In this document: in pieces, positions 1 to 39,610 of the stretch
How the letters are laid out: every line of letters starts with the position of its first letter
How positions within the stretch are numbered: the first letter of the stretch is position 1
IMG/VR virus record: IMGVR_UViG_3300037346_000270
Span: 1 to 39,610 of that record
DNA from: a virus
Length of the DNA stretch: 39,610 nt
Strand: one strand, 5' to 3'
The notes under the pieces: generated by a model
Database searches by the model: none
Told to the model about the DNA's origin: nothing
The model's input: only the letters and a program-made list of their open reading frames with translations
Made by a program: the position numbers and the translations under genes

Positions 1-127
1 GAGCTGCTTAAAGGCCTTGCTCGATATGGCGTGACAGACATGCCGGTTAAGCAAGGCTATCAGCCAACCACTCAAGGCAGGCTGGACAAGTGCATTTACT
101 TTTGGGCGCTACCCGACATTCCAGAAG
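1..127. repeat. Terminal direct repeat, copy 1 (circle junction)
   Basis: Bases 1-127 are identical to 39484-39610. The neck-protein reading frame and the ORF order continue across the junction, so this is the overlap of a circular or circularly permuted genome rather than two biological copies. The non-redundant length is 39,483 bp. A 127-base exact overlap is also the size left by assemblers using a 127-mer, so it does not by itself define physical ends. Confidence 0.95.
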
Positions 128-498
128 GCTGGCAGTACCGCAAGCACAAGGCGGACGAGGCTGGCCAGATCAGCACGACCGAAACTCAGATCATCGCAAC
201 TAGCTATCAGATGGGCGCTCTCATTCCGGACGACCCAAACGATGCAGACCAGAAGACAGCCAAGGACATTACCGTCTTGGCGCGCATGGTTGTTCAGTCC
301 CAACCATTCGTCATAGCCATGACCAAGGCCGGGCTTGGCGTCAGGCGGCCCAGCGAAGTGCGCAATCCGCAGTTCGTGAACGATCAAGACCAATACGAGT
401 TCCAGCCTTCGTTTGACTTTACCGTGACCCATAAGCAGGTCATAATCCAATTAACTGACTCTATCGAATCGGTAGAGTTTAATATACACAGGGTATGA
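1..498 (+). CDS. Neck/tail terminator protein (gp12-like), 3' part
   Basis: This is the 3' part of a gene whose ATG lies at 39448 at the far end of the window; base 1 is a codon boundary, and the closed gene encodes 177 aa. The C-terminal half (GVRRPSEVRNP, then FQPSFDFTVTH) resembles the myophage neck terminator family (LIC_12616/gp12-like), which caps the sheath and tube and meets the head connector. Its place directly before the tail sheath gene fits. The family call rests on remembered sequence features. Confidence 0.75.
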   Translation, partial: ELLKGLARYGVTDMPVKQGYQPTTQGRLDKCIYFWALPDIPEGWQYRKHKADEAGQISTTETQIIATSYQMGALIPDDPNDADQKTAKDITVLARMVVQSQPFVIAMTKAGLGVRRPSEVRNPQFVNDQDQYEFQPSFDFTVTHKQVIIQLTDSIESVEFNIHRV

Positions 499-507
499 GG
501 CGCAGAA

Positions 508-2010
508 ATGCCAATCAAAAGCACTCTCTATGTGAAGATCACAAGTGGCGTTATCGGCGCTTCCTCTGTTAAAACCCAGGAACTGACGGGGCGTCGGTTC
601 ACCACCAACCCTCTCGTACCTGTAGGCCAGATCGTTACTGTTCTGCCTGGCGGCGCTACCGACTACTTCGGCGCTGGCACAGACGAAGCTCGGTTCGCAT
701 CCCAGTACTTCAGCTACATCTCTCCTGCCCCAGCGTCTCAGGCGAACAATCTGCAGTTCGCGGCGTACAGCCCGACAGCACGAACGCCTACGATCTTCGG
801 TTCCAAGCTGACCTCGACCCTGGCTCAGTTCAAGGCTGTCACCAATGGCTCGCTCTCCATTCAGCTTGGTGACAGCGTTGCCAGCCTGACAGGCGTAGAC
901 CTGTCGTCTGCCACCAGCTTCGCGGATGTGGCCTCTACCATTCAGACTGCGATTCGTCTTCAGTCTGGCCCGCAATACGCAGCTGCAACCGTTTCGTTCA
1001 ATGCCGTCAAAAACGAATTCACCGTAACCGGCTCTGTTGCTCAGCCTGGCGCCGCGAAGTTTATCCCTGTTGCTGGCGGCACAGACGTTGGCGCACTGAT
1101 GGGCCTTGGTGGTGTTGGCGCCGTTGAATCCCCTGGCTCCGCTGCACAAACTCCGCTTGAGGCTTTCGTGGCGGCAGAACAAATCACCGACTCGTTTGGT
1201 AGCGCATCCTTCGCCGATGAATTGACGCTTGAGCAGGCGATTGATTTGGCGAACTACGTTGCCGAGCAGAACATCAAGTATCAGATCTATTTCAGCGTTA
1301 ACCGCTCTGATTATGAGTCCTATTCGGCGGCGCTGATCGGAACGCCATCAGTCGGCCTTATCCTGAATGAAACCCTTGGCGAGTGGAAAGAGTCCCTGCC
1401 GATGGCGATCATGGCCGCGACGGATTACCAGCGCCGAAACGCGACCATCAACTACATGTTCCGACAGTCCGCGCTGTCGTATGACGTGACCGACACCGCC
1501 GAAGCAATCGCCCTGAACGATGCTCGCGTCAACTACTACGGCAACACTGCAGTAGCCGGTCAGACCATCCTGTTCTTCCAGCGCGGCTTCTTGATGGGTG
1601 GCGTCACGGCTCCTTTGGACATGAACGTTCACGCTAACGAGCAATGGCTTAAGGCTGCCGCTGCCGCCGCCCTGTTGAGCATGCAACTGGCCCTGAACAA
1701 GATCCCGGCGAACGATGACGGTCGCGGTTACATCCTTGTCCAACTTGCCGACTTGATCGCCCAGGCCAAGCTCAATGGCACCATCAGCGTAGGCAAGACC
1801 CTGACAACTCTTCAGAAGGTCGCCATCACGCAGCTGACCGGCGATAGCGATGCATGGCAGGCGGTGCAAACCAACGGCGTTTGGTATGACGTAGTAATCG
1901 TTCCAGTGGTTCAGACCTCTGGTGTTACCGAGTACGTCGCCAAGTACACCATCGCGTACAGTAAGAACGATGTCGTCCGCACCATCGAAGGCTCTCACAA
2001 CCTGGTTTAA
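508..2010 (+). CDS. Contractile tail sheath protein (DUF3383 family)
   Basis: This 500-aa protein has the DUF3383 look: a beta-rich N-terminus with TGRRFTTNPLVPVGQ, a central part with YFSVNRSDYES, and a C-terminal segment with YTIAYSKNDVVRTIEGSH. DUF3383 proteins form the outer contractile sheath of small myophages. The ATG at 508 follows a GAGG ribosome site and lies 10 bp after the neck gene. The next gene is a tube-like protein, the usual sheath-tube order. This gene is the main reason to call the phage a myovirus. Confidence 0.88.
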   Translation: MPIKSTLYVKITSGVIGASSVKTQELTGRRFTTNPLVPVGQIVTVLPGGATDYFGAGTDEARFASQYFSYISPAPASQANNLQFAAYSPTARTPTIFGSKLTSTLAQFKAVTNGSLSIQLGDSVASLTGVDLSSATSFADVASTIQTAIRLQSGPQYAAATVSFNAVKNEFTVTGSVAQPGAAKFIPVAGGTDVGALMGLGGVGAVESPGSAAQTPLEAFVAAEQITDSFGSASFADELTLEQAIDLANYVAEQNIKYQIYFSVNRSDYESYSAALIGTPSVGLILNETLGEWKESLPMAIMAATDYQRRNATINYMFRQSALSYDVTDTAEAIALNDARVNYYGNTAVAGQTILFFQRGFLMGGVTAPLDMNVHANEQWLKAAAAAALLSMQLALNKIPANDDGRGYILVQLADLIAQAKLNGTISVGKTLTTLQKVAITQLTGDSDAWQAVQTNGVWYDVVIVPVVQTSGVTEYVAKYTIAYSKNDVVRTIEGSHNLV

Positions 2011-2034
2011 CCAGACCAAATAGGAATCAAGACA

Positions 2035-2499
2035 ATGCCTTATGACGTTTCCGGTACTGGTTTTAGCCTTACCATCAAGTTCAGCGTGACCTTTCCGCAA
2101 GGCATCCAGGTCACTGCCTTTGCGGATGATGCGGATCCATGGGACGCACCCGCTCTGGATATCGCAACTCCGTCAATGAACGTGAATGGCGACCTTATCT
2201 CGTTCTCTGCACCGCAAGCGCTGACCCGCACCATCAACGTGATCCCGGGCAGCGAAGACGACAACAATCTGTCTATCGCGTTTGAAGCTAACCGCGTAGG
2301 CAAGGGCAAGCGCTCAGCACGCGATGTCGTAACCATCGTGGCCAACTGGCCTGATGGCTCTACCGAGACCCTGAGCAACGGCAAGATGACTAACGGCATG
2401 TCGGGCAAGTCCCTGGCCTCTGCTGGCCGCATCAAGTCCCGGTCTTATGCCTTCGCATTCCAAGACTACGCGGCAACCAACGCGACACAAACTCAATAA
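2035..2499 (+). CDS. Tail tube protein (DUF3277-like)
   Basis: A 154-aa protein placed between the sheath and the tail assembly chaperones, where the inner tube protein always sits. The middle (ALTRTINVIPGSEDD, then GKRSARDVVTI) and the beta-rich composition match the DUF3277 type of phage structural protein, thought to form the rigid tube through which DNA passes. No other tube candidate exists in the window. Confidence 0.78.
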   Translation: MPYDVSGTGFSLTIKFSVTFPQGIQVTAFADDADPWDAPALDIATPSMNVNGDLISFSAPQALTRTINVIPGSEDDNNLSIAFEANRVGKGKRSARDVVTIVANWPDGSTETLSNGKMTNGMSGKSLASAGRIKSRSYAFAFQDYAATNATQTQ

Positions 2500-2508
2500 G
2501 GGGGAAAC

Positions 2509-2973
2509 ATGGCAGAGCTACTTGATCCAACTGAACTGGTTTTGACGGGCAAGGACGGGGTTGAGCGAACTTACATCCTGTCAGTTCTGCCATACCCTGT
2601 AGGCCGAAAGGTTGCCGCGCTCTATCCAACGGCAAACCTTCCAAAGATGGGCGACTATAACGTCTCTCAGGAGGTCATGCAGGATCTGTTCAAGTTCATC
2701 GCTGTACGCAACGAGGGCGCGGATGACTTGCGCCTGACGACTATGGCCTTGATCACCAACCACGTCCCTGACGCAATGACCGGCCTTAAGTTGGAGGCTG
2801 CCATGCTGGCCAAGAACTTCGATTTTTTCGGACAAGGCGGGTTCTCCGAATTCCTCAAGCGCTTTTTGGAGACGCGCCTACCTGCAATCATCCAAACGCT
2901 GACCCCGTTGCTGCCGCCATCACTGGTAGCGGACGTTGCAGCTGGGTGGAACTCCGCGAAAAAATCGGACTAG
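2509..2973 (+). CDS. Tail assembly chaperone, zero-frame product
   Basis: This 154-aa protein has a GGGG-type ribosome site just before the ATG. It lies between tube and tape measure, the fixed position of the lambda G/GT-type chaperones that coat the tape measure during tail assembly. The zero frame ends NSAKKSD then TAG. The codons GCG AAA AAA TCG at 2956-2967 form a G_AAA_AAA slip site, and a well-formed coding frame continues in -1 to 3059, so a second longer product is likely. Confidence 0.8.
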   Translation: MAELLDPTELVLTGKDGVERTYILSVLPYPVGRKVAALYPTANLPKMGDYNVSQEVMQDLFKFIAVRNEGADDLRLTTMALITNHVPDAMTGLKLEAAMLAKNFDFFGQGGFSEFLKRFLETRLPAIIQTLTPLLPPSLVADVAAGWNSAKKSD

Positions 2974-3059
2974 AAGAAGCGCTCGACATTTGGGAATCAA
3001 TCTCAGTCGAGCGAATCAACGAGGCCTACGCAGCAAAGCACGCTCAAAAGAAGAAATAA
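2946..3059 (+). CDS. Tail assembly chaperone, -1 frameshift extension
   Basis: The -1 frame over this interval is open to TAA at 3057 and reads like a real protein after the slip: IGLEEALDIWES, then SVERINEAYAAKHAQKKK. A -1 slip at G_AAA_AAA (2958-2964) would join it to the preceding 152 residues and give a 183-aa fusion that ends 9 bases before the tape measure ATG. A GTG at 2946 could in principle start it alone, but no clear ribosome site precedes that GTG. The frameshifted G-GT arrangement is widely conserved in tailed phages, and I favour it. Confidence 0.75.
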   Translation: MELREKIGLEEALDIWESISVERINEAYAAKHAQKKK

Positions 3060-3068
3060 GGAATCAAA

Positions 3069-4697
3069 ATGGCGCTTCTCGATACCCTCTTGCTGGTCTT
3101 CAAAGCGGATACCAGCCAGGCGGATGCTGGTCTTGATAGCGCCCGCAAGAAGTCTGACGAGCTTGTTGACTCACTCCGCAATACGGATGCAGTCGCCGCA
3201 AAGACCGGGGCGTCTCTTAAGGCTATGGCCGCAGGAGCCCTTGGTGGTCTTGCTGCGGCATTCAGCTTAGGGGCTGCCATTTCGGGTGCGTTCGCACGGG
3301 CCGATAACATCCGGGCCATTGAGCAGACCTCTGATGCAATCGGTGCGGCCATTGAAAACGTGGACGCATTTGGCAAGGCGGCCGAGGCTATGGGTGGTGA
3401 CGCCCAGGGTGCTCGAGACTCGCTTACGGATATGGCCGAGAAGATGGGCGAGGCTATGTCTGACGTTGAGTCGGGCGCGGCCAAGGCTTTCAAGTCTCTC
3501 GGTATCAGCCTAAAGAGTGCAGACGGAAGCACAAAGGACGCCATCAGCGGTATGCTTGATCTGGCCAGCGCGGTTGAAGGCCTTGATCGAAGTGCAGCAG
3601 TCTTCAAAATCAAAGAGCTTGGCATCACTGACAACCGAACAGTTGAGATGATCCTCAAGGGTCGTCAAGAACTTGAGCGGATGCTGCGCGTTCAGAAAGA
3701 GCAGGGAGTGGTTACCAAGGAGGCGGCCGAGAATGCTCGCAAGCTTACCGAGGCTACAGACGCCCTAAAAAACTCAATGTCGAATGCCGGCAATAGTTTT
3801 CTTGACTCCATGATCCCAGCGCTTACCAAGGTCATTGAGTGGCTTGCCAAGGGCGCAGCATGGATGAACGATAACAAGGATTTCGTGATTGGATTCTTTG
3901 GGGCGATTTCTGCTGCTGTTGTGACCTATTACCTACCGGCAATGATAAGCGCCGCAACAGCAACAATTGCCGCAACCTGGCCATTCATTGCCATAGCCGC
4001 AGCCATCGCAGGCGCGGCAGCTGCCTTTGCTATAATTTATGACGATGTAGTTAACTTCGTCGCGGGGAACGACTCTTTCATTGGTCAGATATCGGAAAAA
4101 TATCCGATAGTGGGCGAGACAGTCCTTTGGTTGATAGGTGCGTTCAAGCAGCTATTTGACATGCTCATCATAGGCGCTCAGCAGATAGGCGACTTCGTAG
4201 CTGCCGGGTTCCAGCAGGTGATCGCCGGCATCAAGGCTGCAATTGATTACCTGATCGAAGCCTATGGCGCCATTCAAGGGTTCGTCGATAACTCCCTGTC
4301 TGCATTCCAGTCCATGGCAGATGGTATTTCGGCCATCTTCTCGTTCATCGTAGATACCGTTAAAAGCTCGATGTCTTTCGTTACGGCCGGCATCGATAAG
4401 ATCAAGTCAGGTGTAAGCGGTGTTGCTGGATTCTTTGGATTTGGCGACTCTGGCGAGGCCATGGGTGCCGCTAACAAGCAGATCTCTTCCGCGTCATCAG
4501 CTCCATCAAACGGCGTGACGAGCAGCGCTATCAGCAACTCGGCGCGTAACAGCAGCGAGCAGAATATTCAGATCGGACAGGTCACGGTTCAGACCAATGC
4601 AACGGATGCGCAGGGCATGGCATCAGGAGCTAAATCCGAGCTACAGAACCAGCTAAAAAACCTTGAGCACGAATCAGCGACGGGGGTTGCGCGATGA
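3069..4697 (+). CDS. Tail tape measure protein
   Basis: A 542-aa protein, long, Ala/Gly-rich and helical. The N-terminus (LLVFKADTSQADAGLDSARKK) is typical of tape measure proteins. A long coiled-coil region follows, and a hydrophobic segment lies at about residues 275-325 (VIGFFGAISAAVVTYYLP, then AIAAAIAGAAAAFAII). Tape measures fix tail length at roughly 1.5 angstrom per residue, which would suggest a short tail of about 80 nm. Position after the chaperones and before the baseplate genes confirms the call. Its end overlaps the next gene by 4 bp. Confidence 0.9.
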   Translation: MALLDTLLLVFKADTSQADAGLDSARKKSDELVDSLRNTDAVAAKTGASLKAMAAGALGGLAAAFSLGAAISGAFARADNIRAIEQTSDAIGAAIENVDAFGKAAEAMGGDAQGARDSLTDMAEKMGEAMSDVESGAAKAFKSLGISLKSADGSTKDAISGMLDLASAVEGLDRSAAVFKIKELGITDNRTVEMILKGRQELERMLRVQKEQGVVTKEAAENARKLTEATDALKNSMSNAGNSFLDSMIPALTKVIEWLAKGAAWMNDNKDFVIGFFGAISAAVVTYYLPAMISAATATIAATWPFIAIAAAIAGAAAAFAIIYDDVVNFVAGNDSFIGQISEKYPIVGETVLWLIGAFKQLFDMLIIGAQQIGDFVAAGFQQVIAGIKAAIDYLIEAYGAIQGFVDNSLSAFQSMADGISAIFSFIVDTVKSSMSFVTAGIDKIKSGVSGVAGFFGFGDSGEAMGAANKQISSASSAPSNGVTSSAISNSARNSSEQNIQIGQVTVQTNATDAQGMASGAKSELQNQLKNLEHESATGVAR

Positions 4698-5227
4698 CCG
4701 TATTAAGCTCGACCCAGGATCTTGTCTGCATATTGGACAACGAGAACTTCCAGCAGCTTTTCACGACGGCCAGTCCAATGCGCATGTCCGTGCGCGAGGC
4801 GAAGAGAACTACAAAGTATGAGGTCGAGGACGGCACGACTCGCAGCGACCATGTGGTTATTGAGCAGGTCGAGATCGCGATTGACTTCATCATCGAGGAT
4901 GAGTTTGCGCGAGATTGCTACCAGCAGATTCGCCAAGCGTGGTCGGACAATCGCCTCGTGTCAGTTCAAGGAAAGGTGAGCAGCTACCCGAACATGCTCA
5001 TCACGGAAATGCCTCACGATGAATCGCCAGAGTACGGCATGGGCATCGCAATGCCTATCAGGCTGGTTGAGTGGCGATCTGTTGAGCCTCAGTACGGCGC
5101 CCTTCCTCCGAGCAAGGTCAAGAATCAAAAGCAAACTAGCACCGCAAAGAAGGGCCAGAAGCAAACAACCGAAGCTAACGCCCCGACTAAGAGAAAGGCA
5201 AGTATCGCCTATAGGATATTCAACTGA
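4694..5227 (+). CDS. Dit-like baseplate protein
   Basis: This 177-aa protein begins the baseplate block and overlaps the tape measure stop as ATGA. The segment with DHVVIEQVEIAIDFIIEDE at about residues 52-71 followed by a charged turn matches the N-terminal domain called Dit-like phage tail protein. The C-terminus is a basic, low-complexity Lys/Gln/Thr tail. Such proteins link the last tube ring to the hub. The call comes from position plus remembered family pattern. Confidence 0.65.
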   Translation: MTVLSSTQDLVCILDNENFQQLFTTASPMRMSVREAKRTTKYEVEDGTTRSDHVVIEQVEIAIDFIIEDEFARDCYQQIRQAWSDNRLVSVQGKVSSYPNMLITEMPHDESPEYGMGIAMPIRLVEWRSVEPQYGALPPSKVKNQKQTSTAKKGQKQTTEANAPTKRKASIAYRIFN

Positions 5228-5619
5228 TGCGGATTATTGACATTGACCCGATACCAAATCAGGAATTCAGCGTAACTGTTGACGGGAACCGATGGGACTT
5301 CGTTATCAAGGAGGCGGTCAGCAGCATGATTTGCGATCTGTCGCTGAATGACGAGGTAATACTTTCTGGCGCCAGGATCGTTGCTGGAACGCCAATAATC
5401 CCGTACGAATATATGCGACGGCAGGGGAACTTCATAATTCTCACAGAAAATGAAGAGATCCCTTACTGGACTCAATTTGGGGTCAGCCAACAATTAATAT
5501 ATGCTAGCGTAGCAGAGCTTGATGATATTCCATCTGCCGATCTTGAGTGGAGTAGCACCATCTCTTACGCTAATAATGTAGTTATTATAAACTCGCTATC
5601 CATCGTATTAATAGGCTAA
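5227..5619 (+). CDS. Baseplate plug protein (Pam3 gp18-like)
   Basis: A 130-aa beta-rich protein with the pattern IPNQEFSVTVDG near the N-terminus and IIPYEYMRRQGNFIIL in the middle, as in the baseplate plug proteins of small myophages such as cyanophage Pam3 (gp18). These close the tube end near the hub. Base composition turns clearly AT-richer in the last third, anticipating the tailspike gene. The TAA overlaps the next ATG as TAATG. Confidence 0.62.
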   Translation: MRIIDIDPIPNQEFSVTVDGNRWDFVIKEAVSSMICDLSLNDEVILSGARIVAGTPIIPYEYMRRQGNFIILTENEEIPYWTQFGVSQQLIYASVAELDDIPSADLEWSSTISYANNVVIINSLSIVLIG

Positions 5620-7592
5620 TGAGCATGGAAATTAAAAGCTACTTCGCACAAGATGCCCAAGGCAATATAATGCCTAGTGCTGAATGTTATCTTTATGCGC
5701 CAGGCACGACTAGCCTTTCATCAGGTCTTGTTGATATTTCTGGTAAGCCGTTATCAAACCCATTCCAGGCCTCATCAATTGGAAAGGTTCAGTTCGGCGC
5801 CCCAAATGGTATTTACGACCTTCGTATTAAAAAGGGGACAAGGGATCAAACAATTCGAATTCAGTGCGCCGATATTCTTCAAGCTATAAATGAGACGGCT
5901 GCATTTCTCGGTGCCCATCCTTCGGCGCCAACTACTCGTAACGATGGAAGCCCGCTTCAACTTGCAGACCGATACCTAAATACGACCGACCAATTTGAGT
6001 ACATCTACAAAAGCACAGGATGGGTGGCAAACAATATTGACGCTCAGATTTTGGCTGAGTCTGATGGTGCCACGCTAATTGGAGCTACAATTGACGGGGT
6101 AGGCGGGACGGTACAAGAATCGATTGATGAGTTCGTAGACTTCAAGAAAAATCTACAAAACATCGATAACCCTGTAATGGGCTCGGCCATGCTTGGCAGG
6201 GGCTTGCAGGTTGTAGGGTCTGTTGCTGAAATTAGGCTTTTATCAAAAAACTCCCCATCTAAGTCTGCATTTTCCACGGGGTACTATGCTACAGGAGACG
6301 GCGGCGGTGGGTCTTATACGCTTGATGCTTCCGACACTACATCGGCAGATGACGGTGGATCGGTAATTGTTGCCTCTGACGGAGGGCGATGGAAGCTTCA
6401 ATTCACTCAGCGCACCCTAGATCTCAAGCAATTCGGAGCACAATATGGGACGGATAGCTCTGGTAAAATACAATCCGCCATTTCTGCAATGTGGAAGAAA
6501 TATGGCGGTGGTGTTGTAGGATTTTCCGGATCTCTTAGAACTGATAATCAGGTTTTACTTTATCCAAACGTTGAGTTGCGAGGTGCCGGACTCGATAACA
6601 GCACCATCGATACCTATGTTAATAACGCGCCAGCATTTTTGACTCATAGGCCAGAAGGTTACGTTCCGGGATCTTGCATCGGCGCGGGACTGGCTGAGTT
6701 CGGAATGGCTAACCGCGCGACTATTGGATACGGGCTAGACCTAAACACAGCAAGAAATTGTACCGTGCACCGCGTTTCCTTTGCGCTATATGAACAAGGG
6801 CTTTCATTCAACAGGACTGTTTCTTCAGCTGGCACCATCCCTAACGCCGGCGAGGCGTATTTCAATACCGTGACCCAGTGCGATTTTATTTCTTGCGGAC
6901 GTGCTCGGGCATTTTATGGCGCGGCAAATCGTAATACATTCAATACAAACACTATAAGGAACTGTCTTGTAGGAGAAGACTTCAGCGGCCAGTACAATAC
7001 TGCCGAGACAAACACATACATCAATGAGAACTGGGAAGGAACGCAGTACCCTTTCCTGTACAAAGAGCCAGAGTTTGAGCCCTTCATTTATACCCAGACA
7101 TATATTGGATGCACAGTAGAAAACCCTTCAAATAATTCATTCAGATGCTCTCTTTTTGATCCGGGACACCAAACAATAATCAATATGAGTGTTATTGGTG
7201 TTGTTGATATCATTTACCCAAACGCAGGCAAGCGTTCAAACTGGATTGGACGAGGCACAGGCGATCGTGTTGGCGATGCAAACTCAACCCTATCAGAGCC
7301 TGTAGAGTTTTGGGGCGGAATCATTTTGTCCGGTACGGCTTTGCGAGGAGTGACAACTTTAAACCAGACTTTCACTGTCGAGACAAACAGGTTTATTGAT
7401 ATACCTGTAACGGGAGCTGAAGCTGGAGACTTTGCGATAGTAACTCTTGTTGGCGGAACCGGGAACACCTCTATCATTTACCTGTCAGCTCCATTGGTAA
7501 GCGCAGGTTCTGTACGCGTTCTTGCGAAGAGCATTGACACAACTACCATATCTGGTTGCGATGTGTACGCTAACGTAATAAAAAGGAAGTGA
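5619..7592 (+). CDS. Tailspike, right-handed beta-helix type
   Basis: This 657-aa protein carries an N-terminal anchor domain (about residues 1-90; FAQDAQGNIMPSAECYLY and FGAPNGIYDLRI) common to many phage tailspikes, then a linker. From about residue 270 a long repetitive part resembles a pectate-lyase-like beta-helix (LDLKQFGAQYGTDSSG, then NTIRNC). Such spikes bind and often degrade surface polysaccharide. The gene is AT-richer than its neighbours, sits inside the baseplate operon and is followed at once by a strong terminator, all signs of an exchangeable host-range cassette. Catalytic residues cannot be assigned by eye. Confidence 0.8.
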   Translation: MSMEIKSYFAQDAQGNIMPSAECYLYAPGTTSLSSGLVDISGKPLSNPFQASSIGKVQFGAPNGIYDLRIKKGTRDQTIRIQCADILQAINETAAFLGAHPSAPTTRNDGSPLQLADRYLNTTDQFEYIYKSTGWVANNIDAQILAESDGATLIGATIDGVGGTVQESIDEFVDFKKNLQNIDNPVMGSAMLGRGLQVVGSVAEIRLLSKNSPSKSAFSTGYYATGDGGGGSYTLDASDTTSADDGGSVIVASDGGRWKLQFTQRTLDLKQFGAQYGTDSSGKIQSAISAMWKKYGGGVVGFSGSLRTDNQVLLYPNVELRGAGLDNSTIDTYVNNAPAFLTHRPEGYVPGSCIGAGLAEFGMANRATIGYGLDLNTARNCTVHRVSFALYEQGLSFNRTVSSAGTIPNAGEAYFNTVTQCDFISCGRARAFYGAANRNTFNTNTIRNCLVGEDFSGQYNTAETNTYINENWEGTQYPFLYKEPEFEPFIYTQTYIGCTVENPSNNSFRCSLFDPGHQTIINMSVIGVVDIIYPNAGKRSNWIGRGTGDRVGDANSTLSEPVEFWGGIILSGTALRGVTTLNQTFTVETNRFIDIPVTGAEAGDFAIVTLVGGTGNTSIIYLSAPLVSAGSVRVLAKSIDTTTISGCDVYANVIKRK

Positions 7593-7599
7593 TCTTTAT

Positions 7600-7623
7600 G
7601 CCCTGCTTCGGCAGGGCTTTTAA
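7600..7623 (+). terminator. Rho-independent terminator after tailspike
   Basis: A perfect 7-bp stem GCCCTGC/GCAGGGC closed by a TTCG tetraloop (7600-7617) is followed by TTTT. It begins 8 bases after the tailspike stop codon and lies inside the structural operon, just before the hub gene. Confidence 0.9.
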
Positions 7624-7635
7624 TTGGAGATGGAA

Positions 7636-8460
7636 ATGTCAGTCAAGCCAGATCTAAGGCGTATAAGATTCGGAATAGAAATTTCTGGACGGATAAACTG
7701 GTACGAAGGTCTGCGCGTTCGCGCTGGCGGGACCAAGTTCGCCAATGCGCAGCAGAACGAATGCACGCTTACGGTTAGCGGTCTTTCCATGTCTACCCGA
7801 GATCACCTGCTGACTGAGACAAGTCCGTTCAACAGCAACCGAACACCAAAGCGGCTGATAATCGAGGTCGGGCGGGTGAGCACTGCGCTATTCCGTATTT
7901 TCATCGGCGATATCGTGTCTGCCGAGCCTTCAGCGCCGCCTGATGTTGACGTGATCATAAAGGCCAAGACCCAATCGGCCCAAGCCGGCAATGTTGTTGC
8001 AATCGCTTCGGGGCCGATATCAAAGCTATCCGCCATCTCGCAGCGGGTGGCAGATGAGATCGGGCTTGGTCTCGACTTCCAGGCGCTGGACAAGAACATC
8101 TCAAATTTCTCTTACACCGGTGCAGCGCTGAAGATGGTCAATCTTCTTCAGGATTCCGGCGGAGTCCGAGCGTTTATCGATGATGAGACATTAATAGTTA
8201 AAAACTATGGTTCGGCCTTGTCCGGAAGGATTCGCATCCTTGGTGCGGAAACAGGAATGGTTGGGATACCAAAGGCCACCGAGAAAGGCCTCGACGTAAC
8301 CTTCTTGATTGATAGTGAATCACTATTAGGTGGTATGATTCGATTAGATAGCAAAATGAACAAATCGCTAAATGGTGACTATGTGATCGACCAACTGAAG
8401 TTTGATGTGGCCAGCCATGAAGATCCATTCTTCTACTCTGCGACGTGCTCTCAGGCATGA
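7636..8460 (+). CDS. Baseplate hub protein
   Basis: A 274-aa protein when started at the ATG at 7636, which has GGAGA five bases upstream; two in-frame upstream starts (7624, 7630) overlap that ribosome site and are less likely. It lies between plug and spike genes, where small myophages encode the gp27/gpD-like hub that carries the puncturing spike. The sequence (CTLTVSGLSMSTRDHLLTE, then RIFIGDIVSAEPSAPP) fits hub proteins. Its stop overlaps the spike start as ATGA. Confidence 0.68.
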   Translation: MSVKPDLRRIRFGIEISGRINWYEGLRVRAGGTKFANAQQNECTLTVSGLSMSTRDHLLTETSPFNSNRTPKRLIIEVGRVSTALFRIFIGDIVSAEPSAPPDVDVIIKAKTQSAQAGNVVAIASGPISKLSAISQRVADEIGLGLDFQALDKNISNFSYTGAALKMVNLLQDSGGVRAFIDDETLIVKNYGSALSGRIRILGAETGMVGIPKATEKGLDVTFLIDSESLLGGMIRLDSKMNKSLNGDYVIDQLKFDVASHEDPFFYSATCSQA

Positions 8461-9131
8461 GCGATAACAAGCCAAACACGGACGCGGCCAATGAAGGCTC
8501 GCTACCCGCGCAGCTTGACGCCGCGCTAAAGTCATTCTTCCTCAATCAGTTTGAGGGGATGCTGCCTGCTACCGTGGTCAGCTATAACGATCAGACGAAC
8601 CGGGCCGTGATTAAGCCGCTTGTTATGCTCGGAACTACCTCGGACGCCAAGGTGTCTCGCGCTCAGGTTTCAGGAATACCCGTCTATCGATTCGGCGGCG
8701 GCGGATTCTTCATGCGCTTCCCGATCAAGGCTGGCGACTTTGGATGGATAAAGGCTAACGACCGGGATATCTCTCTTGTGTTTCAGCGCGGAGGGCTTGA
8801 GGATTGGCCAAACACGGCCCGGATGCACAAGTTCAGCGACGCCATGTTCTTCCCTGACACCTTCAAGCAATGGGTGATTAGCGGCGAGAACGCAGACAAA
8901 GCCGTGTGGCAGACTATGGATGGTGAGACCTGCATATCCCTAGGGGCAGGCGAAATCAGGCACAAGGTTGGCGGAGTTAGTATTTCCGTAAGCGCTTCAG
9001 GCATTTCTCTTGTAAGTCCGCCTGGAACGCTAACCCACAACGGGATAAACATAGGCGATACTCATACGCACGTCGGCCCAACAACTTCGCCGCCAGGCCC
9101 GGTAAGTCCTACAGGAGCGCCAAACCCGTGA
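8457..9131 (+). CDS. Membrane-puncturing spike (Gp138 family)
   Basis: A 224-aa protein starting at the ATG at 8457, which overlaps the preceding stop; a GTG at 8445 is possible but less likely. An N-terminal OB-fold region (PATVVSYNDQTNRAVIKPLV) precedes a C-terminal beta part ending in GDTHTHVGPTTSPPG. Gp138/gpV-type spikes trimerise, and the HxH at the tip binds a metal ion that sharpens the needle; HTH is visible here. Position between hub and gp25-like genes agrees. Confidence 0.85.
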   Translation: MSDNKPNTDAANEGSLPAQLDAALKSFFLNQFEGMLPATVVSYNDQTNRAVIKPLVMLGTTSDAKVSRAQVSGIPVYRFGGGGFFMRFPIKAGDFGWIKANDRDISLVFQRGGLEDWPNTARMHKFSDAMFFPDTFKQWVISGENADKAVWQTMDGETCISLGAGEIRHKVGGVSISVSASGISLVSPPGTLTHNGINIGDTHTHVGPTTSPPGPVSPTGAPNP

Positions 9132-9472
9132 TCACTATCGCTACCGATGAAGGCAATGATCTGGTGATCGGAGATGACGGAAATCTCTCGATGATCACCG
9201 CATTGCCGGCCGCAACTCAAACTGTCGCTCATTATGCCCAGACGCTTCTCAACGAGATGATCCAGGACTTCGACAGAGGCGTCCCGTTCTTCATCGTGGC
9301 CTTTGGCGCAAACGTCTCAATCCAGCAGTTTGAGGCGGCCATGAAAGCACGCATATTGCAGGCTCCGGACGTTACCGGGATTCGGTCTTTTGAGACCGCC
9401 CAAGAAGGTGATGTTTTGCGGTACACTGCAACAATAGAAACCATCTATGGATCGGCGAACATCAATGGCTGA
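9128..9472 (+). CDS. Baseplate wedge protein, gp25/W-like
   Basis: A 114-aa protein between spike and J-like genes, the standard position of the gp25/gpW wedge component that starts sheath assembly. It opens with a GNDLVIGDDGNLSMI strand region followed by an ALPAATQTVAHYAQTLLNE helix, as in this family. It overlaps both neighbours by a few bases. Confidence 0.68.
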   Translation: MITIATDEGNDLVIGDDGNLSMITALPAATQTVAHYAQTLLNEMIQDFDRGVPFFIVAFGANVSIQQFEAAMKARILQAPDVTGIRSFETAQEGDVLRYTATIETIYGSANING

Positions 9473-10652
9473 TTATAATTACATCGTATCAACCGGCGTG
9501 ATCGTTCCCGATACGGCATCTTTGCGCTCTGTGGTTGAGGCTGAGTACAAGTCCGTTTTGGGCGCCGACCTTCCCGTCACCCCAGAGACCCCGCAAGGCG
9601 TTCTTATCACTGCCGAGGTCGAGTCCCGCGAAGGCATGGTGAGAAATAACGCAGAGCTGGCAAACCAGATCAACCCCGATATTGCCGGCGGCGTGTGGCT
9701 CGATGCGATCTGGGCTCTGACTCGCGGTAAGCGTCGAGGCGCAACAAGGTCGAGACTTTCCGGAGTTGTGTTCTCGGGTATCCCCGGAACAATAATCCCG
9801 GCCGGATCGCTCGCAAGCGTGGCGTCTTCTGGCGCTAGATTCAGAACCATCGTCAACATCGATCTTGGGGCATCTGGATCTACCTTTAGCTCCATGGAGG
9901 CTGTTGATGCTGGCCCCGTCGCCGCCCCTATCGGAGCCATTACCGAGATCGCATCAAGCGTGCTCGGCTGGGAGACTGTTGTTAACCCTTCGGCCGCCGA
10001 GATAGGCCTAAGTCAGGAGTCTGATGTTTCAAGCCGCAGGCGTAGACGTAACACCCTTGCACTTCAATCTGTAAGTCCTCAAGAAGCAATCATCTCTCGG
10101 ATTTACAGCCTTGACGGTGTTGTTTCTCTGAGCTTCAGAGCCAACATCGCGCTTTCTGACGTAATAATCGATGGTGTAACGATCACCTCGCGGAGCATTT
10201 ACGTTTGCGTTGATGGCGGCCAGAACATCGATATTGCTACGGCAATCCTGTCTTCGTCTGGCATCACTGATTACAGCGGATCGCTAGTTGTCAGTGTGAT
10301 CGAGCCAGCCAGCCAGCAGGTTTATCAAGTAAGATTCGACAGGCCTACCGAGCGCACATTTCGGGCCAGGGTGACGGTCAAGCCTTCCAGTCTCGACGTC
10401 ATGACGATCATCCCTGACGCAATTGCTAAAGGAACCCTTGGCGAGCTTGATGGCGACTCTGGCCTAGAAGTCAATCAAGACCTTTCAGCGTTTGAGCTTG
10501 CCGGGTACATCAACCAGGTGGAGCCGCGCATCTTCGTAACCCGGCTAGAGACTTCGGAGGACGGAGTGGTCTGGTCTAGCGATGACGTGATCATCAAGCT
10601 AAACGAAGTTGCCAGGCTTCCTAAGTCGGCCATCCAGGTAGTCGTAGCATGA
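9465..10652 (+). CDS. Baseplate J-like protein
   Basis: A 395-aa protein from the ATG at 9465; an upstream ATG at 9447 would overlap the wedge gene further. The N-terminus has the classic J/gp47 pattern: a start near DYNYIVSTGVIVPDTASL, then PETPQGVLITAEVESRE and WLDAIWALTRGKRRGATRS. The family forms the wedge arm that joins the baseplate to its periphery in P2, Mu and T4-like tails. It ends ATGA-coupled to the next gene. Confidence 0.88.
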   Translation: MADYNYIVSTGVIVPDTASLRSVVEAEYKSVLGADLPVTPETPQGVLITAEVESREGMVRNNAELANQINPDIAGGVWLDAIWALTRGKRRGATRSRLSGVVFSGIPGTIIPAGSLASVASSGARFRTIVNIDLGASGSTFSSMEAVDAGPVAAPIGAITEIASSVLGWETVVNPSAAEIGLSQESDVSSRRRRRNTLALQSVSPQEAIISRIYSLDGVVSLSFRANIALSDVIIDGVTITSRSIYVCVDGGQNIDIATAILSSSGITDYSGSLVVSVIEPASQQVYQVRFDRPTERTFRARVTVKPSSLDVMTIIPDAIAKGTLGELDGDSGLEVNQDLSAFELAGYINQVEPRIFVTRLETSEDGVVWSSDDVIIKLNEVARLPKSAIQVVVA

Positions 10653-11245
10653 GCACCATCCAGGATTTTGACTCAAGCCTAAATTTGATGGTCGCTATCC
10701 TGTGGCAGTACGAGGATGCCGAAAAACTAAAGGCCATCGTCACGGCAAAGCAGCAATGGGTTAACCAGAATCAGCGAGACTTCTGGTATAGCTGGTATCG
10801 AGATGTTTTCAATATCGATACCGCCAACACCTTTGGCCTTTCGGTTTGGGCAAGAATTCTGGACGCCCCCCTTACGATCAGCGTGGCCCCTCAAAAAAAC
10901 AAAATCCCATTCGGTTTCGGTTCGTTTAACAAGAACTTCAGCAATGGTAATTTTGGGATAAACAATGATCAATCTCAGGGATTGAGCCTTGAGCAGCAGC
11001 GTCTCGTTATTAGGTTCAGATATTTCCAGATAACCACGACCTGCTCAATACCAGAGATAAATCAATTCCTTAAGGATGCGTTCTCGTCCGAAGGGAAGGC
11101 TTATGTTACCTACGATAAGACGGAAAACAAGATTGTCTACAACTTCGGTTTCGCTCCTGACAGCCAGCTAAAATTTGTTCTAGACGAGTTTGACCTGCTG
11201 CCAAGGCCTGCAAGTATTGGTGTAAAGTGGCAGGTGATCCCGTGA
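10649..11245 (+). CDS. Baseplate protein, DUF2612 family
   Basis: A 198-aa protein placed directly after the J-like gene and before the fibre gene, as in other small myophages, where DUF2612 proteins play the role of P2 gpI. The N-terminal helical part with WVNQNQRDFWYSWYRDVFN and WARILDAPL is characteristic. It probably attaches the tail fibre to the baseplate. Confidence 0.75.
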   Translation: MSTIQDFDSSLNLMVAILWQYEDAEKLKAIVTAKQQWVNQNQRDFWYSWYRDVFNIDTANTFGLSVWARILDAPLTISVAPQKNKIPFGFGSFNKNFSNGNFGINNDQSQGLSLEQQRLVIRFRYFQITTTCSIPEINQFLKDAFSSEGKAYVTYDKTENKIVYNFGFAPDSQLKFVLDEFDLLPRPASIGVKWQVIP

Positions 11246-11278
11246 GAAATTTAAAGTTATCCACCCGGAGTCTGGGCT

Positions 11279-12337
11279 GTGACTAAAATATTCAAAGTTC
11301 CATTTGCCGATACCGGCGACAAAATCTCACCGCCAGACGCCATCCAGCCTGATGGATCGGTAAGCTATGGTCTAGGCTATGGGTTCGATTATCAGAGAGA
11401 TACCAGCCTTGATAGTGGCGGCGCTCCGGTTGATCCCCTGGCCAAGGTTTTCCCTCGAGAACAGCACAACGGAATATTAAATGATATCACTGTAGCCATA
11501 GGAGAGGCCCAGCATAATGGGCTGACTATATGGCAGACTTCTGGGGCTCCATACCCTATAAATGCAATGGTAAGGTTTTCCGACAAAAACTGGAGAAGCC
11601 TGGTATCAAATAATAACGCCACTCCATCAGAAGGTGAGTTTTGGACGGAAACATCTTCTAGATTTGTATTTCTTGGAGGGTCAATTCCGGTAAGAATTAC
11701 AGCCGGTACGGGAGGTGGTACTGGTAATATTTATGCGATGATAGGGTCGGTAGATGCAGGGAATCTATGGACTTCATCAAATTTTAGCCCCTCTACAAAG
11801 ATAACCGGAGAAAACTGTCCTCAGGCCGGATTCACTGCTGGCGGCACTCTTCCTTACATGAAGAAACTGGATGGGTCAGTAGTTAATCTTTTGACAAAAA
11901 CAAATCCAGCTATGGAAGGAAATGCAACTGCTCCAACATATGCCCCTGGAACTTCAGACACGCGTGTTGCGACAACAGCATTTGTAGAAGAAAGAGTTGC
12001 TAGGGTTCCAAAAAATACGGCTGTAATGGGCGAGGATGGATGGTGGAAGTGCGGAGATACGGGCCTTATTCGTCAGCGCCGCAAGGTGTTTGTCGGAGAT
12101 CTTGCCGGCAACAACACAAAGGTTGACGTGGTGTGGCCTGTGACATATCCGAATCAATGCTCTTCTGTGCTTGTTACCTTTATGTCCCTTGGGGCGGCCA
12201 CATCGGCTCCTAGGGTATCAGCTCAATATGTGGTAGCTAGTAAAAGTACCTACGCCTGCCTGATCGCGTTCCACGAATGGGCTAGCGAGGTTCAGGCTCA
12301 AGACCTTCATATATTGGTAGAAAGCGTGGGATATTGA
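11279..12337 (+). CDS. Tail fibre protein
   Basis: A 352-aa protein beginning with GTG at 11279, eight bases after a GGAG site. The N-terminal motif IFKVPFADTGDKISPPDAIQ and then HNGILNDITVAIGEAQ is the baseplate-binding domain of many Pseudomonas-phage fibres. A segment like APGTSDTRVATTAFVEERV (about residues 222-240) is a collar seen in fibres before the distal domain. The distal part is probably a receptor-binding beta domain. It is followed by an assembly-type gene. Confidence 0.8.
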   Translation: MTKIFKVPFADTGDKISPPDAIQPDGSVSYGLGYGFDYQRDTSLDSGGAPVDPLAKVFPREQHNGILNDITVAIGEAQHNGLTIWQTSGAPYPINAMVRFSDKNWRSLVSNNNATPSEGEFWTETSSRFVFLGGSIPVRITAGTGGGTGNIYAMIGSVDAGNLWTSSNFSPSTKITGENCPQAGFTAGGTLPYMKKLDGSVVNLLTKTNPAMEGNATAPTYAPGTSDTRVATTAFVEERVARVPKNTAVMGEDGWWKCGDTGLIRQRRKVFVGDLAGNNTKVDVVWPVTYPNQCSSVLVTFMSLGAATSAPRVSAQYVVASKSTYACLIAFHEWASEVQAQDLHILVESVGY

Positions 12338-12338
12338 T

Positions 12339-12788
12339 ATGACGATCTACTATGACAAGATTACAGGCGGCTTCCACAACACCCTTATTTCAGGGGAGCG
12401 GTACGTTGACGTATCCAATGGAAGAGGTGGGTTTGTGAGCATGCTAAACAAGACTTGCTCTCTTCCTCCGGATAATCAGATTACAGCGATAACTCAGGAT
12501 GAGTACGAGCGTATTTTTAATGGTCTGTCAAAAGGGATGAGGGTGGTTAGCCTTCCGAACGGTAAGCCGACTCTAACAGATAAGCTCCCTCCGACTCCAT
12601 TTACAAAGAGCGAGATCGAAGAGTTTCGCCTAAAGTCCTATTCTAATCCATTGACAGGCAGCGACCGATTATTTTCGGAGTCTATGCGAATGCAGATCAT
12701 GGGAGAATCGGGATTTGAAGAAGTTCGCGCACGGGCAATTGCTCGATTTGAAGAGATCCAGGCCCAATATCCTTGGCCTGACAAGTAA
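12339..12788 (+). CDS. Tail fibre assembly-like protein
   Basis: A 149-aa protein starting two bases after the fibre gene. Phage fibre genes are usually followed by a small chaperone or cap gene, and this one has the expected size and an N-terminal YYDKITGGFHNTL region similar to such proteins. The C-terminus is helical and ends YPWPDK. No catalytic motif is visible. The function is inferred mainly from position. Confidence 0.5.
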   Translation: MTIYYDKITGGFHNTLISGERYVDVSNGRGGFVSMLNKTCSLPPDNQITAITQDEYERIFNGLSKGMRVVSLPNGKPTLTDKLPPTPFTKSEIEEFRLKSYSNPLTGSDRLFSESMRMQIMGESGFEEVRARAIARFEEIQAQYPWPDK

Positions 12789-12797
12789 GGACGAAAC

Positions 12798-13157
12798 ATG
12801 GACGACCCGACGAGCATTGCCGGATTGCCAACAACAATAGCGACAGCGGTCGGGGTTTTCTTTGCCTGCATGGCGGCCCTGAATAAATGGGTGCAGTCTC
12901 AGAAGGTTGAGACCACTCAGGTAACGCTTCTGTCGGAAGACCGGGACAGATGGCAGGCGCGGGCCGAGAAGGCCGAGCAAGCGATTGAAGAGTACCGGGC
13001 CAAGCTGAACCAAATCATTCTCGACCAGTCTGAGATGAAATCTCAAAACTCAATCATGCTTGAGCAGCTAACCCGGCTCCGCGAAGAAAATATGGAGCTT
13101 AAGACTGAACTCAGAAAATTTACAGGTGGTCAAAATGTCCGATCAATCGCCCCATAG
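12798..13157 (+). CDS. Small membrane protein with coiled coil, holin candidate
   Basis: A 119-aa protein with one hydrophobic segment near the N-terminus (about residues 8-28, LPTTIATAVGVFFACMAAL) followed by a long charged coiled coil (residues 35-105). It opens the lysis cassette, so a holin or holin-like role is plausible, but one transmembrane segment plus a cytoplasmic coil is not diagnostic. The end overlaps the next small membrane gene. Confidence 0.5.
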   Translation: MDDPTSIAGLPTTIATAVGVFFACMAALNKWVQSQKVETTQVTLLSEDRDRWQARAEKAEQAIEEYRAKLNQIILDQSEMKSQNSIMLEQLTRLREENMELKTELRKFTGGQNVRSIAP

Positions 13158-13407
13158 TAGCAGCCCTGAAGGCAGAGCGAAGGAGCGCCGCTTGTTCCTT
13201 TGCTATGCAGGTCTTGCCATTGCCCTGGCTGTAGGCTTCGGCTATTCGATGGCCTCTATGAAGTTTCAAGATAACCTTGTGAAAGTCACCGAGATGCACG
13301 CCGAGACTATCAAAAACATTGATGCTCGGCACGCCCGCGTGCTGAACAAGCAACTGAAAAGCATGCGCGAGGATCTGCATCAATGCCTTATCCAAAAGAC
13401 GCTGTAA
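13135..13407 (+). CDS. Small one-pass membrane protein in lysis cassette
   Basis: A 90-aa protein from the ATG at 13135, which follows AGGTGG by five bases; a GTG at 13126 is the alternative start. A basic segment KERR precedes one membrane span (LFLCYAGLAIALAVGFGYSM, about residues 20-39), then a helical soluble part. It lies between the coiled-coil membrane protein and the endolysin and overlaps both. It may be a holin or antiholin; the sequence alone does not decide which. Confidence 0.5.
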   Translation: MSDQSPHSSSPEGRAKERRLFLCYAGLAIALAVGFGYSMASMKFQDNLVKVTEMHAETIKNIDARHARVLNKQLKSMREDLHQCLIQKTL

Positions 13408-13838
13408 ACGAATCGTACAAGCTGCTTCCGCTTAAAATGGATTCTCCATACGCCCGGATCAATCAGGCAGCTATCGGTCAGCAGGAGTCCGGTTATCTTG
13501 TCCGTCGCCAGTACGGCAATGGGCCGGCCCGTGGCTACTGGCAGTTTGAAGAAGGCGGCGGCGTCAAGGGTGTCATGGAGCACAAAGCCACTTCCGAACT
13601 CGCCCGATCGGTATGCCATGCCCGAGGAGTTCCGTTTGTGCGCCGCACTGTGTGGGAGGCACTAGAGACCGATGATGTTCTGGCCGCCGCATTTTGCCGG
13701 CTGCTGATGTGGACTGACTCGGGCAAGCTGCCAATCAACGAGGCTGACGGATGGGCCATGTATGCGCGCACATGGCGCCCCGGACGACCACATCCAGACA
13801 AGTGGCCGGCATCATGGAAGTTCGGGCTGTCGGTATGA
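13383..13838 (+). CDS. Lysozyme-like endolysin
   Basis: A 151-aa soluble protein in the lysis cassette, directly before Rz. It contains IGQQESGY with a candidate catalytic Glu35 and ARGYWQFEEGGGVKGV, a pattern seen in phage proteins related to lysozyme or lytic transglycosylase. There is no signal peptide, so it would need a holin to reach the peptidoglycan. Its ATG overlaps the preceding gene by 25 bp. The enzyme class is inferred from motif and place. Confidence 0.6.
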   Translation: MPYPKDAVNESYKLLPLKMDSPYARINQAAIGQQESGYLVRRQYGNGPARGYWQFEEGGGVKGVMEHKATSELARSVCHARGVPFVRRTVWEALETDDVLAAAFCRLLMWTDSGKLPINEADGWAMYARTWRPGRPHPDKWPASWKFGLSV

Positions 13839-14293
13839 TCCGGTACGCCGCTGTTGCATTGTCGGCTTTCCTGGCTGCGTGGTACGTTCAGGGGCTTCGA
13901 TGGGAAACTGACGTTAAAGAGATCAGCCTTGCATCCGCTAACGCCACCGTCGAAGCCGTGGGCGCCATCAACAGCAAATTGATCCAGTCCCGCGCAGATA
14001 CCGAATCAATCCGCGCCACCTACCTTTCCGAAAAGGAGAAAGCCAATCGTGAAATTGACGATCTTGAGCGCCGCGTTACTGCTGGCCCTGAGCGGCTGTA
14101 CATCAAGGCCAAGTGTCCCGCTGGTGTGCCCGGAGCCGGAACCGATGCCAGCGGAGCTGGAAGTGGAGCCGCCGAACTTGACGCCGCTTCTACGCGAACT
14201 TATCTCGCCCTTGAGCGTGGCCTTTCCGAGCAATACCGACTCCTTCAATTCTGCCGGGCCGAACTGAAGAAGCGCAGCGCCCCATCAAAATAA
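13835..14293 (+). CDS. Rz: Inner-membrane spanin subunit (Rz-like)
   Basis: The ATG at 13835 overlaps the endolysin stop and gives 152 aa; a longer frame upstream lies inside the endolysin gene and is ignored. One N-terminal membrane anchor (IRYAAVALSAFLAAWYVQG) is followed by a periplasmic coiled coil, the i-spanin architecture. It would pair with the nested lipoprotein to fuse inner and outer membranes in the last step of lysis. A hairpin follows its stop. Confidence 0.85.
   Translation: MIRYAAVALSAFLAAWYVQGLRWETDVKEISLASANATVEAVGAINSKLIQSRADTESIRATYLSEKEKANREIDDLERRVTAGPERLYIKAKCPAGVPGAGTDASGAGSGAAELDAASTRTYLALERGLSEQYRLLQFCRAELKKRSAPSK
14049..14267 (+). CDS. Rz1: Outer-membrane spanin lipoprotein (Rz1-like), nested in Rz
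   Basis: This 72-aa protein is entirely inside Rz in the +1 frame. It starts with GTG at 14049, about ten bases after AAGGAG. It has a lipoprotein signal (MKLTILSAALLLALSGC) with lipobox LSGC and Cys17 as the acylation site, followed by a proline-rich segment (PSVPLVCPEPEPMPAE) as in Rz1 proteins. Nested Rz/Rz1 pairs are established in lambda-like phages. Confidence 0.85.
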   Translation: MKLTILSAALLLALSGCTSRPSVPLVCPEPEPMPAELEVEPPNLTPLLRELISPLSVAFPSNTDSFNSAGPN

Positions 14294-14295
14294 GA

Positions 14296-14333
14296 CGCGC
14301 CACGTTTTTACTTATATCGTAAACCGTGGCGCG
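14296..14333. terminator. Bidirectional hairpin between convergent operons
   Basis: The arms CGCGCCACG (14296-14304) and CGTGGCGCG (14325-14333) are perfect complements, and the inner bases GTTTTTAC/GTAAAC extend the stem. Reading the minus strand, the stem is followed by TCTTATTTT. It lies between Rz (ends 14293) and NinG (ends 14337) and probably stops transcription from both sides. Confidence 0.75.
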
Positions 14334-14336
14334 GTT

Positions 14337-14912
14337 TCACATCTGCTTTTTCATCTCCCGGACAAGCGCCCGGTAGTGCTTCTTGATGGCCTGAAAATCT
14401 TCGACTGTGTAGCGCTTCGGATCATGCGGCCCCTCCAGCCAATCAACCTTGTCCTGTCCGATCCGCTTGATCAGCTCGATTCGATACGGCCCGAGGTTTC
14501 CCGACTTCGCCATGTTGCAGTTGCGGTTGCACTGTAGGTGGACGTTCAGCGGCTCAAAGCGCAGCGCCGGATTGCTTCCTGATGGCTTGTAATGCCCGGC
14601 TGCGTATTGAACATCTGCCGTGGTGCCGCACGAGATGCACGGCAGTCCGTGGTCGCGCAGGCGAATCCAGGCATTGAACGATTGCTGCGCCTCCTTCGCA
14701 TGATCACCCTTCCGCTTAACCTTATCCTTCGCCGACTTGTGCTCCAGGCGCTCCGTTTGAGCCATCGCCTTCTTGGCCTTGTCCTGATTCACATCCTTGA
14801 TCGCAAGGCCGCACAATGGACTACAGACGTGTTGCCCCATGCGTTGCGGCGTGAAGGTCTGTCCGCACGCCGGGTTTCGGCATTTCTTGGGGCGAGGAGG
14901 CTTCTGGATCAC
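14337..14912 (-). CDS. ninG: NinG-like recombination protein
   Basis: A 191-aa protein with the NinG layout: N-terminal zinc finger (CRNPACGQTFTP, then CSPLCG), a Lys-rich helical middle, and a C-terminal nuclease-like part with CISCGTTADVQYAAGHYKP and HLQCNRNCNMAKSGN. NinG (lambda Rap) is a structure-specific endonuclease that aids phage recombination. It starts with GTG overlapping the previous stop (GTGA) and is the last gene of the leftward arm, followed by the shared terminator. Confidence 0.88.
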   Translation of the reverse strand: MIQKPPRPKKCRNPACGQTFTPQRMGQHVCSPLCGLAIKDVNQDKAKKAMAQTERLEHKSAKDKVKRKGDHAKEAQQSFNAWIRLRDHGLPCISCGTTADVQYAAGHYKPSGSNPALRFEPLNVHLQCNRNCNMAKSGNLGPYRIELIKRIGQDKVDWLEGPHDPKRYTVEDFQAIKKHYRALVREMKKQM

Positions 14913-15316
14913 AGATCATACCCGTTTAATTCCCGCCCCATTCTTCTAAGCTCGACCGCCTCTTGAGCGGACGACCTTTTTAAAGTGTTCATCCCTGCAG
15001 GAAGAGCTTCACAGCCTTTTTTGGCGCTTCGTATCTTTTCGCAAGAAACACAGGATCCTCCCACCACATATCTAAATGATTCATGCCCCTTATTACACTT
15101 CTTGCCAGTCCAGTAGTAAGGATTCCCAGCTTGTATGGCTTCGGACTTGCTTAACTTCTCGGAGTGAGCATGGTCTTTTGACCTTCTTTTTTCTGATAGG
15201 CTTTCGCAAGACTTGCATAAGTAAATACCACCGAGGAACCCTCTTTCTTCGGCATTAGATTTAGCACTCTCGGGACGCTGTAGCCTGCACCCGCCACACA
15301 AAAACATACTATCCAT
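14909..15316 (-). CDS. Cys-rich treble-clef-like protein, unknown role
   Basis: A 135-aa protein starting at the ATG at 15316, coupled as TGATG to the preceding gene. It has two cysteine modules: CGGC with CKSC near the N-terminus, and GKKCNKGHESFRYV then CVSC at about residues 71-94. The second matches a module seen at the N-terminus of phage HNH endonucleases, including the one at 34190 in this genome, but no HNH core follows. It may bind nucleic acid or be a remnant of a mobile endonuclease. Confidence 0.6.
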   Translation of the reverse strand: MDSMFLCGGCRLQRPESAKSNAEERGFLGGIYLCKSCESLSEKRRSKDHAHSEKLSKSEAIQAGNPYYWTGKKCNKGHESFRYVVGGSCVSCEKIRSAKKGCEALPAGMNTLKRSSAQEAVELRRMGRELNGYDL

Positions 15317-15492
15317 CACTGCATCCCCCTATCCCGCGACTCACCCAGCAAAGGAGCCTGACCCGGATCTAAATTCCATTGTTCGGTTTTCCCGCACTTC
15401 CCATTAGAGCAGATTCGCACGAACTGGCTGCGCAGATCCGAAAGCGGCGAACCGCAGGCCGCGCAAGGGCGACCCTTTGGTTTGTCATTCAT
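15316..15492 (-). CDS. 58-aa zinc-ribbon protein
   Basis: This small gene reads RPCAACGSPLSDLRSQF then RICSNGKCGKTEQW, a two-knuckle four-cysteine zinc ribbon. Its start overlaps the previous gene by 8 bp and its TGA overlaps the next ATG. Tight coupling on both sides and conserved cysteines support translation. Its role is unknown; such ribbons are common among nin-region genes. Confidence 0.7.
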   Translation of the reverse strand: MNDKPKGRPCAACGSPLSDLRSQFVRICSNGKCGKTEQWNLDPGQAPLLGESRDRGMQ

Positions 15493-15736
15493 GAGTCATC
15501 TCAAATTTCATAGAAGACAACTTTTTAATCTGCTTATCCAAAGACTTAATTTTTGCAATTCGCATCTCTTCGGCTCGCTCCAAGGCCTTATCTTGGCATG
15601 AGAACCATTCATTTTTACCCGCGTGCTCTGTAAATGATCCGGTCGGCCTTTTATAAAAGGCCATATCTCGTTTTATCTGCGCCTCTATCGAAAAAATACC
15701 TGACGTCAGTGCATATTTTGTAATGAACACTTTCAT
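15485..15736 (-). CDS. Small phage protein, unknown function
   Basis: An 83-aa protein: beta-like N-terminus (MKVFITKYALTSGIFSIEA), a FSCQDKALERAEEMRIAKIK central part, and a Lys-rich helical C-terminus. The ATG at 15736 overlaps the TGA of an upstream open frame without a start codon (15733-15825). Similar small proteins are frequent in Pseudomonas phage accessory regions, but I know no function. Confidence 0.65.
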   Translation of the reverse strand: MKVFITKYALTSGIFSIEAQIKRDMAFYKRPTGSFTEHAGKNEWFSCQDKALERAEEMRIAKIKSLDKQIKKLSSMKFEMTHE

Positions 15737-15794
15737 CTCGACACCCCCTTAACAATCCCGTCATTCCCAAGCCATTCAAGTACGTAGGCGTCTA

Positions 15795-16106
15795 CTAGCT
15801 GGCCGTGGGCATCGTCACGGTGTAGTCATGCCGATTGTCAGAGCCGGACGAGTCCCAGTTTTTGATGAATCCGCCATCTTGCATGTGGTTCAGGATGTGC
15901 CGCACAAAATCCCGCTTTTCGCTCATCGTGGCTGAGAATTGGCCACGGATGCGCTCGACGGCACCGCGAAATAGGCCGCTATTGTAAAATTCGTTTTCGC
16001 TTAGCCCATGGCTCCCGAGCTTGTGGGATTCGGTTTTAAGAACCTCTGCAAATTCGACGATTTTTACCTTCAGTTCAGCGTTTTGTTGGCATGGAATTAC
16101 GCTCAT
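15795..16106 (-). CDS. Hypothetical 103-aa protein after the methyltransferase
   Basis: The ATG overlaps the methyltransferase stop (ATGA), so it is translated with it. The protein is helical, with a middle segment (SEKRDFVRHILNHMQDGGF) that resembles a small winged-helix fragment. No family is recognised. After its TAG another frame stays open to 15733, which suggests a decayed or frameshifted junction here. Confidence 0.6.
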   Translation of the reverse strand: MSVIPCQQNAELKVKIVEFAEVLKTESHKLGSHGLSENEFYNSGLFRGAVERIRGQFSATMSEKRDFVRHILNHMQDGGFIKNWDSSGSDNRHDYTVTMPTAS

Positions 16107-17272
16107 GCGGCTACCTTTGATGCTGTCTGTACGGCCAGTAGAGGTTCAAAAATGTGCTTAGCTAGGTGCCTAACAACAGGAACGGCAACGCCGTCACCCG
16201 TCAGGTGATACGCCTCATTATAATTTTTCGGCAACTCATAACTATCATGCAGCCCCATCAGTCGTGCCGTCTCACGAGGAGAGATCAGGCGTGAGCGCAC
16301 ATTGTCACCGTCAACGATAAGAATAACCTGCCGGCTTGAGCCCCCAGATGGTGTGCGTAAGCACCCAGCAATATCGTCGAATCTAACTTCGGCGCGCTGA
16401 ACCTTGCCGCCGAGCGCGTCGCGGCGCGTCCGCTTGTATATGGCACCGACCATAAGCCGCCCTTTACGTTTCGCCGCGTTCACCTTTTCAAGATTTTTAT
16501 CGCTCATCATGGCCAGTAATTTTGCAGTTTCACTTGGAGTGTTCCACTCGACTCCTTCGGGTGTTTCCTCGATCAAGTCCGCAAAAATCGCTTTGCGCTT
16601 AGATGGTTCTGGGGGACTCCACCACAACCATTTGCTACGGGCCTCGTCGGAGAGCTTCTCATAGGCGTTTAGTAGGCCCTTCGTGTGCCAGATGGCTGAT
16701 GGTGCGTCACTGGTGATGTTTGCTGTTGTCAGGGCAAGCTCATCGCGCACACCTATAACAAACAGCCGAGGCCGTGAGTGAGGTACGAAATGAACTGCAT
16801 CAACGATCACGGCACCAAAGAAGTAGCCAGCCTTAACGAAGGTTGAGCAGATTGCGTCGAAATCTTTGCCGTTATGTGAAGTTAGGGTCCCGCACACGTT
16901 TTCCAGCACTATCAGTTTGGGTGCGCGGTCTTCTTCAATTAGCCCCTGCATGAGTCGCCAGAAGGGCCAGAAGGTGCCTGAGCGGTTCCCCTTTAGGCCT
17001 GCCCCTGCTCCTGCCAAAGATAGGTCTTGGCAGGGAAAAGAGGCCCACACTAGATCGGCTACATCCGGCACGTCCTGAGTAGTTAGAGTGCCAACGTCCG
17101 CGACCTTCAGGACATTTTGTGGTTTCCAATTTTTTTGGTAGATGACGCTCTTTTTGTGATCAAACTCATTGGCGAAGGCGCACCGCCACTTGTTGCCAAG
17201 ACCGGCGCGAGCCATGCCTGCGCCTGCGAAGAACTCGTAAAAAACTGGGCTGTTAGGGCGAGTAGCCATCAT
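16103..17272 (-). CDS. DNA (cytosine-5) methyltransferase
   Basis: A 389-aa enzyme from the ATG at 17272, which overlaps the stop of the ribbon-helix-helix gene; a start at 17299 would add nine residues. Motifs in order: FFAGAGMARAGL (motif I, AdoMet binding, near residue 14), FPCQDLSLAG with catalytic Cys81 (motif IV), LENVCG (motif VI), HSRPRLFVIG (motif VIII) and GDGVAVPVV near the end (motif X). It transfers a methyl group to C5 of cytosine in phage DNA, probably against host restriction. The target site cannot be read from sequence. No restriction enzyme is nearby. Confidence 0.93.
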   Translation of the reverse strand: MMATRPNSPVFYEFFAGAGMARAGLGNKWRCAFANEFDHKKSVIYQKNWKPQNVLKVADVGTLTTQDVPDVADLVWASFPCQDLSLAGAGAGLKGNRSGTFWPFWRLMQGLIEEDRAPKLIVLENVCGTLTSHNGKDFDAICSTFVKAGYFFGAVIVDAVHFVPHSRPRLFVIGVRDELALTTANITSDAPSAIWHTKGLLNAYEKLSDEARSKWLWWSPPEPSKRKAIFADLIEETPEGVEWNTPSETAKLLAMMSDKNLEKVNAAKRKGRLMVGAIYKRTRRDALGGKVQRAEVRFDDIAGCLRTPSGGSSRQVILIVDGDNVRSRLISPRETARLMGLHDSYELPKNYNEAYHLTGDGVAVPVVRHLAKHIFEPLLAVQTASKVAA

Positions 17273-17460
17273 GCGCTCTCTTGTTTTAATAGTGGCCATT
17301 GTTCGTTTACGTACTTTTCTGCTGCATCTCGAATGATCCAAGCAACCGAGACTTTTTTGTCTCTGGCCATGCGCTCAAGGGTTTCATGCAGCTCTGGCGG
17401 CATGCTTACAGATGTTCGGACGCTTTTGCCTGTCTCTGGTTTCGCAGATTGCTTTTGCAT
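17269..17460 (-). CDS. Ribbon-helix-helix DNA-binding protein
   Basis: A 63-aa protein with a ribbon strand (KSVRTSVSMPPELHETLERM) followed by a second helix (KKVSVAWIIRDAAEKYVNE), the Arc/CopG fold. Such dimers bind short palindromic or repeated sites. A TGCACCACTG direct repeat merged with a CACCAC/GTGGTG palindrome lies about 25 bases upstream of its ATG, which suggests autoregulation of this gene and the coupled methyltransferase. Confidence 0.85.
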   Translation of the reverse strand: MQKQSAKPETGKSVRTSVSMPPELHETLERMARDKKVSVAWIIRDAAEKYVNEQWPLLKQESA

Positions 17461-17477
17461 GAGTTGGCGACCATAAA

Positions 17478-17508
17478 GTTATATGCACCACTGTGCACCA
17501 CTGTGGTG
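17478..17508 (-). promoter_or_regulatory. Promoter -10 and candidate operator of the RHH-methyltransferase pair
   Basis: Two adjacent copies of TGCACCACTG (17484-17493, 17494-17503) merge into the perfect palindrome CACCAC-T-GTGGTG (17496-17508). On the minus strand they lie right before a TATAAC -10 element (17483-17478), where the -35 would be. A repressor bound here would block RNA polymerase; the adjacent RHH protein is the natural candidate. Confidence 0.6.
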
Positions 17509-17559
17509 TGTTTTTCAATGCGCTGATTAGTTAATGCATCTGTGCCATTGGCATAGCGA

Positions 17560-18000
17560 TTATTTGCTTGTAAATGGCCGTACTAGAGGGGTCCACCAGC
17601 TACCTTTCTTTTCTTCTGGCACTTGATCTAGTGCCGCAGATTGGACTTTATCGGGTTGTGCCAGTTCGTGTGCCTCGTGTGTCGTATCTGGCTTGTGCTC
17701 TATTAGCCGCATAGTTTGGCGCAACTCAGCTACTTCTTCTCGTAGCGCCCTTAACTCAGTCAAAATCAATGCCAAATCAGATGTGCCAATGCTAGTGTCA
17801 GCGTGTGCCGATTTTTCGCTATCAGGCTGTGCCAAGGGTTTCAGAGCGCCGTAGGCTCGAATCAATTCTGAGGTTTCCAAACGTCTAGCGTTTTCGCCAT
17901 CAGGCTCCCAAGATAGACGACCTACAGCCATATCCCTATAGAGTGTCCGCCGGCTTTTCCCAGTCAGTTGTTGCGCTTCCTTGATGGTGTGCCAAGCCAT
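17560..18000 (-). CDS. Helix-turn-helix protein with coiled coil
   Basis: A 146-aa protein from the ATG at 18000; TTG at 18006 is possible. The N-terminus (WHTIKEAQQLTGKSRRTLYRD) is a MerR/excisionase-like helix-turn-helix. A coiled coil at about residues 77-105 (LALILTELRALREEVAELRQ) and a C-terminal aromatic-basic tail (GSWWTPLVRPF) follow. Similar three-part proteins are encoded on Pseudomonas plasmids and phages; their role is unclear. Its place after Rha suggests gene control. Confidence 0.65.
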   Translation of the reverse strand: MAWHTIKEAQQLTGKSRRTLYRDMAVGRLSWEPDGENARRLETSELIRAYGALKPLAQPDSEKSAHADTSIGTSDLALILTELRALREEVAELRQTMRLIEHKPDTTHEAHELAQPDKVQSAALDQVPEEKKGSWWTPLVRPFTSK

Positions 18001-18010
18001 GTGCAACCCC

Positions 18011-18418
18011 CTATAGTTCTAGTGCCATCTGATCGTTTTTCGTGATCGTGAACGAGAAGCCAACGATCTTACGCCCTTGTCGTCGTGGCTCTGCTGTCAC
18101 ATGCAGGGCGTCGGCGAACGACTTAGGTAACGCTGCCGGCTGACCGTTTTCCAGTTCCTGCCAGCGATCAACCAGCGCCGCGGTGAACTCAGGGGAAAGC
18201 TGGGCGACCACTACGAAGCTGTCACGCTTGCAGACCAGATACTCGCGGGACACCACGCCATTGCCTGACTTGGCTCCATCCCCCATTGGGGGTTGGGCGA
18301 TAACGCCGCGAGCAACAAGACGCTCTATTGATTGCTTCACCTTGTCATGCCGAGAATTTACCAGATCGGCAATCTGCTGGCTGCTCATCGTGATGGCGCT
18401 GCTGGTTACGAGGCTCAT
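18011..18418 (-). CDS. Rha-like phage regulatory protein
   Basis: A 135-aa protein. The N-terminal MSSQQIADLVNSRHDKVKQ is the Rha signature of a winged-helix region; YLVCKRDSFVVVAQLSPEF and LVDRWQELE follow as in the family. Rha proteins are phage regulators reported to hinder infection in hosts lacking integration host factor; the mechanism is poorly known. It is ATGA-coupled to the DUF2591 gene. Confidence 0.78.
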   Translation of the reverse strand: MSLVTSSAITMSSQQIADLVNSRHDKVKQSIERLVARGVIAQPPMGDGAKSGNGVVSREYLVCKRDSFVVVAQLSPEFTAALVDRWQELENGQPAALPKSFADALHVTAEPRRQGRKIVGFSFTITKNDQMALEL

Positions 18419-18807
18419 TGCATCAGCTCCTTTGGAACGCTGACTTCATGGCCAAGCTTAGCGGTTACGATCGCTCTGCATGCCGCTACTAGAGGAGAGC
18501 TTATACCGCTCTCATCACCTTCTCCGTCGATCATTTCGTATCGTGCATTCCAGCCGGCATCTGAGATCATCCATCCCGCATACCAGCTATATCCATTGGT
18601 GGAGCGGTCAAGACGGATTCCGTGCTTCTCAATCAGCGGGCCTCCTTGACTCCAGTTCACACTTGGAATCCAAGGAGATTGCAGGCCGGGAGCCACGTCG
18701 ATGCGCAATTCTTTTCCGCGAGAGTCATCTATCTTTTTTTTATCGGCTTTTGCCACGGCCCAATCCAATGCCGGGCCAACTAACTCGCAGGTATTAACCT
18801 CAACCAT
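18415..18807 (-). CDS. DUF2591-like phage protein
   Basis: A 130-aa protein with the DUF2591 pattern: start VNTCELVGPALDWAVAKADK, a central WSQGGPLIEKHGIRL, and a C-terminal SPLVAACRAIVTAKLG. Function unknown; common in phage early regions. Its ATG is only about 20 nt after the U-tract of the structured RNA at 18828-18960, and it lacks a strong ribosome site, so it is likely the gene most directly controlled by that leader. Confidence 0.75.
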   Translation of the reverse strand: MVEVNTCELVGPALDWAVAKADKKKIDDSRGKELRIDVAPGLQSPWIPSVNWSQGGPLIEKHGIRLDRSTNGYSWYAGWMISDAGWNARYEMIDGEGDESGISSPLVAACRAIVTAKLGHEVSVPKELMQ

Positions 18808-18827
18808 TTCAATTTTCTTTCACCCAC

Positions 18828-18960
18828 AAAAAAAGGCTTAAGGGTATGCCGGTAGTAGACCTGTTGGATCTGGATCGAGGGGGAACTCAATCCAACAGGA
18901 ACGGCACACTCTTAAACCTTGTTAACCCTCGATCCATAAACGCTGGGCTACTACACCCGT
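18828..18960 (-). ncRNA. Structured leader/small RNA, copy 1
   Basis: Reading the minus strand, four pairs of complementary segments occur in the order D1 C1 A1 B1 C2 B2 D2 A2. D is 18954-18948 with 18858-18852 (7 bp). C is 18935-18926 with 18881-18872 (10 bp, GGATCGAGGG). A is 18920-18902 with 18851-18833 (about 17 of 19 positions pair). B is 18899-18890 with 18869-18860 (10 bp). A2 runs into seven Ts and GTGGG, 20 nt before an ATG. A and B form a terminator-like hairpin; C and D cross it. A second copy with the same order and linkers lies at 25762-25906. The family is not recognised. Confidence 0.8.
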
Positions 18961-18966
18961 TCGCTG

Positions 18967-18994
18967 AGTATACCGATTCTGGCGCATCGGTAAA
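18967..18994 (-). promoter_or_regulatory. Promoter of structured RNA copy 1
   Basis: On the minus strand TTTACC (18994-18989) and TATACT (18972-18967) are 16 bp apart and place the start near 18960, just before helix D1. The second RNA copy has the comparable pair TTTACG and TATAGT. The interval also forms a 7-bp inverted repeat (18971-18977 with 18986-18992). Confidence 0.6.
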
Positions 18995-18997
18995 GCG

Positions 18998-19402
18998 CTA
19001 TTCGCAAATCCCCCAGTGATCCGCCGTCTGGAATTTAACCTGATGCTCTGCCGCGAAAGCCTCCATCACCTCAAACATATCGTTAAACCACTTCTTGCTC
19101 TTCTTGCGCGTTGAGACGCCCAGCACGACGAATCCACCGTCTAGCCCTGGCACTGCCCTTTGTTGCTCCACGGAAGCGCTGAAAACGTGCTTCCAGTCCT
19201 CGTCAGACAGTTTCTTGCCGTGCCACACGACCTGTTTTGATACATCTCGCAGCATTGCCCACATCCTGCGGTTCTGCGCATCACTGCGGACTTCCTCGCG
19301 CATCGTCCATGTGATGCCTTGGGTCAGGTCGACTTTGTGCAGGATCTGGATTGCTCGCGCCCGATCCTGCTCCGTGCGCAGCGGGAACGATGGCAGGCTC
19401 AT
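18998..19402 (-). CDS. ninB: NinB-like recombination protein
   Basis: A 134-aa protein from the ATG at 19402, which has a GGCGGAG site nine bases upstream; longer starts lie in the previous gene. The motifs TWTMREEVRSDAQNRRMWAML and KHVFSASVEQQRAVPG are those of NinB (lambda Orf), which binds single-stranded DNA and SSB and helps load the annealing protein during recombination. It is ATGA-coupled to a small zinc-finger gene, and the structured RNA follows it. Confidence 0.88.
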   Translation of the reverse strand: MSLPSFPLRTEQDRARAIQILHKVDLTQGITWTMREEVRSDAQNRRMWAMLRDVSKQVVWHGKKLSDEDWKHVFSASVEQQRAVPGLDGGFVVLGVSTRKKSKKWFNDMFEVMEAFAAEHQVKFQTADHWGICE

Positions 19403-19548
19403 TTTGAATTCTCCGCCGCAAACCGATCCTGCCGCGCCTTGCTGCACTTCGCGTGATTCCCCGAGCTACGCTTTCGATTGCACTCTGCGCACATTGATTT
19501 CTCGGAATGCCATGAGTCTGGGCGCGGGATGTGGGATCGCATGGTCAT
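19399..19548 (-). CDS. 49-aa Cys-rich protein
   Basis: Reads WHSEKSMCAECNRKR then NHAKCSKARQDRFAAENSK: a CxxC pair plus a further His/Cys, a likely small zinc knuckle. Its ATG overlaps the stop of the coiled-coil gene and its TGA overlaps the ninB ATG, with AAGGA eight bases upstream. Tiny Cys-rich genes beside ninB are usual. The role is unknown. Confidence 0.7.
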   Translation of the reverse strand: MTMRSHIPRPDSWHSEKSMCAECNRKRSSGNHAKCSKARQDRFAAENSK

Positions 19549-19904
19549 GGCTTGGATCCTTTTAATTTCTTGATCTGGCGAACCATCCCGGCATGCTCGG
19601 CGCCCAACTTGGCGCAGCTCCCGCGAAGACTTGAGTTGTCGGTGGTTAGGCGCTCGACCTCTGCCTTGAGCTGATCGCGCTCTTTCCTCGCATCATCGCG
19701 GGCCTGGCACAAGCTGCGAAGTTCTGCACTGTCACTGCCATGCTGGGCGCGCAAGCCTTCAACCTCGGCAATCAGCGCCAGCACGGCGGCAGGGTTTGCG
19801 GCAGATTCGAAATCCTCCCATGCGTCACTGATTGATTCGCCTTCACTTGACTCGATCTCGACCACGCGCAAGGCCGCCTTCTTCAATTCGCTATGGTCGC
19901 TCAT
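19545..19904 (-). CDS. Coiled-coil phage protein
   Basis: A 119-aa protein that starts with an acidic helical part (WEDFESAANPAAVLALIAEV) and continues as a long coiled coil (DDARKERDQLKAEVERLTTD) to a basic tail. It has the composition of Ea22-like early phage proteins, whose role is unknown. Coupled by overlapping start and stop codons to both neighbours. Confidence 0.65.
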   Translation of the reverse strand: MSDHSELKKAALRVVEIESSEGESISDAWEDFESAANPAAVLALIAEVEGLRAQHGSDSAELRSLCQARDDARKERDQLKAEVERLTTDNSSLRGSCAKLGAEHAGMVRQIKKLKGSKP

Positions 19905-20008
19905 TTGAAAATCTCCTTAATTCGATACCACGTATATGTGAAAAGAGCGCCAGCGCCAGCCCCAATTACAAATGCAATGTTTTCTGGACTCTCAAGTCCG
20001 GCGCTCAT
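19901..20008 (-). CDS. 35-aa membrane protein
   Basis: A one-span peptide: IAFVIGAGAGALFTYTWYR in the middle, charged KEIFK at the end. ATG overlaps the previous TGA and its own TGA overlaps the next ATG, with AAGGAG for the next gene inside its end. The strict coupling supports it as a real gene. Function unknown. Confidence 0.65.
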   Translation of the reverse strand: MSAGLESPENIAFVIGAGAGALFTYTWYRIKEIFK

Positions 20009-20214
20009 TTGTATTTAACTCCTGCTGCGTGGATGGCGGATTCACAACTGGCGATGTATGCGCTTCCTGCTCGTATTCTCGATTTTGGCAGCTCAATCAC
20101 CAGGCACTCCCGCGAGGCCTGCCATGCCTTTTCAGCGATAGTCCTCTTGTTCTCGCCAAGAATTGGAGTCGAGCTCCACCATGCCTCAAACTCTTCCCGC
20201 ATCAAATCACTCAT
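20005..20214 (-). CDS. Small phage protein, 69 aa
   Basis: A helical protein starting MSDLMREEFEAWW with ENKRTIAEKAWQASRE in the middle and a C-terminal segment AYIASCESAIHAAGVKYK. Proteins with this layout (E-x-W-W near the start and a W-x-A-W/A-S-R motif) are very common in Pseudomonas and enterobacterial phages. The function is unknown. Confidence 0.7.
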   Translation of the reverse strand: MSDLMREEFEAWWSSTPILGENKRTIAEKAWQASRECLVIELPKSRIRAGSAYIASCESAIHAAGVKYK

Positions 20215-20222
20215 ATCTCACC

Positions 20223-20357
20223 TCAACTCACGGAACAATTAGGCCAGATCTTCCGCGCCTCGATCAGCGCCTCGGACTGGGTTAGCGGGCCATCCATTAC
20301 CACCATCGGGAATGGCTTGTGGCCGGGGACTTGGACGATCCAGTTTCGCTTTTTCAA
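20223..20357 (-). CDS. 44-aa protein with TTG start
   Basis: Starts with TTG overlapping the helicase stop (TTGA), eight bases after AGGA. It reads KKRNWIVQVPGHKPFPMVVM, then LTQSEALIEARKIWPNCSVS, a small globular-looking sequence. Overlap with the helicase stop, the ribosome site and a plausible sequence support it. No known function. Confidence 0.65.
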   Translation of the reverse strand: MKKRNWIVQVPGHKPFPMVVMDGPLTQSEALIEARKIWPNCSVS

Positions 20358-21724
20358 AACTTGATTCCTCGTGGTTTTCGCTGTGGCTCGTCTTCCTGTT
20401 TGCGCTCTGGTGGGCGCCAGTTGTGATCTAAGTCAACGAATCGGTTGTACTGGCCTTCAAATCCGACTCTTACGGTTTGGGCCTCAATATCTCGACCAAT
20501 TCCAATAATTATCTCGGCAACCCCTTTGTCTTCTGTGTCCGGGTGGTAAACCTCGTCACGGTACACGAACAACACAATGTCCGCGTCCTGCTCGATCGAT
20601 CCGCTATCCCGAAGGTCGGAGGCAATTGGGCGCTTGTTCGGTCGCTGCTCAAGCGCCCGGTTCAACTGGGACAGCAAGATCACAGGTACCTGCAGCTCGT
20701 TCGCCATCAACTTGGCCTGCCGTGTGATCTCGCTGACCTTTTGCAGAGAGTTCATGCGCGGGTCTTCGCCGTCCAGCAAGCCAAGGTGGTCGATCATCAG
20801 CATGTCTAGGCCGCCCATTCGCTTCTGGCGCCGAGCCATTGCACGGACACGGCCGATCGTAAGTCCGGGGCGATCGGATATGCGCAGTCCCGATCGCATT
20901 GCGATACCAGATGCCGCCGTAAGCTCGAAACCGTACTTGGCGCCAGCGGTACCATCCTTCAGGCTGTTTAGCGGGATTGTCCCCTCTGCTGCCAGGATTC
21001 GATCCATGAGTTGCCCCTTGCTCATCTCAAGGCTTACGATCAAAACCTTCTTGTTCTCTCGGATTCCGACGTGGCGAGCAAGGCCCATGGCGAATGTGGT
21101 CTTACCCATCTTGGCTCGGCCGGCAACAACGATCAGTTGGCCCGGCTTCATACCGCAGACTGCATCGTCCAGTTTCTTGATGCCGGTACCTAATCCATCC
21201 ATTCGGCCGCCAAGGTCTTCACGGCGCTGAAGCTCTTCGACGTGGCCGCGCATCACATCGGCAACGTCGAGCACATCAGGCGTTGCTGAGTCGCTGTCGA
21301 TCGAAAGAACCTCAGCCTGAACCGCTGCAACCTTCTCTGCGGTCGATTGGGTACTGTAGGCCATCTCATGTATGACTTGGGCAGATGCGATCAGCTGGCG
21401 GTCAATGGCGCGCTCTCGGATCACGTTGGCGTATGAGTGGGCGTTGGCAGTCGATGGAGTGTTCATCGAAATCTCGATGCAATACGCCATTGCCGATTCG
21501 CCGTTCTCCAAGGTACCGATGCTTTCAGCGACGGTCACATGATCGATATGCTTGCGCTCGGACGCCATGGCAAGGATCGCCCGGTAGATCTCTGCGTTCT
21601 GTCCCCAGTTGAAATCGGTGGACTTCAGATCGGACGATAGCAAGTCGACAAGCTCAGGTCGTTTCAGTAGTGCGCCTAGCAGGCCGTGCTCTGCTTCAAG
21701 GCTGTATGGATCACGCATCGTCAT
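20354..21724 (-). CDS. dnaB: Replicative DNA helicase, DnaB family
   Basis: A 456-aa protein from the ATG at 21724, overlapping the initiator gene's stop. The N-terminal domain starts RDPYSLEAEHGLLGALLKRPE, the primase/initiator-binding part. The RecA-type core has Walker A GRAKMGKT at about residues 202-209, Walker B LMIDHLGLLDG, and VILLSQLNRALEQRPNKRP with SDLRDSGSIEQDAD as in DnaB. It unwinds DNA at the fork as a hexamer; the preceding O-like protein probably loads it at the origin. Having its own helicase frees the phage from host DnaB. Confidence 0.94.
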   Translation of the reverse strand: MTMRDPYSLEAEHGLLGALLKRPELVDLLSSDLKSTDFNWGQNAEIYRAILAMASERKHIDHVTVAESIGTLENGESAMAYCIEISMNTPSTANAHSYANVIRERAIDRQLIASAQVIHEMAYSTQSTAEKVAAVQAEVLSIDSDSATPDVLDVADVMRGHVEELQRREDLGGRMDGLGTGIKKLDDAVCGMKPGQLIVVAGRAKMGKTTFAMGLARHVGIRENKKVLIVSLEMSKGQLMDRILAAEGTIPLNSLKDGTAGAKYGFELTAASGIAMRSGLRISDRPGLTIGRVRAMARRQKRMGGLDMLMIDHLGLLDGEDPRMNSLQKVSEITRQAKLMANELQVPVILLSQLNRALEQRPNKRPIASDLRDSGSIEQDADIVLFVYRDEVYHPDTEDKGVAEIIIGIGRDIEAQTVRVGFEGQYNRFVDLDHNWRPPERKQEDEPQRKPRGIKF

Positions 21725-22457
21725 AATTCCCGTCAATAATTTTGTTGAAGTTCGCAGCCTTCAAAAACCAATCGAAGCTCGCACCCTTCATCGAAGTCAA
21801 AAATGCATTGCCTTTGATGTAATCGAAGAACCTCCGCCAGAACTCCAGGTTTTGAAACTTATCGTCCGATTGCCACCTGCACCTGATAGCCGTCTTCCTT
21901 GCGTCGTTCCGTAGCGTTGGCTGTGGAAGCGCTGGAAGGATCTCGCTGTACAGGTCGAAGATCGCAGCGAATGGAACCGGTGCTGCTTTCACTTTCTCAT
22001 TACCGCTTTTCCCATCCTCATCCGGATCGGCGTCAGCCGGTTTGGGAAGAAGATCTTCTTCTTGTATTTCTAGTACTTCTTTATTGTGGTGGCTTGCTGG
22101 TGTCTTGCTGGTTGTTTGCTGGTGATTTGCTGGTGAGTCAGTCTGGTACTTTGCCCAGTTAGTCACTGTAATCACTGAGAATTTCGAGTGTGATTTGATG
22201 GTGATTTGCTGGAGGGTTTCTAGAGCCTTTAGAGCCATCCTCAAAGTGTGTTCTGACACCCCAATTTGCTGTGAAAATTTGATCCTCCCGAACACCAATT
22301 GGCCCGGCTGCAAAGTGATTACCTGATGCCCGACAAGGACGTCTCCAGCCTTGTAGGAAGCCGACAGGATTAGATGCATCCATACGGCCAGGTACTCGGG
22401 CTTCGCACCTATAGCGCTAGTCAGCAGCTTGCGAGATACCTTCACCCAGCTGCTCAT
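21711..22457 (-). CDS. Replication initiator, lambda O-like
   Basis: A 248-aa protein. The N-terminus (SSWVKVSRKLL, then WMHLILSASYKAG and LVFGRIKFSQQIGVSEHTLRM) is a winged-helix DnaD/O-like DNA-binding domain. A Gln/Ser/His-rich linker follows, encoded by the iteron repeats. The C-terminal domain (WRRFFDYIKGNAFLTSMK, then FDWFLKAANFNKIIDGNY) is the part that meets the helicase in this family. It is directly upstream of the DnaB gene. Like lambda O, it seems to contain its own binding sites inside the gene. Confidence 0.82.
   Translation of the reverse strand: MSSWVKVSRKLLTSAIGAKPEYLAVWMHLILSASYKAGDVLVGHQVITLQPGQLVFGRIKFSQQIGVSEHTLRMALKALETLQQITIKSHSKFSVITVTNWAKYQTDSPANHQQTTSKTPASHHNKEVLEIQEEDLLPKPADADPDEDGKSGNEKVKAAPVPFAAIFDLYSEILPALPQPTLRNDARKTAIRCRWQSDDKFQNLEFWRRFFDYIKGNAFLTSMKGASFDWFLKAANFNKIIDGNYDDA
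22046..22215. other. Candidate replication origin (iterons in initiator gene)
   Basis: Four tandem 11-bp units with core TTGCTGGT begin at 22094, 22105, 22116 and 22127, exactly one helical turn apart. Two more related units (TTTGATGGTGA, TTTGCTGGAGG) lie at 22194-22215. On the other side an AT-rich stretch (22062-22087) and a perfect 16-bp palindrome GAAGAAGATCTTCTTC (22046-22061) follow. Iterons plus AT-rich DNA plus an inverted repeat inside the initiator gene is the lambda ori layout. Function is inferred. Confidence 0.7.
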
Positions 22458-22619
22458 TTACAGCCCCAAGTCTTCGCAGATTTTCTTAAGGGCTGCTTGA
22501 TACTCAGCCTCGCCAGTCCATCCATTCTTCTCGACCCACTCACGCTTGCGTCGTTCGTACTCTTGCCGCTTTGATGCGGGCGCCACGCTGAATCCTGGCT
22601 TTGCTCTGCGGATATTCAT
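22458..22619 (-). CDS. 53-aa basic protein before initiator
   Basis: Reads NIRRAKPGFSVAPASKRQEY, then RREW and a helical C-terminus ending KKICEDLGL. Its stop is directly followed by the initiator ATG (TAAATG) and its start is two bases after the regulator's stop. Small and basic, possibly nucleic-acid binding; I do not recognise the family. Confidence 0.65.
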   Translation of the reverse strand: MNIRRAKPGFSVAPASKRQEYERRKREWVEKNGWTGEAEYQAALKKICEDLGL

Positions 22620-22621
22620 AT

Positions 22622-22822
22622 TCAGTCCTCTCCCAGAGCCAGGAACTCGCTGACCTTCATCCCGAAGGCGTCGGCCAGCAAAACAATCGTTCCAACGCCA
22701 GCATGCTCCTTGCCGACGAGCTGGCTGATGTATGGCTTCGATACCTTCATTCGCCCTGCAAGGTCTTGCTGGTTCATGTCCTTCATGGCCATAGCGACCT
22801 TGATGCTTTTACCTACGTTCAT
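22622..22822 (-). CDS. Cro/CI-like helix-turn-helix regulator
   Basis: A 66-aa XRE-family protein made of little more than the DNA-binding domain: QQDLAGRMKVSKPYISQLVG (residues 18-37) is the helix-turn-helix, followed by GTIVLLADAFGMKVSEFL. Size suggests a Cro-like repressor without a cleavage or oligomerisation domain. It is the first gene of the leftward arm, facing the rightward early promoter across a 238-bp region, so it probably controls one or both promoters. Confidence 0.85.
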   Translation of the reverse strand: MNVGKSIKVAMAMKDMNQQDLAGRMKVSKPYISQLVGKEHAGVGTIVLLADAFGMKVSEFLALGED

Positions 22823-22860
22823 ATTGCTGGCCCTTATGTAGCCCGTTTGTGTGAAGCAAG

Positions 22861-22889
22861 ATTATATGGATGGTTACTCATACGCAAGC
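22861..22889 (-). promoter_or_regulatory. Leftward early promoter (candidate)
   Basis: On the minus strand a perfect TATAAT (22866-22861) lies about 40 bases upstream of the regulator ATG. The -35 is weak (TTGCGT or CTTGCG, spacing 15-16), so activity may depend on context. It is back to back with the rightward promoter, leaving a short AT-rich gap that contains TTAATTAA (22897-22904). Confidence 0.55.
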
Positions 22890-22909
22890 ATATTAGTTAA
22901 TTAAATGTG

Positions 22910-22938
22910 TTGACGTCCTGATTTTCCATGTCTATAGT
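22910..22938 (+). promoter_or_regulatory. Rightward early promoter
   Basis: TTGACG (22910-22915) and TATAGT (22933-22938) with the ideal 17-bp spacer form the best sigma70-type promoter in the window. It drives the rightward early arm from about 22945. The palindrome TTAATTAA lies just upstream of the -35, between the divergent promoters. Confidence 0.85.
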
Positions 22939-22969
22939 TCGTCCCAAGCAACACGAACACCGCACCAAC

Positions 22970-23034
22970 CGCTCTTTAACAACTCGACAGAAACAATCTT
23001 GAATTTTCATAGCAGGCCTTGGCGACAGGGCCTG
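22970..23034 (+). promoter_or_regulatory. boxA-like antitermination leader with hairpin
   Basis: CGCTCTTTAACA at 22970-22981 matches the boxA of ribosomal operons and lambda nut sites, where NusB/S10 bind. About 30 bases on, CAGGCC (23013-23018) and GGCCTG (23029-23034) form a hairpin in a boxB-like position. It lies in the untranslated leader of the rightward transcript and may make the polymerase ignore early terminators. The hairpin is larger than a lambda boxB, and no N protein is recognised. Confidence 0.65.
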
Positions 23035-23060
23035 ACGGGGAAATTACAAGGAGAAGCATC

Positions 23061-23174
23061 GTGACCAAAATCGAATATCAGGAACCCGGCTCAGGCGGCG
23101 CAATCTTCGCCTGGATCTTCGCAAGCGTTATTGCATGGTCGGCGCTAGCAGCCTGCCTAATCACACTTAGTTAA
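23061..23174 (+). CDS. 37-aa membrane protein, first rightward gene
   Basis: Starts with GTG seven bases after AAGGAG. A polar N-terminus (TKIEYQEPGSGG) precedes one membrane span (AIFAWIFASVIAWSALAACL). It is the first product from the strong rightward promoter, so it would be among the earliest phage proteins. Function unknown. Confidence 0.7.
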   Translation: MTKIEYQEPGSGGAIFAWIFASVIAWSALAACLITLS

Positions 23175-23187
23175 AAGGAAATAAAAA

Positions 23188-23355
23188 ATGCAATCTTTAT
23201 TCGGTCTTATGATTTTTGTTTGGATGATCGGGTCGTGGCTTACACATCTGGTTGTTTGTTTTACTGATGACCGCTGGGGGTTTTTGATTGCTGGAGCTCT
23301 GTTCTTTCCGGTGGCGATTATTCACGGAACCGGCGTTTGGTTTGGGTTCTGGTGA
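23188..23355 (+). CDS. 55-aa two-span membrane protein
   Basis: ATG at 23188 follows AAGGAAA. Two hydrophobic segments, LFGLMIFVWMIGSWLTHLVV and GFLIAGALFFPVAIIHGTGV, are joined by a short acidic loop CFTDDRW. Proteins of this type recur in Pseudomonas phages in early position; possibly superinfection exclusion or host takeover, but no function is known. Confidence 0.7.
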   Translation: MQSLFGLMIFVWMIGSWLTHLVVCFTDDRWGFLIAGALFFPVAIIHGTGVWFGFW

Positions 23356-23358
23356 AAT

Positions 23359-23442
23359 ATGAATAAGTCAGCAGCAGCACTAATCGGCGCACTTGTCGCC
23401 ATGACCATCTACACGGCCTGGACACTCTGGACTGTTTTGTAA
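23359..23442 (+). CDS. 27-aa hydrophobic peptide
   Basis: ATG three bases after the preceding stop; nearly all of it is one membrane span (AALIGALVAMTIYTAWTLW). It is very small, so the call depends on tight spacing to its neighbour and on composition. Third membrane peptide in a row. Confidence 0.5.
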   Translation: MNKSAAALIGALVAMTIYTAWTLWTVL

Positions 23443-23464
23443 TTGACCAAATCGGGGAAATTAA

Positions 23465-23890
23465 ATGACCAAAATACAATCTAAGATGATCACCAAAGAA
23501 ATCCCAGCCTTCCGAAAGTTCCTTGAGGCTCGCGGCTTCAAGTGCCGTGACGGGAAAGGCGACTGGCAATCTCTTCAGGTGCAGAACATCACTGACCGAG
23601 GCTGGAAGGCTTTCTGCCACAACGCCAAAGGTGTCGTTACATCGCCGGTCGAGTTCGACGCGCTTATTCAGCTGTTCCATGCTCCAGTTGATCCAGCGCC
23701 ATCGGTTGAGGTGGTTGACCGCCCAGCCAGCCACGACAGCGACCTGCTGGATGACTTCGCGATTGCGGCAATGCAGGCAATGGCTTCTGGATCATTTAAC
23801 GATCCGCTCGGCGATAAGCAGCTTGCCCTTCGCAGTTACGGCATCGCACTCGCTATGATGGCCGAGCGCGCTAAGCACCAGCCTAAGTAA
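23465..23890 (+). CDS. Hypothetical early protein, 141 aa
   Basis: ATG after GGGGAAATTAA. N-terminal part with KEIPAFRKFLEARGFKCRDG and WQSLQVQN suggests a small alpha/beta domain. The C-terminal part (LLDDFAIAAMQAMASGSF, then LALRSYGIALAMMAERAK) is helical and resembles a segment found in many phage early proteins. Function unknown. Confidence 0.68.
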   Translation: MTKIQSKMITKEIPAFRKFLEARGFKCRDGKGDWQSLQVQNITDRGWKAFCHNAKGVVTSPVEFDALIQLFHAPVDPAPSVEVVDRPASHDSDLLDDFAIAAMQAMASGSFNDPLGDKQLALRSYGIALAMMAERAKHQPK

Positions 23891-23900
23891 GGGGGTTGTG

Positions 23901-24041
23901 ATGACTGAATACGATCGGTGGCTTGAGCCAAACGATGATGGACTTGAAGAAATGGATGATGGGCTGACCGAGCAAGAGCGCCGACAGAAAGCATTCGATG
24001 ACTTCGATCCACCAGATAACGACTACGGCGGCGACCTATGA
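23901..24041 (+). CDS. 46-aa very acidic protein
   Basis: ATG preceded by GGGGG. The product is strongly acidic (TEYDRWLEPNDDGLEEMDDG, then FDDFDPPDNDYGGDL), which suggests a DNA mimic or a binding partner for a basic surface, as known for some phage anti-defence peptides; that is only an analogy. It is ATGA-coupled to the next gene. Confidence 0.65.
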   Translation: MTEYDRWLEPNDDGLEEMDDGLTEQERRQKAFDDFDPPDNDYGGDL

Positions 24042-24265
24042 GCAACCACGACAACGCAATGAAGATCATCGAGTCACGCTTCAAGCTGCTGGAGGCTGGG
24101 GATACCTCGGCCGTAGTCCACGCTGAGCTGTCGATGGCAATTGAAATGGCGCACTCCTGCGGGGTTATCAGCCTTGAGGAATATGACCCTCTTGTGAGGC
24201 GCCAGAATGCGATCTACAAAAAGCAAGATGCAGAATTCACCAAGTCCCGGGAGAAATACTTATGA
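24038..24265 (+). CDS. Small phage protein, 75 aa
   Basis: Helical: HDNAMKIIESRFKLLEAGD, then AELSMAIEMAHSCGVISLEE. Coupled by ATGA on both sides. The composition is typical of small early phage proteins that may bind host enzymes. No family recognised. Confidence 0.65.
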   Translation: MSNHDNAMKIIESRFKLLEAGDTSAVVHAELSMAIEMAHSCGVISLEEYDPLVRRQNAIYKKQDAEFTKSREKYL

Positions 24266-24738
24266 GCAAGATTCCAGCAGGTGCAACGCATACTTACACC
24301 GAATCAAGCGGTACGTCATTCCGCAAGATGTATGGCAGTTACTTGCTTGGATATGCGGACGGCGATTGGATTATTTTGAATAATCCCTCTTCCCATTGTT
24401 ATGTCCCAATCCAGGCTGAGCCGGAATGGGATGGCGAAGGGCTTCCGCCGGTTGGTATGGATTGTGAGTGGAAAGGAATAACAAGAAATGGATGGGCTAA
24501 AGTTTCAATCATTGCGCACGGAAAGGAGGAAGGTGATTTTGTTGCGATTGCTCAGGCTGAAAACGAAGTGGTGCTTGGCGCAAGTGATCAATTCAGATTA
24601 ATTCGAACCCCCGAACAGATCGCAGCCGAAAAGCGTGACGCCGCCATCAAGGAAATGCAGCGCCTCGTAGGCTCTTGCAACACTTTTCCTTTCGCTGAAC
24701 TTTACGACTACGGATATCGCCTGCAGGTGGAAAAATGA
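24262..24738 (+). CDS. Phage early protein with conserved WDGEGLPP motif
   Basis: A 158-aa protein. The middle, EWDGEGLPPVGMDCEWKG then VSIIAHGKEEGDFVAIAQ, and the end FRLIRTPEQIAAEKRDAAIK form a pattern shared by many phage accessory proteins of unknown function. A variable N-terminal part (FRKMYGSYLLGYADGDWIIL) precedes it. Coupled by ATGA on both sides. Confidence 0.7.
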   Translation: MSKIPAGATHTYTESSGTSFRKMYGSYLLGYADGDWIILNNPSSHCYVPIQAEPEWDGEGLPPVGMDCEWKGITRNGWAKVSIIAHGKEEGDFVAIAQAENEVVLGASDQFRLIRTPEQIAAEKRDAAIKEMQRLVGSCNTFPFAELYDYGYRLQVEK

Positions 24739-24920
24739 CAACTCCAGCAATCAAAACCCTGATCGACGAACAAGTCGAGTCAATGCCGCACTACTCAAGC
24801 TCTTCCGTGCCTCTGCATGAGGCGCTAGGCCTTCCGGCTTACATCAACGTATCAGCCATGCCTATCCGCATTGCTGTGACGCTTCAGGGTGGCGTGCGGA
24901 CAGTGGAATTGAGAAAATGA
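24735..24920 (+). CDS. Small phage protein, 61 aa
   Basis: Overlaps the previous stop by four bases and the next start by four. Sequence TTPAIKTLIDEQVESMPHYS, then LPAYINVSAMPIRIAVTLQG, likely a small beta fold. Function unknown. Confidence 0.62.
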   Translation: MTTPAIKTLIDEQVESMPHYSSSSVPLHEALGLPAYINVSAMPIRIAVTLQGGVRTVELRK

Positions 24921-25249
24921 ATGATCGTGAATTGTTGGAAATGGCGGCAAAGGCTGCAGGTATCAAGCCAGAAGGCTATGGGGTAAATGGAGTAGCTACG
25001 CGAAAAAATGGTCCATGCCTTGTTGGATGGTGGAACCCGATTAATGACGATGGAGATGCGTTTCGACTGGCGGCATATCTCCGGCTAGAAGTGATTCCCG
25101 GAAATCATGCTGGCGATGGGTGTAGCGTTAATTCAAGGCGCCATGAAATACCCGGAATTACTGTGTTTCGAGATAGTAAGGACATGGCCGAGCAAATGCG
25201 CCGGGCCATCTTAATGGCCGCAGCAGAGATCGGGAAATCCATGCCATGA
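24917..25249 (+). CDS. Phage sandwich-domain-like protein, 110 aa
   Basis: The start (NDRELLEMAAKAAGI) and the core GWWNPINDDGDAFRLAAYLR are the hallmark of a large group of phage proteins sometimes called ABA sandwich domain proteins. These occur in early regions of many temperate and lytic phages with no known role. ATGA coupling on both sides. Confidence 0.68.
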   Translation: MNDRELLEMAAKAAGIKPEGYGVNGVATRKNGPCLVGWWNPINDDGDAFRLAAYLRLEVIPGNHAGDGCSVNSRRHEIPGITVFRDSKDMAEQMRRAILMAAAEIGKSMP

Positions 25250-25422
25250 CCAAGCCCCAGCAATTCACAGTAGCCAGCCTTCAATCGCAAGGCTTCAAGA
25301 TCACCGAAGAACTCGCAACGGCCACTCGCATGGCCCGAGGCGCAGACCTACGCATTGTCATGTGCGATGGCACACAAAAGCGCGGCCAGCACCAGGGGCG
25401 CACTTACAAGAGGGATAAGTGA
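25246..25422 (+). CDS. 58-aa basic protein
   Basis: ATG overlaps the previous TGA. Reads FTVASLQSQGFKITEELATA, then ARGADLRIVMCDGTQKRGQH and a Lys/Arg tail. Basic and small, it could bind nucleic acid. Its TGA overlaps the ATG of the Lar-like gene. Confidence 0.65.
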   Translation: MTKPQQFTVASLQSQGFKITEELATATRMARGADLRIVMCDGTQKRGQHQGRTYKRDK

Positions 25423-25607
25423 TGAAAGAGCATAATCCAAAGCCATGTCCTGAATGCAATAGCACCGATCTTGATGTTGATAGCGCTCAAGGTGGAAGCT
25501 GGGTTCAGTGCTGCGACTGTGAATTCAAGGTTCAGCATGCTTGTTCTGAATCAGCAGTCGTAAAGCGCTGGAACAAGATTGATCGAACCGTAAAGGCGGA
25601 GTCATGA
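25422..25607 (+). CDS. Lar-like restriction alleviation protein
   Basis: A 61-aa protein from the ATG at 25422. It has a two-knuckle zinc ribbon, KPCPECNST then VQCCDCEFKVQHA, ending VVKRWNKI. This order (CPxC, CxxC, A..xWN) is that of the Lar family, small proteins that moderate type I restriction in favour of phage DNA. The actual activity of this member is not known. Confidence 0.75.
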   Translation: MKEHNPKPCPECNSTDLDVDSAQGGSWVQCCDCEFKVQHACSESAVVKRWNKIDRTVKAES

Positions 25608-25717
25608 GCCGCCAAAAACTCCGCCGCCTAGCGATACTTCGAGGCGGCCTGTACGCGACCTTGTTTTGGGTTGTCTTGGTCATGCTTTATGGTCTTGCTG
25701 ATCGTGTAGCTGGATGA
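25604..25717 (+). CDS. 37-aa membrane peptide
   Basis: ATG overlaps the Lar-like stop. A very basic start (SRQKLRRLAILRGG) precedes one membrane span (LYATLFWVVLVMLYGLA). Last gene before the second structured RNA. Function unknown. Confidence 0.6.
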   Translation: MSRQKLRRLAILRGGLYATLFWVVLVMLYGLADRVAG

Positions 25718-25726
25718 ATTTACAGG

Positions 25727-25755
25727 TTTACGGCGGACTGTTTGTTTCGTATAGT
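25727..25755 (+). promoter_or_regulatory. Promoter of structured RNA copy 2
   Basis: TTTACG (25727-25732) and TATAGT (25750-25755) are 17 bp apart and place the start near 25762, just before helix D1. The -10 and following bases (TATAGTTCG) equal those of the main rightward promoter at 22933. Confidence 0.65.
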
Positions 25756-25761
25756 TCGCCC

Positions 25762-25906
25762 TGTTGGAGAGTGTTAGACCTCGAAGACAAATCAGGATCG
25801 ACGGCTAATAGAGCCTTTTGATGTTCGCTGTTCCGGGATTGGTTGACTTGCCGTCGATCCAGGCCAATTTCGGAGTCTAACCAGCGAACAATCAAAGGGC
25901 TTTTTT
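25762..25906 (+). ncRNA. Structured leader/small RNA, copy 2
   Basis: Helices in the same order as copy 1. D is 25773-25779 with 25875-25881 (7 bp). C is 25795-25804 with 25851-25860 (10 bp, GGATCGACGG). A is 25812-25830 with 25882-25901 (19 bp, one bulge, one wobble). B is 25833-25842 with 25864-25873 (10 bp, two wobbles). Stem A is followed by TTTTTT and GTGGG. The ATG of the next gene is at 25921, with GGGAGAAGGG right after the U-tract. The bases of A, B and D differ from copy 1 but pairing is kept, which supports a real RNA fold. Function is inferred. Confidence 0.82.
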
Positions 25907-25920
25907 GTGGGAGAAGGGAA

Positions 25921-26244
25921 ATGTCGAATCAAAATACGCCAGTAGTTTTAACCGTAGCCGAGGGCTTCGAAGTTCAGATCACTCCTGAGATTTTGGCAAA
26001 AGCATTCTGGGCTATGCATTGTGGTCAGCAGGCTGATTTCCTTGATTCTCTTGGTGCTGAGATCGAAGCAGACCACGTCACGAACAAGAACAGCTACAGC
26101 TACGGCGAGCTGCAATGGTGCTACCTGAAAGACGAACTTCGCCAGCCGGGCCGCGAGCGCGCAAACAACGTACATATGGCCCTGTCCGCATTCGCCTTCG
26201 ACTTCTGGCCACAAAAGCAGAATGGCGCTCGGGAGGGCATCTGA
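25921..26244 (+). CDS. Hypothetical protein behind structured RNA, 107 aa
   Basis: The ATG at 25921 has a strong AGAAGGG site directly after the U-tract of the structured RNA; longer frames would run into that RNA. The protein starts SNQNTPVVLTVAEGFEVQIT and continues ILAKAFWAMHCGQQADFLDS, a pattern seen in other phage early proteins. Function unknown. It heads the recombination block, so the leader probably controls that block. Confidence 0.7.
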   Translation: MSNQNTPVVLTVAEGFEVQITPEILAKAFWAMHCGQQADFLDSLGAEIEADHVTNKNSYSYGELQWCYLKDELRQPGRERANNVHMALSAFAFDFWPQKQNGAREGI

Positions 26245-26245
26245 A

Positions 26246-26998
26246 ATGACTGACGATATGTTCAAGCCAAAACCGAACATGCGAATTTGGGATCAGGTCG
26301 AGAAGACAGATACCCGATACACCAAAAGCGCAAAGGTCGGCGGCCAGCAAATTACCGCGCTGAACGGCACGGCAATGATCATGAAGGCGACTGAAGTTTT
26401 CGGGCCTGTAGGCTTCGGATTCGGCTGGACTGTCCTTGAAGAGCGATTCGATAAGGGCGCCGAGATTTTCAGCGGTGAAGGTGATAAGCGCGTGAGTCTC
26501 GGCTATGAACTGAACCACACCGTTAAAATCAAGTTCTGGGCCGTTGTAGATGGCCAGCGCGGCGAGTTCGAGCAGTACGGCTGCACCCAGTACCTGTACA
26601 AGTCGAAGTACGGCACGACGACCGATGGCGAGGCACCCAAGAAGTCATTGACAGATGCGATCAAGAAGTCGCTTTCAATGCTCGGCTTCAGCGCTGACGT
26701 GTTCCTGGGTCTGTTCGATGACCAGAATTACGTCCAGTCGCTCATTGCCGAAGAGGCCATTGAGAATGCAGAGGACAAAGAGGCTGAGATCGCCCGCCAA
26801 GAAGCTGAGCGTCTCGCCTACATCAAGGGTCTGATTGAATCCATGAATGGCGCCCTGTCGCTGCGTGAGGCTACCAAGATTCACGATTCGGCAATCCGCA
26901 TCCTAACCGCTCGCAAGGATCAGGCGGGTATGCGCCGGGTAATCAAGGAGCTGAAAACCCTGACCGAAACCAAATTCAAAGTGGAGCAACCGCAATGA
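26246..26998 (+). CDS. Rad52-like single-strand annealing protein
   Basis: A 250-aa protein from the ATG at 26246, after GGGAGGG. The core (GTAMIMKATEVFGPVGFGFG, then CTQYLYKSKYGTTTDGEAPK and KKSLTDAIKKSLSMLGFSAD) matches the Rad52/Sak-like fold, in which the last helix block is conserved. A charged helical C-terminus follows. Such proteins anneal complementary single strands in phage recombination and replication. Gp157 and SSB genes follow, a usual partner set. Whether it is Sak-, Erf- or RecT-type needs a profile search. Confidence 0.72.
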   Translation: MTDDMFKPKPNMRIWDQVEKTDTRYTKSAKVGGQQITALNGTAMIMKATEVFGPVGFGFGWTVLEERFDKGAEIFSGEGDKRVSLGYELNHTVKIKFWAVVDGQRGEFEQYGCTQYLYKSKYGTTTDGEAPKKSLTDAIKKSLSMLGFSADVFLGLFDDQNYVQSLIAEEAIENAEDKEAEIARQEAERLAYIKGLIESMNGALSLREATKIHDSAIRILTARKDQAGMRRVIKELKTLTETKFKVEQPQ

Positions 26999-27558
26999 GC
27001 CAGCTTTACGCAATGACCAAGCAAATGCTTGAACTGTCGGCAATGCTTGATACGGACGACGAAGGCCTTAAGCAAGCCATTCAGGACACCATGCAAGGTG
27101 TCGAGGGCGAGTTCGGCAATAAGGCAGACGCTATTGTCATGCTGCGCCGAAACATCGAAGGCGACGTTCTGGCGATTGAGTCAGAGCTTGATCGCCTGAC
27201 CGATCTGAAGCGGGTCAAGAACAACAGCATCAAAGGCCTGACCGATTACCTCAAGCGGAACATGGAGGCAGCCGACCTTAAATCCATCAAACGACCGCTG
27301 TTCACCATCACCCTGGAGGCCGGCAAAGAATCGGTCGTCATTGATTCCGATGATGCGGTGCCTGACGAGTACGTCGCGGTCAAGGTTGCGTCCACTCCGG
27401 ACAAAAAGGCTATCGCGGACTTCTTAAAGAATCTGCGCGAGAAGAATGCCGAAGTCCAAAAGCGAATTGATGCGGGCGAGGACGCAGAGCATGAGCTGCA
27501 ACCTGAACCAGAATGGGCTCGACTGCAGCGCGGCGAAAGTTCACTACGAATCAAATAA
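26995..27558 (+). CDS. Siphovirus Gp157-family protein
   Basis: A 187-aa protein with the Gp157 layout: an N-terminal coiled coil (EFGNKADAIVMLRRNIEGDV, then DRLTDLKRVKNNSIKGLTDYL) and a C-terminal beta part (RPLFTITLEAGKESVVIDSD, then VPDEYV). In Streptococcus phages the family was linked to phage resistance, and it is found next to annealing and SSB genes. It probably helps recombination. ATGA-coupled to the Rad52-like gene. Confidence 0.85.
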   Translation: MSQLYAMTKQMLELSAMLDTDDEGLKQAIQDTMQGVEGEFGNKADAIVMLRRNIEGDVLAIESELDRLTDLKRVKNNSIKGLTDYLKRNMEAADLKSIKRPLFTITLEAGKESVVIDSDDAVPDEYVAVKVASTPDKKAIADFLKNLREKNAEVQKRIDAGEDAEHELQPEPEWARLQRGESSLRIK

Positions 27559-27567
27559 GGAGTTCAC

Positions 27568-28011
27568 ATGCCACAACTAACAGACATTGGCCGCATTGGC
27601 CGCGATACAGAGGTTCGATTCACTCCGGGCGGTGATGCGGTGGCAAACCTTGCCATTGCTTGCGAATACGGGCGCAAGGGGCAGGATGGAAAGCGCCCCA
27701 CGCAATGGGTTGACGCAACATTGTGGGGCAAGCAGGCGGAGGCTATGGCCCCGTATCTGGTCAAAGGCCAGCAGGTGTACTTCACCATCGACGATGCTCA
27801 TATCGAGACCTACAAAAAGTCAGACGGAACCGATGGGGTAAAGCTGACCGGCAAGGTAATCATTATCAAGTTTGCAGGCGCTCCACCTGGTTCGGAAGCT
27901 AGCAAGCCTCAAGCCCAGCGTCCGGCGCCCCAGCAGCGCCAAGCGCATCAGCAGCAAGCGCAGCAGCCTGCTCCTGACTTCGACAGATTTGACGATGATT
28001 TGCCTTTTTGA
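27568..28011 (+). CDS. ssb: Single-stranded DNA-binding protein
   Basis: A 147-aa protein after AAGGAG. An OB-fold covers the N-terminal 105 residues (IGRIGRDTEVRFTPGGDAVA, then WVDATLWGKQAEAMAPYLVK). A Gln/Pro-rich linker follows, and then the acidic tip DFDRFDDDLPF that recruits partner proteins. It protects single strands during replication and cooperates with the annealing protein. Confidence 0.93.
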   Translation: MPQLTDIGRIGRDTEVRFTPGGDAVANLAIACEYGRKGQDGKRPTQWVDATLWGKQAEAMAPYLVKGQQVYFTIDDAHIETYKKSDGTDGVKLTGKVIIIKFAGAPPGSEASKPQAQRPAPQQRQAHQQQAQQPAPDFDRFDDDLPF

Positions 28012-28029
28012 TGCGTTAAATCAATTTAA

Positions 28030-28048
28030 GGCCGGGGTCTTCCCGGCC
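28030..28048 (+). other. GC-rich hairpin after ssb
   Basis: GGCCGGG (28030-28036) and CCCGGCC (28042-28048) pair perfectly around GTCTT. No T-run follows, so it is not a standard intrinsic terminator; it may stabilise or process the mRNA between ssb and the next gene. Confidence 0.6.
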
Positions 28049-28074
28049 AACCACATCAACAGCAGGGCCTGATA

Positions 28075-28572
28075 ATGCAAAATCAAATAAAACTCAGCCA
28101 GGATCGCCAGAGCAGCCTTGACCGGGCAAAAAAAGAGTTCTTCAGTCATGGCGGAAAGGTGGAGGTTATCGGCTCTGAATTCCGATATGTTCCGATGCCG
28201 TCACGGAAAGAGCCAAGTCTGTCGAAAGAAGAAATCAAGCAGCGCGCACTGGCCGATAAGATCCGAGCGCTTGCGCCAGATATGAATCGGGCGGAAATCC
28301 AAAAGGAGCTGGGCATTTCCTACGAGCGCGTGGCCGGCATATGCAGGAAGTTTTCGATAACACCAAAGCAGGCCTCGGGAACGCACCCGAACAGCCGCAG
28401 GGTGACTCGAAACGATCCAGAGGCTGACCGCCTGATGGTTGAGCGCATCAAGGCCCTGGCAGAAATAGGGCTCAGTAAGAGCAAGGCCTTTAAGCAGCTC
28501 GGCATGGGTGCCTACAGGATGAACCGTCTGATTGATCTGAATGGCATTGTTTTCTCGGCGGTAAAAAAGTGA
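28075..28572 (+). CDS. Double helix-turn-helix protein, 165 aa
   Basis: Two helix-turn-helix-like parts are visible: MNRAEIQKELGISYERVAGI (about residues 64-83) and GLSKSKAFKQLGMGAYRMNR (about 137-156). The N-terminal 45 residues are variable. Such tandem modules occur in phage regulators and recombination-region DNA-binding proteins. The gene is the first after the ssb hairpin and may act on late genes, but this is a guess. Confidence 0.6.
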   Translation: MQNQIKLSQDRQSSLDRAKKEFFSHGGKVEVIGSEFRYVPMPSRKEPSLSKEEIKQRALADKIRALAPDMNRAEIQKELGISYERVAGICRKFSITPKQASGTHPNSRRVTRNDPEADRLMVERIKALAEIGLSKSKAFKQLGMGAYRMNRLIDLNGIVFSAVKK

Positions 28573-28644
28573 AACGCATAAGCACTCGGGTTGCCAGCCG
28601 GCGCCGACAATCACACCTCGACCTTCCAGCAAGCGGATTGAAAA

Positions 28645-28866
28645 ATGAACCTACCAAAGCGCACAAACCCCTACAGCATGATGGATGCCATTCTCATACT
28701 GATGCTCGCCTACCGATTGCACGGTACTGATGAGGCGATACGCGCCACGGCGCACAACGTCCGCGACAAGGTGGCCGCCCGCTGCCGGCCGGTAATCAAC
28801 CAGGTGATCCGCTGCAGCTCGCCGACCAAATGGGCAGAAAATATCTGCAAGGATGATTCGCTATGA
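28645..28866 (+). CDS. Small helical phage protein, 73 aa
   Basis: ATG at 28645 after a GGATTGA site. Reads DAILILMLAYRLHGTDEAIR, then VRDKVAARCRPVINQVIRCS. Mostly helical with a hydrophobic start, but not a clear membrane span. Overlaps the next gene by four bases. Function unknown. Confidence 0.6.
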   Translation: MNLPKRTNPYSMMDAILILMLAYRLHGTDEAIRATAHNVRDKVAARCRPVINQVIRCSSPTKWAENICKDDSL

Positions 28867-29207
28867 TCTCCGTAGCCAGGATCGGAAAGAAGAAGGCGCC
28901 GATGACCCAGAAGGAGAGATCCGCGAAGTCTGCTGAGAAGCGCAAGGCGCTGAATGAGGAAGAGCTTAGACTACGGGTTAGGCAGGGGACAAAGCAGGCC
29001 TTGGCCGATCTTATGGAATGGTCCGAGCTTGAGGAGCAAGGTGAAGCGCTTACCTTGATGATTCACCACCTGCATGCGCTGGGAAAGGACGGGGCGATTG
29101 CATTCCTAACACCTCCGCGACACATCTATCAAATCAGCGAAAGCGTGGCGCGGAAACTTGAGCGGGAAGGGCGCAAAGAATCAATGCTAATCGGCCTGGA
29201 CGAATAA
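28863..29207 (+). CDS. RHH-like phage protein, 114 aa
   Basis: Begins with a basic region (MTQKERSAKSAEKRKALNEE), then LRLRVRQGTKQALADLMEWS and EALTLMIHHLHALG, which resemble a ribbon-helix-helix domain adapted as in some plasmid and phage repressors. A C-terminal basic part follows. Its last 16 bases overlap the 5' arm of the predicted CAT tRNA. Last protein gene of the rightward early arm. Confidence 0.62.
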   Translation: MISVARIGKKKAPMTQKERSAKSAEKRKALNEEELRLRVRQGTKQALADLMEWSELEEQGEALTLMIHHLHALGKDGAIAFLTPPRHIYQISESVARKLEREGRKESMLIGLDE

Positions 29208-29266
29208 CCAGCTTGCGCCCGGCTCATAACCGGGGGAAGAGGGTTCAAGCCCCTACGGGCCTACCA
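29192..29266 (+). tRNA. tRNA-like gene, anticodon CAT (Met or Ile2)
   Basis: The anticodon arm CCCGG-CTCATAA-CCGGG (29218-29234) is perfect and gives anticodon CAT at 29225-29227. The T arm (loop TTCAAGC) is good, and an encoded CCA ends it. The acceptor pairs 6 of 7 (CGGCCTG with CGGGCCT), with the first pair mismatched. The D arm is poor and lacks the usual GG, and the 5' arm overlaps the preceding coding region. It may be degenerate. Confidence 0.55.
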
Positions 29267-29271
29267 GTTTA

Positions 29272-29344
29272 GCGGGTAAGCATAAGGTTTGCAGCAAGCC
29301 TTCCAAGCTTCGCGTGATGGGTTCGACTCCCGTTACCCGCTCCA
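29272..29344 (+). tRNA. tRNA-Gly (anticodon TCC)
   Basis: Acceptor GCGGGTA/TACCCGC pairs fully, the T arm (ATGGG-TTCGACT-CCCGT) is good, the D loop contains GG, and CCA is encoded. The anticodon loop CTTCCAA gives TCC at 29302-29304. The anticodon stem has one mismatch at its base and the D stem is short (3 bp), so it is somewhat unusual but probably functional. Confidence 0.75.
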
Positions 29345-29471
29345 GAGCAATACCTTTCGCGCAAGGCTAATGCGCACGTGACATTCCGGAGAGACGGAAA
29401 CAAGCTGACAATTCGCGAATAAGTCGAGTCAGAAGCGCCGACAGCTAAGAGTTCGGACTAAGCCTAAGATT
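29345..29471 (+). other. Non-coding stretch with several hairpins after the tRNAs
   Basis: No reading frame. Possible stems: GCGC/GCGC around 29360, TTCCG/CGGAA around 29385, GCTGAC/GTCAG spanning about 29412-29441, CCGA/TCGG near 29450. The pattern could be the 3' trailer of the tRNA transcript or a structured RNA ending at the adjacent terminator. The pairs are short, so confidence is low. Confidence 0.35.
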
Positions 29472-29489
29472 AAAACCTGGGGTTTTTTT
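29472..29489 (+). terminator. Terminator at end of rightward early arm
   Basis: AAAACC (29472-29477) pairs with GGTTTT (29481-29486) and is followed by TTT. It separates the tRNAs from the late genes. The remaining 107 bases to the next gene are AT-rich. No convincing sigma70 promoter is visible there, so late transcription may need an activator. Confidence 0.7.
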
Positions 29490-29596
29490 ACGCCCTAAGA
29501 TCGGGATAGCTGGCTAAATGACCAGATACCAAATCAATCCAATAATAAGCTAAACTAGTCCAAACACGGCCAATAACCAGCAAGAGGGTATTCAAA

Positions 29597-29833
29597 ATGG
29601 CATGGAACAAGAATTACTCGAAAGTCCGCAACGCCACATGGATCTGGTATCTGATGGCATTCGCCTGCTTCGTAATGGCAGTGAAGGCATATCCGGTTGA
29701 TGGCGGGTCGATGATCAGTTTTGTGTGGTGGGTGTCTGCTGCTACTGGCCTGACGTTCTCGGCGGGGCGGGCAAAGCGTAAGGCTGCTCGCGTCGAAGAG
29801 ATTGCGCGCATGAGCGGGTGGAACAAGGAATAA
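29597..29833 (+). CDS. Two-span membrane protein before terminase
   Basis: A 78-aa protein after AGAGGG. Two hydrophobic segments: WIWYLMAFACFVMAVKAY and MISFVWWVSAATGLTF, then a basic helical tail. It is the first late gene and lies five bases before the small terminase. It has holin-like size and topology, but its distance from the lysis cassette makes another role possible. Confidence 0.6.
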   Translation: MAWNKNYSKVRNATWIWYLMAFACFVMAVKAYPVDGGSMISFVWWVSAATGLTFSAGRAKRKAARVEEIARMSGWNKE

Positions 29834-29837
29834 CCGC

Positions 29838-30452
29838 ATGACCGAAGAAAAGAAGCCTACCGACTGGGAGCGCATCGAACTCGACTACCGGGCAGGCATC
29901 CTGACGCTTCGTGAGATGGCGAAGGCGGGCGGGGTTACAGAGGGCGCCATCCGTAAGCGCGCCAAACGTGACGACTGGACGCGAGACCTTGCAGGGAAGA
30001 TCAAAGCCCGTGCTGATGATCTGGTACGCAGGGAAGAGGTACGCAAGGAAGTACGCAAAGACACCGTACTGACCGAAAAGGTACTTGTTGAGGGTGCTGC
30101 TCAGCGCATTGCTGACATTCGAATGGGGCACAAGGAGCATGCGGCGCGGGCACTACGGATCGTTAACAAGCTGTTCGATGACCTTGAGGATTTGGGTGAT
30201 GAGCAATCAACACTGCGCGACATGATCCGCGAGCTTAATGAATCGGGTGATGATGAATCGGATACATCAGCAAAGATTCTTGAGCTGGCCAACCGAATCG
30301 GTTCGCTTCCATCGCGAACCAAGACCGCCAAGGATTTAAGCGAAACCCTGAAGACGCTTATCGGCCTTGAGCGCGATGCTTACGACATTGTGACCGTAGC
30401 AAAAACCGAAACAGAGCTTCGCGTAGTGGATAGCGGCAAAGAAGAATGGTAG
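29838..30452 (+). CDS. terS: Terminase small subunit
   Basis: A 204-aa protein with an N-terminal helix-turn-helix (DWERIELDYRAGILTLREMA, then GVTEGAIRKRAKRDDW) as in small terminases that recognise the packaging site. A helical middle and C-terminus follow, likely for ring assembly and binding the large subunit. Its end overlaps the large subunit gene by seven bases. Confidence 0.85.
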   Translation: MTEEKKPTDWERIELDYRAGILTLREMAKAGGVTEGAIRKRAKRDDWTRDLAGKIKARADDLVRREEVRKEVRKDTVLTEKVLVEGAAQRIADIRMGHKEHAARALRIVNKLFDDLEDLGDEQSTLRDMIRELNESGDDESDTSAKILELANRIGSLPSRTKTAKDLSETLKTLIGLERDAYDIVTVAKTETELRVVDSGKEEW

Positions 30453-31669
30453 ACCTCGCCTCATTCCGCAAGCACGTCAAGGACAAGTCGCCAGCGTTCG
30501 TGCCGCTGTTCGTGGATCAGAGTCGGTATCAGGTGGCGTGGGGAGGAGCTGGTTCCGGGAAGTCGCACATCGTCGCGCGCAAGCTGCTGTACCGAATCCT
30601 CAAAGAGTCAGGCATTCATCATAACTTCCTGATCATCCGGAAGGTTGACCGAACCATCAAGCGCTCGGTCTTCACGCTGATGCGTAACCTCATAAGCCGC
30701 TGGAAGCTCACCAGCGAGTTCGATGTAAACCTCACTGACAAGACCATCATCTACAAGCCGAACGGCTCGCAGTTCATGTTCAGCGGGCTTGATGACGTTG
30801 AGAAGCTGAAGTCCATCGAGGGCGTGACTTCCATATGGTGCGAAGAGGCCACCGAGCTGACACAGGAAGACTTTGAGCAGCTTGACCTTCGATTACGGGG
30901 TGAGCACGGATGCCTAAAGCAAATCATCCTCACCCTAAACCCGATCAGCGAGCAGCACTGGATTAAAAAGATCTTCTTTGATGATCCGATGCAGGGCGTA
31001 TTCACCTTGCACACCACCTACCTAGATAACGCGTTCATCGACGCCGAATACAAGATGGTGATGGAGAACAAGAAGAAGACGAACCCGCGCTATTACAACA
31101 TCTACGCACTTGGCAACTGGGGTACGGCTGAAGGCCTGATCTTCAATCACGTCAACCATCGGCTGATCCGACCTGAAGAGATCGCCGGGCTTGAATGCGT
31201 GCAAGGCCTCGACTTCGGATACACCAATGACCCATCGGCCTTCTGTCAATCCTACGTTGACCAAGTAGCCAAGAAGATCTATGTGTATGATGGCTTCTAT
31301 GAAAAGGGCATGAGCAACGCCAAGATCGCGGATTCGATCAAGGAGATGGGCGCGCACAAGCACAGGACGATTGCAGACAGCTCCGAGCCTAAGTCCATCG
31401 ACTACATCAGCGGTAAGGGTGTGAAGGTCGTAGGCGCGGCCAAGGGCAAGGATTCGATCAGCGCCGGCATCGACTTCCTGAGCGAGTACGAGATAATCGT
31501 TAACGCGCACCTGGTGGAGTTCATGACCGAGTTCAATAACTACAGCTGGGCGCTGGACAAAGAAGGCAAGGCGACCAATAAGCCGGTCGATGACTTCAAC
31601 CACTTTATCGACTCATTGCGATATTCGGTCGAGCCACTGATGCGCAAGAGCAAGGGCCTTTGGGGCTAA
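30446..31669 (+). CDS. terL: Terminase large subunit
   Basis: A 407-aa protein of the PBSX/Terminase_3 kind. The ATPase domain has Walker A GGAGSGKS (residues 33-40) and Walker B TSIWCEEA (about 128-135). The C-terminal RNase H-like nuclease has the acidic clusters GLDFGYTNDP (Asp256), ADSSEPKSID and DDFNHFIDSLRY. It powers DNA packaging through the portal and cuts concatemers. The family type is often headful-packaging, which would fit a circularly permuted genome. Confidence 0.94.
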   Translation: MVDLASFRKHVKDKSPAFVPLFVDQSRYQVAWGGAGSGKSHIVARKLLYRILKESGIHHNFLIIRKVDRTIKRSVFTLMRNLISRWKLTSEFDVNLTDKTIIYKPNGSQFMFSGLDDVEKLKSIEGVTSIWCEEATELTQEDFEQLDLRLRGEHGCLKQIILTLNPISEQHWIKKIFFDDPMQGVFTLHTTYLDNAFIDAEYKMVMENKKKTNPRYYNIYALGNWGTAEGLIFNHVNHRLIRPEEIAGLECVQGLDFGYTNDPSAFCQSYVDQVAKKIYVYDGFYEKGMSNAKIADSIKEMGAHKHRTIADSSEPKSIDYISGKGVKVVGAAKGKDSISAGIDFLSEYEIIVNAHLVEFMTEFNNYSWALDKEGKATNKPVDDFNHFIDSLRYSVEPLMRKSKGLWG

Positions 31670-31690
31670 TCAACTTCAGGAGAGCGCCAC

Positions 31691-33190
31691 ATGTGGCCAT
31701 TCAGCAAAAAGCAAACCCCGGCCACGGATGTGGAGCAGCCTAAGCGCGGGATGTATTCGGCGGATCTCGGGCCTTTGGTTCCGGCAAAACACTTCGATGT
31801 GAAATTCCCGCAGCCAAACGGCGCGGCAGCCATGGATGAGTCCATTGGCGAGCGATTCCCTCTCAAGGGCGCATGGGGAGGAATCCCTGAATCGGTCGGA
31901 TCTTGGTACGCCGCGCAGTCATTTATTGGCTACCAATACTGCGCGATCCTTGCCCAACACTGGCTGATTGATAAGGCCTGCTCCATGCCAGCCAAGGACG
32001 CCATCAGGCAAGGCTATGAGGTCGATTGCGAGCTACCCGATACGGATGACGAGGAAGAGCAAAAGGCAGCATTACGCCAAGCAGAGAAGGCCATCGACCT
32101 GATAGGTAAAATTGATCGGCGCATGGGAATAAATAAATCCTTGCGTGAGTTCATTCAGTTTGGCCGGGTGTATGGCGTGCGCGTCGCCCTGTTCGTGGTC
32201 GAGTCAACAAATCCGGAATACTACAAGCTGCCCTTCAACATCGACGGCGTGAAGCCCGGCACCTACAAGGGCATTAGCCAGATCGATCCCCAGTGGATTG
32301 TCCCGCAGCTCGCAGAGTCGAACATCAACGACCCGATGAGCATGGGCTTCTACGAGCCTGAGTTCTACATGGTTCGCGAGCAGATGATTCACCGCAGCCA
32401 CCTTTGCGTGTATATCCCGTATCCGGTTGTTGACTTCCTCAAGGCCACCTACCAGTTCGGCGGGGTGTCTGTTCCCCAGCGCATCTACGAGCGCGTGTAC
32501 GCATCTGAGCGCACGGCAAACGAAGCGCCAATCCTTGCCATGACCAAGCGCATGAACACGTTCCAGGCTTCGAATGGCGCAGACCTTGAGCAGGTGCGCG
32601 CAAACATGGCTCAGATGGCAGAGCTGCGCGACAACCACGGCATGCTGGTTCACGGGGAGGGTGAGTCGTTCGGCACGTTCGATACGAGCCTGGCCGACAT
32701 GGACGCGCTGATCATGACCCAGTTCCAGCTTGATGCTGCCATCTGTGAGGTTCCGGCCACCAAGCTGCTCGGCACTTCGCCAAAGGGCTTCGGCGCATCG
32801 GGTGAGTACGAGGAGGCAAGCTACCGCGAGACGCTTGAGGGAATACAGCAAGACGTGCTGCCAATGCTTGAGCGCCACCACGAATTGGTCATGAAGTCAG
32901 AGGTGGCGCCGAAGCTTGGCATTGACCCGCTGATGGTGACTGTTCAGTGGGCTGCGCTCGACAGTCCTACCGCTGCTGAGTACGCCGACATTGAGCTGAA
33001 GAAGGCGCAGACCGCCCAGATCTATGTTGCTCTCCAAGCCATCGACGGCATGGACGTGCGCCGCAAGCTTCAGCAGGACAAGGATTCTGATTACTTCGGG
33101 CTGGCTGACGTTGAGGAAGAGCCTGAGCTTGAGCCTGATGTTGATCCGCTGACAGGCCTTCCGGTCGATCCAGATCCGCTGGCGATCTAA
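31691..33190 (+). CDS. Portal protein (DUF1073 family)
   Basis: A 499-aa protein directly after the large terminase, after AGGAGAG. It starts with a variable N-terminal segment, then MPAKDAIRQGYEVDCE and LREFIQFGRVYGVRVALFVV, typical of DUF1073 portals. The crown part (LLGTSPKGFGASGEYEEASY) and an acidic tail follow. The dodecameric ring is the gate for DNA entry and exit and the base for the neck. Confidence 0.9.
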   Translation: MWPFSKKQTPATDVEQPKRGMYSADLGPLVPAKHFDVKFPQPNGAAAMDESIGERFPLKGAWGGIPESVGSWYAAQSFIGYQYCAILAQHWLIDKACSMPAKDAIRQGYEVDCELPDTDDEEEQKAALRQAEKAIDLIGKIDRRMGINKSLREFIQFGRVYGVRVALFVVESTNPEYYKLPFNIDGVKPGTYKGISQIDPQWIVPQLAESNINDPMSMGFYEPEFYMVREQMIHRSHLCVYIPYPVVDFLKATYQFGGVSVPQRIYERVYASERTANEAPILAMTKRMNTFQASNGADLEQVRANMAQMAELRDNHGMLVHGEGESFGTFDTSLADMDALIMTQFQLDAAICEVPATKLLGTSPKGFGASGEYEEASYRETLEGIQQDVLPMLERHHELVMKSEVAPKLGIDPLMVTVQWAALDSPTAAEYADIELKKAQTAQIYVALQAIDGMDVRRKLQQDKDSDYFGLADVEEEPELEPDVDPLTGLPVDPDPLAI

Positions 33191-33193
33191 CCC

Positions 33194-34108
33194 ATGGCCA
33201 GACAGATCCGTCTAACCCGCAAGCGCCTTGAGTGGGCCGCGCCGCGCAATGCAACCTTGAAGGGTGAGCGACTGCCGCCCTACTCGGCTGCAACCGCAGC
33301 TAAGTATCAAGCCGAACTCGACAAGCTCGTACAGCGCATGCAGAAGGAGTACAACACCGAAGTCCGAAAGCTTTTCCGTACGCATGCGGACACGGTGTCG
33401 GAGCTTGCAATGGATTCTTCGAGCGCATTCAGCATCGGTACGCTGGCCGCCGACGCATCACTAGCCAGCCAGGCGCGCATGCTGTTCAACTCGCTGGGAA
33501 AGAAGTGGGCGAATATCTTTGGCGGTCGCGCATCAAGCATGACCGAGCGAATGATCGACGGCGCATCTATGGCGTCCAAGCGCGCGCTCGGCGATTCACT
33601 TAAGAAGATCAGCGGAGGCCTGACCATTCCTGTTCCCGTTCTGCCGGGTAACAGCCAGGAGAGGATCACAGCCGCCACGGCAGAGAATGTTGGATTAATA
33701 AAATCTATCCAGCAGCAGTACCACGAAAGAATCTCTCAATTGGTTCTTAGGTCTGTTTCGACTGGAGGGAATGGCGCCCAGGACATCTTTGAGGGGATTC
33801 GGCATTACGACGGGTTGACTGAGAAGCGCGCAAAGCTGATCGCAATCGATCAAAGTAGGAAGGTGACAACAGCCCTAAATGTCGAGCGAGCCAAGTCAGT
33901 AGGTATTAAGAAGGGAATTTGGCTGCATTCTGGAGGATCTTCGGAACCGCGAAAGATGCACGTTGCGCTGGATGGCCAGGAATTCGATCTGGACAACCCT
34001 CCAATTATAAACGAGAAGGGTGAGCGCGGCATGCCAGGAACCGAACCGCACTGTAAATGCAGTTGGCAGCCCGTACTAGATCTTGGCGATGCCGAGGATA
34101 CGCAGTAG
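33194..34108 (+). CDS. Mu gpF-like minor head protein
   Basis: A 304-aa protein after the portal. The C-terminal half has the gpF/SPP1 gp7 signature (RAKLIAIDQSRKVTTALNVE, then KMHVALDGQEFDLDNPP and MPGTEPHCKCSWQPVL), with conserved Cys/His at the end. Such proteins are packaged in the head in few copies and are thought to help assembly or DNA entry. An HNH endonuclease gene is inserted after it. Confidence 0.88.
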   Translation: MARQIRLTRKRLEWAAPRNATLKGERLPPYSAATAAKYQAELDKLVQRMQKEYNTEVRKLFRTHADTVSELAMDSSSAFSIGTLAADASLASQARMLFNSLGKKWANIFGGRASSMTERMIDGASMASKRALGDSLKKISGGLTIPVPVLPGNSQERITAATAENVGLIKSIQQQYHERISQLVLRSVSTGGNGAQDIFEGIRHYDGLTEKRAKLIAIDQSRKVTTALNVERAKSVGIKKGIWLHSGGSSEPRKMHVALDGQEFDLDNPPIINEKGERGMPGTEPHCKCSWQPVLDLGDAEDTQ

Positions 34109-34189
34109 AATAACGAAGCGACTAGGACGGCCATCCGAAAAGCAGCTCATCACTGCCTGTCGCAACACCCTCCGATGACCACTTGATGA

Positions 34190-34810
34190 GTGCGTATCTT
34201 GGAAATAGTTACTAGAAAATTCGCGATTGAGAACGGTCTATCTAGATTCTTCACCGGCAAACCTTGCGTGCATGGTTATCTGTCAGAAAGGAAGACTGTA
34301 GCAAGGACATGTATTGCTTGCGTGAATGCACGCAACAAACTTTGCCCTAAAGTGAAGGAGCGCAGGCGTAATTATTATCTGAAAAACAGGGAGGCCGAGA
34401 TTAAAAACTCGGAGAAATGGAACTCTGAAAACGAAGAGAGAGTTAAAGAGCTTAGGCGTCAATATCACAAGCTCAACGGGAAAGCGAACAGCGCCAAGCG
34501 AAAGATATGGGCTGACGCCAACAGGGAGCGCGTAAGGTCGTACGTCAAGGAAAGAAAGGCTAGGATCAAATCTGTTGGTGGCAAATGGGCATATTCAGAC
34601 GTGCTAGCAATGATGGCCGCGCAGCAAGGTAAATGCGTTTATTGCCCTGCGAGCATCGTTGAATTGCGGCATGTAGATCACATAATGCCGCTAACCTTGG
34701 GAGGGTCGAATTGGCCCGATAACCTTCAGCTTCTTTGTCCGCGCTGCAATATCAGGAAAAACAACAAGCATCCAGATGAGTGGGAGAAGCAGATCGGCTT
34801 CGTTCGCTGA
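34190..34810 (+). CDS. HNH endonuclease, probable mobile insertion
   Basis: A 206-aa protein starting with GTG at 34190. An N-terminal treble-clef module (GKPCVHGYLSERKTV, then CIAC, residues 23-44) and a long basic helical linker precede the HNH core: CVYC (149-152), HVDHIMPLTLGGSNWPDNLQ, CPRCN (183-187). It cuts DNA with a metal ion. Its position between the portal/gpF genes and the protease/scaffold gene, with its own terminator, is typical of a homing endonuclease that invaded the head operon. No intron boundaries are seen around it. Confidence 0.9.
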   Translation: MRILEIVTRKFAIENGLSRFFTGKPCVHGYLSERKTVARTCIACVNARNKLCPKVKERRRNYYLKNREAEIKNSEKWNSENEERVKELRRQYHKLNGKANSAKRKIWADANRERVRSYVKERKARIKSVGGKWAYSDVLAMMAAQQGKCVYCPASIVELRHVDHIMPLTLGGSNWPDNLQLLCPRCNIRKNNKHPDEWEKQIGFVR

Positions 34811-34815
34811 CAGCC

Positions 34816-34848
34816 AAAGCCCGAACCTAAAAGCCTCGGGCTTTTCCT
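34816..34848 (+). terminator. Terminator after HNH gene
   Basis: AAGCCCGA (34817-34824) and TCGGGCTT (34836-34843) pair perfectly and are followed by a T-rich run. It lies right behind the HNH stop and inside the head operon, so the HNH gene carries its own stop signal. Confidence 0.85.
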
Positions 34849-34852
34849 TTTC

Positions 34853-36247
34853 TTGCACCTCGCAATTCACACTGATAGACTCAATATATCGACAACAGCA
34901 GGCGCGATAGAAATGCCCAAAGAGTCCAAGCGTTCCTTTGACTGGAATGGATTCATGGAAGTAAAGGGGAATCCCATTTCAAAAAGTGGCGTCTACCCAT
35001 ACCTCGGCTCCGAGATTCCAGGCGCTGAAGATCCTGATCGCATCTATTACGTCTACCGCCCTGCTGAAGAGCTTGCACGCCAAGAGACTATCGACAGTTT
35101 CAAGCTAATGCCGTTCATAGACGAACATGAAATTCTCGGCAAGTCGGGCATGCCAGCCGAGCGCAAGGGCATGCAAGGCACGATAGGCGAGCAGGTTTAC
35201 TTTGACGAACCCTATCTGCGCGGAAACATCAAAATCCATTCCAGTGCGGCCCAATCGCTTATCAAGGCGGGAAAGGTCGAGCTATCCCCTTGTTACGGAT
35301 GCGACTGGGTTAAAGGCGACGGCACGTTTGATGGCAAGCCTTACCAGTACACGCAGCGCAACATTATGGGCAACCACCTTGCATTGGTCGAAGAGGGGCG
35401 TACAGGCCCTGACGTGGCCGTACAAGACCACCGAAAGTTCACCTTAGACTCAGCGGAGTTACTACCGATGGAATTCACCCCAGAGCAACTTGCTCAACTC
35501 AAGGCACTCATTGCCGAGATGATGGGCACCAAGACCGGGGATGAAGACCCGGTTAAAGATCCAGCAAAGGACGAAGATCCTGCTGCTGATGCCGATCCAG
35601 AAAAAGACCCAGCCAAGGACGAGGATGTCGTGGTTGAGCCGGAAGTCACAACCGAGCAAGCTGGAGCCGCCGAAGAGGCTGTAACCGCATCCGAAGAAGC
35701 CCAGGCCGCAATCGAAGAAGTGGCAGCAGCTATCGAAGAAGTGGCAGCAGCAGCTGAAGAAGTTGTAGCCGCAGCAGACAGCAAGCGCAAGCCAGCACAA
35801 GACAAGCTGACCAAGGCCAAGGCTAAGTTGGCAGGTGCTCGCACTAAGCACGCACGTCTGGCGGCTGATGCAAAGCTGAAGACCCGTCTCGCTAAAGACG
35901 GCGCGATGGTTCGTCAGATCGATGCACTGCAAAAGCAAATCAAGGCTCTGCAAGCCAAGCCAGCTCAGGACTCCGTTGCCGCCACGATTTCACAAGTTGC
36001 AGATCGTGACGCGCTGGCCAATCAAGTGACCCAGCATGTTGGCGTGTTCGATCACTCGCGCATGACCGCTGACGGTGTTGCCAAGTACGCTGTGGACAAG
36101 TTGTCCATCAAGTGCGCCAAGGGCCATGAAGCCATCGCCCTGGATGCCTGGCTGCAAGGCCGCAAGCCTGCCCACGAAACCATCGCCCGCGATAACGCAC
36201 CAAAGACCGGTGCTGAATCTGCCCACTCTCTTTGGGGGACTAAATAA
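34853..36247 (+). CDS. DUF2213 capsid maturation protease with scaffold tail
   Basis: A 464-aa frame from TTG at 34853; TDRLNISTT near the start looks native to DUF2213, but no ribosome site precedes the TTG, and the ATG at 34913 is an alternative. The N-terminal 200 residues (FMEVKGNPISKSGVYPYLGS, then FKLMPFIDEHEILG and ELSPCYGCDW) form the putative protease. The C-terminal 260 residues are acidic and Ala/Glu-rich with repeats of IEEVAAA, then coiled coil: a scaffold. A separate internal start probably makes the scaffold alone. Confidence 0.82.
   Translation: MHLAIHTDRLNISTTAGAIEMPKESKRSFDWNGFMEVKGNPISKSGVYPYLGSEIPGAEDPDRIYYVYRPAEELARQETIDSFKLMPFIDEHEILGKSGMPAERKGMQGTIGEQVYFDEPYLRGNIKIHSSAAQSLIKAGKVELSPCYGCDWVKGDGTFDGKPYQYTQRNIMGNHLALVEEGRTGPDVAVQDHRKFTLDSAELLPMEFTPEQLAQLKALIAEMMGTKTGDEDPVKDPAKDEDPAADADPEKDPAKDEDVVVEPEVTTEQAGAAEEAVTASEEAQAAIEEVAAAIEEVAAAAEEVVAAADSKRKPAQDKLTKAKAKLAGARTKHARLAADAKLKTRLAKDGAMVRQIDALQKQIKALQAKPAQDSVAATISQVADRDALANQVTQHVGVFDHSRMTADGVAKYAVDKLSIKCAKGHEAIALDAWLQGRKPAHETIARDNAPKTGAESAHSLWGTK
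35468..36247 (+). CDS. Internal in-frame scaffold protein
   Basis: ATG at 35468 inside the DUF2213 gene, in the same frame, is preceded nine bases earlier by GGAG (35455-35458). It would make a 259-aa protein starting MEFTPEQLAQLKALIAEMM, made only of the acidic, coiled-coil scaffold part. The same arrangement is established for lambda C/Nu3. The internal start is inferred from the ribosome site and domain boundary. Confidence 0.65.
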   Translation: MEFTPEQLAQLKALIAEMMGTKTGDEDPVKDPAKDEDPAADADPEKDPAKDEDVVVEPEVTTEQAGAAEEAVTASEEAQAAIEEVAAAIEEVAAAAEEVVAAADSKRKPAQDKLTKAKAKLAGARTKHARLAADAKLKTRLAKDGAMVRQIDALQKQIKALQAKPAQDSVAATISQVADRDALANQVTQHVGVFDHSRMTADGVAKYAVDKLSIKCAKGHEAIALDAWLQGRKPAHETIARDNAPKTGAESAHSLWGTK

Positions 36248-36714
36248 TGGCTATCCCGTACACAGCAATTGACCAGCTCGTTTCCGGCATTCCGGGCGAG
36301 CAGGCATTCGACGGCCCGGTACGAGCGCTTGCTGCTCTGCTGGACACCACCACCGAAACCAACAACGTCTTCGGTCGCGCCTTCACCTACAAGGATGAGG
36401 GTGTTGAGTCTGTTCAGGCTGGCGGCACTGGCTTGTTTGCAGGCCTGATGATCAACCCTAAGATCTACCTGCTCGATGTTGAGTACGCCTACAACGGCAC
36501 CCAGGCTGAGTTCGGCTTCATGGGCGAGTGGTACGTTCAACTGTCCACCACTGGCGGCACCATTGGCGACCCGATCTACTTCGTCAACGCAACCGGCGTA
36601 CTCGGCCACGGCACTGCTACTGAAGGCCAGACCCAAATCGCGGGCGCAGTAATCAGCCGCCACAACGTTTCCCCAGAAACGCCAACCCTCGCCGTAGTGC
36701 GCCTGACTCAATAA
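36247..36714 (+). CDS. Head cement/decoration protein
   Basis: A 155-aa protein between scaffold and major capsid protein, where decoration proteins lie. The sequence (MAIPYTAIDQLVSGIPGEQA, then GTGLFAGLMINPKIYLL) and beta-rich body match the structural cement (Gp24-like) type that locks capsomers after expansion. The ATG overlaps the preceding stop region. Confidence 0.7.
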   Translation: MAIPYTAIDQLVSGIPGEQAFDGPVRALAALLDTTTETNNVFGRAFTYKDEGVESVQAGGTGLFAGLMINPKIYLLDVEYAYNGTQAEFGFMGEWYVQLSTTGGTIGDPIYFVNATGVLGHGTATEGQTQIAGAVISRHNVSPETPTLAVVRLTQ

Positions 36715-36726
36715 GGTATCGCCGAC

Positions 36727-37788
36727 ATGAAAGAACGTTTCTACGCCTCTGGGCGAACCCTTAAAGCACGCGGCCCGCTGGCGCTGGATGCCAAGCCGAC
36801 CTTGGATCAGGCGCATCAGCTCGGCATCAGTATGGACACTGCTCTGACTGGCCCGGCGCAAGCTCAAGGCGCCATGTACCGCCACTACCTGGAAACCGAG
36901 CTGCCGGGCGTTGTCCGCATTCTGACCCAGGTTCGACGCATCGACGCCTTGGCCGGTATTCTGGTCGGCGGTAGCTGGGAAGACGAAGTTGTCACCCAGA
37001 AGGTGGCAAGCGCAGTTGGTAAGGCCGAGCTGTATGGCGACACCACCAATATCCCGCTGGCCAACTATCGCAGCTACCGCGAGCCGCGCCATCTGGTGCG
37101 ATTCGAACAAGGCTTCCAAGTTGGCAAGCTGGAAGAAGCACGCCAGTCCCGCGAGGGCTTCAATGACGCTGAAGAAAAGCGCCGCTCGGTTATCGAGTCT
37201 CTGGACTACAGCCGCAACAGCATTGGCTTCAACGGATTTAACGGCGGCGAAAACAAGACGTACGGCCTGCTGAATGATCCAAACCTGCCTCCCTACGCTT
37301 CGGTTACTACGCCATGGAAGGCTGCCATCACAGGCGCATGGTTGCCTTTCGGCTCGATCATCGCTGACATTGCAACCGCAGTAGACCGCATCATCATTCA
37401 GTCTGGCGGCAACATCGGCCCGGATGCTCAGATGGTGTTTGCTCTTCCGCTGGACTACATTGGCGTTCTGCAAGTGCGCGATCAGGTGTCGGCAATCGGC
37501 CAGACCGTTGGCACATGGGTTAAGGAAAACTATCCGGGTGCTCGCTTCGAATTCGTTCCTGAATTCCAAGACGCAAACGGCGGTGCGAACGTGGCCTACT
37601 TCTACGTTGAAAGCCTGTCCGGTTTCGACGACGCGGACAGCCGCACACTGGTTCAGCTGGTGCCCGAGAAGTATCGGGTAATCGGCAGCGAGCAGCGCGT
37701 GAAGGGTTACATCGAAGACGCCGTGAACGCTTTGGGCGGTATCTTCGTCCTGCGCCCATGGGCATTCTCGCGCATCACTGGTATCTAA
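36727..37788 (+). CDS. Major capsid protein (DUF2184 family)
   Basis: A 353-aa protein with the HK97-like DUF2184 pattern: ETELPGVVRILTQVRRIDAL and GGSWEDEVVTQKVASAVG near the N-terminus, YGLLNDPNLPPY in the middle, and a C-terminal REST-like end (GIFVLRPWAFSRITGI). It builds the icosahedral shell. The codon use is that of highly expressed genes (few rare codons). Confidence 0.92.
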   Translation: MKERFYASGRTLKARGPLALDAKPTLDQAHQLGISMDTALTGPAQAQGAMYRHYLETELPGVVRILTQVRRIDALAGILVGGSWEDEVVTQKVASAVGKAELYGDTTNIPLANYRSYREPRHLVRFEQGFQVGKLEEARQSREGFNDAEEKRRSVIESLDYSRNSIGFNGFNGGENKTYGLLNDPNLPPYASVTTPWKAAITGAWLPFGSIIADIATAVDRIIIQSGGNIGPDAQMVFALPLDYIGVLQVRDQVSAIGQTVGTWVKENYPGARFEFVPEFQDANGGANVAYFYVESLSGFDDADSRTLVQLVPEKYRVIGSEQRVKGYIEDAVNALGGIFVLRPWAFSRITGI

Positions 37789-37838
37789 TAGGGTGAGCGG
37801 CCTGTGGTAGCATGGGCCGCATCAACCTGGAGAGAGTC

Positions 37839-38189
37839 ATGACTGATTACTACGTTTATTCCACACTGAGCAACGACAACACCTACGGCGGCGTGTTCAT
37901 CGCTGGCAAGGCTAACGTTGCGAACAAGAACATTGTCACTCCGCTGGGTATGGCCACCAAGGTCGATGACTCCGCGTTGAGCGTGCTCGAGTCGAGCCAT
38001 GTGTTCCGACTGCACAAAGAAAACGGCTTCATCACCGTTGAGAAGTATAAGGAAGACGCCGACCTGATCGCAGCCAATATGACCGGCCGCGATGCTTCTG
38101 CGCCTGAGACACCCGAAACACTGACCCTTAACGATTCAGAAATCGAATCGGTTAACGGCACCAAGATCACTCGCAAGACAAAGGCCTGA
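37839..38189 (+). CDS. Small head-region protein
   Basis: A 116-aa protein from the ATG at 37839, which follows CTGGAGAG; an ATG at 37812 is possible. Starts TDYYVYSTLSNDNTYGGVFI and ends in a basic tail (GTKITRKTKA). Placed after the major capsid protein, it may be a minor head or spacer protein. No family is recognised. Confidence 0.6.
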   Translation: MTDYYVYSTLSNDNTYGGVFIAGKANVANKNIVTPLGMATKVDDSALSVLESSHVFRLHKENGFITVEKYKEDADLIAANMTGRDASAPETPETLTLNDSEIESVNGTKITRKTKA

Positions 38190-38190
38190 C

Positions 38191-38613
38191 ATGGAATTCC
38201 CGCTAGCACTATTCCGAACCCTTTACCCTCAGTTCAATGCTGTGAGTGATGAAGTAGTGCTTGCGGTTGCCCAGCAGGCACTTTGCTTCACGTCTGAGCG
38301 AGGGTGCAAGTGTACCGAACAGATGTGGCTTCTGATGGTTGCCCACCTTCTTCAGCTTGCAGCCAATGGCGCGGCCGGCAATGGATCTATCGGCCAGCTA
38401 TCGGGCGCGTCCATCGACAAGGTTTCGGTGTCATTCGCCATGCCGCCTGCGACTGACGCTTGGTCGTACTGGCTCAACGGCACTCCATTCGGCCAGCAGT
38501 TCGCCGCGCTGATGAAGCGTTGCCAGGGCAGCGCCTTCTACGTTGGTGGGCGCGGTGAGCGTGCGGGCTTCCGCGTCATTGGCGGTGGATTCCCTCGTCC
38601 CCGGAGGTTCTGA
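38191..38613 (+). CDS. Head-tail connector, DUF4054-like
   Basis: A 140-aa protein one base after the preceding stop. FRTLYPQFNAVSDEVVLAVA and a helical bundle core with MWLLMVAHLLQLAANG match the DUF4054 adaptor family that binds beneath the portal. Followed by tail completion genes. Confidence 0.75.
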   Translation: MEFPLALFRTLYPQFNAVSDEVVLAVAQQALCFTSERGCKCTEQMWLLMVAHLLQLAANGAAGNGSIGQLSGASIDKVSVSFAMPPATDAWSYWLNGTPFGQQFAALMKRCQGSAFYVGGRGERAGFRVIGGGFPRPRRF

Positions 38614-39083
38614 TGGAGGTCAGGCGAACCAGCAATGCAGAAGCCATCAAGAAGATGCTGGCGGAGCTCGATAAAAAAGAGATCCGCGTGGGCTTCTTCG
38701 AAAACTCCAAATACCCGGATGGCACCCCCATTGCTTATGTGGCTGCAATTCAGGAATTCGGCTACGGCCCAATCCCTCCGCGTCCGTTCATGCGACCCGC
38801 CGAAGAGGCGAACAAGGGGAAATGGCTAAAGGGTATTGTTGCTGGTGTGCGCGGCGTAATTGCCGGTAACGTAACTCTGGATCACGCCCTTGAGCAAGTG
38901 GGAATGGTTGCCGCTGGTGATGTGCGCAAGGCCATCAAGGCCGTGACTGCCCCTCCTCTGGCAGAGTCAACCGTGCGAGCCAGGCAGTCCCGCAAGAAGG
39001 GCAAGAAAGCGGTCAGTAGAAAACCCTTGGTCGATACAGGTCAGATGCTTCAGGCCGTCAATAGCGCAGTGGTGACAACATGA
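38613..39083 (+). CDS. Tail completion/neck protein (gp10-like)
   Basis: A 156-aa protein: EIRVGFFENSKYPDGTPIAY, then VAAIQEFGYGPIPPRPFMRP at about residues 43-63, a hallmark of phage neck proteins with the PRPFxxPA motif, then a helical part and a basic tail with KPLVDTGQMLQAV. It probably completes the head-tail joint. Overlaps the next gene. Confidence 0.75.
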   Translation: MEVRRTSNAEAIKKMLAELDKKEIRVGFFENSKYPDGTPIAYVAAIQEFGYGPIPPRPFMRPAEEANKGKWLKGIVAGVRGVIAGNVTLDHALEQVGMVAAGDVRKAIKAVTAPPLAESTVRARQSRKKGKKAVSRKPLVDTGQMLQAVNSAVVTT

Positions 39084-39451
39084 TCCCCGGCATCAACCTT
39101 TTGAACATCGCTCTCGGCGTTATCCAGTCTCAGTCTGGGCAGTGGGTGCGGTTCCTTGGAAACACTACCAATGATCGAGGCCAGGACATTCCATCTTATG
39201 CAGATCCGGTTGAGATCGTCGGCAGCTTCCAGCCGGTTGACGCCCGGATCATCAAAGAGCTTGGCCTGAGCACCGAGAAGCAGTATCGCAACCTATACAC
39301 CTCAAACCCTATCGCCGGCCTCAAGCGCGGAACGTCGCCCGACCTTGCCATCTTCTATGGTCGCAAGTATCAGACCGTTGGCGAAACAGACTGGTTTCAT
39401 CAGGATGGTCGCGTTGCCGTGCTGCTGGTTGACGTGGGCGCAGCGGAATGA
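39080..39451 (+). CDS. Head-tail joining protein, 123 aa
   Basis: Part of the connector block. SGQWVRFLGNTTNDRGQDIP, then EIVGSFQPVDARIIKELGLS; a small beta barrel is likely. Position between two neck proteins suggests a stopper or adaptor. No close family comes to mind. Coupled to the neck gene by ATGA. Confidence 0.65.
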   Translation: MIPGINLLNIALGVIQSQSGQWVRFLGNTTNDRGQDIPSYADPVEIVGSFQPVDARIIKELGLSTEKQYRNLYTSNPIAGLKRGTSPDLAIFYGRKYQTVGETDWFHQDGRVAVLLVDVGAAE

Positions 39452-39610
39452 ATGAGAAGGCCCTCGACAAGCTGATCCGAGCAGAGCTGCTTAAAGGCCT
39501 TGCTCGATATGGCGTGACAGACATGCCGGTTAAGCAAGGCTATCAGCCAACCACTCAAGGCAGGCTGGACAAGTGCATTTACTTTTGGGCGCTACCCGAC
39601 ATTCCAGAAG
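39448..39610 (+). CDS. Neck/tail terminator protein, 5' part
   Basis: ATG at 39448 overlaps the preceding stop. The first residues are MNEKALDKLIRAELLKGLAR; the frame runs into the terminal repeat and continues at base 1 of the window to 498. The complete protein is 177 aa. The final 127 bases duplicate those at 1-127. Confidence 0.85.
   Translation, partial: MNEKALDKLIRAELLKGLARYGVTDMPVKQGYQPTTQGRLDKCIYFWALPDIPE
39484..39610. repeat. Terminal direct repeat, copy 2
   Basis: Identical to bases 1-127; see that entry. It should be removed when the circle is closed. Confidence 0.95.

Follow-up and report, generated by a model that had tools for sequence, protein, structure and literature searches.

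The window analysed here, a whole viral record of 39,610 nt (IMG/VR record IMGVR_UViG_3300037346_000270), contains two stretches on opposite strands, the first at 18828–18994, that a first-pass annotation described as paralogous pseudoknot RNAs. The locus raises the question of what such knotted RNAs are and what they might do for the genes that lie behind them. Our preferred answer, which comparison of sequences and predicted structures leads us to hold with a little less than even confidence, is that they represent a new family of phage leader RNAs acting in cis, most likely conditional terminators (attenuators) of the gene behind.

Copy 1 lies on the minus strand. A consensus scan places a sigma70-like promoter with 9 of 12 consensus matches at 18967–18994 (−35 TTTACC, 18994–18989; 16-nt spacer; −10 TATACT, 18972–18967), with a predicted transcription start at about 18960. 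Hairpin E (18945–18958, identified by reading the sequence) has 3 bp (GGG/CCC, 18958–18956 with 18947–18945) and holds the segment D1 (GTAGTAG, 18954–18948) within its 8-nt loop; since the promoter ends just 5′ of E, the predicted RNA would start almost at E. C1 (TGGATCGAGGG, 18926–18936) pairs, by structural fit and pair counts, with C2 (18881–18871), in the apical loop of hairpin B. Stem A (18833–18920; A1 18920–18902, A2 18851–18833), supported by folding, structural fit and pair counts, is a long terminator stem of 19 positions with one A·C mismatch, and it encloses a TT linker, B1 (18899–18890), C2, B2 (18869–18860) and D2 (18858–18852). The U-tract (18834–18828) is followed by GTGGGTGA (within 18820–18834), which includes a Shine-Dalgarno-like GGGTGA (18825–18820), and 20 nt from the U-tract is the start codon (18807) of a gene (18415–18807, minus strand) for a 130-aa NinX-like protein (Pfam PF10765, E = 1.8e-11; phrog_4389). 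The copy 1 promoter also carries a perfect inverted repeat, TACCGAT-N8-ATCGGTA, between its −35 and −10 boxes (about 18971–18992, minus strand), where related right-arm promoters have TGGCC-N6-GGCCA; these repeats are possible operators for a phage repressor.

Copy 2 lies on the plus strand. Its sigma70-like promoter (25727–25755; TTTACG, 17 nt, TATAGT) is followed by hairpin E (25769–25782; GAG/CTC, 25769–25771 with 25780–25782) with D1 (GTTAGAC, 25773–25779) in its loop, by C1 (GGATCGACGGC, 25795–25805), which pairs with C2 (25850–25860), and by stem A (25812–25906; A1 25812–25830, A2 25882–25901, with one bulged A), again supported by folding, structural fit and pair counts. Inside stem A are B1 (25833–25842), C2, B2 (25864–25873) and D2 (25875–25881). 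The U-tract ends at 25906, 14 nt from the start codon (25921) of a gene for a 107-aa protein (25921–26244, plus strand) that has no PHROG or Pfam match; behind it lie an exonuclease gene (26222–26998) and then genes for a Gam-like protein and SSB. Other Pseudomonas phages have homologs of the 107-aa gene, but although the homologous gene is there, the copy 2 element is absent at the matching junction.

When both sequences were re-read, the helix order reported in the first-pass annotation, D1 C1 A1 B1 C2 B2 D2 A2 followed by the U-tract, proved exact in both copies. The linkers it gave as near identical are indeed the same for A1–B1 (TT), B2–D2 (1 nt) and D2–A2 (0 nt), but that between B1 and C2, said to be 8 nt in both, has this length in copy 1 and measures 7 nt in copy 2, and the GTTCC that it took for unpaired bases after A1 is actually made up of the final G of A1, the TT between the two helices and the CC with which B1 opens. 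As it had stated, the bases of helices A, B and D do differ between the copies with pairing kept in both, and helix C has nearly the same sequence. The nested part of the structure (A and B) folds better than dinucleotide shuffles (z = −3.6 for copy 1 and −3.8 for copy 2), a relaxed four-helix descriptor scores 91 and 96 (best of 300 shuffles each, 69 and 67), and the proposed paralogy of the two copies survives testing. What had been missed are helix E, the promoter, the tie to a downstream start codon, the larger sister form described below and the nature of the whole as a cassette.

Further members of the family to which these copies belong (type I) were found by scanning viral contigs first with a pattern and later with covariance models, a search of phage genomes that the annotation had suggested, and they come from about 18 related phage records; pattern matches in L011, L013, L019 and L023 were set aside as chance. 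One phage carries several different copies, mostly with one on each divergent early operon, and the gene behind each is a different one. More distant members are present in the Pseudomonas phages Orisa01–03, Orimi01, AH02 and HU1, in Pantoea phage PdC23 and in the Erwinia phages Stean, Pavtok and PEp14. Hairpin E has 3–5 bp and presents D1 in an 8-nt loop, with exactly one unpaired base 5′ of D1 and none 3′. Among 17 distinct sequences, which are related to each other and were counted with linkers removed and with both register and removal guided by the structure, 96.9% of cells pair, compared with 32–45% once the partners are slid, and helices E and D are 100% paired. Double compensatory changes occur at 38 of 49 pairs and are spread over all five helices (E 3/3, D 4/7, C 7/11, A 14/18, B 10/10), giving a covariation score of 0.709 against at most 0.134 when slid. 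The annotation had pointed to uncompensated changes in homologous phages as evidence that would tell against it; instead, paired bases are altered with compensation, as in D of Stean and Pavtok (GTGGAAC:GTTCCAC vs. GTGAGAC:GTCTCAC), and further independent compensations in C distinguish PEp14 from Pavtok and L043 from the rest. Its claim of selection for RNA structure is thus borne out by covariation in A, B, C, D and the newly found E.

Two smaller features of type I deserve mention. A UGA at the start of the B1–C2 loop is kept in most members and is possibly a tertiary contact. A subtype at L172:1646–1748 (plus strand) and L206:8877–9061 (minus strand) has A, B and D like those of type I, and its C consists of two short helices split by an internal loop.

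A sister form (type II) came to light through weak matches in the same phages; weak R1 matches in L015, L021 and L024 had been put down to chance, a reading that was dropped when they turned out to be type II. Its layout has the E loop/D2 knot of type I and a 19-bp stem A; hairpin B is short, with a loop that matches the bases immediately 5′ of A1, and D2 and A2 are separated by an additional hairpin, F. A U-tract, a Shine-Dalgarno site and an ATG follow. The common form of the E loop:D2 pairing is TTGGCGG:CCGCCAA, and it is CTGCAAG:TTTGCAG in G025. One scan gave type II matches in at least 120 viral contigs, where a rough estimate of the number expected by chance is about 4, and 114 contigs among the matches listed reduce to 89 distinct cores. 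In an alignment fitted to the model, 99.0% of cells are paired and 27 of 33 pairs are double-changed (at most 53% paired when slid), and the covariation score is 0.787 against at most 0.116 when slid. Helix C, as at least four contiguous Watson-Crick pairs between the B loop and the stretch 5′ of A1, is present in 80 of 83 members, as opposed to 249 of 1570 combinations in which loops were swapped onto other members' linkers; stem A is exactly 19 bp in 71 of the 83. The Burkholderia phages BcepMigl, DC1, BcepIL02 and CSP3 carry type II, and at the three loci read (BcepMigl, DC1 and BcepIL02) it heads replication genes. It is also found before the TolA-like gene of Leptolyngbya phage Lbo-JY16 (L212; cassette at 10505–10672); the TolA-like protein is about 53% identical to a query from Pseudomonas-like phages, and this and the type II cassette make the stated cyanobacterial host of that phage look doubtful.

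Placement relative to promoter and start codon is conserved as well. The type II promoter is placed as in copy 1, with the −10 box ending 9–11 nt before the end of E1 in 51 of 83 members, and the box has at least 5 of 6 matches in 55% of members vs. 15% in shuffled sequence. The distance from T-run to start codon is 9–14 nt in 80 of 112 cassettes, compared with 21 of 221 ordinary hairpin/T-run sites in viral loci from later scans, and the motif GTGGG(T)GA, common to the cassettes, lies in this interval. The downstream genes are mutually unrelated and of early type: among the 63 distinct downstream proteins, replication initiators, primosomal proteins (phrog_3992 in 16, DUF1376 in 12) and HNH endonucleases are frequent, Erf, YqaJ, RecT and antirepressors are found as well, and long replication or recombination operons often have a cassette in front. 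Phages Orisa01 (L200) and Orimi01 (L206) are 99.8% identical on both flanks of an exchanged block that comprises the cassette and the genes behind it and is similar only over 62 nt around the promoter; in Orisa01 the block, a recombination module, starts at the cassette promoter. From this pair it appears that cassettes may double as recombination borders. The fixed spacing between T-run and start codon, together with co-exchange with the downstream genes, argues for a leader that acts in cis.

How might such a leader work? Each cassette runs from a predicted promoter, through an RNA that opens with hairpin E and a putative intrinsic terminator ending in the U-tract, to a Shine-Dalgarno site and a start codon, and its 19-bp stem A is interwoven with two pseudoknots (E loop/D2 and B loop/C1). 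In the mechanism we propose, C1 would pair with the B loop before A2 is transcribed, and D2 would next pair with the E loop, locking the C/B pseudoknot as an antiterminator. If C is held, the lower half of A beside the U-tract would close late or never and polymerase would read into the gene; if A closes fully, transcription would stop and leave a short RNA of about 130 nt. Candidates for tipping the balance would be the pace of the polymerase or Nus factors, a protein of the phage, or an RNA. We infer that transcription runs as predicted, that A terminates it in vivo, that C antagonizes A and that the purpose would be the timing or dosing of early genes.

Conditional termination is favored by the formation of C before A2, by the energies of C and lower A, and by rod geometry in type II. 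These energies are about −20 kcal/mol for the C duplex and −10 to −15 for the lower half of A; complete A, at −25 to −34, outweighs C at equilibrium, and this counts against the predicted switch. In type II rod models C needs 2–12 bp of lower A to be open in every arrangement tried. Among the type I models C and A are exclusive in two and compatible in the one that has B and C folded back alongside A, so all type I helices may coexist in such an arrangement and the switch is not forced there. At the level of sequence, the stem and U-tract do lie between promoter and gene start, as in an attenuator; a fixed 19-bp A exceeds what a simple terminator needs, and some promoters are weak by consensus, both of which speak against attenuation. 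There is little conserved unpaired sequence other than C and the ends of D, and hence no evident ligand pocket. We put forward tentatively, as more doubtful than probable, the fuller picture of a ligand-free, self-knotting terminator in which a co-transcriptional pseudoknot would decide between stop and go, a portable early-gene cassette of many mostly unintegrated Proteobacteria phages, or alternatively of an RNA that would join itself or a protein in trans through C and D.

The same cassettes can be read in other ways. They might be independent small RNA genes (RNA morons), each yielding a compact, knotted transcript of about 130 nt that would target, in trans, a protein or RNA of the host or the phage, the next gene being incidental. 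A predicted promoter at the 5′ end and a terminator at the 3′ end of the structure, the multiplicity of different copies in one phage and the retention of structure despite sequence divergence all agree with this, but neither the tight T-run-to-start spacing with its shared GTGGG(T)GA nor the co-exchange with downstream genes is predicted by it, and no conserved target-pairing stretch was seen; we think it unlikely, and the free RNA of 130–145 nt implied by the first-pass annotation, while possible, is less supported than a cis-acting leader. We give marginally less credence to a constitutive structural leader that does not switch, serving as a 5′ mRNA shield, a fixed terminator leak or an RNase III site (in the 19–20 bp stem A). 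It fits an RNA that is structured from its predicted first nucleotides, a stem A fixed at 19 bp and a Shine-Dalgarno site free just past the U-tract, and it leaves unexplained why the B loop always matches C1 beside A1 and why A closes on the U-tract. Among narrower ideas, a leader peptide was rejected because left-arm copies lack an ATG, although the ATGGATCGAGGG copies could open a short ORF, and a guide RNA for HNH proteins (HEARO/IscB-like) was rejected because most downstream genes are not HNH genes.

Quite improbable, in our judgment, is a put-like RNA, in which the nascent knot would bind RNA polymerase and make it pass both the knot's own terminator and those further along the early operons. 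The put RNA of HK022 is about 70 nt with two stem-loops in a V and no pseudoknot, and it suppresses termination in cis through RNA polymerase, whose zinc-binding domain it binds (PMC9378689). There is a likeness, in that putL and putR are structured, cis-located RNAs, two per phage, on the divergent early operons past the early promoters (PMC9378689); most of the larger records with at least two copies likewise have them on both divergent early operons, often heading long replication/recombination operons. The put RNAs, however, share sequence similarity and have no terminator (PMC9378689), whereas the cassettes are divergent in sequence, have five helices and two pseudoknots over about 130 nt, end like an intrinsic terminator with a 19-bp stem on a U-tract and a start codon right behind, and lie within operons, at a distance of several kb from the divergent start. 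The extended start-associated sequence (ESAS) of cluster K mycobacteriophages, a 13-bp SAS (GGGATAGGAGCCC) with two 17-bp inverted repeats, is also a repeated element and lies just before the start codons of early genes that are unrelated to one another; its function is unknown, and its authors found that sequence changes do not support RNA pairing (PMC3203893). The cassettes resemble it in position and in having inverted repeats, but they have strongly supported pairing, pseudoknots and a terminator, and no ESAS-type sequence was seen 5′ of their start codons. Attenuators and riboswitch expression platforms are like the cassettes in having a promoter, a structured leader, a terminator-like stem with U-tract, a Shine-Dalgarno site and a gene, and competing helices are a possible further likeness. 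The cassettes differ from them in their unrelated downstream genes, unusually long 19-bp stem and two pseudoknots, and in having no conserved ligand core or leader peptide common to all copies.

Bacterial genomes gave a different picture from viral contigs. A first pattern scan of them had no matches, a plasmid search was negative, and strictly filtered searches of 399 Pseudomonas, 369 Gammaproteobacteria and 398 Pseudomonadota genomes (about 1,160) gave no real match, the type II search being run without a positive-control genome. The weak bacterial matches examined, which might have indicated a prophage origin (L202–L204), are ordinary terminators sharing GCTTTTTTGTGGG. Absence from the bacterial genomes searched suggests that the cassette is mainly a feature of phages not integrated as prophages. 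Should it be a conditional terminator, it would let phages that have no known N-like antiterminator time their replication and recombination genes, and it would be a portable control part. Cultured phages that carry it (AH02, Orisa, PdC23, PEp14 and BcepMigl) make the family directly testable.

That the layout belongs to no known family, as the first-pass annotation suspected, holds for Rfam 15 and for the open-licence literature, where no description of it was found. Copies 1 and 2 have no Rfam match above cut-off and one chance match below it; for type II there were none in 20 sources, members included, and one member had only chance matches below cut-off. The family is new to Rfam 15 and the open literature searched, and the kind of control would be a variant of attenuation. 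Apparently undescribed, this family of structured RNAs is abundant in uncultured phages; covariation supports its two pseudoknots unusually strongly, and its members sit where the early genes of phages are turned on. The same Rfam comparison gave a tRNA match at 29272–29341 (plus strand) of the window, at 30 bits against a cut-off of 29; it is not called by ARAGORN and is perhaps a decayed or odd tRNA.

Follow-up and report, generated by a model that had tools for sequence, protein, structure and literature searches.

To our knowledge, very few systems are known in which RNA controls an elongating polymerase without a protein, and the put RNA of phage HK022 is among them; put suppresses downstream terminators, and mutations in the β' zinc domain block it. 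In PMC9378689, put is described as an RNA of about 70 nt that forms two stem-loops and binds the β' zinc domain. For T4-type homing endonucleases, PMC2988022 describes one strong hairpin that ends right before the ribosome site.

Here we describe a leader RNA element that is present twice in the window, i.e. the whole stretch of 39,610 nucleotides that was analysed (IMG/VR record IMGVR_UViG_3300037346_000270): on the right (+ strand, 25762-25910) and on the left (- strand, 18965-18824). Each leader contains a long hairpin (helices A, B and E) that closes with 6-7 U. Helix C pairs the 5' leader with the apical loop, helix D pairs the loop of a small 5' hairpin, F, with the 3' bulge, and both cross the A/B/E hairpin. 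A preliminary description had proposed helices A, B, C and D; all four are in the DNA of both copies, end for end, and both copies also have the crossing of C/D with A/B and the terminator-like hairpin with its U-run. Helix E and hairpin F are additions of the present analysis. The features of the two copies are:

25727..25755, + strand: promoter-like site of the right leader, TTTACG-17-TATAGT (promoter scan)
25762..25910, + strand: right leader RNA element (model R2 match, E 2.8e-27 in the record)
25769..25782, + strand: right hairpin F, 3 bp with an 8-nt loop carrying D5 (paired in 100% of cells)
25773-25779 x 25875-25881, + strand: right D5 x D3 (100% paired); D3 (25875..25881) sits in the 3' bulge that separates E3 from B3
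25795-25805 x 25850-25860, + strand: right C5 x C3 (11 bp), C3 lying within the apical loop
25810-25822 x 25891-25903, + strand: right A5 x A3
25822-25830 x 25882-25890, + strand: right B5 x B3
25832-25844 x 25862-25874, + strand: right E5 x E3 (92.4% paired across the family)
25882..25906, + strand: right B3, A3 and U-run (T6, 25901-25906), then GTGGG
25921..26244, + strand: gene behind the right leader, 107 aa, ATG 14 nt past the U-run
18967..18994, - strand: promoter-like site of the left leader, TTTACC-16-TATACT (promoter scan)
18824..18965, - strand: left leader RNA element (model R2 match, E 2.2e-19 in the record)
18958-18956 x 18947-18945, - strand: left F stem flanking D5
18954-18948 x 18858-18852, - strand: left D5 x D3
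18936-18926 x 18881-18871, - strand: left C5 x C3
18920-18911 x 18842-18833, - strand: left A5 x A3
18909-18902 x 18851-18844, - strand: left B5 x B3
18899-18889 x 18870-18860, - strand: left E5 x E3
18834-18828, - strand: left U-run T7, then GTGGG
18415..18807, - strand: gene downstream of the left leader, its ATG 20 nt past the U-run (Pfam NinX, E 1.8e-11)

In the window scan, both leaders lie directly downstream of a sigma70-like promoter. Because the scan found six such sites overall, fewer than in shuffles (11.1), the promoter calls rest on position and conservation and not on the scan count; a -10-like hexamer is located 7-16 nt upstream of the model start in most family members.

The score of the A+C+D arrangement (74.0 for the right copy, 67.5 for the left) was matched by none of 300 dinucleotide shuffles per copy; any such arrangement appeared in 2/300 per copy, the best shuffles scoring 54.0 and 48.5, respectively. 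Covariation of the leader family is very strong. In an alignment of 28 distinct members, 98.2% of 1310 cells are paired, 242 cells have changed on both sides against a shuffle mean of 68, and the covariation score is 0.538 versus 0.169 in shuffles; when the partners are slid by 1-3 columns, pairing falls to 35-50%. Two-sided changes are found in helices A and B and also in the crossing helices C and D, and affect 4/7 pairs of D and 3/3 pairs of hairpin F. After filtering at 97% identity, the first covariation table kept 17 of the 24 distinct sequences, with the right copy of the window substituted for the near-identical L010 copy, and in that set helix C had been selected by the search pattern. 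Searches anchored on C returned members with D pairing, and the D-anchored and model searches returned members in which C is paired yet of unrelated sequence. Among members not found via C, pairing is kept despite complete sequence change in L376, L287 and L290, and a paired, wholly changed C is likewise present in L381, L382, L385 and the phages PEp14, Pavtok and Stean; Orimi01 is without a convincing C (shuffle p 0.95). The strands of D change together even among close relatives: PEp14 and Pavtok have GTGAGAC/GTCTCAC, Stean has GTGGAAC/GTTCCAC. At least five T follow A3 in 9/9 members from searches that did not require a T-run (L171, the second copies of L017 and L011, L376, L287, L290, Orimi01, Pavtok and Stean). 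The models' end takes in the U-run, which biases model searches toward U-run-bearing matches.

The family was found in seven named phages, namely the Pseudomonas phages Orisa01, Orisa02, Orisa03 and Orimi01 and the Erwinia phages PEp14, Pavtok and Stean, and in 31 IMG/VR records. At gathering score or permissive E-value it is an RNA family outside Rfam 15, c4 antisense RNA included: in the window the sole match was a tRNA at 29272, with none to the leaders, and there were zero matches in L010 and L016 at E<=5 and in L404, L405, L174 and L199 at E<=1. Among the 21 matched records of at least 39 kb, six carry two copies on opposite strands, one a tandem pair and 14 a single copy, so the earlier proposal of one element per early arm is not supported as a general rule. 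A compact relative (L011:2341-2453, E 0.0086) was not recovered in a later model search and is missing helix E; it was retained as a member on account of its D (9 bp), C (8 bp) and A/B (16 bp), which all cross in the order typical of the family, and of the start codon after them, with the caution that a false match, L132, scored E 0.0062. L392 and L398 were retained as doubtful members (C of 7 bp; p 0.11 for L392), and a start codon search of L392 found none.

One search pattern, too loose for GC-rich genomes, gave at least 118 stretches in genome contigs; among those listed, only L135 has a T-run at the right distance, and it had no R2 match. R2 on 73 of these stretches matched only L132, from an Armatimonadetes MAG, which is a plain nested inverted repeat. 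False matches accounted for 5/30 in one pattern search (L006, L013, L020, L025 and L028) and 12/30 in another, and among the 39 stretches of a further one L171 alone was new and real. A prophage search (R1, then R2) found the leader in 0/398 Pseudomonadaceae genomes, and R2 found it in 0/369 genomes of the class of G027; both had strict filters and no positive-control genome and carry little weight. A plasmid search gave zero matches.

The leader is a portable promoter-leader cassette. In 37/43 loci a start codon lies 12-20 nt past the U-run, too close for an additional promoter, and the genes behind it differ: several are HNH or other mobile-type genes, and others encode ERF, NinX, an antirepressor or other products; the 107-aa product behind the right leader matched no Pfam or PHROG family. 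The sequence GTGGG, which we considered as a candidate Shine-Dalgarno or pause signal, is kept after the U-run in 28/43 loci (directly in 23, after one C in 5). Between two genes that directly adjoin in relatives, the leader and a short gene were inserted together as one unit. Links to particular neighbours were dropped: 9/9 relatives of the P07-like neighbour gene gave no leader when searched with the descriptor at its set thresholds, with none found by R1 either, and R1 matched in just 2/80 NinB relatives, both already known. A terminated small RNA of ~145 nt could instead be the product, the downstream gene being expressed by leakage only, and the leader's own promoter-like site and terminator-like end would suit this. 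Yet the near-fixed spacing to very different start codons suggests that the leader must be read through and points to a portable cassette, not a free small RNA; the insertion as a unit argues in the same direction, and the sequences of D and A/B differ between copies within one genome, which argues against a common target. We regard this alternative as highly improbable and dropped it as the main reading on the start-codon distance.

How the cassette might act is suggested by the order in which its helices are made. The preliminary description proposed that C/D, being made first, would prevent A/B unless all four helices coexist as a double pseudoknot. In prefix folding of 15 members, which considers nested folds only and ignores pseudoknots, polymerase footprint and kinetics, C and D form together before A3 is made in 11/15, D alone in 3/15 (PEp14, Pavtok and Orimi01) and neither in 1/15 (Stean); A+B arise only with A3 and are present at the end in 15/15, and C/D give way to A/B when A3 is still 1-17 nt short of its full length. 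The proposed order is thus supported, with C and/or D preceding A3 in 14/15 members. Exclusion by pairing is not: the strands of C and D have no overlap with those of A or B, and since neither C nor D ties up A5 or B5, any exclusion would be steric and would have to come from the C5-A5 link, which is 1-6 nt long in 14/15 members. The idea of a terminator/antiterminator switch is likewise borne out in part, as nested prefix folding predicts two alternative folds with a terminator-like hairpin and U-run, but the C/D strands lie outside A/B, so there is no antiterminator paired with a terminator strand. The competing pairs around the terminator-like hairpin probably decide whether the phage early genes are transcribed.

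The helices with their covariation, the sequence in which they are synthesised, the U-run, the location of the promoter, the start-codon spacing and the cassette behaviour are best read as a promoter-proximal, co-transcriptional terminator gate controlling the gene behind it, a role to which we give an even chance. The transcript, a leader of ~145 nt plus a ribosome-binding stretch of 12-20 nt, would begin just 5' of hairpin F. In the nascent RNA, C5 and C3 would pair, as would D5 in the F loop and D3, these helices forming first because their four strands precede B3 and A3. As soon as B3 and A3 are out, the better nested fold would be the long A/B(/E) hairpin; a full A helix beside the short link from C5 would strain or break C, and the hairpin, zipped down to the U-run, would terminate transcription. 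A fast polymerase would clear the U-run while C/D hold, giving read-through, and one that is slow, paused or otherwise loaded would terminate. The U-run would accordingly be the terminator and C/D what prevents termination, with polymerase speed or a bound factor as the input. Against the gate, A, B, C and D could coexist if E were to open.

The same leader might also be a static pseudoknotted 5' end that protects the mRNA and sets up translation without termination, the U-run with GTGGG and AUG forming an open ribosome landing site. The AUG spacing, the HNH and other mobile-type genes downstream and the hairpins near the ribosome site of T4-type homing endonuclease genes, as described in PMC2988022, would agree with this. 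It is nevertheless distinctly unlikely, as A3 enters the U-run with A-U pairs, as in an intrinsic terminator, and C/D and A/B swap in the prefix fold, a bistability that a translation leader does not need.

In another alternative, the whole double pseudoknot would bind the elongating polymerase as put does and protect it from pauses and terminators throughout the operon that follows, the U-run serving as a loading pause. The leaders stand right behind promoters, with a promoter-like site before the leader on both window strands; opposite units in 6/21 long records recall putL and putR, as described in PMC9378689; the compact, complex fold bears no relation to which gene lies downstream; and GTGGG is kept after the U-run. 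This remains unlikely in our judgement. The size and two stem-loops of put do not fit the leader, and in HK022 positions 20000-40751, the half with the early region, R1 found no match at E<=10 and R2 none at E<=1. Moreover, a conserved U-run would be superfluous for such a role, and the terminator scan listed no + strand terminator-like site in 25906-30000, leaving no obvious target. As for lambda nut, which combines boxA with boxB, boxA (CGCTCTTTA, at most one mismatch) has 10 matches in the window, 0/10 inside either leader, and the sole exact CGCTCTTTA is at 22970, behind another promoter. The likeness to put and nut drawn earlier came with a noted difference in structure; kinship is not supported by the model and boxA searches.

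It is possible, and we offer it tentatively, that the leader represents a new class of phage RNA in which a knotted nascent fold controls host RNA polymerase where early operons begin, without strand sequestration or a phage protein, and which travels as a promoter-leader cassette before unrelated genes, including homing-type endonuclease genes. Across Pseudomonas and Erwinia phages, the covariation offers naturally occurring compensatory changes in most helices, which makes a crossing-helix gate directly testable with E. coli polymerase. Mobile phage genes are seen here to carry a complete expression leader, and the leader model can be used to annotate those 5' regions of phage operons that lack an assignment.

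Compared with known systems, the leader resembles the homing-endonuclease hairpins (I-TevI, segB, mobE and seg43(25)) as structured RNA just upstream of mobile endonuclease genes; those hairpins are simple and located at the ribosome site, according to PMC2988022, whereas the leader has six helices and its own promoter and is also found upstream of genes such as those for ERF, NinX and the antirepressor. With attenuators and riboswitch-type leaders it shares competing folds and an intrinsic-terminator-like end upstream of a gene; it differs in that its early fold does not tie up the terminator strands, its folds cross as a double pseudoknot, and it is portable between unrelated genes, with no ligand known. 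Like lambda nut, it is a site on early transcripts, but one without boxA. As with HK022 put, which has one copy on each arm, it is a phage RNA in cis, close to where early transcripts begin, with no phage protein implied; it has a copy on each strand of the window and two opposite copies in 6/21 long records. In contrast to put, it is ~145 nt long and has crossing helices, a U-run and a start codon directly after it.

Both copies of the leader in the 39610-base IMG/VR virus record show the same helix order on DNA reading and helix listing, D5 - C5 - A5 - B5 - E5 - C3 - E3 - D3 - B3 - A3 - U-run, in which 5 and 3 denote the two strands of each helix.

25762-25910 (+), right copy of the leader
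18824-18965 (-), left copy of the leader

Helices A, B and E form the long hairpin that ends in the U-run; C pairs the 5' leader with the apical loop, and D pairs the 8-nt loop of a small 5' hairpin (F), which holds D5, with the 3' bulge. The listing bears out the crossing helices of the preliminary description, with C and D nested in each other and both crossing A and B. For either copy, none of 300 dinucleotide shuffles reached an A+C+D arrangement of equal strength. A promoter-like site lies upstream of each, so that the transcript should start just before F.

In a BLAST search of the right copy against 50,697 phage records, only the Pseudomonas phages Orisa01-03 gave a meaningful E-value (76.4% identity across 142 nt), and the Orisa03 leader has helices identical in kind. 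A pattern search of IMG/VR on C plus the T-run returned 30 stretches, 25 of them real; a second pattern, with the T-run not required and a loose gap of 36-64, contributed one real addition (L171), and real members have a gap of 43-46 between the invariant parts of C. The first covariance model, R1, detected a tandem second copy in L017 and recovered three members with unrelated C sequences. A D-anchored pattern (GTGAGAC ... GTCTCACC ... T5) gave 30 stretches: 8 known, 8 further real (three on contigs already reached by R1), 2 doubtful and 12 due to chance. One of these stretches is in Erwinia phage PEp14, and its homologues in Pavtok and Stean are 76-78% identical. The second model, R2, recovers Orimi01, Pavtok and Stean, all three outside its alignment. 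Counting PEp14 once, the family spans 31 IMG/VR records plus seven named phages. A compact relative (L011:2341-2453, minus strand) without helix E precedes an HNH_3 gene; its model score is weak, and all crossing helices are present. The proposal of one copy per early arm does not hold as a rule: among the 21 records that are 39 kb or longer, six carry an opposite-strand pair, one a tandem pair and 14 a single copy.

Of the 1310 cells from 28 distinct members, 98.2% are paired and 242 show two-sided changes, versus 68 in shuffles. The widest alignment has 38 rows, and D is fully paired (7/7) in 36 of them; D3 is unaligned in the remaining two, the doubtful L392 and L398. The variants of D, each with its complement, are GTTAGAC, GTAGTAG, GTCGTAA, GTCGAAA, GTGGAAC, GTGAGAC, GTGAGAA and GTCAGAG. 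Because C belonged to the first search pattern, its test rests on members found by other routes. Their C sequences (GGACTGAGGC, GACCAATaGCCGGGAA, AGCCGGGAA, GATACGCTGGC, AGGCGGAACG and TATCGACA) each face a pairing strand, and shuffle p values for eight such members were 0.0015, 0.016, 0.0005, 0.008, 0.067 (a bulged helix that the test splits in two), 0.042, 0.11 and 0.95, the last being Orimi01, where no C helix was found.

Growing prefixes of 15 chosen members (seven in the first run) were folded, allowing nested folds only. Before A3, C and D formed together in 11 members, D alone in three and neither in one; once A3 was complete, all 15 formed A+B. C and D never pair with A5 or B5, and the conflict between C/D and A/B is spatial because a linker of 1-6 nt joins C5 to A5 in all but one of the 15 members; the exception is Orimi01, with 12 nt and a doubtful C. 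Estimates from helix lengths suggest that C beside the complete A+B+E hairpin would be strained, and that A+B+C+D could coexist with E open. Co-transcriptional folding would set whether the terminator-like hairpin forms; such a gate is the best fit, and we regard it as an even call.

In a survey of 43 loci, near-identical ones included, an open frame of 60 aa or more has its ATG 12-15 nt after the U-run in 34, 18 or 20 nt after it in three and 39 nt after it in one; in five, no such ATG was found. GTGGG follows the U-run immediately in 23 loci and after one C in five. With the ATG so placed, the RNA could also be a static translation leader, which we consider unlikely. The genes behind the leader are dissimilar: a Pfam family was assigned to 8 of 17 first genes scanned (HNH_3 in two, ERF, KilAC antirepressor, pRha, DUF551, NinX and T5orf172). 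In the window, the genes around the left copy are as follows.

18011-18807 (-), genes resembling NinX and an antirepressor, immediately downstream of the left leader, which is preceded by a NinB-like gene

Both L017 (5882-7314) and L019 have a second copy of the leader inserted together with a short mobile-type gene, HNH-like by reading only and without a Pfam match, between a presumably DUF1351-like gene (no Pfam match) and a gene labelled ERF-like by reading of the sequence, not from Pfam. These flanking genes abut in relatives: in L009 and L026 they are 10 nt apart. Orisa03 and Orimi01 are 99.8% identical on both sides of a block with differing leader and first gene, a natural allele swap. 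The near-fixed ATG distance, the differing genes, the insert and the swap therefore indicate, at the level of sequence, that the element is a mobile cassette that must be read through, a leader rather than a stand-alone RNA; that a small RNA is the product is highly improbable.

Three further features of the window were recorded.

22970-22978 (+), sole exact boxA of the window (CGCTCTTTA), ~30 nt behind a promoter-like TTGACG-17-TATAGT at 22910-22938
22082-22217, an 11-nt unit (TTTGCTGGTGA) in six imperfect repeats, within the minus-strand frame 22457-21711
29272-29341 (+), tRNA-like RF00005 hit (30 bits; gathering 29), with the early genes on one side and the terminase region on the other

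The boxA suggests that the main right transcript may undergo ordinary Nus-type antitermination. Both window leaders lack boxA, a component of lambda nut. The leader has no match in Rfam 15, and no title or abstract in the literature covered on it or the nearest known systems (subscription journals and most preprints lie outside this coverage) describes this RNA. The Orisa phages are predicted virulent myoviruses, and the passages covered of the paper describing them make no mention of such an RNA (PMC11256456). Neither R1 nor R2 matches the early half of HK022. A put-like RNA is an unlikely reading. HK022 put may resemble the leader in placement, but differs from it in size and fold.

Follow-up and report, generated by a model that had tools for sequence, protein, structure and literature searches.

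What kind of RNA lies between a promoter-like site and a start codon in this phage genome, and what might it do there? The question arises twice in the window (the whole 39,610-nucleotide stretch of virus DNA that was analysed, positions 1-39,610 of IMG/VR record IMGVR_UViG_3300037346_000270), which carries two copies of a strongly folded leader on opposite strands. The two ends of the window (1-127 and 39484-39610) are an exact direct repeat of 127 bp, which marks the record as a circularly closed assembly and the window as probably a complete phage genome.

Anatomy of the leader RNA

Copy 2 spans about 25762-25906 on the + strand (~145 nt), copy 1 about 18828-18960 on the - strand, and their architecture is alike (Table 1). 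From 5' to 3' the order is promoter, a hairpin (H1) with strand P1a in its loop, strand P2a, the 5' arms of stems A and B, strand P2b in the apical loop, the 3' arm of stem B, strand P1b in a bulge, the 3' arm of stem A, the U-tract, the ribosome site and the start codon. P1a, P2a, P2b and P1b are the counterparts of b1, a1, a' and b' of C4 RNAs, and the two sets of names are used interchangeably.

In copy 2 stem A is formed by 25810-25830 and 25882-25903 and is capped by stem B. The stem and the TTTTTT behind it were present as originally predicted, but the stem is 21 bp long with one bulged A, not 19 bp. None of 200 shuffles folded as well (-56.9 kcal/mol, z -4.33). Between the U6 (25901-25906) and the ATG at 25921 lies GGGAGAAGGG, and the gap is 14 nt as claimed. 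Copy 1 had been described as similarly arranged before the DUF2591 gene, and so it is: it has TTTACC/TATACT hexamers, a fold z of -4.46 relative to shuffles, a U7 and, 20 nt 3' of the U7, the ATG of the NinX/DUF2591 gene. The upstream half of the leader (H1/b1 and a1), which was absent from the original prediction, pairs into the terminator hairpin.

The proposed copy 2 promoter, TTTACG (25727-25732) and TATAGT (25750-25755) with 17 bp between them, was recovered by a promoter scan. Its motif match (9/12) is at chance level (1 found, 3.0 expected in shuffles), thus the support for the promoter comes from its conserved position: a -10-like hexamer (at least 4/6) lies 18-23 nt upstream of the b1 7-mer in 32 of 34 copies, several of which are near-identical and hence not independent, against a background of 14%. 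A simple terminator scan reported neither copy's terminator site, because the loop exceeds the length allowed by the scan.

Table 1. Features of the two leader copies and the genes next to them.
Feature	Position	Strand	Basis or match
Copy 2, promoter-like site TTTACG-17-TATAGT	25727..25755	+	promoter scan; position conserved among relatives
Copy 2, hairpin H1; loop 25773-25779 GUUAGAC is b1-like strand P1a	25769..25782	+	covariation; canonical C4 loci with same hairpin
Copy 2, a1-like strand P2a (GGAUCGACGGC)	25795..25805	+	covariation, transcript folding
Copy 2, stem A 5' arm	25810..25830	+	fold, covariation
Copy 2, stem B 5' arm	25833..25844	+	fold, covariation
Copy 2, a'-like strand P2b (GCCGUCGAUCC), stem B loop, partner 25795-25805	25850..25860	+	covariation, transcript folding
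Copy 2, stem B 3' arm	25862..25873	+	fold, covariation
Copy 2, b'-like strand P1b GUCUAAC, A/B bulge, partner 25773-25779	25875..25881	+	covariation
Copy 2, stem A 3' arm and U6, intrinsic-terminator-like end	25882..25906	+	sequence, fold
First gene 3' of copy 2	25921..26244	+	107 aa, no Pfam or PHROG match
Genes beyond 25921..26244			exonuclease (PHROG), weak Rad52 (Pfam), Mu Gam-like, SSB
Copy 1, promoter-like site TTTACC-16-TATACT	18967..18994	-	promoter scan, 16 bp spacing
Copy 1, hairpin H1 (GGG-UGUAGUAG-CCC); b1-like strand GUAGUAG 18948-18954	18945..18958	-	sequence, covariation
Copy 1, a1-like strand P2a (GGAUCGAGGG)	18926..18935	-	sequence, covariation
Copy 1, stem A 5' arm	18902..18920	-	sequence, fold
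Copy 1, stem B 5' arm	18889..18899	-	sequence, fold
Copy 1, a'-like strand P2b (CCCUCGAUCC)	18872..18881	-	sequence, covariation
Copy 1, stem B 3' arm	18860..18870	-	sequence, fold
Copy 1, b'-like strand P1b CUACUAC	18852..18858	-	sequence, covariation
Copy 1, stem A 3' arm and U7	18828..18851	-	sequence, fold
Genes 3' of copy 1	18011..18807	-	NinX/DUF2591 18415-18807, then anti-repressor Ant/Rha-like 18011-18418

Competing pairings and the predicted switch

The 7-nt b1 strand in the hairpin loop pairs with b' in the bulge (helix P1), and the 10-11-nt a1 strand with a' in the apical loop (helix P2). Both pairings cross stems A and B, hence they and the terminator are mutually exclusive. Over all helices of the two sets, both partners change in 35 of 52 pairs and 96.9% of the cells are paired; the covariation score is 0.526 compared with 0.170 in shuffles, and none of 500 shuffles reaches it. 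P1 and P2 alone score 0.311 (shuffles, 0.089), and since the model used for the alignment was built without these two helices, their counts are not fitted. P1 occurs in seven different sequences across the members, all of them paired. The apparent constancy of P2 is partly due to the search pattern, which required P2; its sequence differs with the pairing retained in L238 (replaced), PdC23 (changed) and L394, none of which was found by that pattern.

Thermodynamic folding, without pseudoknots or kinetics, predicted that P2 forms in 19/19 members and P1 in most of them when the transcript ends at b', and that the A+B terminator forms in 18/19 when the transcript is complete. The exception is PdC23, whose full RNA is predicted to remain in the P1/P2 readthrough fold. 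The linker between P2a and stem A is at most about 6 nt, and a rough length estimate suggests that P2 cannot sterically coexist with A+B once the latter (about 30 bp) is fully closed.

What is conserved is thus a terminator together with a mutually exclusive upstream pairing, as in attenuators. The order of elements had been likened to that of a riboswitch or attenuator, and it is the second term that suits the element, with its conserved competing pairings P1 and P2 and its predicted nascent switch to the terminator. A small-molecule riboswitch found no support: Rfam scans gave no match to riboswitch families, there is no conserved core resembling a ligand pocket and the downstream genes differ. 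The variation from member to member is one of base-pairing specificity, as in C4-type antisense RNAs. A self-cleaving ribozyme was also considered, with nothing in its support, and Rfam 15 contained no family matching the leader.

Occurrence of the leader and the genes behind it

The members comprise about 30 phage contigs, the Pseudomonas syringae phages Orisa01-03 and Pantoea phage PdC23. A search pattern consisting of the strand with the highest conservation and the one it pairs with matched 77 stretches in viral contigs, about 30 of which contain the whole element; Orisa01-03 were retrieved by BLAST. A pairing-only descriptor, with zero matches in shuffled sequence, located PdC23 (a BLAST lead) and L394, and a covariance model built from the first member set scored these two independently at 78.5 and 82 bits, respectively. 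A second pattern, built on the P2 of PdC23, added no member, and a terminase-based survey of related phages found none besides PdC23. BLAST matches in Aeromonas phage 3, P. gessardii phage 254, Edwardsiella GF-2 and, at 27511, PdC23 covered the U-tract/ribosome-site stretch only and were dropped; pattern matches in genome_contigs were unrelated chance inverted repeats, and a looser descriptor without the U-tract was too noisy.

The genes 3' of the leader vary (NinX, DUF551, KilAC antirepressors, ERF recombinase, HNH and others), therefore the leader is a module and not a gene-specific switch. A KilAC antirepressor gene follows the RNA directly in PdC23 and L048. The DUF2591 gene had no relatives in viral_contigs, and the RNA was absent upstream of 9 relatives of the gene behind copy 2. 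It was also absent from 78 contigs with a Rad52-like gene, thus it does not travel with that gene. In several phages (L002, 3140 onward; L050, L070 and L046) HNH or other possibly homing-endonuclease-like genes lie directly 3' of the RNA, as would be the case if genes were inserted at this spot; among the candidates tested only the Orisa03 gene had a Pfam match.

Variable downstream genes, an own promoter and an own terminator would also befit a simple small RNA gene that ends in an ordinary terminator; its targets would be host or other phage mRNAs, and the gene behind it would be incidental. We consider this improbable, given that the gap between the U-tract and the start codon is short (13-20 nt) in most copies, that a' and b' are perfectly complementary to strands within the same RNA and that no other target rose above background in the window.

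Two copies per phage are frequent, mostly on opposite strands, and the b1 sequences differ between the copies in 7/7 two-copy phages. Two related cis-acting RNAs heading two early operons on opposite strands are reminiscent of putL and putR of HK022 (PMC9378689), and the leader could in principle be a processive antiterminator of that type, a folded nascent RNA that attaches to RNA polymerase, which then reads through terminators further on. This is very unlikely, as the put RNAs are about 70 nt long and consist of two stem-loops without a U-tract (PMC9378689), whereas the leader, at about 145 nt, departs from that anatomy, has a terminator at its end and shows competing folds that are conserved.

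Searches for the RNA in 25 Pseudomonas and 398 Pseudomonadaceae genomes gave no match, thus nothing points to a form carried by prophages. It is this absence from 398 host genomes, not gene content, that suggests that the member phages are virulent.

Comparison with C4 antisense RNAs

C4 RNAs (RF01695) are immunity regulators of temperate phages, found in phages P1 and P7 and many Pseudomonas prophages, and act in trans, as established for P1 and P7. Matches to RF01695 above the cut-off were seen in 199 of 298 Pseudomonadaceae genomes, often at least 14 per genome. In the P1 locus b1 (TTGACAG) and a1 (GTTAGTG) are followed by the outer stem, a' (CACTAAC) in a hairpin loop and b' (CTGTCAA). In 24 Pseudomonadaceae C4 loci that we read (L403-L426), b1 was present in 24/24, a1 in 22/24 and a2 in 21/24, b1 being assigned by an automatic 7-mer search, so that a few assignments may be off.

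The leader has the same order of strands: the complementary b1, in a hairpin, and a1 lie upstream, a' is in a hairpin loop and b' precedes the 3' arm of the outer stem. The b1 hairpin is of the GGG-N8-CCC type seen in the 24 loci, one of which (L421, 1/24) even shares the pair GUGAGAA/UUCUCAC with the leader family. An antirepressor gene follows some of the leader copies, and C4 of phage P1 controls ant (PMC8201110).

There are also clear differences. The leader has neither an extra 5' hairpin nor a2/b2 over the ribosome site, and no downstream bipartite a2/b2 target was found in the window above shuffled background. Its outer stem is followed by a U-tract, which is the case in 0/24 C4 loci, whereas 20/24 of these have a separate terminator between a1 and C4; in the leader there is none, and a1 almost touches stem A. 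The RF01695 model gave no match at E 10 in 21 records (20 with the leader RNA, and phage 15b) and none in scans of the window, while in the same search phage P1 matched at 68.8 bits. Because of the lack of a model match and of a2/b2, and because the U-tract is relocated behind the C4-like stem, we regard the leader as probably a C4-like variant outside RF01695. It may overlap the motif that Weinberg et al. (2010; PMC2864571) named c4-a1b1.

Possible mode of action

Judged from sequence, the anatomy, the covariation, the mutually exclusive folds and the C4-like layout argue for a compact antisense RNA of the C4 type in which antisense, target and terminator form one molecule and which governs its own readthrough, and we consider this the probable interpretation. 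By analogy with C4, the leader may act in trans on a target RNA; actual termination, readthrough, trans action and timing are what we infer in the following.

Transcription would start at a host-type promoter just upstream of H1 with the b1 loop, a1 following, and would proceed into a C4-like A/B hairpin; the outer stem and U-tract of this hairpin would serve as intrinsic terminator, with the ribosome site of an early gene immediately behind it. In the short nascent RNA a1b1 would pair with a'b', keeping the 5' arm of the terminator from its partner, a readthrough-prone state; after emergence of the 3' arm the A+B terminator would be more stable and transcription would stop. The terminated product, an RNA of roughly 145 nt, would have a' and b' exposed, and these would be expected to pair with a1b1 in other nascent leaders, driving those toward termination. 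Action on other leaders is envisaged because a1 and stem A seem to be joined by too short a linker for self-pairing. Two early operons would thereby be held back by RNA alone, in a self-limiting way, and the b1/b' specificity would differ from one operon to the other.

A self-limiting attenuator of the antisense kind, comparable to pT181, P4 CI and IsrK, is consistent with the predicted switch, with the exposure of a' and b' and with the lack of a second target. In the pT181 attenuator (PMC4878617) antiterminator and intrinsic terminator folds likewise compete and an antisense RNA decides between them; that RNA is fully complementary to the 5' part, whereas in the leader it would be its own terminated product. 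The CI RNA of satellite phage P4 with seqA and seqC (PMC4825925), compared here by description only, also has its antisense target upstream in its own leader, and pairing leads to premature termination, but it is processed from a longer leader and has an extra downstream target. IsrK of Gifsy-1 (PMC4825925) shares the promoter, short RNA, terminator and readthrough mRNA with an antirepressor gene, and its short form acts on the long form, but it switches translation on, whereas the predicted switch in the leader is termination. The IsrK model (RF01394) gave no match in the window, Orisa03, PdC23 or 15b.

We therefore tentatively propose that the terminated product of a leader is an antisense RNA terminating later transcripts of the same leader, giving the phage two self-braking timers with distinct b1/b' codes, without a protein regulator or lysogeny. 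A less likely reading dispenses with the trans-acting RNA: the choice between P1/P2 and the terminator would be set in cis, by the speed of transcription, by a ribosome or by a protein, of the phage or the host, that binds H1. Every pairing partner is indeed within one transcript, no second target was found in the genome and H1 is a small exposed hairpin; but the layout matches that of C4 loci, whose RNA is trans-acting in P1 and P7, and a general protein sensor would not need b1 to differ between the copies of two-copy phages.

An immunity role makes little sense for a leader found in phage contigs that look virulent and in no sampled host genome. If the role proposed for the leader is true, C4-type regulation would shift to early-gene timing. 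Target, antisense and terminator are packed in about 145 nt, and the family offers natural sets of differing pairing codes; antisense attenuation by so compact a leader is directly testable with reporters and could be useful for RNA circuit design.

A shorter relative and minor features of the genome

Pseudomonas phage 15b (L353:29937-30064) has a shorter relative of the leader, without U-tract, before a Rha-KilAC antirepressor gene; its promoter and its downstream antirepressor gene are those of PdC23. The two pairings are in topologically equivalent places (P1 UCGACCC/GGGUCGA, P2 CACAACA/UGUUGUG), and when the upstream stretch was shuffled 200,000 times, both arose together in only 4 cases. 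The presence of these pairings without a terminator tempers the attenuation model: termination may not be the only output.

Three further features of the window were observed. A tRNA match at 29272-29341 (+) is weak (30 bits, gathering 29) and was not called by ARAGORN. The first bases of the record (1-22) have a perfect 22-nt inverted copy at 28479-28500, within gene 28075-28572. Gene 21711-22457, directly upstream of the DnaB gene, contains 11-bp tandem repeats (TTTGCTGGTGA-like) at 22082-22138 and 22183-22217, and these repeats may be replication-origin iterons.
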